Source: Liolophura sinensis
Taxonomy: Eukaryota > Mollusca > Polyplacophora > Chitonida > Chitonidae
Direction of reading: 5' to 3'
Length of the DNA: 64,000 nt
Assembly (NCBI RefSeq): GCF_032854445.1
Contig: NC_088297.1
Location: 13,687,039-13,751,038, forward strand
A program made the position numbers and the translations under genes. The notes under the pieces are model-generated. The model did not search any database, had not been told where the DNA came from, and saw only the letters and a program-made list of their open reading frames with translations. Position 1 is the first letter of the stretch, and each line of letters starts with the position of its first letter. Below, in pieces: positions 1-64,000 of this stretch.

Positions 1-140
1 ACCTGCGGCCGGATGGTCGACTTCCCTCGGATTCCGGGTTTCCTCCCACCATAATGCTTACTGCCGTCGTATAAGTGAAACATTCATGAGTACCGTACAG
101 TGTGAAACACCAATGAAATAAATCAATCAGTCAATCAGCT
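1..140 (+). mobile_element. SINE, 3' part (cut by window edge)
   Basis: This matches the body and tail of the SINE at 317-579: the 'tttcctcccaccataatgct' stretch, the 'gtcgtataagtgaaa' stretch and the 'aaacaccaatgaaataaat' tail. The 5' half lies outside the window or is missing. It is diverged, so it is an old copy. Confidence 0.8.
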
Positions 141-316
141 ATTTAGTCTCCTGTTTTGCTTCCCGGCATGTTCGACTTCAGCTCATGTACACTGGTTTGG
201 CTGAATGACGAAAGGCGGTAGCTTCTCTTCCTGGACACTCGAGGTTTTTCGATCCATAAATCTGACCCCCGTTTTAGCAGTAAAAAATTCTTGCTTACAG
301 TGTCAAATAACCAGAT

Positions 317-579
317 CCTCGGTGGCTCAGTCGGTTAGCGCGCTAGCGCAGCGTAATGACCCAGGAGCCTCTCACCAATGCGGTCGCTGTGAGTTCAAGT
401 CCAGCTCATGCTGGCTTCCTCTCCGGCCGTAAGTGGGAAGGTCTTGCAGCAACCTGCGGATGGTCGTGGGTTTCCCCCGGGCTCTGCCCGGTTTCCACCC
501 ACCATAATGCTGGCCGCCGTCGTATAAGTGAAATATTCTTGAGTACGGGGTGAAACACCGAACAAATAGATAAATCAAA
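317..579 (+). mobile_element. Full-length tRNA-derived SINE with perfect 14-bp target-site duplication
   Basis: The head is tRNA-like: an A-box-like 'ggctcagtcggttagcgc' and a B-box-like 'gagttcaagtcc', as expected for internal RNA polymerase III promoters. A conserved body containing 'ggtttccacccaccataatg' and a short A/T-rich tail follow. The 14-bp direct repeat tcaaataaccagat flanks it at 303-316 and 580-593, the mark of target-primed retrotransposition. The body resembles MetaSINE-type elements reported from molluscs (from memory, not searched). Confidence 0.9.
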
Positions 580-773
580 TCAAATAACCAGATAGGTAAA
601 TCAACTCATCTGAACTCAAACTGTAGCTATTGACTTAAACAATCTTCGAAACAAATGATACAATAAAAAGCCAAAAATGACAAAAAGTTATTTACAAAAA
701 GAGTTTATTCGGAGAAGAGAATTTCTTCAAAATAAAAGGTGTATAGTAAGCGTAGGAGACACTAAGGAAATTT

Positions 774-1001
774 ATCTGTTAAATTTAACGGAAAGTCCGT
801 TGTTTGAGTGAGCTAGAATGTTTTCTTTTATTGCAGCAGATTATTCTGTTAAATAGAACACATTCATATTCTGTGTAAATTCAACATAAATATTCTATTA
901 GACTGAGATGATATGTTCAATATGACACAAAATTGTGTTACAACAACAGAATACATCCAGGCATCCCTCAAGCAACAGGCTTTCTGTTAAATTTAACAGA
1001 T
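774..1001. mobile_element. Short MITE-like element with about 35-bp terminal inverted repeats
   Basis: The left end begins atctgttaaatttaac and continues with a gaaagtccgttg-like stretch. The reverse complement of the right end reads almost the same, with about four mismatches over 35 bp. There is no coding capacity. The interior (860-955) is similar to 2105-2205, so this is a dispersed non-autonomous DNA transposon family. Confidence 0.7.
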
Positions 1002-2220
1002 TAGTTTTTGGAGTGTAGGAGTAGGGTTATATGCCAGTACCGGTACAAAAGGCTGGATCTGTAAAGGAATATTTTGTAAGATGGTGCTGGAGCAGGAAAG
1101 CGCTATCGGTTATTCTTAGCCGCTGTGTAGTAAAAAGGAATATGGGTTATTGAGTTAGATCATTAGTTAATATTTATCAGTGCCACCAGTAGGCCTTCAG
1201 CCAGTTCTTCAACCAAAATGGAATATCGATAAGAGACCTGGATAGGCGTGTAACGTTGTCTGTAGAGAGAGATAATAATACAAATGTAGGTGAATGGACA
1301 ACAAATGCAGGTGAGATCGTCCATATCAATAGCTCTGGCTGGTTCAGTGGTGTAAAACGTGGGTTCCGCGACAGATCAGATTATTCGTATTCAGGTATTA
1401 GATCAGCTTTACTCTAGGAAGCTATGTCCATTTTTCTCCATCCGTAAACTTGGTGGCCCTCGTATAAGGGAAATATTACCAGGAATCAAATATACTAATA
1501 AATGATTTCTATACCGACTAAGAATTTGTAACGCTTGTTCCAACTTGTTCATTATGTTTAAAGGTTGATAGATCACCTTGGTATTATTTAGTTGGCAATT
1601 CCAGTATTTCAGGATAGTAGAAAATGTCGTTCCTGGTAATTATGAATGATACACTTTCAAAGAAATGGTTGAAATTCACACTAACGGTACAAAGTTTGTT
1701 TGTGTTTATTTATTTCTTTTTGGACTGGTTGTTTAGCGTCATTTTCAATGCTATTTCATTGAAACAACAGGTTGTTACAATTTTATGGTTGCAAGAGGTT
1801 AAGTGTAAATGTAATGTAAAGGGAGATTAGTAAGTATGCCATCTGCAACAGACAGCCTAAGCGGCCATATCAACTGCGAGGAATGTCTGGGATTCCCCGT
1901 CCGGGGCTGGGCATGGGCCAATATCTCGTGTGTTCAAATGATTTGCAGACATATGCTACGAAGCGCAAGCGATCAGCTGTGGTGTAGTGCCTCTGACCTC
2001 CCTTTATCTCACACGTATCACCAGCTTTGCCTTACACCCAGTGTCACTTTTCACCCGCTTTGTGAAGTTACACGTGTGTAGACAAAATTCTTTTAAAAGT
2101 AACACACATATTCTATTGATTCAACGTAACGATTCCATTAGACTAACAGGATACTGTGTTGAATATTACACAAGACTGTGTTATAATAACAGAACACATT
2201 CTAGAAAGGTTTATTTCAGA
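1002..2220. other. No gene seen; a diverged partial copy of the 774-1001 element at 2105-2205
   Basis: No domain, splice-compatible exon or long conserved frame was recognised. A short SINE-tail-like piece may lie at about 1445-1500. Open frames here look like chance. Confidence 0.5.
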
Positions 2221-2221
2221 A

Positions 2222-2440
2222 AAGGTTCATCTGGGAAATGGTTAATCTGGCATAATCTTCATCTCGCAAAATGCTCATCTAGGAAATGGTTAATCCGGCA
2301 TAATATTCATCTTGTAAAATGCTCCTCTGGGAAATGGTTAATACGGCAAAATATTCCTCTGGCAAAATGTTGTTCTGTAAAATAGCTAATCTGCCAAAAT
2401 TTGCATCTGACAAAATGTTCATATAGTAAAATGCACATCT
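2222..2440. repeat. Minisatellite, about 48-bp monomer, about 4 copies
   Basis: Motifs such as 'gggaaatggttaat' and 'gcaaaatg' recur, with starts at about 2233, 2281 and 2329. Later copies decay. It lies just beyond the 3' end of the left gene. Confidence 0.8.
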
Positions 2441-2986
2441 GACTAATTGTTTATTTTACAATATATTCTCCAAGGAAAATATTGATCTTGCAAAATGTAC
2501 AGCAGACGAAATAGGTCTCTTACAAAAATGTCCATAGGGCAATATTTGATTATTTTGACTTATGATTAGCACGGTGCTAAAGATGTTTTCACATGTGTTG
2601 CAGTGGCTAAGTGTCTGAGGGGAGGACACCGGAGTGCCCGGGGTAAACGTTTTCTGGGTACCCACAAACGGTTCGCCAGTATCAATTTTTCAACTCGTCC
2701 ACCAGTTAAACAAGCTCATTAATTAACTAATGACCAACCGATTCATCGACCAGAAATCCAATCATCCAGTTATTTGACTATTAAACAGCTCATCAGAATA
2801 AACAAACAAGATAAGTTTCAAACTTTGAGAAATTAGTTTACTGTTTCATTTGGTTTGAACATTTTTTTTTCAGATGATTTCATTCTTAAAATGTATTTTC
2901 TGTTCATACATGTATACATCAGTAAAGGTCGGTGAAGAAATCTTGAGTCTTCGCCCGGGATGGTGTCGATGGCTGTACACTGTCTG

Positions 2987-18098
<15,112 letters not shown>

Positions 18099-18169
18099 AT
18101 TGTCCGTGATTAACTTGCAGGCAACTCTTGCGTCCGTGAAGTGTATATTGCGGCAAGCTGGATGACAAC

Positions 18170-18175
18170 TTTATA
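18170..18175 (-). promoter_or_regulatory. TATA box of the left gene
   Basis: The minus strand reads CTATAAAG. Transcription would start about 30 bases downstream, near 18140, leaving a 5' UTR of about 40 nt. This is consistent but not proof. Confidence 0.55.
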
Positions 18176-18599
18176 GTGGTCAAGGTGCTACATAGTGCCT
18201 ATTATGCATCAACCCACGCCCACTGCGCATGACCGGGTCATGTGACTCAACTGCCTGCTGCACGTAGCTTGTAATCGTAGGCAGTTTTATGTCGGATAGC
18301 AGCACACGCAACATATCTAAACTCTGCAATGCAATTTAGCAATGTTTCAAGTTTTTAGTTTTACGCAGTATCTGTGAGTTTCCTTTTCCTTTGCACTCCA
18401 TGTTCATAAAGCCTACACACGACCAACTGCTTCTTTTTAAGTGTATACTTTGAATACAATATGTATGCCACGCCTTAAATGACCCCTGTGCTGCGGTCTG
18501 TTAAATACAATCATAAACGCCCTGACAGAGCATTCACCCATATGTCACGACCTAGATACTGGAGTTCATGATGATTTGGTTCTGCTTTCTGAGGCTTAT

Positions 18600-19350
18600 A
18601 GCAGCCAATTATTCAAGCTATTTTTGTTATGAAAATAGAGCTTTCATAGTGCTACGTAGAAACGCCATCTGTGAGCATTTGTTCAAACACAATATATTCG
18701 CTATTTAGCCCTGCTATCATAGCGCTAGAAGCTAACTATGCAATAAGATGTCTGTGCGGATTTGTTGAAAGGGCAATGTATTGGGTGTTAATATCGCTTT
18801 ACAAAAGCTAACTGTAAAAGATTTATTTATTTATTTGATTGATGTTTTACGCCGTACTCAAGAATATTTCACTTATGCGACGGCGGCCAGCATTATGACG
18901 GGAGGAAACCGGGCAGTGCCCTGGGGAAACCCACGACCATCCGCAGGTTGCTGACAGACATTCCCACTTACGGCCGGAGAGGAAGCCAGCATGAGCTGTA
19001 CTTGAACTCACAGCGACCGCATTGGTGAGAGGCTTCTGGGTCATTACGCTGCGCTAGGGCGCTAACCATCTGAGCCACGGAGGCCTCCAACTGTCAAAGA
19101 GGCATTATCTTCCTGGAAGAGCAATATATTCGCAATTCGCGCTGCTATAATAGCGCTATGTAGCACTGTGAGAGCACTAGAGACGTTCTGTGTGGATTTG
19201 TTGAAAGGACAAAATATGAGTTTTTATGGCTGCTATCATAACGCTAAGTAGAAGCTATCAAAGAGACGTTCTGTGCATATTTGTATATATAAAGGAGAAT
19301 ATATTCGCTATTAGAGAAGCTAATGTAGAAGCTAACTATCAAAGAGGCCA
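18600..19350. repeat. Degenerate tandem repeat interrupted by a SINE
   Basis: Phrases 'aatatattcgctatt', 'ctgctatcatagcgctag', 'gaagctaactatc' and 'tctgtgcggatttgttgaaag' recur on both sides of the SINE at 18820-19087. The period is roughly 80-130 bp. Confidence 0.65.
18820..19087 (-). mobile_element. Full-length SINE
   Basis: The minus-strand head is ggaggcctccgtggctcaga, followed by a full body and an AAAT tail at the left end. It is inserted into the degenerate tandem repeat. Confidence 0.9.
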
Positions 19351-19379
19351 GCTGTGCAGAATGGTTTAGATAATATATG

Positions 19380-20750
19380 TGCCTATGGGCGGACTTTCCA
19401 CAAGAGCGGTATATTAAGAGAGGTGGTGTTCTCGTACAAAAGTAAGCGGAATGAGTATCTTGGCTAAGAATAGGCGAGAGTGCAGAGATTACCCAGGCAC
19501 CAGAAGCACCTGCACTCTTCACTGAATGACGTAACTCCACCATTGGGCAGCAGCCTCAATAACAACATTCCCATAACCTGTTCCTTCCATGCAGATTGGC
19601 CGAACTAAAAATGGTCCAATGGCAATAACACAAATTGACAAAAAAGGACATTTTCAGGGTTTACCATACTTCGGCCGCCATTTCGGTTTTGTGTTTTGGC
19701 TGATAAAAGACTTGGCCTCAAGTTCAGAGTCTATGGTGTACGTTCATAATGATGTTAAAGGCAGCAGGGTGGAGACAGACTCACCAACTGCTCTGATAGA
19801 GGCTCGAAAAATGGGATTATTTTTCATGAAAAGACTTTACTGCCATGGACCCTTTTAGTTCAGCTAAACTCGCTATATTTATATGTACTTAAGCAAGAGA
19901 TCACACTGTTGAGGTTGATTTGTGCTAGGGAAGTTTTAAAAGAAAAGACAACGCAAGACCAAATGTATATATATGCATGGATAATATCCCTGAGAAACCA
20001 GTCTATTCATTCGTGGGGCATTAGGCATGTTTAACCCAGAAATCTGATCTGTTATGGTACTAATACGTATGTTTACTTAGAAATCTTAAGGCACACAATT
20101 TAGAATTCAGTTTATTACATAATAAATACTCCTGAAAACTGATCTTAATAAACTCAATTGAAATTAACAGGAAAAAAAAGTTGGATGAGTAGGGAAAGAA
20201 TAGACTGACAAATTACAACAGTAAAACGTTACGTTACATTTGGTAACAAACAACACAGCAAACAGCACCGCAAACAGCACAACAAACAGCACAGCAAACA
20301 GCAAAAGTACATAAGACATTATCCCATCCAATGAGAGACGGTCCCAAGGGTTGCCAAGGCCCCGCAAGCTCTTGTATCCTATAGAGTTGTAATGCTCTGG
20401 GTCTCTTTTAAGAGGAAAACAAACTGATATACGGTATATTTTGAGGCATATTTTGTTATTGCATTGCCTTATACTTTTGTGTATGTATTGTTGCTTTCCG
20501 TCAAAATACGTGGTATGTCAGTATTTATTTACACAAATACTGTATGCAGATAAAGTGAACAATGTTCACTACATATACATTGACCGAAGTACAGTAATCA
20601 GACCCGTGGTTGGCAGAGTGCAGAGCGTCGTACAAAAGCAAACGGTATAACTATTCCAGATAATTATAAGCGAGAGTGCAGGAATCGCTCAGGCACCAGA
20701 AGCCAACATTAATGTTGTCATTTTGCCATTGCTGGCTGCCAGTGTCAATG
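19380..20750. other. Non-coding; two diverged copies of a dispersed sequence plus a short tandem repeat
   Basis: About 19400-19560 and 20580-20760 share 'cgtacaaaagtaagcgg', 'gcgagagtgcag', 'caggcaccagaagc' and 'gcagcctcaat'-like phrases in direct order. Between them, 20245-20305 is a run of caaacagcac-type repeats. The open frame at 19589-19858 (plus) has no recognisable domain. Confidence 0.5.
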
Positions 20751-22519
20751 AAAATGAAAGGTCAAAATTTTGTTGTAGGGTTGCTCGGCGTATGAGGAGT
20801 TTTCATTCGAACATGACAGCTGAAGTTGAGATTTTTCATGTTTCAAGTCTTCTAATGTACTAGCTAGTTTAAGAAGGCTTGGTCGGATTTATCAGTGATA
20901 ATATATGGGCACTCCTTAAAAGAAAAACAACTGAGAAATCTGTAAGTATGTACAGAACACCAGCGCTAGCTGCTCGAAAGTTAGTGAGTTTCACATCACA
21001 TAGTATTGCTTTAACATAGACCAATATAACAGATTTATATCAGACCCAGCTTAGATCCACGAACGAAATTTTACCCAAAACAATAAAGTAAATCTTAACT
21101 TATATTTGGAATTCACCACTTCCCTAAAAACGTTTGAAATATAAATTTGTAAAAGTCAGCATGGGCTAACCATCTTTCAACAGTAATCTAACAATTTAAA
21201 CTTTTGAAAGTGAAACCAGCATCTGGCATGTCTGGTATTTAAACTCCCGGGTGTCAGGTGATAGGCTGGAAGAATTTGACATGGTGAAAGAGGCTTTGTT
21301 GTTGTTCTTTCACCACTTTTTTCTATTATGACGGCATCCCCTCGATAAGCTTTCACAAGTCAGTATCCATGAAGTTATTTCTGTGCCCAGAAACTTGTTT
21401 ACGTCTACCGTGAAATACATTTATGAAACATGCACTGCATACTTTACACTATAACTATTTTCTAAGGCCATGTTGTTTCAACTCCTGTCAGTGTGATTAA
21501 CTGAGATTCCAGCGACCTTTGTAAAGTTCAACTTGATTCTGCCGTGAATCATGCACATTTATACAGAAAAGTTCACAAAGCGGCGAACGATAGTAATTTA
21601 GGGTATTTAATAGTCACACACCCAATCAACGATGGATTATCTCCCTTTTGCTACTGCGCTCTACATGAGCAAACCACGAGCTCGATACATGCAGTACTTT
21701 TTTCAGATAATCCCATCATAGAACATTTTGTTTAAACTGAAAGACAGCACCTCCCTAATGTTTATGTCCACTGAAAGACTACCATTCAAGGTATCTTAAA
21801 CTGGCATTACATATTTTTTAGATTTTTTTTTTAAAACAGTGAAAATTTAGTGAAACTTCGTCTTGACACAGTTTCAGCACGTCTCAATTATCGAGAGCAA
21901 GCTGACGTCACATTTTCTCTACCCCTCTAACATCGAATGTATTTTCCGTATGATAGTCTACGCAGTAGTCTGTCGCCGATAAAAGTTGTGGACGGCTATG
22001 AAGGCCCAAGTGGTAAATAGCTTTCTCGGAAAATGGACATACTATATATGAGAATGTTTATTCCACTGTTTGAACTGTTGATACAGTTGGCCTACTATAT
22101 CTTTTACAAGGAACTGTATCAACCCTGTTTGAATAGCCTGCAGATGCACGGCCGAGGTACTCCTGGTTCTGGTTGTAGCCCATTGACGGGTTTGCTTGTG
22201 ATTTTGAGCTCTGTTAAATGTTTACAAAATTACGATAAGATTGTTGTACAACTAGATTCATGATCAATTCTGAAACAAATGGAAATAATTCTAAGCACCA
22301 CTGGGGCTGCATGATCCAGGCACTCGACTGTCGCAGGATTTTATGCTTCTGTTGTGTAGTGGTGGCTTCTAAGATGAGAGCAGTGCTGACCTAGTTAATG
22401 CCGACGCCAGAGAAAGCCCCTCGGCTTGAACTCGGCGTTTCAATAAGTTTACTGTATTTTATAAAAGAAAACAGAAAAAATCCTTTGTATGCAAGAAAGA
22501 CAATGGAGTAAATTTTAAA
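20751..22519. other. No gene or clear repeat recognised
   Basis: The sequence is A/T-rich, and short open frames lack domain or splice context. Confidence 0.4.
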
Positions 22520-22596
22520 TCCTTCAGTTATATAAGTGAAATATTCTTGAGTACGGCGAAAAGCACCAATCAAATAAATAAATCAATAAATAAATA
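22520..22596 (+). mobile_element. SINE tail fragment
   Basis: Only the 3' end is present: tataagtgaaatattcttga, then gtacggcgaaaagcaccaat and an AAAT-type tail. Confidence 0.8.
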
Positions 22597-24473
22597 CTGT
22601 CTGACTTAATTGGTGATGGGCCTACCATCGTTCAACATTACACGACTTGTAAATCGAACGGATTTTACGTCTGTTGTGGTTCGTAAATGATAAAGACCTG
22701 TCCCACAATTAACAGTTTGTGAATTTGCCCTTCGGCTACACGTAACTAATTTGTTGTAAACAATCTCAAAATGATGTCTTATGAAGTAGTTCCGTGTTAT
22801 CATATGTCACTTCATGGAGTGAATGGGTACGACTACGTCACAGCTTAAGATGCGCAATCTGACAGCAACGTGTTAGATTGGATAGAATTCCCAAGATGGC
22901 TGTCTCGATTCACAACAGCCATGTGTGAAATATTGCCATTTTCTTCTAAATAATATTCGGTGAAACCACACTAAAATAACAAACTTTTTAGAAAGCTTGA
23001 ATAGCCTGCTTTCAATTGAAATGTTTCATCCAGGCGATGTATTCTCCTATAAGGCCTAGAGTTCGATCTAAGCGTTAAATCCGACATCCATATACCATTC
23101 GTAAACAATGAAGTGGCGTTCCAAACTGATAATAGCCAAGGCCATTGGAGCACCTGCATTGGTCGTACACAGTGTCATATGATTGTCTACAATGTACGAG
23201 TTTAGTAATACCAGTAGGCCAATGATACACATGAGTATTAGTGGTGTCTGACATGCTCAAGGTAGAATACATGGGTGTTGGACCTGATGTCATGGTGTTC
23301 TGTAATTCATCATAAAGACCCGTTACAATTGACCGCCCGATTAACAAACAAGTAAAGGAACACATACCATATAGTATCACCGAGGTTCACATTATTCATG
23401 AAAAACCGCCAGTCTTTTACAAAAAGTTGTTTTGAATAGACAAACGGCGAAGAAAATGGAGCGGCTGAACATTTCTAACATTAAAAAGTTCCCGAAGGAA
23501 AAATGTGTCGTATGTGTCTACAGAAAACAGCGAGACAGGTGATCTGAAAATTAATGTCAATAATAGTTGCCTAACATTTTTGACAAGTCCCATGATACAG
23601 TAGGACATTTTTGGGGTCTGGAAGCGATGTGAACAGAGTCCAATGTAGGGGCATGTTTGAGATGGTGGTAATTGTCACGGATTTACCAAAGTAGTTCCAC
23701 TTTTAGAGTGCATTGTTGCGGTGTGCTTTAGCCTCTCCATAGGTTTTCTTCTATTTCGGTATGTAAACCCGACTACAGCTTCGTTATTGTGAAGCGCTAT
23801 ATTTAATTCATAAAATACCGGTCAAATTATGTAGCTTTGCAATAAAAATTTTGTGTTATCTGTTCACACTCCTTAGGTTGCATGATTACATGCACTCTAA
23901 GGACTCCTGCGTCGTCACATGACTGAAAAATTGTTAAGTACGACGTTACATCCCAATCACTCACCCACTCACTCCCTCACTCACTTTAGCTGCATGGTTC
24001 AAAATTGTCGCATTTCAAGAGATTAGGCCAAGCCATGATTTAAAAAAAATGTTTTTCGCGGGTAACGATAGGGCTCGTGGCAAGTGAAAAAGCTGACGGG
24101 CTGGTAAAATTCGAAAGCTACTAGTTCTCTGTAGCTAGGGAAAATTTTGGTAGGAATCTATTTTCGTAAAACTATTAAGGTTCTTTCCATATTTGTGAGT
24201 TCGTGTATTTTGCGTGGAAGATTCTGTAGATTCTGCTACATATTTTTGGCTTCAGAACGGGCACCTGTGTTCATCAGCAGACGTCCCTGGCCCTGACGGA
24301 ACTCGTACACTTCGCTAGCCTCGTAATTTGTCACGTAAATATATATGAGTAATGACCATTAAAGGTGGAGAAAACATAAAAATAACATAAAGTTCAGATA
24401 AAAGGTGGCGAAAAGTTGTTCCTAAATGTGGTCTTCAATATTTTTTCCGATTTTTCCTTAAGAAGAAAAAGGC
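22597..24473. other. Non-coding; possible tail of a second repeat family at 23925-23985
   Basis: No exon was recognised. The 'gaaaaattgttaagtacgac' phrase followed by cactcacccactcactcc-type repeats resembles the stretch at 9810-9895 and a short piece at 13390-13410. Confidence 0.4.
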
Positions 24474-24835
24474 ACTTGAACTAATTTTGGTATGGTGGGT
24501 GTTTGGGACCACCTTTTGGTATTTATAGTCTTGTTTAATAATTTCATAAATGAGGATGTAACAGAGGTTTAATAAATAAACTGTTCTTTTCAGCTAACAA
24601 ATGTATTAAACCTCAGTTTGGGTCATATTTATATTTTTAACATGTTCATAAATATTATCATAATTTTGGTTAAATGCATATGTTTTGATATAAACAACAA
24701 ATTCATATTCAAAAAAATTTATTAGACAAGCATCACATCCTTATTTAGAACATTATTATGCAACAACGATAAATACCAAAACTTGGTGCCAAATACCCAC
24801 CATACAAAACTATTTTCAAATGCTCTAGAAGAAAA
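24474..24835. mobile_element. Foldback element, arms about 90-100 bp
   Basis: The left arm (about 24474-24565) has 'ttggtatggtgggtgtttgg', 'ttttggtatttat' and 'aaatgaggatgt'. The right arm (about 24735-24835), reverse-complemented, gives the same phrases in order. The interior is A/T-rich and non-coding. Confidence 0.75.
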
Positions 24836-26217
24836 AAAATCACCCCCCCACACCTCCCCCCAAAATATTAAAGATCATATTTGCAAATAAGTTTTGACGC
24901 TCTTCCATCTGATTGTGGCATCATTTTTGTGATTGCTTCTCCTTTAAGTTTTTAACAAGGTACGAGGCCGTCTAGTCATAGGATTCTGGCTTACAGTGGT
25001 GGTCCTACTTCGGTCTTCAAAACAGAAAAGTTTTATTTCAGTTACATGTGTCATTTTATTTATTTAGAAGAGGGTGACGGTGGAAGGTATTTACATCAGG
25101 AGCATAGGCGTCAGTATGACAATGTGACGGGGAAGATCGCACACGATCATTTATGAAAGAAGGGGTGGAAGGAACACCTATATGTGTGCCGCTGAGAAAA
25201 ATGATATGCAGTGTCGGCGTTCGGCATGCTTTGAGTTTCTTCTAGAAAGCTGAATTTTAAGTACCACACCAGTTTTATTATGCTGAAATCGTCATTTGTT
25301 ACTGGTTTCAAATAATATTCAAGTAGAATCATTTAACCCAGACTGAAGCCAGGTCACGTAGGTCAGTAACTTAATTCTTTGACGGCTGCTAGCTCACTCA
25401 ACTTAGCAGTTTCCAGTGTTTTTCTTGGGTGCATTCGAATTTTATGTACGAAACACATACGCCTGACTTAAATTGACTTGCAAGTTTATCTCAAGTGACA
25501 TTTGAATGCAGTTCTATCCATGAGTGATCAGAATTGTTCTTTACCAAAAAAAAAAAATGCAAAATTGTTTGCATAGAGATCTCCAGGCCTACATGTACCT
25601 TGGTGTGTTAACCGAGGTGAAATTTTCGGCTAGCGAAATTTTATGACGGCTTATAATCCTCAGTTGCACTGCACAACAATCAGACCCCCTTTAAACCCAT
25701 GGGTTCTAGTTTAACCTTAACGACCAGACTTCGATTTCAAAACTCTCGGATACAATGAAACATCACACACACGGTAAATATAGTTGTACATGTAATGAAG
25801 AAAGCCTTGTTGCGTTTGACGTTAATTTAACGGGGACGTATTTTCGCGAATACCGATATACAATTAACAACGAAATTCCGATAATTCGTAGTTTATAAAG
25901 CATAGTATAGGAATCGTAGTATATAAAGCATAAACATTCCAGGTGGATACGTCTTTACATGGTACGTCTTGCTAAGCGTCCAGCTTCTCCGAGAGAACAT
26001 TTGAGTCGTTATCGACACATAAGTAGTTGATTTTTTTGGTAAATGTAATATAATTAAACACGTACTGAACTGAGAGTAAAACCAGGGCAGCGGATGAGAA
26101 TATGATAGCTGGATATATTTGATAGCTTGTGATAGCTTGTGATAGCTTGTGATAGTTTGTGATAGCCACTCTCACAAGTGGAAACCAGCTAAGTTAGATT
26201 GTTTAATCAATTCACAT
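24836..26217. other. Non-coding; small 10-bp tandem repeat
   Basis: At 26121-26160 gatagcttgt is repeated four times, the last copy with one change. Nothing else was recognised. Confidence 0.5.
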
Positions 26218-26470
26218 GGGGCCTCCGTGTCTTAGTTGGTTAGCGCGCTAGCGAAGCGTGATGACCCAGGAGTCTCCCACCAATGTGGTCGCTGTGCGTT
26301 CAAGTCCGGCTCATGCTGGCTTCCTCTCCGGCCGTATGTGGGAAAGTCTGCCAGCAACCTGGTTTTCCCCGGGCTCTGCCCGGTTTCCTCCCACCATAAT
26401 GCTGGCTGCCGTCGTATAAGAGAAATACTCTTGAGTACGGCGTAAAACATCAATCAAATAAATAAATAAA
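26218..26470 (+). mobile_element. Full-length SINE with 9-bp target-site duplication
   Basis: It has the head gggcctccgtgtcttagttg, a full body with a small internal deletion in the middle, and an AAAT tail. The repeat aattcacat lies at 26209-26217 and about 26469-26477. Confidence 0.9.
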
Positions 26471-26819
26471 TTCACATACGTTGACTTACGTGGCCAGTTG
26501 GAGGAGAATTAGGGGAATCCCCAGATCAGTGGGGACATTTGTTCGTGACAAAAAGCGAACGGGAGAATATTTTTGAGTGTATATATACGGCATATTTTAA
26601 TGGTAACATGCAAATTGCCCCTATACTATTACGTGGGCTCCCCAAGTCGTCGGACCATAACGATTGAATTTTTCGAAATCGAAGGAGACTCATTACTGGA
26701 GTGTTTTTTTTTTATGTAGCTTCACTTCAATGTAATTATAAATATATGTAAGAGGAGTATAATTTAGCGATAGGCAAAATCAGCAGTTGAATTGCTTTCA
26801 GCTTGGCTTTATTACTGTC

Positions 26820-27610
26820 AAATATATGTTCTGTAGTCTATCTCTTTTAACTAATGGCCTATATTCAGCTGTTTGTAAAATCAGCCATACTCGTTAATGA
26901 CAAGCTCTATACATTGATATGTTGTACGTCTATTTTATTGCAAGGAAAATGGAGTTAAAACACTTTATTCTACGCCATAATGTTGAACTCCACCAGAACT
27001 TATGGAATCGAGTTATCACATAATTATTCAAACGAAAAGTGGCACGCTGGACAAAGGCCGCGGAGAGTAATTTTCTTTTACAATAACTGCACCAAGATGC
27101 TCTCAGAACAAACTCCACGCAAAAATACAGCCTACACTAGTGTCTCAGTGAATGTACTAAATGGTTGTTTTTCTGTAACAGAATTTCCTACCATCAATCT
27201 CTACAACCATATTGACATGAGATCGTGTACTACAAGAGATAAAATAAACTTCATTTATAAAAGTTATATTATACTATTTATATATTATATTATGTTATAT
27301 ATAATGTCAAATATGGCAGTCAGCAACTAGGTTTAGGTTAAAAGTGGATAGTCGTAGGTAACTAATGTCCCCCTTCGTCAAAACATCTAATTATGACGTC
27401 ATCCGAGTTTTTGCCGTCGAAACCGAGCTTAGACAGTTTAGCTTAATAAATTAGACAATTTTTTTCTAACTTAATTTTCTGTGCACGAATATAAACTTTG
27501 AACATGTATCCATGTATGGATGTTGTGGTGTTACCTGTAACGGGCAAAAGGCGATTTTGGCAAAGAGTATGGCGGATTTTACAGGTAGCTGAATATATGC
27601 TACCGAATTA
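26820..27610. mobile_element. Long-TIR foldback element, copy 2
   Basis: The left end has 'tattcagctgtttgtaaaat' followed by cagccatactcg. The right end gives the same in reverse complement (about 27555-27610). The interior matches 3880-5900 and, inverted, 33660-34080. There is no coding frame. Confidence 0.65.
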
Positions 27611-27844
27611 AAACCCGAATGCACCCAGCCATAAATGAAGTATCCAGTCATAAAGACACAATTTCAGCCAGTCATGGACATGCAAAAACGGAGGATTACT
27701 ACCACCACGAATGTGACAGCTGTCGAGCAAATTTGGACAAATCGGCACTGTACTAAGGGGAGATAATTCTGTATTGGATTTGAAAGATAAGGGGTGTTAG
27801 TCTGCCCGAAAAGGGGGAACAGCTTCTGGTTATTATTTATTTTT

Positions 27845-27985
27845 ACATGACGGCGGCCAACATCACAGTGGGCGGAAACCGAACAGGGCCTTGAGGAAAT
27901 CTAAGATCATCCACAAGTTGCTGATAAATCTTCCCTCCACGTGCGATCGGAGAAAAAACCAGCCTGAGCTGTGCTTGCAACTTTA
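27845..27985 (-). mobile_element. Diverged, 5'-truncated SINE
   Basis: Minus-strand body from the caagcacagctcagg region to the cgccgtcatg region; head and tail are lost or heavily changed. It immediately precedes the 44-bp minisatellite. Confidence 0.75.
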
Positions 27986-28045
27986 GGTTAAGAGTTATGT
28001 CCACATTTATTCAATCATAAATTACGCAACGTCTGTGTGAACACG

Positions 28046-29301
28046 GTCGTCGGTGCTCTGGTCTTAGTCTCTATGCTGTGTATCACACTGTCGTCAGTGT
28101 CCTGGTCTTAGTCTCTATGCTGTATATCACACTGTCGTTGGTGTTCTGGTCACTCTCTATACTGTATATCACACTGTCGTCGGTGTTCTGATCTTACTTT
28201 CTATGCTGTATATCACACTGTCTTCGGTGCTCTGATCTTAGTCTCTATCCTGTATATCACACTGTCGTCGGTGTTCTGGTCTTACTTTCTACGCTGTATA
28301 TCACACTGTCGTCGGTGTTCTCGTCTTACTTTCTATGCTGTATATCAAACTGTCGTCGGTGCTCTGATCTTACTCTCTATGCTGTATATCACACTGTCTT
28401 CGGTGCTCTGATCTTAGTCTCTGTGCTGTGTATCACACTGTCTTCGGTGCTCTGGTCTTACTCTCTATGCTGTATATCACACTGTCTTCGGTGCTCTGAT
28501 CTTACTCTCTATACTGTATATCACACTGTTGTCGGTGCTTTGGTCTTAGTCTCTATCCTGTATATCACACTGTCGTCGGTGCTCTGGTCTTAGTCTCTAT
28601 CCTGTATATCACACTGTTGTCGGTGCTCTGGTCTTAGTCTCTATCCTGTATATCACACTGTCTTCGGTGCTCTGATCTTAGTATCTATGCTGTGTATCAC
28701 ACTCTCTTCGGTGCTCTGATCTAACTCTCTATACTGTATATCACACTGTTGTCGGTGCTTTGGTCTTAGTCTCTATCCTGTATATCACACTGTCGTCGGT
28801 GCTCTGGTCTTAGTCTCTATACTGTATATCACACTGTTGTCGGTGCTCTGGTCTTAGTCTCTATACTGTATATCACACTGTTGTCGGTGCTCTGATCTTA
28901 GTCTCTATACTGTATATCACACTGTCGTCTATCCTGTATATCACACTGTCTCTATACTGTATATCACACAGTTGTCGGTGCTCTGGTCTTAGTCTCTATC
29001 CTGTATATCACACTGTTGTCGGTGCTCTGATCTTACTCTCTATCCTGTATATCACACTGTTGTCGGTGCTCTGGTCTTAGTCTCTATGCTGTATATCACA
29101 CTGTCTTCGGTGCTCTGATCTTACTCTCTATACTGTATATCACACTGTTGTCGGTGCTCTGATCCTAGTCTCTATCCTGTATATCACACTGTCGTCTATC
29201 CTGTATATCACACTGTCTCTATACTGTATATCACACAGTTGTCGGTGCTCTGGTCTTAGTCTCTATCCTGTATATCATACTGTCGTCGGTGCTCTGGTCT
29301 T
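28046..29301. repeat. Minisatellite, 44-bp monomer, about 28 copies
   Basis: The monomer contains tatatcacactgtcgtcggt then gctctggtcttagtctctat and cctg. Successive 'tatatcac' starts are 44 bp apart (28561, 28605). Variants alternate gtcg/gttg/gtct and ggtc/gatc. A lone monomer occurs at 39138-39180. Confidence 0.96.
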
Positions 29302-30054
29302 TAATTATACTGATTACACAATGTCAGGTGGCAAACTACAGCTATTAACCGCAGTTACAAAAACTAAATCTCTCTAGAATGGAATCTTGAAATATCATGT
29401 CTATTAAACATGAGTAATTTGAGAAAATATTGGTGATACTAGGGAATCTGACGTCAGGCAATGTGTGAAAGTATATACATTTCGCTATTACCTTAAACAC
29501 TCTGAAGAATAACTTAGAAGGTGTCACTTGTTTCTCACATATAAGATATACCGTTAACTGTTTAAGACCAAGTGTCTGTGCTAATCCATTAGATATTTCG
29601 CACTCCAGTCACTAAACTCATCCTTCTCAACAGATAAGACAATTTCCATTATGCAATTTCTATGCTAGGCACTCACCTTCTTGTCAAACAGTCAGCTGAC
29701 ACTCCAAGCTAAATAGCTGGTTTGAACACTCATAAGCTGGTCTGCCTGCGCACTATCACAAAGTGGACTATGGATATCGCGTTTTACTATTAAGTATGTT
29801 TTTTAGGGGGGGGGGGGGGGCTGTAGGCCACAACCCACAATCTAGTCCGTGGGAATCTATGCGTCGAAACAAACATTCGTATGCCAGCCGTCAACCAATA
29901 AGGACGTTTCGGGTGAATAATCGCAAGACCAATTCTCAATATGACGTTTAACACAAACTACCATAGAACTAAGAAAGTATATAAAGTACGAAAATAGGAC
30001 GGAATCATACGAAGAGAAGCGGTCAACAGTTTTAAATGATGAAGGAAAAACGCA
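29302..30054. other. Non-coding; a G-tract at about 29807-29820
   Basis: No gene was recognised. The stretch 'cgtatgccagccgtcaaccaataaggacgtttcgggtgaataatcg' (29878-29923) is similar to 38088-38133 inside the right gene, where it is intronic. Confidence 0.5.
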
Positions 30055-32307
30055 AGGCATGTTCTAGGCGACTGAGTGAAATAAATATTCAAATCATGAA
30101 CCATGTTAGAATATAAGATGTATCACCGCCATATAAATCAACATGATGAATATACAGCCTCTAGCCCCGAGTTAAGCGGAAGCACCAGATAATCTCGACC
30201 CTCTGTCCATATTTATTTTTATGTTTTTATATTTATTATTTTATACAAGAGAGTTATACTCATTGTAAAACTTAAGAAAGTTGAAGTGAATGCGTTTGAT
30301 AGAATAACCTTGACACACTAATTTTTGCATTAATAACTTGTGACGTTGATTAAAATCGTTATACAGCAAGCAGGCTGTAACAAGAGCTACAAGGCGAAAT
30401 ACGTACACGCAATATGCAGGACACTTCGCATATTGCTGCCCAAGTAAGGATCGTTTACAATGTCAAAAATTAAACCATCCCTGTTGTCGTAGAGTCTGCG
30501 GGAGAGGAAACCGTTTGGTCTTTAAACAAATATAGATCCAGATAAGATGTGGCATCTGGAGAGTCTGTAGTTCCCTTTAAATCCATCGTCGGTGGATAAA
30601 TATCTTACACAGTCTTTGCTATATATGGATAGTTTAAAGCTAGCAGAACATCAATATATCGTTTAGTGAATGAAAAAATCGGGCCTGGTGCGGATCACTC
30701 CTTAACAGTTTTTGCATATAGTCGTATTGATACGATTACAGGATTGGCTGGCCAAAAGGGGGCACAAATGGTAGCAAATTCTTCCCCGAAGACGCAAGGC
30801 ATGTTCTAGGCGACCGAGTGAAGCAATATTCAAATCGTGGGCCATGCTAGAATATAAGTTGTATAAACGTGGCCATCTAAATCAACACGATGAATATACA
30901 GTCCCTAGCCCCGAGTTGAGTGGTATTAAACACAATTATGAAGCAGGGCACAAGGGATTCACGACACTCTGTCATATTTGCTTACAAGAGAATTATACTC
31001 ACTGTAAAACTCAAGAAATTTGGAGTGAAGGCGATTGATGGACTAACCTTGACCCACTACATTGCGCAGTAATAACTAGTGACGTTGATTGAAATCGTCA
31101 TACAACACGCAGGATCTAACAAATGCTACAAGGCGAGATATGTGCACGCCATATGCAGGATAATTTGCAATGTCAAATATAAAACTATCCCTCTTGTCGT
31201 ACAGTCTGTGAAGAAGTAAACCGCTTTTGACTTTGTACAAATATAGCTCCAGGTAAAATGTACCGTCTGGAGAGCCTGTTCCCTTTAAAGCCAGCGAAGG
31301 TGGGTAAATATCTTTCACAGTCTTTGCTATATATGGATTTTTAAAGTTAGTAGGTCATCAATATACCGTTTAGTGAATGAGAAAATCGGACGTGGTGCGG
31401 ATTACACCTTAGTAGTTTTTGTATATAGTCATATTGATACGAATACACGTATAGGCTCGTCAAAAGGGGGCACAAATGGTACCCACTGGAATTCCTATAC
31501 ACTGTTTCCCCGAAACTGATATAGATGTTATTAATGAGAAACAACTCGATGGGCAATGAAACATCCGATGAATGGTACCCCTTGTATGTAGTAGAACTGA
31601 AGACGGCGTTGTTTCCTTTGATGTTAATGTAACGGTGACCAGTTCTATCAAAGATCGATACAGTTAGTGTTGAAATTCTATCAGTTAAATCTGTATGAGG
31701 AATTGAAATCCAGAGAGTGGAGAAATTCCAGGTGGAGATGTCCTGATACCGTTCGTATATATGAACGTCTAGTTCTTCGGAGAGACGTTTTGAGTTTTTA
31801 AGGATCCATATATAGTTAACGGCAGAATTTTTTTCAGTTGCACAACAGTACTTTTACCAAAATGTACTCCTTGTAGTGCCTTCGTTAAGAGAGTATATAC
31901 AAGTTTGGTGGCATTCTCCTTCACGATCCCCTAATATCCCGAGCTTTGTATGGTGATTTATGCATTTTTGGAATCCAGTAAAGTTGTGTTATATCGGTAT
32001 GGTGGGAAGGTACGGATACACTCGTCTGTTTGAGAAAGGACTGATGCTTTTTAAATACGTCCCCCAGAATATTGTTCGCTCTAGAATACGTTGATTCTGC
32101 GGCACTTGTTGTCGTTAAATGGAACTCTCCTACAAGAGCCTGGTAGTAATAATTCTTCCAGACAAATATTACATTAGGAGCTTTATTGGCAGGGATATTA
32201 ATGTATTTTCTCTGAACGTGGTCAATTACTATTCGCACCGTAGGATCCTTCAGAACACGTTTGGCTGTCGTATGAGCACTAGTATTAATATAGTCAATTG
32301 CATACAT
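30055..32307 (-). mobile_element. Decayed Penelope-like retroelement with duplicated 3' portion
   Basis: On the minus strand, 32307-31921 encodes a reverse transcriptase N-terminal region with NIPANKAPNVIFVWKNYYY and the end YWIPKMHKSPYKARDIRGS. Further along come broken fingers and palm pieces (IPVGTICAP at about 31480; LTSLYVYSYQYDYIQKLL at about 31430). At 31318-31076 lies the C-terminal block (LYDKRDSFIFDIANYPAYGV, HISRL). Several frameshifts separate these. The 3' part is present twice in tandem, about 725 bp apart (30055-30760 and 30780-31470). The family is judged from motifs only and could be another non-LTR type. Confidence 0.75.
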
Positions 32308-32706
32308 ATCCTATTTCTTCACTAGCTCAAGCCAAGTGTGAAGGAATGAAGGTCGTACCCTCTCCCGTTTACCCCATTTCCCCCTCAAGTTTTCAAGCAC
32401 CAGTTAAAAAATCTCTTCACCAACTCGCCAGTTATCCAGTCTGTCAAACTAGATGTAGACCTCCAGCAAACAAACCTGGCAAGCAGATCACCAGTAATTC
32501 AAACATTAAACAGTTAACAGCCCTTAAAAAAAACAGAAGTTCTAAATTTCGAGAATTAATTTTACTGTTTTCACCGTACATATAAGTTTTGCGAATTATT
32601 TCCATGATTATGATGTGCTCTCTTTTCATATAGGTCGGTACCGGTCGGTTCATTAATCTTGTAAGTGTCGTCGCCCGGAATGGTGTCGATGGCTGTACAC
32701 TGTCTG

Positions 32707-32948
32707 CTAAGGACAAACCACTGGGTCTTCAGAAGCCTCGGTAGGTGTGTTGTGGCTACACATGGCCTTGTACCTGGTCAGCGTTATTCCTCCCGCTGGG
32801 CAGTTCAGAGACGACGTATCCTTCAACGGACACATATTGTTGAAGTTCTGCGCCGTTACAAAACCCGGGTAGGTGCAAACAAGTGAGATGAGATCAGGTA
32901 CCTCGTTTTGGACAAAGTTACAGAACTCCCCACAAGTCGTGGTCCCAC
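32707..32948 (-). CDS. Right gene, last exon: C-terminal cysteine-rich domain
   Basis: The exon is 242 nt with acceptor tttaacag|GTGGGACC, starting at phase 1. It encodes GGTTTCGEFCNFVQNEV, later KDTSSLNCPAGGITLTRYKA and MCSHN, ending VVCP. It has the same length and landmarks as 2987-3228; the non-coding sequence downstream is also related. Confidence 0.87.
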
Positions 32949-35900
32949 CTGTTAAACACGAAGAAAATTACAAAGGGTCAAACACTTGGTCACACTACAT
33001 AAGTCCATTAATTTATTCATTTGATTGTTGCTTGATCCCATGCTAATGGATTTTCACACACACGCTGACGGTCAGTTTTCTTGTGAAGGAAAACTGGAGT
33101 ATCCGATATATAAAAAATTGCGATCTTTGGCAGGTTATGGATGAAATTTCTAACATTTGACATTGGTCATCAACGGACGTTAGAGTGCGCTGACGCCCAA
33201 ACGACACCTAATACGATGATTTGTAGTGTTGCCAATGCACCATAAACAGTGGTAACGTGGGGAATCTACCAATTCGCTAGTCAATGCCGATATTCAAACC
33301 AGCAGGTCGTGTGTGCTGTGTGTGGAACTATTCATCTTTAACCTCTGGACGAATGCTGTACTATCCCACAGCGAAACCGCCCTGTATATCTTCATGCAAC
33401 AGACTGGTCTCAATGTTGCAGTACTGGAACCTTATATCAAAAACGTGATTCCCAAGCCAGAACTACATTTGGCTGGCCATGGTCTGCCTGGGTTCGTATT
33501 ATAGTCTATTTCTTTTATAGAGTCGTCTGTAAAATCAGTCATATTCGCTATCAAAATTGTCTTTAGTCAGTGACCCGTAACAACATAAGCTCTGGACATT
33601 CATATGTTTAAAGTTCACATTATTGCAAGGAAAATGAAGTTAGAACACTTTTTCTAAAATGTCCATAAGCCGTGTTTCGACGGCAAGAACCCAATACCTC
33701 GAGTGACGTCATAATTATTCAAAACTGTTCCCTGTTTCTGTTCCTTCCACATTTGAAATTGTTTACATTTTTTAGTATAATATAACCCTAATAAACGCAT
33801 TTAGTTTTATCTGCTGTAGTATATAATCTCACGGCAGTATGGTTTTAAAGTTAGGGAATTTGTTATGAAAACAATGAAGTCTAATTGCTAAGAGTGTAGT
33901 GTGGGCTGTGTTACTGCGTGGAGTTTGTTCGAATCGCATATTTGTGCACCTATTGTAAAAGAAATGACTCTCCACGCAGACTGCCCGGCATGCCACTAAG
34001 TTTTGAACAACTATAACGTCACCCGAGGCAATGAGCTCTTGGTGTCGAAACTAAGCCAATGATGTTTAACACTATGAATTAGAAAAAAAGTGTTCTAATC
34101 TGATATTCTTTGCAAGAATTTGGACTTCCAACACATCCATGTGAACAGCTTGTTTTGTTACGTATCACTGACTAAAGGCAATTTTAGTAGTGAGTATGAC
34201 TGATTTTACAGACAGGTGAATACAGCCGACTCTCTAAAAGAAATAAACTAAGACTTTTAGACTTTATGTCTAGAATTCGAAGGGGTTAAAATGTTAAACC
34301 CAAATTATGGCTGGAACATTATAGTGAACAAATCAGTGTAAAAATATTTTAATTGTTGTTGTTCTTGAATATTTTGCGTAAGTGCTAATGCGTTTCATAA
34401 TTATGGGTCATGGGCTTGTCATTAAGATTTAACGCCCCATACCGTTATATTCATCTAACAGTAACCCTACAAGGCTACAATATAGAGACTAAAACCAGAA
34501 CACTAGCTCGAAAATGGTCGCCCCCCTATCGCCACGGTATAACCAAAGTTACTTTACCATATCGGTGATTTGATTGGTGTACTCAAGACTATTTCCCTTA
34601 TACGACGCGGCCAGTATTATGTTGGGAGAAAACCGGGCAGAACCGGAGGGAAACCCACGGCCATCCGCAGGTTACTGGCAGACCTTCTCTCGTTCGACCG
34701 GGGAGGGAGCCACCATGACTTGAACTCACAACGATCGCATTGGTTTCAAAGTTTTGAAATCGTTTTTAGATCGTTAGGCAAGACCCAAGATTGATCCCCG
34801 GCATTCGCGCTTACAACACGGACGGACGACCAATCCGGCACCGCAGTGCCTTTATTCACTTTTGAACTGTCTCCTTGGTAATCCCTGTGACAAGTTTTCA
34901 AAGAGGCAATTTAAACCAACGTCAGTGAATCGCCACATTCACATCTTTCAAGGTTTCCACAACAAAGAACAACTGCAGCAAGGTCATTAACCGTCTTTTA
35001 AAAGGGGGAAAAAAAATAACAAAATAGCTTGGAGAGTGAATGTCGACTTACCATTTTTCAACTCGTAGCGAACGGGTGACCACTCCGACACGCTCACGCT
35101 GACATCACACTTCTCACAGACGTTGTTAGGATTAACCGCCCCATCAGCGTAACACACACCATCAATGGAGCACATACCCTGGACTAAAAAAATAACACGG
35201 CAAATTTTGTTTATTAAAATACTGTTTAATGAACAAAAATATTGGTGATGTCTGCTCCAAAACCAGTAATTTGGTTGTTGTTTATCAGTACGTGAATTTT
35301 CAAACCTACATTGGAAGTCAATTGCATGTGGAGGGATAGGAAATCGACCTTTGGCAACTTTAATACTGACGAGCCTTCCAATATGTAACCTATTTATTTT
35401 AGATCTGTACAAATGGCGTTCAATGGACGTAGGATGACGCAAATGCTCGTTCATTTATTTCAGTAATTCTTTACGCCTCACTCTAGAATAGTTCACTTAT
35501 TGAGTGGTGGTTAGCATTATGGTGGACAGAGCCCGGTGGGAAAACACGACGATACGTACAGTAGAGGACACCAACCGACTGGATTTGGTCGGTTCCAGAG
35601 TTCCAGAGTCTGTGTGGTGTGCTAACACAGAGAGTCTGTGTGGGGTGCCAACATACAGAGTCTGTGTGGTGTGCTAACACAGAGAGTCTGTGTGGTGTGC
35701 TAACATAGAGAGTCTGTGTGGGGTGCTAACATAGAGAGTCTGTGTGGTGTGCTAACATAGAGAGTCTGTGTGGGGTGCCAACATACAGAGCCTGTGTGAT
35801 GTGCTAACATAGAGAGTCTGTGTGGGGTGCTAACATAGAGAGTCTGTGTGGTGTGCTAACATAGAGAGTCTGTGTGGGGTGCCAACATACAGAGTCTGTG

Positions 35901-38900
35901 TGATGTGCTAACATAGAGAGTCTGTGTGGTGTGCTAACATAGAGAGTCTGTGTGGTGTGCTAACATAAAGAGTCTGTGTGGGGTGCTAACATACAGAGTC
36001 TGTGTGATGTGCTAACATAGAGAGTCTGTGTGGTGTGCTAACATAAAGAGTCTGTGTGGGGTGGTAACACAGAGAGTCTGTGTGGGGTGCCAACATACAG
36101 AGTCTGTGTGATGTGCTAACATAGAGAGTCTGTGTGGTGTGCTAACATAAAGAGTCTGTGTGGGGTGCTAACATACAGAGTCTGTGTGATGTGCTAACAT
36201 AGAGAGTCTGTGTGGTGTGCTAACATAAAGAGTCTGTGTGGGGTGGTAACACAGAGAGTCTGTGTGGGGTGCCAACATACAGAGTCTGTGTGATGTGCTA
36301 ACATAGAGAGCCTGTGTAGGGTGCTAACATAGAGAGTCTGTGTGGGGTGCCAACATACAGAGTCTGTGTGGTGTGCTAACATAGAGAGTCTGTGTGGGGT
36401 GCTAACATAGAGAGTCTGTGTGGTGTGCTAACATAGAGAGTCTCTATGGGGTGCTAACATAGAGAGTTTGTGTGGTGTGCTAACATAGAGAGTCTGTGTG
36501 GTGTGCCAACATACAGAGTCTGTGTGATGTGCTAACATAGAGAGTCTGTGTGATGTGCTAACATAGAGAGTCTGTGTGGTGTGCTAACACAGAGAGTCTG
36601 TGTGGGGTGCCAACATACAGAGTCTGTGTGATGTGCTAACATAGAGAGTCTGTGTGGTGTGCTAACATAGAGAGTCTGTGTAGGGTGCTAACATAGAGAG
36701 TTTGTGTGGTGTGCTAACATAGAGAGTCTGTGTGGGGTGCCAACATACAGAGTCTGTGTGGTGTGCTAACATAGAGAGTCTGTGTAGGGTGCTAACATAG
36801 AGAGTCTGTGTGGTGTGCCAACATACGGAGTCTGTGTGGTGTGCTAACATAGATAGTCTGTGTGATGTGCTAACATAGAGAGTCTGTGTGGTGTGCTAAC
36901 ATAGAGAGTCTGTGTGGGGTGCTAACATAGAGTCTGTGTGGTGTGCTAACATAGAGAGTCTGTGTGGGGTGCCAACATACAGAGTCTGTGTGATGTGCTA
37001 ACATAGAGAGTCTGTGTGGGGTGCTAACATAGAGAGTCTGTGTGGTGTGCTAACATAGAGGGTCTGTGTGGGGTGGTAACATAGAGAGTCTGTGTGGGGT
37101 GCTAACATAGAGAGTCTGTGTGGTGTGCCAACATACGGAGTCTGTGTGGTGTGCTAACATAGAGAGTCTGTGTGATGTGCTAACATAGAGAGTCTGTGTG
37201 GTGTGCTAACATAGAGAGTCTGTGTGGGGTGGTAACATAGAGAGTCTGTGTGGGGTGCTAACATAGAGAGTCTGTGTGATGTGCTAACATAGAGAGTCTG
37301 TGTGGTGTGCTAACATAGAGAGTCTGTGTGGGGTGCTAATATAGAATCTGTGTGGTGTGCTAACATACGGAGTCTGTGTGGGGTGCCAACATACAGAGTC
37401 TGTGTGATGTGCTAACATAGAGAGTCTGTGTGGTGTGCTAACATAGAGAGTCTGTGTGGTGTGCTAACATAGAGAGTCTGTGTGGGGTGCTAACATAGAG
37501 AGTCTGTGTGGTGTGCTAACATAGAGAGTCTGTGTGAGGTGCTAACATACGGAGTCCATGTGGGGTGCTAACATATCATGTCGGCCGCGGAGTTTTTAAC
37601 ACTCAATTACTGGGTTAAACTGCTTCATGCCGAACTGTAAGGGAATCTACAAATGCTCTACCCATCACCAGGTGTGCAAAGCGTCCCAAGGAGCTTTCTA
37701 GAGGGCTGTGGTTTTAGGTTGTTTCGGAAACAGGGTTTACCATTGTCCTTGAAACTCGTCTACTTGGTTTCCACGCGGTATATATGTGTAGGACTTGGCG
37801 CTTATAGTCAAACTCAAATAAGGTTTGTCTTAAATGAGGTCGTTCAGGTTGATAGGTGGACAAAGTAGGAGTGTATTGGGTAAAGCACCATCCTGCAGCA
37901 GGCATGTCAAATATCCTGATTTGAAGCTGATTTCCCGCACACATCACCTCACTTAAATGACTTATATGAAACCCGTACAGTTGTTTCTTGGTGCCAGTCA
38001 AGAGATATAGTGGATGTCAATGTGGAATTATTTGAACAACTGCGATAAAAATGAAAATCATCACAATCAATGCGTTGAAACACAATCGTATGCCAGTCAC
38101 CAATGGACGTTTCGGGTCAATAATGGGGAGGCCAATTCCGGAAGTGAAAGTGAAAGGTACAACTCAGAAGTATATCGTTTACGAATTCTCCAAATAGTCA
38201 TGAAACTTACCGACAGAGAAACCAGTTGTACTGCTTTCACTGGTACATCTCTTACATGAATCATCTGGGTCTTCATCTCCTTCATTGTAGCAAACGCCAT
38301 TGACAAAGCATTTGTTGGCTGAGGACAAACAGAAACGAGCAACATAAGTAAACAAACAAGATTTGCGTTAAACCTGGCATAAGGATTGGCTACTTACACA
38401 CTGAAAAACAATCAGTTTTTCTTTATCAGTAATTATGACATATCATACACAAATGTTAAAAACAAAAATACACGAAATGGACTCAATGAAAGCAATTGCG
38501 CACTGTTCGCTAATAACTGGAAGTATGCCAATTTGACATTAATACATTAAAATTAATATGAACTGAACTAACATGTGATTAAAGTTTAATCTCTGCAGGG
38601 TTTGATTAAAAGCGGTCACAACAAATTACGATTTTACTTAGCATACTGAATTATTAGATGAAACCGTTCAAGACTATAAGTGTCCACATTTCATCAGCTG
38701 TAAAGTATATGTGATACAAAAACTAGGAGGATTCACTTGGTTCCGGACAGACAATGCCAGTGCTCACATTGGACAGACCTATATTGTTGTGCTACAATGT
38801 AGGATGGTGTCGAGGAGGGGGCAGTCTAAGATAAAATTATGTCTTCAATTTATCATGAAATACAGTCCACCAGAAACAAACACCGACATTTCAAAATATC

Positions 38901-41900
38901 TGCGAAAAGTGGGAGAACAATACAAGGCTCACCGTCCCATAACATATACGTGACAAGGCAGTGTTTTAAGAAAATTGCAGTTGACATTGCTGAATTTCTA
39001 TCTAATTCTACTTAAGCTATGGTCCTAGGCGGCGTGTAATTTGCCAGTATTGAAACATTTACATGAACAGTTACAATTTAATCCTAACTGAGGTAAGTTA
39101 GGCCGTATTTCACCGGTTACGTGTGACCATTGCCAGCTATCACACTGTCGTCGATGCTCTGGTTTTACCGTCTCCACTGTACGTCTTTAACTCTATAGAG
39201 GTTCACTGTTCACTCACTTATGACGCTAAACTCAGTTTTGCCATGCACACTGTTGCAAACTCTGCATGAGAAATCGGGATCAGTCTGCCCATCATTGTAA
39301 CACGTTCCGCACGCACACCAACACACACATATATATGATGTGCTCGTGCATTATTTAAATTTCCATTTAAAACTTACCTAGTAGAGTAAGCTCTGTAGTC
39401 GAAACATTCTGTTGACACATTTTACACTCAATGCCGGGTATTCCTTCTCCTTCAACGTAGCAAACACCGTTTACATTGCAGACGTTCTCTAAAAAAATTG
39501 TCCAAGCTTATTAGTCATAAGTACAAGTATATCTCATCTTTGCCAGTTATAGCAAAAGTTACAGTCTACGGCCAAACAGGTGCGAATTATCAATCAAGCG
39601 AAAAGTACGATGCCACTTCTGGGAAAAGGAGATGCCAGCGTTATGTGTACTGTTATTTTAGTGGAAGTGCTCTTTTTTATTTGAATAGTGATCTACGCTG
39701 TACTCAAGAATACTTCAGCTGTACGACGGGGCCAGCATAGTGGTGGGATTGTACCATAGTCGGATGTACTGTCATGCAAATGGAAATAGAAGATACCATT
39801 GTTAAATATACTGTCATGCCAGTGGAAATGGAAGATATCATAGTTATATGTACTGTCATGCCAGTGGAAATGGAAGATATCATAGTTAGATGTACTGTCG
39901 TGCTAGTGGTAATAGAGGATATCATAATTAGATGTCCTGTCGTGCTAGTGGTAATAGAGGATATCATTGTTAGATGTACTGTCGTGCTGGTGGAAATGGA
40001 AGATATCATAGTTAGATGTTCTGTCGTGCTAGTGGTAATAGAGGATATCATAATTAGATGTACTGTCGTGCTAGTGGTAATAGAGGATATCATTGTTATA
40101 TGTACTGTCTTGCTAGTGGAAATGGAAGATATCATTGTTAAATGTACTGTCGTGCTAGTGGAAATAAAAGATATTACATTTAGATGTACGGTCGAGCTAG
40201 TAGAAATGGACGATAACATTGTTCGATGTCCTGTCGTGCTAGTGGAGATGGAGGATATCGTTGTTAAATGTACTGTCGTGCAAGTTAGAAAAGAGCATGT
40301 CATTGTTAGAAGCTCTGTCATGCTAATGGAAATAAAGCATCTCATCGTTAGATGTACTGTCATGCTAATGGCAACAGAGAATACCATTGTTAGATATACT
40401 GCCATTCTAATGGCAACAGAGAATACCATCGTTAGATATACTGTCATGCTAATGACAACACAGAATACCATCGTTAGATATACTGTCATGCTAATGACAA
40501 CAGAGAATACCATCGTTAGATATACTGTCATGCTAATGGAAATAAAGCATCTCATCGTTAGATGTATTGTCATGCTAATGGCAACAGAGAATACCATTGT
40601 TAGATATACTGCCATGCTAATGGCAACAGAGAATACCATCGTTAGATATACTGTCATGCTAATGACAACACAGAATACCATCGTTAGATATACTGTCATG
40701 CTAATGACAACAGAGAATACCATCGTTAGATATACTGTCATGCTAATGGCAACAGAGAATACCATCGTTAGATATACTGTCATGCTTATGGCAACAGAGA
40801 ATACCATTGTTAGATATACTGTCATGCTTATGGCAACAGAGAATACCATCGTTAGATATACTGTCATGCTTATGGCAACAGAGAATACCATTGTTAGATA
40901 TACTGTCATGCTAATGGCAACAGAGAATACCATTGTTAGATATACTGTCATGCTAATGGCAACAGAGAATACCATTGTTAGATATACTGTCATGCTTATG
41001 GCAGCAAAGGATATCATATATGTAGCCTACTGTCATGCTGTATGCTGTGTTAGCACGCGAACTCGGTCGCGGAGGTCACAGCACTAAATTTATGGATTAA
41101 ACAACTTAATACCAAGGTGTAATGGAATCCACAAATGCTTTACCCATTATCAGGTGTGCACAGGCGGCCCCAGGAACTCTCTGTGGTGTGCACTACAGCC
41201 CGTTACCTCCTACCTCATTCACACAGACAGGACACACAGAACTACACCAGACCATGTCATTTCTTTATCTAAGTAACATCTAACTTGTTGATACAGACTT
41301 GTGTATGCACTCAAATTACCAAACTGAATACACAACTCTGGGTGGCAAATATAGACAGATCGGTCAGGACATCTAGCGATCTGCGTCATGCATGTAAATG
41401 TAGGTCTATCTACCCAGGGTTATAGGGGGTATAAGCATTCATGTTATAAATAGTAACAATCATTTAGACACCTATATTTGTATCTGACTCAAAAACTGTT
41501 CACACGCTATGGGTATAAAATTTGAATTCGATACTTGTGGAGCGTCCGTTGCATAATCAAAATTTAAAAGTTATTCTGTCTTACATGTTTCAAGCTTTAC
41601 TAACTATTTCTGAAATAGTACTTACATATGCCTTTAAAAACTGAGGTTTTAGGTTGTTTGGGAAACAGGTTTTGCGATTATCGCCTTATAACTCGTCTTA
41701 CTGGTTTCTGAGGGGTATACGATAGTTGGCATTGTCGCCAAGGTCAAACTCATTGGTAGATATCGGCTGAGAATACCAGATGATTTGGAAAACCGAAAAC
41801 ATAGCCCACCCCTTCACTGCCAAACATGTTTGGCAGTGGCATTTTAATGACTTTATCTTAATACCTTCAACCAAGACTGTACACTTGACAGTAGCAATGA

Positions 41901-44900
41901 TAAAATGGTATGAAATAATGGGAATAATAATCATGATTTTCGCTAAATGTAAAACTTCGTTTTTCAGACTTATTGTGAGAACCCAAGCCCACAGATGATA
42001 TCCGTCATCAGGAAATCTCATCATGTTGCGCATCAGTGTTATAGCCATAAAAAAGACAAGTTCTGACTTTTAACAGTGAACTAAATTGACCAAGAACTCA
42101 CCTTTGGGAGTAAACTCCGTAGCGCTGCTCGAACTTTCACACTGTGTGCAGGTCACATTTGGCTGCTCCTCCCCATCATTATAACACATGTTGTCGATAA
42201 AACATTTGCCAGCTGAGTAGTAAAACGTCGTCATAAAAGTTAGTGAGCACAACAATGTCCAAAGTTAATACAATCATTAATCTTGAGCCATCACTGTTAA
42301 CAAAACGTGCACAAAAAAACAACAGGTTATAAGTGGAAGAGTAAAAATTCGGATTCATTTGTAATCCACTAAACTGTGTGTATTACCGCATATTTCACTG
42401 TAAAATATAATTGAATGGAAACCCTTGCTTAATGTAAATTTTAAATCTAGACAAAACAACGTTCTAAAAGAAACGTGTATGTGATCGTCAAAGAATCTGG
42501 GGTGTCGTCTTATAAAAGATGTTGTTATAAGGAAAAGGTTCCATTATGGAAATTTTTACCACATGCTCACCTTGAGGACTAAACTCAGACGAGCTTATTG
42601 CACTGATGCATGATAGGCAGGGGAAATTGGGATGCGTATCGCCGTCGCCATAGCAAGTGCCATTAATAAGGCATGTGTTGGCTGAAGTACAAAAAACAGC
42701 AGAAATGAAAAAAAAAACACATATATTTTCTTTAATTAAAAACCCTCTAAAAATCGTTTGGTCATAAAAAAACATCGCAACTGGGATACATTTTCGCCCA
42801 TACCTAGACACCGAATGAAAATATGGGTTATGCAAATACATTTCCAAAAAGAAAATTAATCAAGGTTAAGCTAGATTTACCTCACCCACTTCATTCAACA
42901 ATTGCACTGAAAGGCTCTAGCCTTTAACTCTTTTGCAGAGGCGTGGATTTTAAAACACCACAAAATGACTATATAGCCAGATTTCTTTCTGCAGTCTAAA
43001 GTTAGCGGTTTGTTCAACTGGTTTACATATGTACTGATACAGAAATTAATGAACACTTACGTTGTAAAGTAAGTTCTGAGGTTGACAAATCCAAATCACA
43101 CACCTTACAGCCAATACCCTCTTCTGATTGTCCTTCACCATAACACACGCCATTTACATTGCAGACGTTCGCTACAAAAAAAAACTCAGACCTAGTCACC
43201 AGTATTTGGCACCTTCAGCCCCAAAACCAAGTTATATCACACCGGGCAACGATCAAACACATTAAAAATATTGATTTTACCATCTTTCGGCCGAGAATAA
43301 GAGACGAAAAAAAAAAAAAACGAAAATGGGACGCTACACTAATACAATATAAAATGAGTGCCAAGTTTCATCTTTTCACAATTTCCAGCAAAAATATCGG
43401 ACAAGCTGTGCAAGAGTAATATAAAACTCGCCTTCTTCAATTCTTGTGTTGTGGTTATAAAAAAACATGTGACACCAGATAGCGTTGTTTCAATGTGTAA
43501 CGTAGTTTGTTACAAAGTTGTCGGGGTAGAGCTACCCTGGTCCAGTTGTACATTATATCCTCCGATGTGGATTTATAAAAACAGAGGCCCAAGAATAGCA
43601 GCTGTTAAATATTTTTGTTTCGAGAACTGCTACTTTTACATGTTTAAACCCTTGTCAAAAACAGATGGCCTGTTCCTTTATGTAAGAACACAAAAGGTTC
43701 TTCAATGAAGAAAATTCCATTTACCTCTTGGGGAAAACGCAGCTGTGTTGGTGGTACTGTTACATGCCTGGCACGAGTTATTCTCATCTATATGTCCCTC
43801 GTCATAACATGTGTCTTCGATGAAGCATTTATTGTCTGAGGATGCAAGGAAGAGAAAGACGGTAACGACAAATGTCATCGTCAACAAAACGTTATACATT
43901 TTGCTTTCCATAAACACTTAACAGTGCTAGCAAACTAGTCAACATTTTTCTTGTCTATCGACATTACTTTCAACTTTGAAGCACATTGTTTTGAGATAAG
44001 AGTTACAAAACAAGGTTCTTTACATCTGCCAAACGATACCGGTACTAAAATACAATTTATCTCTTTTCTGCCGATAAAATTTTGCACAGGCACTTTAATG
44101 ACTTCATGTTAATACCTTTAACCAAGACCGCACACCGATAGTTTCACTGTTGTTTTTGTAGCGATGATAAAACGGTATTTGATCATGTGAATAATAATCA
44201 TGATTACCGATAACTGTTAAACTTCTCTTTTTCAGACTTATTGTAAGAACCTAAGCCCACAGATGAAATCCGTCAACAGAAAATTGATTTCTCATACATG
44301 TACACATACCAACCTGGCGTTATCTTATATTACATATAGGCACATACAATTCTTATACTCTTATCATGTTGCGCAAGACACTGGTTTAACAGCATTCTAT
44401 TCTCTCGTACATCAATGTTATAGCCCTGAGGAAGACAAGTTCTGGTTAAACAGTGTGTTAAATGGATCAAGAATTCACCTTTGAGAGTAAACTCCGAAGG
44501 GTTGCTCGAACTATCACACTGTTTGCAAGTCACACTTGGGTCCTCGTCCTCATCACTGTAGCATATGTTGTCGATGAAACATTTGCCAGCTGAGTAGTAA
44601 AACGTCGTCATAAAAGTTAACAAGCACAACAATGACCCAATCTTGAAAATGAACAACGCGACTAGTATAATTTTGTACATTATGTACACTTTATCTACCA
44701 AGCTTTCGAACTATAACTATAGTCATCATCAGGGTGAGTAAGTGGCAACTTCATGGAACATCTATTATGGTACAGTATATATACATAGTACAGGCTAGCA
44801 AAACAGGTCTATCAGGAAAGAGTTATATATACTGCACCATAATGAATGTTCCTTGCAGTTGCCACTTACTCACCCTGATGATGACTATAGTTATAGTTCG

Positions 44901-47900
44901 AAAGCTTGGTAGATAAAGTGTACATAATGTACAAAATTATACTAGTCGCCTTATTCATTTGCAAGATTATCAAAGCGCTCCACCATGGAATATACAATGA
45001 CCCAAGTTAATGAAATCATCAATTATCATCAATTGCTGTCAACAAAAGTGCAAAATAAACAATACAAAACTAAGTGTGAAAGAGTTAAAATTCGGATTCA
45101 TTTGTAATCCACTAAACTGTGTGTATTACCGCATATTTCACAGCGAAATATAATTGAATGGAAAACCTTGCTTAATGTAAATTTTAAATCTAGACAAAAT
45201 AACATTCTAAAACAAACGTGGATGTGATCGTCAAAGAATCTGGGGTGTCGTCTTATAAAAGATGTTGTTATAAGGAAAAGGTTCCATTATGGAAATTTTT
45301 ACCAAATGCTCACCTTGAAGACTAAACTCAGACGAGCTTACTGCACTGATGCATGATAGGCAGGGGAAATCGGGATGCGTATCGCCGTCGCCATAGCAAG
45401 TGCCATTAATAAGGCATGTGTTGGCTGAAGTACAAAAAACAGCAGAAATGAAAAAGGACACATATACTTCCTTTAATTAAAAACCCTCTATAAATCGTTT
45501 AGTCATAAAAAACATTGCAACTGGGATACATTTTCGCCCATACTTAGACATCGAAAGAAAATATGGGTTATGCAAATACATTTCCAAAAAGAAAATTAAT
45601 CAAGGTTAAGCTAGATTTACCTCACCCACTTCATTCAACAATTACACTGAAAGGCTCTAGCCTTTAACTCTTTTTCAGAGGCGTGGATTTTAAAACACCA
45701 CAAAATGACTATATAGCCAGATTTCTTTTTGCATTCTAAAGTTAGCGGTTTGTTCAACTGGTTTTACATATGTACTGATACAGAAATTAATGAACACTTA
45801 CGTTGTAAAGTAAGTTCTGAGGTTGACGAATCCAAATCACACACCTTACAGCCAATGCCCTCTTCTGATTGTCCTTCACCATAGCACACGCCATTTACAT
45901 TGCAGACGTTCGCTAGAAAAAATACTCAGACCTAGTCACCAGTATTTGGCACCTTCAGCCCCAAAACCAAGTTATATCACATGGGGCTACGATCAAACAC
46001 ATTAAAAATTTGGTATTTACAATCTCTCGGCCGAGAATACCAGACGAATCAGAAAAAAACGAAAATGGGACGCTACACTAACACAATTTAAGATGAGTGC
46101 CAAGTTTCATCTTTTCACAATTTCCAGTAAAAGTTTGGCCCAGACTGTGCAAGAGTAATATAAAACACGCCTTCTTCAATTCTTGTGTTGTGTTTATAAA
46201 AATCTATGACACCAGATAGCGTTGTTTCAATGTGTAACGTAGTTTGTTACAAAGTTGTCGGGGTAGAGCTACCCTGGTCCAGTTGTACATTATATCCTCC
46301 GATGTGGATTTATAAAAACAGAGGCCCAAGAATAGCAGCTGTTAAATATCTTCGTTTCGAATACTGCTACTTAATACAGCAGCTAGTTTAACCAACTTTT
46401 AAACATTAAAACCCTTGTCAAAAACAGATGGCCTTGTTCTTTGTGTAAGAAAACAAGAGGTTTTTCAATGTAGAAAATTCCATTTACCTCTTGGGGAAAA
46501 CGCAGCTGTGTTGGTGGTACTGTTACATGCCTGGCACGAGTCATTCTCATCTACATGTCCCCTCGTCATAACATGTGTCTTCGATGAAGCATTTATTGTC
46601 TGAGGATGCAAGGAAGAGAAAGACGGTAAGGACAAATGTCATCGTCAACAAAACGTTATACATTTTGCTTTCCATAAACACTTAACAGTGCTAGCAAACT
46701 AGTCAACATTTTTCTTGTCTACCGACTTTACTTTCAACTTTAAAGCACATTGTTTTGAGATAAGAGTTACAAAACAAGGTTCTTTACATCTGCCAAACGA
46801 TACCGGTATTAAAATACAATTTATCTCTTTCCTGCCGATGATATTTGGCACAGGCACTTTAATAACTTCATGTTAATACCTTTAACCAAGACCGCACACC
46901 GATAGTTTCACTGTTGTTTTTGTAGCGATGATAAAACGGTATTTGATCATGTGAATAATAATCATGATTACCGATAACTGTAAAACTTCTATTTTTCAGA
47001 CTTATTGTAAGAACCTAAGCCCACAGATGAAATCCGTCAACAGAAAATTGATTTCTCATACATGTACACATACCAACCTGGTGTTATCTAATATTACATA
47101 TAGGCACATACAATTCTTATACTCTTATCATGTTGCGCAAGACACTGGTTTAACAACATTCTATTCTCTCGTACATCAATGTTATAGCCCTGAGGAAGAC
47201 AAGTTCTGGTTAAACAGTGTGTTAAATGGATCAAGAATTCACCTTTGAGAGTAAACTCCGAAGGGTTGCTCGAACTATCACACTGTTTGCAAGTCACACT
47301 TGGGTCCTCGTCCTCATCATTGTAGCACATGTTGTCGATGAAACATTTTCCAGCTGAGTAGTAAAACGTCGTCATAAACGTTAACAAGCACAACAATGAC
47401 CCAATCTTGCAAATGAACAACGCGACTAGTATAATTTTGTACATTATGTACACTTTATCTACCAAGCTTTCGAACTATAACTATAGTCATCATCAGGGTG
47501 AGTAAGTGGCAACTTCATGGAACATCTATTATGGTACAGTATATATACATAGTACAGGCTAGCAAGACAGGTCTGTCAGGAAAGAGTTATATATACTGCA
47601 CCATAATGAATGTTCCTTGCAGTTGCCACTTACTCACCCTGATGATGACTATAGTTATAGTTCGAAAGCTTGGTAGATAAAGTGTACATAATGTACAAAA
47701 TTATACTAGTCGCCTTATTCATTTGCAAGATTATCAAAGCGCTCCACCATGGAATATACAATGACCCAAGTTAATGAAATCATCAATTATCATCAATTGC
47801 TGTCAACAAAAGTGCAAAATAAACAATACAAAACTAAGTGTGAAAGAGTTAAAATTCGGATTCATTTGTAATCCACTAAACTGTGTGTATTACCGCATAT

Positions 47901-50900
47901 TTCACAGCGAAATATAATTGAATGGAAAACCTTGCTTAATGTAAATTTTAAATCTAGACAAAATAACATTCTAAAACAAACGTGGATGTGATCGTCAAAG
48001 AATCTGGGGTGTCGTCTTATAAAAGATGTTGTTATATGGAAAAGGTTCCATTATGGGAATTTTTACCAAATGCTCACCTTGAAGACTAAACTCAGACGAG
48101 CTTACTGCACTGATGCATGATAGGCAGGGGAAATCGGGATGCGTATCGCCGTCGCCATAGCAAGTGCCATTAATAAGGCATGTGTTGGCTGAAGTACAAA
48201 AAACAGCAGAAATGTAAAAGGACACATATACTTCCTTTAATTAAAAACCCTCTATAAATCGTTTAGTCATAAAAAACATTGCAACTGGGATACATTTTCG
48301 CCCATACTTAGACATCGACTGAAAATATGGGTTATGCAAATACATTTCCAAAAAGAAAATTTATCAAGGTTAAGCTAGATTTACCTCACCCACTTCATTC
48401 AACAATTACACTGAAAGGCTCTAGCCTTTAACTCTTTTTCAGAGGCGTGGATTTTAAAACACCACAAAATGACTATATAGCCAGATTTCTTTTTGCAGTC
48501 TAAAGTTAGCGGTTTGTTCAACTGGTTTACATATGTACTGATACAGAAATTAATGAACACTTACGTTGTAAAGTAAGTTCTGAGGTTGACGAATCCAGAT
48601 CACACACCTTACAGCCAATGCCCTCTTCTGATTGTCCTTCACCATAGCACACGCCATTTACATTGCAGACGTTCGCTAGAAAAAATACTCAGACCTAGTC
48701 ACCAGTATTTGGCACCTTCAGCCACAAAACCAAGTTATATCACATGGGGCTACGATCAAACACATTAAAAATTCGGTATTTACAATCTCTCGGCCGAGAA
48801 TACCAGACGAATCAGAAAAAAACGAAAATGGGACGTTACACTAACACAATTTAAGATGAGTGCCAAGTTTCATCTTTTCACAATTTCCAGTAAAAGTTTC
48901 GCCCAGACTGTGCAAGAGTAATATAAAACACGCCTTCTTCAATTCTTGTGTTGTGTTTATAAAAAAACATGACACCAGATAGCGTTGTTTCAATGTGTAA
49001 CGTAGTTTGTTACAAAGTTGTCTGGGTAGAACTACCCTGGTCCAGTTGTACATTATATCCTCCGATGTGGATTTATAAAAACAGAGGCCCAACAATAGCA
49101 GCTGTTAAATATCTTCATCTTATTTAAACATTAAAACCCTTGTGAAAAACAGATGGCCTTGTTCTTTGTGTAAGAAAACAAGAGGTTTTTCAATGAAGAA
49201 AATTCCATTTACCTCTTGGGGAAAACGCAGCTGTGTTGGTGGTACTGTTACATGCCTGGCACGAGTCATTCTCATCTACATGTCCCTCGTCATAACATGT
49301 GTCTTCGATGAAGCATTTATTGTCTGAGGATGCAAGGAAGAGAAAGACGGTAACGACAAATGTCATCGTCAACAAAACGTTATACATTTCGCTTTCCATA
49401 AACACTTAACAGTGCTAGCAAACTAGTCAACATTTTTCTTGTCTATCGACTTTATTTTCAACTTTGAAGCACATTGTTTTGAGATAAGAGTTACAAAACA
49501 AGGTTCTTTACATCTGCCAAACGATACCGGTATTAAAATACAATTTATCTCTTTCCTGCCGATGATATTTGGCACAGGCACTTTAATAACTTCATGTTAA
49601 TACCTTTAACCAAGACCGCATACCGGTAGTTTCACTGTTGTTTTTGTAGCGATGATAAAACGGTATTTGATCATGAGAATAATAATCATGATTACCGATA
49701 ACTGTAAAACTTCTATTTTTCAGACTTATTGTAAGAACCTAAGCCCACAGATGAAATCCGTCAACAGAAAATTGATTTCTCATACATGTACACATACCAA
49801 CCTGGCGTTATCTAATATTACATATAGGCACATACAATTCTTATACTCTTATCATGTTGCGCAAGACACTGGTTTAACAGCATTCTATTCTCTCGTACAT
49901 CAATGTTATAGCCCTGAGGAAGACAAGTTCTGGTTAAATAGTGTGTTAAATTGATCAAGAATTCACCTTTGAGAGTAAACTCCGAAGGGTTGCTCGAACT
50001 ATCACACTGTTTGCAAGTCACACTTGGGTCCTGGTCCTCATCATTGTAGCACATGTTGTCGATGAAGCATTTGCCAGCTGAGTAGTAAAACGTCGTCATA
50101 AAAGTTAACAAGCACAACAATGACCCAATCTTGCAAATGAACAACGCGACTAGTATAATTTTGTACATTATGTACACTTTATCTACCAAGCTTTCGAACT
50201 ATAACTATAGTCATCATCAGGGTGAGTAAGTGGCAACTTCATGGAACATCTATTATGGTACAGTATATATACATAGTACAGGCTAGCAAGACAGGTCTGT
50301 CAGGAAAGAGTTATATATACTGCACCATAATGAATGTTCCTTGCAGTTGCCACTTACTCACCCTGATGATGACTATAGTTATAGTTCGAAAGCTTGGTAG
50401 ATAAAGTGTACATAATGTACAAAATTATACTAGTTGCCTTATTCATTTGCAAGATTATCAAAGCGCTCCACCATGGAATATACAATGACCCAAGTTAATG
50501 AAATCATCAATTATCATCAATTGCTGTCAACAAAAGTGCAAAATAAACAATACAAAACTAAGTGTGAAAGAGTTAAAATTCGGATTCATTTGTAATCCAC
50601 TAAACTGTGTGTATTACCGCATATTTCACAGCGAAATATAATTGAATGGAAAACCTTGCTTAATGTAAATTTTAAATCTAGACAAAATAACATTCTAAAA
50701 CAAACGTGGATGTGATCGTCAAAGAATCTGGGGTGTCGTCTTATAAAAGATGTTGTTATATGGAAAAGGTTCCATTATGGGAATTTTTACCAAATGCTCA
50801 CCTTGAAGACTAAACTCAGACGAGCTTACTGCACTGATGCATGATAGGCAGGGGAAATCGGGATGCGTATCGCCGTCGCCATAGCAAGTGCCATTAATAA

Positions 50901-53900
50901 GGCATGTGTTGGCTGAAGTACAAAAAACAGCAGAAATGTAAAAGGACACATATACTTCCTTTAATTAAAAACCCTCTATAAATCGTTTAGTCATAAAAAA
51001 CATTGCAACTGGGATACATTTTCGCCCATACTTAGACATCGACTGAAAATATGGGTTATGCAAATACATTTCCAAAAAGAAAATTTATCAAGGTTAAGCT
51101 AGATTTACCTCACCCACTTCATTCAACAATTACACTGAAAGGCTCTAGCCTTTAACTCTTTTTCAGAGGCGTGGATTTTAAAACACCACAAAATGACTAT
51201 ATAGCCAGATTTCTTTTTGCAGTCTAAAGTTAGCGGTTTGTTCAACTGGTTTACATATGTACTGATACAGAAATTAATGAACACTTACGTTGTAAAGTAA
51301 GTTCTGAGGTTGACGAATCCAGATCACACACCTTACAGCCAATGCCCTCTTCTGATTGTCCTTCACCATAGCACACGCCATTTACATTGCAGACGTTCGC
51401 TAGAAAAAATACTCAGACCTAGTCACCAGTATTTGGCACCTTCAGCCACAAAACCAAGTTATATCACATGGGGCTACGATCAAACACATTAAAAATTCGG
51501 TATTTACAATCTCTCGGCCGAGAATACCAGACGAATCAGAAAAAAACGAAAATGGGACGTTACACTAACACAATTTAAGATGAGTGCCAAGTTTCATCTT
51601 TTCACAATTTCCAGTAAAAGTTTCGCCCAGACTGTGCAAGAGTAATATAAAACACGCCTTCTTCAATTCTTGTGTTGTGTTTATAAAAAAACATGACACC
51701 AGATAGCGTTGTTTCAATGTGTAACGTAGTTTGTTACAAAGTTGTCTGGGTAGAACTACCCTGGTCCAGTTGTACATTATATCCTCCGATGTGGATTTAT
51801 AAAAACAGAGGCCCAACAATAGCAGCTGTTAAATATCTTCATCTTATTTAAACATTAAAACCCTTGTGAAAAACAGATGGCCTTGTTCTTTGTGTAAGAA
51901 AACAAGAGGTTTTTCAATGAAGAAAATTCCATTTACCTCTTGGGGAAAACGCAGCTGTGTTGGTGGTACTGTTACATGCCTGGCACGAGTCATTCTCATC
52001 TACATGTCCCTCGTCATAACATGTGTCTTCGATGAAGCATTTATTGTCTGAGGATGCAAGGAAGAGAAAGACGGTAACGACAAATGTCATCGTCAACAAA
52101 ACGTTATACATTTCGCTTTCCATAAACACTTAACAGTGCTAGCAAACTAGTCAACATTTTTCTTGTCTATCGACTTTATTTTCAACTTTGAAGCACATTG
52201 TTTTGAGATAAGAGTTACAAAACAAGGTTCTTTACATCTGCCAAACGATACCGGTATTAAAATACAATTTATCTCTTTCCTGCCGATGATATTTGGCACA
52301 GGCACTTTAATAACTTCATGTTAATACCTTTAACCAAGACCGCATACCGGTAGTTTCACTGTTGTTTTTGTAGCGATGATAAAACGGTATTTGATCATGA
52401 GAATAATAATCATGATTACCGATAACTGTAAAACTTCTATTTTTCAGACTTATTGTAAGAACCTAAGCCCACAGATGAAATCCGTCAACAGAAAATTGAT
52501 TTCTCATACATGTACACATACCAACCTGGCGTTATCTAATATTACATATAGGCACATACAATTCTTATACTCTTATCATGTTGCGCAAGACACTGGTTTA
52601 ACAGCATTCTATTCTCTCGTACATCAATGTTATAGCCCTGAGGAAGACAAGTTCTGGTTAAATAGTGTGTTAAATTGATCAAGAATTCACCTTTGAGAGT
52701 AAACTCCGAAGGGTTGCTCGAACTATCACACTGTTTGCAAGTCACACTTGGGTCCTGGTCCTCATCATTGTAGCACATGTTGTCGATGAAGCATTTGCCA
52801 GCTGAGTAGTAAAACGTCGTCATAAAAGTTAACAAGCACAACAATGACCCAATCTTGCAAATGAACAACGCGACTAGTATAATTTTGTACATTATGTACA
52901 CTTTATCTACCAAGCTTTCGAACTATAACTATAGTCATCATCAGGGTGAGTAAGTGGCAACTTCATGGAACATCTATTATGGTACAGTATATATACATAG
53001 TACAGGCTAGCAAGACAGGTCTGTCAGGAAAGAGTTTTATATTCTGCACCATAATGAATGTTCCTTACAGTTGCCACTTACTCACCCTGATGATGACTAT
53101 AGTTATAGTTCGAAAGCTTGGTAGATAAAGTGTACATAATGTACAAAATTATACTAGTCGCCTTATTCATTTGCAAGATTATCAAAGCGCTCCACCATGG
53201 AATATACAATGACCCAAGTTAATGAAATCATCAATTATCATCAATTGCTGTCAACAAAAGTGCAAAATAAACAATACAAAACTAAGTGTGAAAGAGTTAA
53301 AATTCGGATTCATTTGTAGTCCAGTAAACTGTGTGTATTACCGCATATTTTACAGCGAAATATAATTGAATGGAAAACCTTGCTTAATGTAAATTTTAAA
53401 TCTAGACAAAATAACATTCTAAAACAAACGTGGATGTGATCGTCAAAGAATCTGGGGTGTGGTATTATAAAAGATGTTGTTATATGGAAAAGGTTCCATT
53501 ATGGAAATTTTTACCAAATGCTCACCTTGAAGACTAAACTCAGACGAGCTTACTGCACTGATGCATGATAGGCAGGGGAAATCGGGATGCGTATCGCCGT
53601 CGCCATAGCAAGTGTCATTAATAAAGCATGTGTTGGCTGAAGTACAAAAAACAGCAGAAATGAAAAAAGGACACATATACTTCCTTTAATTAAAAACCCT
53701 CTATAAATCGTTTAGTCATAAAAAACATTGCAACTGGGATACATTTTCGCCCATAAATAGACATCGACTGAAAATATGGGTTATGCAAATACATTTCCAA
53801 AAAGAAAATTAATCAAGGTTAAGCTAGATTTACCTCACCCACTTCATTCAACAATAACACTGAAAGGCTCTAGCCTTTAACTCTTTTTCAGAGGCGTGGA

Positions 53901-56900
53901 TTTTAAAACACCACAAAATGACTATATAGCCAGATTTCTTTTTGCAGTCTAAAATTAGCGGTTTGCTCAACTGGTTTACATATATACTGATACAGAAATT
54001 AATGAACACTTACGTTGTAAAGTAAGTTCTGAGGTTGACGAATCCAAATCACACACCTTACAGCCAATGCCGTCTTCCGATTGTCCTTCACCATAGCACA
54101 CACCATTTACATTGCAGACGTTCGCTAGAAAAAAATACTCAGACCTAGTCACCAGTATTTGGCACCTTCAGCCCCAAAACCAAGTTAAATCACATGGGGC
54201 TACGATCAAACACATTAAAAATTTGGTATTTACAATCTCTCGGCCGAGAATACCAGACAAATCAGAAAAAAACGAAAATGGGACGTTACACTAACACAAT
54301 TTAAGATGAGTGCCAAGTTTCATCTTTTCACAATTTCCAGTAAAAGTTTCGCCCAGACTGTGCAAGAGTAATATAAAACACGCCTTCTTCAATTCTTGTG
54401 TTGTGTTTATAAAAAAACATGTGACACCAGATAGCGTTGTTTCAATGTGTAACGTAGTTTGTTACAAAGTTGTCGGGGTAGAGCTACCCTGGTCCAGTTG
54501 TACATTATATCCTCCGATGTGGATTTATAAAAACAGAGGCCCAACAATAGCAGCTATTAAATATCTTCGTTTCGAATACTGCTACTTAATACAGCAGCTA
54601 GTTTAACCAACTTTTAAACATTAAAACCCTTGTCAAAAACAGATGGCCTTGTTCTTTGTGTAAGAAAACAAGAGGTTTTTCAATGTAGAAAATTGCATTT
54701 ACCTCTTGGGGAAAACGCAGCTGTGTTGGTGGTACTGTTACATGCCTGGCACGAGTTATTCTCATCTACATGTCCCTCGTCATAACATGTGTCTTCGATG
54801 AAGCATTTATTGTCTGAGGATGCAAGGAAGAGAAAGACGGTAACGACAAATGTCATTGTCAACAAAACGTTATACATTTTGCTTTCCATAAACACTTAAC
54901 AGTGCTAGCAAACTAGTCAACATTTTTCTTGTCTATCGACTTTACTTTCAACTTTGAAGCACATTGTTTTGAGATAAGAGTTACAAAACAAGGTTCTTTA
55001 CATCTGCCAAACGATACCGGTATTAAAATACAATTTATCTCTTTTCTGCCGATAGTATTTTGCACAGGCACTTTAATGACTTCATGTTAATACCTTTAAC
55101 CAAGACCGCACACCGATAGTTTCAATGTTGTTTTTGTAGCGATGATAAAACGGTATTTGATCATGTGAATAATAATCATGATTACCGATAACTGTTAAAC
55201 TTCTCTTTTTCAGACTTATTGTAAGAACCTAAGCCCACAGATGAAATCCGTCAACAGAAAATTGATTTCTCATACATGTACACATACCAACCCGGCGTTA
55301 TCTAATATTACATATAGGCACATACAATTCTTATACTCTTATCATGTTGCGCAAGACACTGGTTTAACAGCATTCTATTCTCTCGTACATCAATGTTATA
55401 TCCCTGAGGAAGACAAGTTCTGGTTAAACAGTGTGTTAAATGAATCAAGAATTCACCTTTGAGAGTAAACTCCGAAGGGTTGCTCGAACTATCACACTGT
55501 TTGCAAGTCACACTTGGGTCCTGGTCTTCATCACTGTAGCACATGTTGTCGATGAAACATTTGCCAGCTGAGTAGTAAAACGTCGTCATAAAAGTTAACA
55601 AGCACAACAATGACCCAATCTTGCAAATGAACAACTCGACTAGTATAATTTTGTACATTATGTACACTTTATCTACCAAGCTTTCGAACTATAACTATAG
55701 TCATCATCAGGGTGAGTAAGTGGCAACTTCATGGAACATCTCTTATGGTACAGTATATATACATAGTACAGGCTAGCAAGGCAGGTCTGTCAGGAAAGAG
55801 TTTTATATACTGCACCATAATGAATGTTCCTTGCAGTTGCCACTTATTCACCCTGATGATGACTATAGTTATAGTTCGAAAGCTTGGTAGATAAAGTGTA
55901 CATAATGTACAAAATTATATTAGTTGCCTTATTCATTTGCAAGATTATCAAACCGCTCCACAATGGAATATACAATGACCCAAGTTAATGAAATCATCAA
56001 TTATCATCAATTGCTGTCAACAAAAGTGCAAAAAAAACAATACAAAACTAAGCGTGGCAGAGTTAAAGTTTGGATTCATTTGTAATCCACTAAACTGTGT
56101 GTATTACCGCATATTTCACTGTGAAATATAATTGAATTGAAAACTCTGCTTAATGTAAATTTTAAATCTAGACAAAACAACATTCTAAAACAAACGTGGA
56201 TGTCATCGTCAAAGAATCTGGGGTGTCGTCTTATAAAAGATGTTGTTATAAGTAAAAGGTTCCATTATAGAAATTTTTACCAAATGCTCACCTTGAAGAC
56301 TAAACTCAGACGAGCTTACTGCACTGATGCATGATAGGCAGGGGAAATCGGGATGTGTATCGCCGTCGCCATAGCAAGTGTCATTAATAAAGCATGTGTT
56401 GGCTGAAGTACAAAAAACAGCAGAAATGAAAAAAGGACACATATATAATTTCTTTAATTAAAAACCCTCTATAAATCGTTTAGTCATAAAAAACATTGCA
56501 ACTGGGATACATTTTCGCCCATACTTAGACATCGACTGAAAATATGGGTTATGCAAATACATTTCCAAAAAGAAAATTAATCAAGGTTAAGCTAGATTTA
56601 CCTCACCCACTTCATTCAACAATTGCACTAAAAGGCTCTAGCCTTTAATTCCTTTTTCAGAGGCGTGGATTTTAAAACACCACAAAATGACTATAAAACC
56701 AGATTTCTTTTTGCAGCCTAATGTTAACGATTTGTTTAACCGGTTCACATATATACTAATACAGAAATTAATGAACACTTACGTTGTAAAGTAAGTTCCG
56801 AGGTTGACGAATCCAGATCACACACCTTACAGCCAATGCCGCCTTCCGATTGTCCTTCACCATAGCACACGCCATTTACATTGCAGACGTTTGCTACAAA

Positions 56901-59900
56901 AACATAGTCACCAATATTTGGCACCTTCAGCCACGAAACCAAGTTATATCACACCGGGCAACGATCAAACACTTTAAGGATATTGATTTTACCATCTTTC
57001 GGTCGAGAATACGAGACGAATCAGAAAAAAAACGAAAATGGGACGCTACACTAACACAATTTATAATGAGTGCCAATTTTCATCTTTAAAGATTTCCAGG
57101 AAAAGTATCGGACAAACTGTGCAAGAGTAATATAAAACAAGCCTTCTTCAATTCTTGCGTTGTGTTTATAAAAAAAACATGACACCAGATAGCGTTGTTT
57201 CAATGTGTAACGTAGTTTGTTAAACAGTTGGCGGGGTAGAGCTACCCTGGTCCAGTTGTACATTATATCCTCCGATATGGATTTATAAAAACAGAGGCCC
57301 AACAATAGCAGCTGTTAAATATTTTTGTTTCGAGAACTGCTACTTTTACATATTTAAACCCTTGTCAAAAACAGATGGCCTGTTCCTTTATGTAAGAACA
57401 CAAAAGGTTCTTCAATGAAGAAAATTGCATTTACCTCTTGGGGAAAACGCAGCTGTGTTGGTGGTACTGTTACATGCCTGGCACGAGTTATTCTCATCTA
57501 TATGTCCCTCGTCATAACATGTGTCTTCGATGAAGCATTTATTGTCTGAGGATGCAAGGAAGAGAAAGACGATAACGACAAATGTCATCGTCAACAAAAC
57601 GTTATACATTTCGCTTTCCATAAACACTTAACAGTGCTAGCAAACTAGTCAACATTTTTCTTGTCTATCGATCTTACTTTCAACTTTGAAGCACATTGTT
57701 TTGAGATAAGAGTTACAAAACAAGGTTCTTTACATCTGCCAAACGATACCGGTACTAAAATACAATTTATCTCTTTTCTGCCGATAGTATTTTGCACAGG
57801 CACTTTAATGACTTCATGTTAATACCTTTAACCAAGACCGCACACCGATAGTTTCAATGTTGTTTTTGTAGCGATGATAAAACGGTATTTGATCATGTGA
57901 ATAATAATCATGATTACCGATAACTGTTAAACTTCTCTTTTTCAGACTTATTGTGAGAACCTAAGCCCACAGATGAAATCCGTCAACAGAAAATTGATTT
58001 CTCATACATGTACACATACCAACCTGGTGTTATCTAATATTACATATAGGCACATACACTTCTTATACTCTTATCATGTTGCGCAAGACACTGGTTTAAC
58101 AGCATTCTATTCTCTCGTACATCAATGTTATATCCCTGAGGAAGACAAGTTCTGGTTAAACAGTGTGTTAAATGGATCAAGAATTCACCTTTGAGAGTAA
58201 ACTCCGAAGGGTTGCTCGAACTATCACACTGTTTGCAAGTCACACTTGGGTCCTGGTCCTCATCATTGTAGCACATGTTGTCGATGAAACATTTGCCAGC
58301 TGAGTAGTAAAACGTCGTCATAAAAGTTAACAAGCACAACAATGACCCAATCTTGCAAATGAACAACGCGACTAGTATAATTTTGTACATTATGTACACT
58401 TTATCTACCAAGCTTTCGAACTATAACTATAGTCATCATCAGGGTGAGTAAGTGGCAACTTCATGGAACATCTCTTATGGTACAGTATATATACATAGTA
58501 CAGGCTAGCAAGACAGGTCTGTCAGGAAAGAGTTATATATACTGCACCATAATGAATGTTCCTTGCAGTTGCCACTTACTCACCCTGATGATGACTATAG
58601 TTATAGTTCGAAAGCTTGCTAGATAAAGTGTACATAATGTACAAAATTATATTAGTTGCCTTATTCATTTGCAAGATTATCAAAGCGCTCCACCATGGAA
58701 TATACAATGACCCAAGTTAATGAAATCATCAATTATCATCAATTGCTGTCAACAAAAGTGCAAAATAAAAAATACAAAACTAAGTGTGAAAGAGTTAAAA
58801 TTCGGATTTATTTGTAATCCACTAAACTGTGTGTATTACCGCATATTTCACAGCGAAATATAATTGAATGGAAAACCTTGCTTAATGTAAATTTTAAATC
58901 TAGACAAAATAACATTCTAAAACAAACGTGGATGTGATCGTCAAAGAATCTGGGGTGTCGTCTTATAAAAGATGTTGTTATAAGGAAAAGGTTCCATTAT
59001 AGAAATTTTTACCAAATGCTCACCTTGAAGACTAAACTCAGACGAGCTTACTGCACTGATGCATGATAGGCAGGGGAAATCGGGATGCGTATCGCCGTCG
59101 CCATAACAAGTGTCATTAATAAAGCATGTGTTGGCTGAAGTACAAAAAACAGCAGAAATGAAAAAAGGACACATATATAATTTCTTTAATTAAAAACCCT
59201 CTATAAATTGTTTAGTCATAAAAAACATTGCAACTGGGATACATTTTCGCCCATACCTAGACATCGACTGAAAATATGGGTTATGCAAATACAGTTCCAA
59301 AAAGAAAATTAATCAAGGTTAAGCTAGATTTACCTCACCCACTTCATTTAACAATTACACTGAAAGGCTCTAGCCTTTAACTCTTTTTCAGAGGCGTGGA
59401 TTTTAAAACACCACAAAATGACTATATAGCCAGATTTCTTTTTGCAGTCTAAAGTTAGCGGTTTGTTCAACTGGTTTACATATGTACTGATACAGAAATT
59501 AATGAACACTTACGTTGTAAAGTAAGTTCTGAGGTTGACGAATCCAAATCACACACCTTACAGCCAATGCCGTCTTCTGATTGTCCTTCACCATAACACA
59601 CGCCATTTACATTGCAGACGTTCGCTAGAAAAAATACTCAGACCTAGTCACCAGTATTTGGCACCTTCAGCCCCAAGGCCAAGTTGTGTCAGATTTTACT
59701 TTTTTTTTTTTTTATTCCAGTGGTAAACATATCTGTGCCACATGAGTTTCCATTTGAATGGAAAAGTTAAAAACCTTTCTGCGCAGGTTTTTATGTAATT
59801 ATACACTGATGAAATCGAGAGAAAAAAGGGTTAATTAACTTTTGGAAAAAGGCAAAAATATCGTATAAGGGTCACTGAAATACAAATTGCAGAAGCTGGT

Positions 59901-62900
59901 TACACCGTGTTTTACATATTCAAGTTTGTTGTCAAAAACAAATGGCCCTTAATTTTACACCAGAATGGAAATGTACGATATTAATCGATCAAATATTGAA
60001 AAAATCAATTACCTCTTGTGGAAAACTCCGTTGTGTTGGTGACACTGCTACATTCCTGGCAGGAGTCATTTGGATTAACATCCGAGTCATCATAACATGT
60101 GTTTTCGATGTCGCATTTATTGGCTGAAAAACAAAATGGTTCGAAACTCAAACTGTGAACTGTAACCCTCCATGTTGAAACCATGGGTCAAGTTTCAATT
60201 CAATACCATCAACATGGCCGTAACGGTCCGAAACTCAAAGTGTAAACTGTAACTCATTTTGCTTAAGTCATGGGTCAGGTTTCAATTCAATACCATGGGC
60301 ATGGTTGAAACGGTCCGCGACTCAAACTGTAAACTGTAACTCGTTTTGTTGAAGCCATGGGTTAAGTTTCAATCCAATACCATGAACATGAACAAAATGG
60401 TTCGAAACTCAAACTGTGAACTGTAAGTCTTTATGTTGAAGACATGTGTCAAGTTTCAATTCAATACCACGACCCTGCCCCCTTCACCCCTTCCCCCCAC
60501 GCCCGCACCGCACCCCAATAGCTAACAACAGCGGACAAGCAAATACATAAAATATTAAGGTGGCTTATTTTTGGACAAACTTACGCAAAAGTGTCCATTC
60601 AGTGGTCGACTGTGTGGGGTCACAGCTGTAGCAAGTGAGATTAGTGCGGAGGTCCCCAGGCATGTAACATACCCCGCCGATGAAGCAATGGTCTTCTGCC
60701 TGTAGAACAGTTATACAATCAATCGTTACATGTTTTAGATTAGCGTTTAGCGATTATGAAACAAAGCTGTGTTACTTTCCAATACCATTTAGTTCTTTAT
60801 TTATAAAACTGGTGTTCAGAAATTTGACCATAAATTTTGTACTTCGCGTATTGTTTCAGAAACCAATTTGTATCAGCTTGGAGCGAATTACACCAAAATT
60901 GTGGGTTCAAGCAAATCGGAAACAGGCAATTGAGATTTTTCACTCTGTCAAATAAATGCGGCTGTCGTACGTGTAGTAGGGATACTGGTCTGTTGTATGT
61001 TATTGTCACAGTACTCGATGTGCAAACACAAAAAACCATTGTGTTGAATAACCCAACAACTTGATTTATTCAACATGTTCAACACAGAAATGTGTTACCT
61101 CAACACAAACATGTATTAAATAAATGTGAAGAGCACATGAACGTGTTACAAAATAATAAAACACAAACTATATTGAGTCAAAATGAGGTAATTTATGCAA
61201 TGCAACAAAATCTTGGGTATTTTTCAATGAGTATTGTGTAGAACATCATCTTGTGTTTAATTTTTTCAACATAAGAGAATGTGTTAATTGAAAACACAAG
61301 GTTGAGTCGTTCAAATATAACACATGCCTTTTGTTGGAAAGTAACACAACTTTGTGTTCATACAAGTGTTTTTTGTGTGCATCGATAGGCTTTGCTGACC
61401 GTGTCATAATATGACACAACAGCGGCTGTCGTATGGACGACACTGGTCTGTTTTATCCAGCGTAGGTGTGAACCGGGCCAATGACGTGTCTAGGTAGTAT
61501 TGAGGACAGATTTGAGGGATATTTCGTATTTACGTGTAAATACTTACTTGCCACGTGCATGATGGGACGTTTCCGGTGTCACAGGTCAGACACCTGCCGT
61601 CGTAAGGGAGGTACGCAGTTTCTGTTCCAACGTTCACGTTGTCGTTGCTGACAGATATAAGCCAGCCAATAACCTCCTCGCCATCACCGATCGGTATGCT
61701 GTTGCCAGGTACTGGGCAAACTAGATGGGTGCAGTTGACATACTCGCCAGACACAATACTGTTTGGGCCTGTTAAAAGTATACTTCCCATGGTTACCTGT
61801 TTAGAAACAGTGAAGAAAGTTTATTTATTGGAGTACTTATTTCTGTACATCTTGATTGGGTCTTTTAACGCCATTTTTCTCTACAATTTTCCACATACAG
61901 GCATACGACAGTTGCCTGGTTTATATACTGGGTATCCACGTCACGAGGTTTTTGACAAACCGGATAGAAGACATGCACAAGCCATTTAATGAAAAAGGAC
62001 AACGCCCTAAAATATCAATATTACTATGATCCAGCAATTTGCCATAAAAGCTTTACCACTTTTAAAATGGTGAAAAGAGTTGAATATATGGGGGCTAGAA
62101 TCAAAGAAATCTTTTTTTGTCCGGTAAAGTTGTCCCATTGTAAGCTCAGGAGAAGGCCGAGTTAATCGATGTGTGACGGAGAGTTTTATTTTTTTGTAAA
62201 GATAAACCCGGATACAACCTAATGAAAAGTGCCCCACCTGTAGCCGGTAAAGGTACATTGAAGTTCATTTTATGGGCAAATCTAACATTTTGACGCATGA
62301 AATAAAATGTCGTGCTGGAGGAGCTTTATATCCCTTCCCCCCTAGGCCTTACCCCCCCCCCCCCCCCTCCACCAATAAAATAGCATATCAGCAGTCAAAA
62401 GCTATGAGAGCGGAGATTACAGGAGCGAGTGATCGCCGATGAGCCGGAAATCCCTGATGTTCATTTAGGGCGGATTAAATTAAATACATGATACTGTCGA
62501 GTAAAGATGAAGGAAAATGTGGCTTTCTGGTTACCATGACAACTGCGAAAATGGACAAGTGTGAGTCACATCGTCATCTGTTTATCTATGTATCTACCAA
62601 AAATTAAAACTCTATGTGGAAAAACTCTTGGAGTTATAGCCCGGACGAGAATTCTTCTCTATTTATAAAGTATACGTAGGGAAATGGTGATTTGGTAACT
62701 ATGACAACAGCGGAAATGGACAAATGTTAGTCGCGACACATCGTCATCTGTGTATGTATCCACCAAAAATTAAAACGCTACGCTAAAACCTTTTGGAGTT
62801 ACAGCCCAGACACGAATACGGGCGGACGGACACACGGATAGAAGGTCAAAATCGCTACAACATTATGCGCTCCGCCTAATAACGGGGACGTATACAAATA

Positions 62901-64000
62901 TTGTAATTTTATCACTGGCCGTTTGAACACATAGATTTCAACGAGTTGCCTAAACACCACTCATAAATACACCACTTGTAAACACTGCTCCCAAACTCCA
63001 CTCATAAATGCGTCACACGAAAAGACTTCTCATAAATACACCACTTGTGAACATTACTCCTAAACACCACCCATGAGCACATAACCCGTAAACTCACCAC
63101 TCACAAACACTAGTTATAAATACACCACACATATAAACAGTCATAAACATGACTTATTAGCACACCACTTGTAAGAACTACTCCTTAACATATCTAATAT
63201 ACACAGTACTCATAAACAGGCCCCTCGGTACGCATAAAAGCATTCATGAAACACCCCTCATGAGCACACCACTAAAACACACAAGTCGTAAACACAACTT
63301 ATATACACATAGCACTCATATATTCACTACTCATTAACATACCACTCATAAACACTACTCACCAATAACACCACACGTAAACACACACCTCACAAATATT
63401 ACTACGTAAGCACATCACTTGTAAGTACTACTCTTTAACACCACTCCTATACACACCACTCGTGAACAGTACCCCTTAATACCACAAAAAACAGCACTCA
63501 TAAAAACAGTACTTAGAAACACGACTCATGAGCATACAACTGATACACACAAGTCATAAGCCCTTATGTTCTCATGTACTCACAATTTATATACACACTA
63601 GTAATATCACACATCACACCTAAACACCACTCATGAGCGCACCACTAATACACACCAGTCATAAACAATACTTCTGAGCACACCACTGGTAAACTCTACT
63701 CCTAAACACCGCTCATGAGTACACCATTAGTAAACTCTACTCCCAAACACTGCTCATGAGCACACAACTAATGTACAACAATCATGAACAATACTTCTAC
63801 ATACACCACTCCTAAACACCACCATATGACCACTCATGAAGACACCACCTAACTGAAAAATCAGAACGAAAACCACTATTTGATGAATCAAGTTACTCGA
63901 TTTCAACTTCAATTTTTACACGAAAAATTTATTTAAAAAATATGCTAAAAAGACTAAATGGAAAGTCATGGCTGTCCATAACGCCTGGTCCACACTTACC
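32707..64000 (-). CDS. Right gene: many-module cysteine-rich extracellular protein (5' end outside the window)
   Basis: Transcribed from beyond 64000 to the TAG at 32707-32709. In the window it has a phase 0-0 exon (61796-61548), a first module (60699-60585), an A-like module (60123-60013), six full D-C-B-A cassettes and one D-C-B cassette, an older D'-C'-B' cassette (39488 to 38211; C' decayed), a penultimate module (35183-35052) and the C-terminal exon (32948-32707). Counting only intact exons, the frame closes: 3954 nt, 1317 residues plus stop, with 31 modules. Modules follow C-x5-C-Y-x10-C-x2-C with F or W plus S/T near the end. They look like small modules of VWDE-like proteins (recognition from memory). 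No transmembrane segment was seen in the exons present. The A exon of cassette 5 has a frameshift. Confidence 0.8.
33505..34260. mobile_element. Long-TIR foldback element, copy 3 (intact-looking)
   Basis: The left end (about 33505-33660) and the reverse complement of the right end (about 34075-34255) share 'tatttctttta.agagtcg.ctgt', 'tgtaaaatcagtcata', 'ttgtctttagtcagtga' and 'ttagaacacttttt'. The arms are about 250 bp or more, so nearly the whole element folds back. It lies in the last intron of the right gene. Confidence 0.75.
34565..34745 (-). mobile_element. SINE, head missing
   Basis: Minus-strand body from accaatgcgatcgttgtgag down to the tail 'caccaatcaaat', with several small deletions. 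It lies in the last intron of the right gene. Confidence 0.82.
35052..35183 (-). CDS. Right gene, penultimate exon: four-cysteine module
   Basis: The exon is 132 nt, phase 1-1, with acceptor tttttttag and donor AATG|GTAAGT. It encodes GMCSIDGVCYADGAVNPNN then C-EK-C, a W, and ELKN at the end. It is paralogous to 3647-3772 of the left gene. Confidence 0.88.
35465..35565 (-). mobile_element. SINE 3' remnant next to the 26-bp minisatellite
   Basis: Diverged minus-strand tail and 3' body: 'tttacgcctcactctagaat' then 'agttcacttat' and 'ggttagcattatggtgga'. The 5' part is missing; the array starts about 40 bp further on. Confidence 0.6.
35604..37575. repeat. Large minisatellite, 26-bp monomer, about 75 copies
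   Basis: The monomer is agagtctgtgtggtgtgcta plus acatag, with gg/gt/ga and tag/cag variants arranged in mixed order. Copies start every 26 bp (35701, 35727). It lies in the intron between exons 38211-38318 and 35052-35183 of the right gene. Confidence 0.97.
38211..38318 (-). CDS. Right gene, B'-like module exon
   Basis: The exon is 108 nt, phase 1-1, with acceptor gtcctcag and donor GTCG|GTAAGT. It encodes NKCFVNGVCYNEGDEDPDDS then C-KR-C. It is closest to exon 6315-6425 of the left gene and related to the B modules of the array. Confidence 0.88.
39218..39310 (-). pseudogene. Right gene, C'-like module exon, 5' part lost to a CA/TG microsatellite
   Basis: From GTCYNDGQTDPDFS then C-RV-C to a normal donor (ATAA|GTGAGTG, phase 1) it is a good module, closest to the C modules (GTCYGDGDTHPDF). 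Upstream, where the acceptor and first cysteine should lie, there is only tg-rich sequence (about 39308-39340) with no AG in the expected place. It is probably skipped; skipping keeps the frame. Confidence 0.7.
39378..39488 (-). CDS. Right gene, D'-like module exon
   Basis: The exon is 111 nt, phase 1-1, with acceptor tttttttag and donor CTAG|GTAAGT. It encodes NVCNVNGVCYVEGEGIPGIE then C-KM-C and TTELTLL. It is clearly related to the D modules (NVCNVNGVCYGEGQSE) but more diverged than they are from each other. Confidence 0.88.
39685..39750 (-). mobile_element. SINE 3' remnant next to the 42-bp minisatellite
   Basis: The stretch 'gctgtactcaagaatacttc' then 'gtacgacggggccagcatag' is SINE tail and 3' body in minus orientation. 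The 5' part is absent and the array follows at once. Confidence 0.65.
39763..41039. repeat. Minisatellite, 42-bp monomer, about 30 copies, open on both strands
   Basis: The monomer is tactgtcatgctaatggcaa plus cagagaataccattgttagata, every 42 bp (40381, 40423). The left third holds a different variant (gtggaaatggaagatatcat). Because 42 is a multiple of 3, 437-codon frames stay open on both strands (39774-41087 plus; 41017-39704 minus). It is intronic in the right gene. Confidence 0.96.
41040..42101. other. Intron; remnant of cassette sequence and shared flank
   Basis: About 41838-42010 resembles 44092-44275, so the amplified unit reaches this far. About 41064-41160 and 41642-41760 resemble 37582-37676 and 37708-37820 beside the other minisatellite. 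Confidence 0.7.
42102..43171 (-). CDS. Right gene, cassette 7 (partial): exons D, C, B
   Basis: Exons are 43171-43061 (D), 42681-42571 (C) and 42212-42102 (B), each 111 nt and phase 1-1. B differs from other B copies (NDGEEQPNVTCTQC instead of NDEDQDPSVTCKQC). The C-B intron lacks the palindromic insertion present in the other six. No A exon follows. This is the oldest-looking unit of the main array. Confidence 0.9.
43725..45912 (-). CDS. Right gene, cassette 6: exons D, C, B, A
   Basis: Exons are 45912-45802 (D), 45424-45314 (C), 44589-44479 (B) and 43835-43725 (A), each 111 nt. Residues: D NVCNVNGVCYGEGQSE; C NTCLINGTCYGDGDTHPDFP; B GKCFIDNICYSDEDEDPSVT; A NKCFIEDTCYDEGHIDENNS. All splice sites are canonical. 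Confidence 0.93.
44641..44993. mobile_element. Palindromic insertion in the C-B intron (one of six copies)
   Basis: The element is almost entirely an inverted repeat: arms of about 165 bp ('tttatctaccaagctttcga', 'actatagtcatcatcagg') around a loop of about 40 bp, plus a 26-bp one-sided tail. The 12-bp repeat acaatgacccaa flanks it (44629-44640, 44994-45005). Other copies: 47405-47757, 50129-50481, 52853-53205, about 55619-55971 and 58351-58703. Cassette 7 has one uninterrupted related site (acaatgtccaaa, near 42250). Confidence 0.9.
46488..48675 (-). CDS. Right gene, cassette 5: exons D, C, B intact; exon A frameshifted
   Basis: Exons are 48675-48565 (D), 48188-48078 (C), 47353-47243 (B) and 46599-46488 (A). 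The A exon is 112 nt instead of 111 because a run of three C (plus strand) is four C at 46559-46562. Its splice sites are intact. Unless it is skipped, edited or a sequencing error, everything downstream would be out of frame. Confidence 0.88.
49213..51399 (-). CDS. Right gene, cassette 4: exons D, C, B, A
   Basis: Exons are 51399-51289 (D), 50912-50802 (C), 50077-49967 (B) and 49323-49213 (A), each 111 nt. B reads GKCFIDNMCYNDEDQDPSVT; A has GHVDENDS. From A up through B this cassette looks identical to cassette 3 at an offset of exactly 2724 bp; its D and C match those of cassette 5, also at 2724 bp. Confidence 0.94.
51937..54124 (-). CDS. Right gene, cassette 3: exons D, C, B, A
   Basis: Exons are 54124-54014 (D), 53636-53526 (C), 52801-52691 (B) and 52047-51937 (A), each 111 nt. 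C reads NTCFINDTCYGDGDTHPDFP, a variant shared with cassettes 1 and 2 and unlike NTCLINGTCY of cassettes 4-7. This points to stepwise duplication. Confidence 0.94.
54703..56893 (-). CDS. Right gene, cassette 2: exons D, C, B, A
   Basis: Exons are 56893-56783 (D), 56402-56292 (C), 55567-55457 (B) and 54813-54703 (A), each 111 nt. D reads GEGQSEGGIG where most copies have GEGQSEDGIG or GEGQSEEGIG. The period to cassette 3 is about 2766 bp, the longest together with that between cassettes 5 and 6. Confidence 0.93.
57435..59624 (-). CDS. Right gene, cassette 1 (most 5'): exons D, C, B, A
   Basis: Exons are 59624-59514 (D), 59134-59024 (C), 58299-58189 (B) and 57545-57435 (A), each 111 nt. Similarity to the next cassette stops abruptly upstream of D near 59690, which marks the 5' boundary of the amplified segment. 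Confidence 0.93.
60013..60123 (-). CDS. Right gene, A-like module exon upstream of the array
   Basis: The exon is 111 nt, phase 1-1, with acceptor tttttcag and donor AGAG|GTAATT. It encodes NKCDIENTCYDDSDVNPNDS then C-QE-C and TTEFSTR. It resembles the A modules but its introns do not, so it predates the amplification. Confidence 0.9.
60135..60470. repeat. Minisatellite, about 87-bp monomer, about 4 copies
   Basis: Phrases 'ggttcgaaactcaaactgtg', 'aactgtaac', 'ttgaa.ccatgggtcaagtt' and 'tcaattcaataccat' repeat, with starts at about 60138, 60225, 60311 and 60399. It is intronic in the right gene. Confidence 0.9.
60585..60699 (-). CDS. Right gene, first cysteine module exon
   Basis: The exon is 115 nt, starts at phase 0 and ends at phase 1, so it links the phase-0 upstream exon to the phase-1 module series. 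It encodes AEDHCFIGGVCYMPGDLRTN then C-YS-C and TTEWTLL, with a tryptophan where most array copies have F or L. Confidence 0.9.
61013..61390. repeat. MITE-like A/T-rich stretch with inverted ends and flanking direct repeat
   Basis: The left end 'cgatgtgcaaacacaaaaaac' resembles the reverse complement of the right end near 61365-61385. The interior is dense in aacaca/tgtgtt words. A broken direct repeat, 'cggctgtcgta' with 'actggtctgtt', lies outside it at 60959-60993 and 61422-61454. Confidence 0.5.
61548..61796 (-). CDS. Right gene, upstream exon of unknown domain type
   Basis: The exon is 249 nt, phase 0-0, with acceptor ctaaacag and donor GCAA|GTAAGT. It encodes 83 residues including GSILLTGPNSIVSGEYVNC, LVCPVPGNSIPIGDGEEV, GWLISVSNDNVNVG and a final C-x2-C...C-TWQ segment. 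The first half is suggestive of an Ig-like or IPT-like beta fold and the end of another cysteine pair, but I cannot name the family. It ends in the W-Q immediately before the first module. Confidence 0.8.
61797..63999. other. Upstream intron of the right gene: dispersed repeat, C-tract, short-word repeat
   Basis: About 62500-62910 matches the repeat at 12940-13400 (two 'ccaccaaaaattaaaac' units, then a ggacgg-rich run). A C-tract lies at about 62350-62368. No exon was recognised. Confidence 0.6.
62940..63850. repeat. Highly degenerate short tandem repeat
   Basis: Words such as 'cataaacaccactcatgagc', 'acaccactcgtaaacac' and 'taaactctactcctaaacac' recur for about 900 bp with irregular 12-30 bp spacing. 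It is strongly purine/pyrimidine biased and is a decayed minisatellite. Confidence 0.75.
63994..64000 (-). other. Candidate splice donor at the window edge
   Basis: The minus strand begins G|GTAAGTG at the last base, so an upstream exon of the right gene may end exactly at or beyond 64000. Confidence 0.5.

Follow-up and report, generated by a model that had tools for sequence, protein, structure and literature searches.

A tandem array of four-exon cassettes within a single gene of the chiton Liolophura sinensis, and its paralogues

Intragenic multi-exon cassettes are already known from the human genes LPA and MUC16. The kringle IV type 2 region of LPA is described as a run of two-exon units, each 5.6 kb long, that number from 1 to about 40 (PMC11462820), and MUC16 (CA125) as containing, in one gene, at least 60 copies of a repeat of 156 residues that takes up five exons, together with a SEA domain and a possible membrane-spanning region (PMC3431878). 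Among molluscs, the abalone protein VERL is reported to have distinct N-terminal repeats and homogenised internal ones; its repeats, about 22 in number, negatively charged and of about 150 residues, are ZP-N motifs (PMC3567151).

Here we describe an array in L. sinensis, located in a 64-kb window (a stretch of 64,000 nucleotides), in which a multi-exon unit including its introns is repeated in tandem inside a single gene, and in which the gain or loss of a unit is frame-neutral. LPA resembles this gene, here gene 1, in having a multi-exon unit with introns, head to tail in one gene, with highly homologous copies (PMC11462820); it differs in its kringle fold, in being one gene where the chiton has three paralogues with differing unit sizes, and in that its copy number per allele is established, whereas the chiton array is known from a single assembly. 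MUC16 is similar in the size of its multi-exon repeat, 156 residues compared to 148 residues for the four-exon cassette of gene 1, but one MUC16 repeat spans all five of its exons, while each chiton exon is a whole module. The preliminary description of this locus knew of no system arranged in exactly this way; for the kind of arrangement this fails, since both human genes precede it. VERL, like the putative chiton product, is a molluscan extracellular protein with distinct first and homogenised inner repeats of about 150 residues and negative charge; however, no ZP-N motif was found in the known chiton exons (61796 onward). Among the titles listed for molluscan SRCR proteins with tandem exons, SRCR in chitons, tandem exon cassettes under concerted evolution and chiton egg hulls with repeats, none deals with this family, and PMC8614816 deals with a different SRCR protein.

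The cassette array and its gene

Gene 1 lies on the minus strand, as do all its features given below, and runs at least from 61796 to 32707. Its array comprises 27 exons between 59624 and 42102 (17.5 kb), inside the interval 41600-59690 proposed earlier, arranged in the direction of transcription as six D-C-B-A cassettes and a final D-C-B, that is, 6.75 cassettes with seven copies each of D, C and B and six of A. Cassette 1 (57435..59624) consists of D 59624-59514, C 59134-59024, B 58299-58189 and A 57545-57435; cassette 2 (54703..56893) of D 56893-56783, C 56402-56292, B 55567-55457 and A 54813-54703; cassette 3 (51937..54124) of D 54124-54014, C 53636-53526, B 52801-52691 and A 52047-51937; cassette 4 (49213..51399) of D 51399-51289, C 50912-50802, B 50077-49967 and A 49323-49213; cassette 5 (46488..48675) of D 48675-48565, C 48188-48078, B 47353-47243 and A 46599-46488; cassette 6 (43725..45912) of D 45912-45802, C 45424-45314, B 44589-44479 and A 43835-43725; and the partial cassette 7 (42102..43171) of D 43171-43061, C 42681-42571 and a more diverged B 42212-42102. 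Successive D exons are spaced by 2731, 2769, 2725, 2724, 2763 and 2741 bp, which, together with the exon positions, bears out the fixed order, the 2.72-2.77 kb period and the 6.75 copies originally claimed. The units, of 2,724-2,769 bp, are 95-99% identical to each other.

The exons had been described as uniformly 111 nt long and of phase 1-1. This holds for 26 of the 27, all of which are exactly 111 nt, open and bordered by AG and GT, but not for the A exon of cassette 5, where an extra G within a G run gives 112 nt and breaks the frame. As every array exon begins and ends in phase 1, whole cassettes can be gained or lost without a change of frame, in agreement with the earlier proposal. Each exon encodes one whole module, so that a cassette of four exons contributes 148 residues, the step by which the protein could lengthen or shorten. 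The array is strongly acidic, with a pI of about 4.05 and 158 D/E residues against 37 K/R in the 26 intact exons.

Upstream of the array we find an N-terminal domain exon (61548..61796, 83 codons, phase 0-0), which is conserved across genes 1, 2 and 3, followed by a first module exon (60585..60699, 115 nt, phase 0-1), whose acceptor, ctacag/GCA, was inferred from the phase of the preceding exon, and a second one (60013..60123, 111 nt). Downstream lie an older D-like module exon (39378..39488, 111 nt), a decayed C-like module at about 39219..39341 that has lost its acceptor and first half while its gene 2 counterpart is intact, a penultimate module exon (38211..38318, 108 nt, phase 1-1, donor GTAAGT), a last module exon (35052..35183, 132 nt, phase 1-1) and a terminal exon (32707..32948), which encodes a C-terminal cysteine domain ending in VVCP before the stop TAG. 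The five intact modules outside the array (60699, 60123, 39488, 38318, 35183) and the 26 within it add up to 31, which matches the 'at least 31' four-cysteine modules of the preliminary description. The array belongs to a single gene, as was claimed, because it is bracketed by the conserved N-terminal exon (61796-61548) and the terminal exon (32948-32707); each of the array genes has one intact exon of either kind, and neither kind occurs inside any array. VVCP followed by a stop closes the terminal exon in all four genes read there, and the terminal domain is alignable over six genes. By eye, the C-terminal domain of gene 1 has no hydrophobic tail. A search for a first exon yielded, in phase 0, one weak signal peptide candidate (66495-66430) and, in phase 1, no exon pair common to genes 1 and 2; apart from this candidate, no exons were found upstream of 61796.

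Paralogues, homogenisation and selection

Gene 2 adjoins gene 1 outside the window and has its own array of 36.6 kb, with a 3.2-kb unit of the composition D-C-B-c-A, in which all 57 exons are open, 111 nt long and of phase 1-1. Gene 3, about 0.3 Mb off, has at least 30 module matches about 1.2 kb apart, a lower bound as 150 of 178 candidates were scored; sequence was taken for 8 of the 30, and these 8 were read as exons. The size of the amplified unit is thus four exons for gene 1, five for gene 2 and one for gene 3. Counterparts of the N-terminal exon lie at C3:13827849-13828097 in gene 2 (93% identity) and C3:14143349-14143582 in gene 3 (45%). A single 300-base intron probe matched 18 places, all of them on C3, and with this one probe no array copies were found elsewhere. 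Gene 1 also has as a neighbour an SRCR gene (gene 0), in whose exons PF00530 was matched; by similarity, SRCR exons were seen only there and not in the examined stretches of genes 1-3.

In a tree of the modules of 111 nt length, each of the exon types A-D forms one clade across genes 1 and 2. Within these, the copies from gene 1 group as a single clade in all four types, while under midpoint rooting the gene 2 copies do so in only one of four, which runs against our reading. The tree topology indicates that the exon types are older than the duplication of genes 1 and 2 and that the gene 1 copies nonetheless cluster together. Neighbouring units differ by 0.2-0.9% in five of ten gene 2 pairs and by 1.2-4.4% in four of five gene 1 pairs. 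The closest neighbours in gene 2 (three of ten pairs) are separated by 7-8 substitutions over roughly 3,200 bp, or 0.22-0.25%, those in gene 1 (one of five pairs) by 24 substitutions in 2,724 bp, or 0.88%. Since the divergence of the closest gene 2 units is below the published heterozygosity of L. sinensis, 1.24%, copy-number polymorphism of the cassettes would be expected. Silent-site divergence between genes 1 and 2 is higher in the array exons (dS 0.27) than in the six flanking exons (0.08); this also runs against our reading and may stem from gene conversion in the flanks or from arrays with a longer history.

Within the arrays, dN/dS is 0.34 in gene 1 (25 exons) and 0.33 in gene 2 (56 exons), leaving aside the frameshifted A exon and, at 42212 and 100594, the last B exons, which are diverged. 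The corresponding Fisher p values of 0.0017 and 0.0002 are rough, as copies were compared with their type consensus and a change common to several copies was counted repeatedly. Together with the 95-99% identity of the units, the gene 1 ratio argues that its array is not a product of chance, and both ratios indicate that the array copies are under purifying and not diversifying selection. Between the two genes, the array exons give a dN/dS of 0.59 (p 0.07), and they are barely more conserved than introns (85.6% against 81.1% identity; one unit pair, p 0.03), so the constraint is modest. The terminal exon alone, with 2 silent and 14 replacement changes between genes 1 and 2, has a dN/dS of 2.1; both this value and the 0.59 of the array exons count against our reading.

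The encoded protein and its possible roles

In Pfam, a scan of 16 modules with E values up to 1 gave no VWC match, nor did scans of longer stretches; the modules and the end domains known matched neither ZP nor any other described domain, and the terminal domain had no match. Sub-threshold matches of modules, the N-terminal exon or longer stretches to DUF5766, DUF7836, DUF6085, ADH_N, PSI and zf-CCCH_11 were taken as chance, as were the only PDB matches found by sequence for module and terminal domain. AlphaFold modelled the last module with four strands (best model, pLDDT 88.6), and in Foldseek von Willebrand factor type C (VWC) domains of CCN3 and collagen IIA made up four of eight matches to this model, including the best-ranked one, although all eight were weak (E at least 1.9, probability at most 0.13). 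The chiton module differs from VWC in its lack of a Pfam match and in having only four cysteines in 37 residues, which we take to be about half a VWC domain. The terminal-domain model (pLDDT 46) was set aside, and a Kazal-like assignment of that domain, suggested by cysteine spacing, was dropped, as the spacing differs and Pfam had no match. The earlier view of the modules as extracellular-type cysteine modules is supported, and the product of this family is probably secreted, acidic, disulfide-rich and modular.

An egg-envelope protein that, like abalone VERL, binds a sperm protein many times over would accord with the distinct first and homogenised inner modules (a pattern described for VERL in PMC3567151), the strongly acidic arrays and the fast change between paralogues (dN/dS 0.59); as VERL is built of ZP-N and Pfam matched neither ZP nor another described domain in the chiton modules or end domains, we think this unlikely. 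A diversified immune recognition protein, its cassettes serving as alternative binding modules through splicing or individual variation, would fit cysteine-rich extracellular modules, symmetric exons that permit skipping and an adjoining SRCR gene. Gene 1 units that are 95-99% identical and under purifying selection are, however, the opposite of a diversified repertoire, and SRCR exons were seen in gene 0 but not in the stretches of genes 1-3 examined, rendering this quite unlikely. The earlier suggestion of an extracellular recognition or structural protein is thereby narrowed: a diversifying recognition receptor is made less likely by copies that are homogenised and, with dN/dS of 0.34 and 0.33, under purifying selection.

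Other readings concern the reality of the array. Array length would be wrong if the assembly had merged nearly identical units or had joined the two haplotypes in tandem; HiFi reads average 8,347 bp at 14x and are shorter than arrays of 17.5 and 36.6 kb, neighbours diverging by 0.2-0.9% (one of five pairs in gene 1, five of ten in gene 2) are in the order of allelic differences, and the sole frameshift sits in a G run. Yet four of five neighbouring gene 1 pairs, at 1.2-4.4%, are resolvable by HiFi, three paralogues have different unit sizes and the intron probe fell on C3 in 18 of 18 places. We judge such an artefact very unlikely: the assembled copy number may be off, the existence of the array hardly. 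That the array exons are skipped relics, with only the unique modules being translated, could be argued from the one frameshifted and one decayed exon that gene 1 tolerates, but is highly improbable given that, taking genes 1 and 2 together, 83 of 84 array exons have an open frame and AG/GT borders and that dN/dS within the arrays is about 0.33.

We favour, with some reserve, a single gene that probably encodes a repeat protein, secreted and acidic, with a structural or adhesive role, and that expands by unequal exchange. Such a protein would begin with the N-terminal domain and two modules distinct from the rest, continue through the homogenised repeats and a few modules of older origin, and finish with the short cysteine domain. 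Exchange between introns, through unequal crossing-over or gene conversion, would add or remove whole cassettes with the frame kept, and after gene duplication each paralogue would have expanded or homogenised a cassette of its own. Splicing most likely includes every exon constitutively; the resulting protein would be extended, and its repeated acidic module may act by number, in matrix, mucus, adhesive or egg-envelope material. The one frameshifted array exon in gene 1 counts against this proposal. A further-reaching version, which we put forward only tentatively, is that turnover of the arrays in at least three nearby paralogues continues within the species, and that cassette number and protein length vary between individuals under selection, possibly in egg-envelope or surface material that works through the number of repeats.

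The module and the terminal domain lie outside any Pfam or PDB family matched in our searches. As three nearby genes with recognisably similar end domains carry four-, five- and one-exon units, the choice of unit, homogenisation and change of length lend themselves to direct comparison. Should copy number prove to vary in populations, the array would be the equivalent of LPA KIV-2 in a mollusc, and, if the further-reaching version is true, one-, four- and five-exon cassettes would represent a natural experiment in how coding repeat units are chosen and homogenised.

A cassette array bounded by single-copy ends

Using a script that located array exons first by the module pattern and then by in-frame AG/GT borders, we recovered the array of gene 1 on the minus strand from 59624 to 42102 of the window (G000:C3:13687039-13751038, on a contig of 27,489,247 bases) as six D-C-B-A cassettes and one D-C-B, with D-to-D distances of 2,724-2,769 bp, in agreement with the fixed order and 6.75 copies of the preliminary description. 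The uniform exon length of 111 nt and phase 1-1 proposed there hold for 26 of the 27 exons, all of them open, the exception being exon A in cassette 5, at 112 nt. Between cassette units, introns are 95.1-99.2% and intact exons 96.4-99.1% identical. The expected minimum of 31 modules was borne out by 31 intact copies, five of them outside the array; one further module lacks its first half and acceptor.

The terminal exon 3' of the last module, joined to it in phase 1, encodes a cysteine-rich domain that ends in VVCP and a stop, is conserved in the four paralogues read and has seven cysteines common to six aligned genes; a 249-nt exon 5' of the first module is conserved across genes 1, 2 and 3. 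Genome-wide, at E values up to 1, the terminal domain matched 15 places and the N-terminal exon 14, none of them within any array, and both are present exactly once in intact form in every array gene, indicating that each array lies inside a single gene. Further downstream, gene 3 is accompanied by a second, degenerate terminal copy with four stops (C3:14068327-14068545, minus strand), likely a pseudogene remnant. The search for exons 5' of the gene 1 N-terminal exon yielded no more than a candidate signal peptide exon, which is conserved, carries an ATG and lies at 66495-66430. Summed over its identified exons, gene 1 would encode ~1,350 residues, 999 from the array.

Several other elements accompany the locus. 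A palindromic, MITE-like element lies in a C-B intron at 44639-44968 (145-nt arms, 94% complementary, 40 nt between them); by eye, it restarts at the equivalent site of the next cassette and is missing from partial cassette 7, where the C-B intron is short. Gene 1 introns contain minisatellites at 35605-37575 (26 bp x 76) and 39752-41017 (42 bp x 30, with a counterpart in gene 2 by eye), and a third is located at 28041-29301 (44 bp x 29). On the minus strand, 15317-9904 encodes three SRCR domains, two exons each, situated between gene 1 and a short module set (7231, 6425 and 3772, the first without its second cysteine) with a terminal exon at 3229-2990. Since the third SRCR domain is followed by a phase-1 donor, but also by an in-frame stop and AATAAA, these exons and the short module set may belong to one fused SRCR-module gene or to two separate genes. 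The SRCR family is large in this chiton, with at least 158 matches (150 of 500 first-look candidates scored). Two adjoining ORFs at 4181-5194 (minus strand) resemble a Tc1/mariner-type transposase by eye.

Paralogues whose arrays differ in unit size

The segment comprising gene 1 and its flanks is adjoined by a duplicate copy with gene 2 (window-based 141059 to 88371; C3 13.775-13.828 Mb), whose array consists of 57 exons, every one of 111 nt, in the order D-C-c-A, ten times D-C-B-c-A and finally D-C-B, where c is a second C-type exon. Nine of the ten full units measure 3,200-3,272 bp, and one 4,225 bp. Gene 3 (C3 14.071-14.144 Mb) has at least 30 module matches (150 of 178 candidates scored) spaced at ~1.2 kb between 14085518 and 14120607; all eight within the stretch read as sequence are 111-nt exons, one per unit. 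Among the seven complete units of that stretch, neighbours are 92.9-96.5% identical, and two of the five pairs lying two units apart exceed this, at 98.4% and 99.7%, suggesting that units were recently copied two at a time. Other family members are found on C3, on contig C1 (93.0-93.5 Mb) and as isolated copies in other places; the C1 cluster (93017228-93468831) contains terminal domains, N-terminal domains and modules. A 300-base intron probe matched 18 places, all on C3, with no copy outside it. Among the titles listed on SRCR in molluscs and chitons, tandem exon cassettes and the chiton egg hull, none described this module family or neighbouring paralogues whose arrays differ in unit size.

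The assembly (609,464,459 bases, 632 contigs) was first issued under Liolophura japonica, with 632 scaffolds and 609.5 Mb (PMC11068029); a published correction gives L. sinensis as the species (PMC12441733). Mitochondrial COI, preceded by ND2 and followed by COII (gene names by eye), is open under code 5, consistent with a mollusc. The mitochondrial genome appears as a tandem multimer on contig C99 (COI every ~15.5 kb, seven matches) and in one copy on C632, probably an assembly artefact.

Age and turnover of the repeat units

In a tree of 99 exons, copies from genes 1 and 2 group by type, A-D each being a single clade (support 0.69-0.93), and the split between gene 1 and gene 2 copies is present in all four; gene 1 copies form one clade inside each type, gene 2 copies in one of four under midpoint rooting. 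The four exon types thus predate the gene duplication, and their copies were homogenised or multiplied afterwards. Divergence between neighbouring units is 0.88-4.40% in gene 1 (five pairs) and 0.22-7.39% in gene 2 (ten pairs). As the smallest values fall below the heterozygosity of 1.24% given in PMC11068029, some duplication or conversion events probably postdate the split of an average allele pair. The same figures could arise if the assembly had joined both haplotypes in tandem, and the reads, given there as averaging 8,347 bp at 14x, are shorter than the arrays and do not span them, making exact copy numbers uncertain. From young duplications or conversions, copy-number polymorphism in the arrays is predicted.

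Constraint, fold and known precedents

Within arrays, dN/dS against the type consensus is 0.34 for gene 1 (25 exons) and 0.33 for gene 2 (56 exons), with rough Fisher p values of 0.0017 and 0.0002. In the comparison of gene 1 with gene 2, dN/dS is 0.59 over the array exons (p 0.07) and 2.1 for the terminal exon by itself, the latter from few changes; one unit of each gene showed 85.6% identity in exons against 81.1% in introns (p 0.03). These values indicate that the repeat region stays open and uniform, yet that the protein changes fast between paralogues.

That no described system was known to share exactly this layout, as originally remarked, could not be upheld for its general kind. MUC16 has 156-residue repeats from five exons (PMC3431878) and LPA two-exon units of 5.6 kb in 1 to about 40 copies per allele (PMC11462820), both sharing multi-exon repeat units with the gene 1 array, and VERL has distinct first repeats and homogenised inner ones (PMC3567151); given these precedents, the chiton layout is of a known kind.

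Acidic in composition (pI ~4.05), the arrays contain four cysteines in every 37 residues. AlphaFold, using 13 sequences, returned a confident four-strand model of the last module, at pLDDT 88.6; one of the five models scored 46.6 and the other four above 87; for the terminal domain, at pLDDT 46, it gave no usable model. VWC domains were the best Foldseek matches to the module (four of eight), but with E values of 1.9 or worse, so that VWC likeness is a lead, short of VWC membership. Of the two roles first envisaged, recognition or structural, the uniformity of the copies and the purifying selection on them favour a structural or adhesive unit used repeatedly over a diversified receptor.
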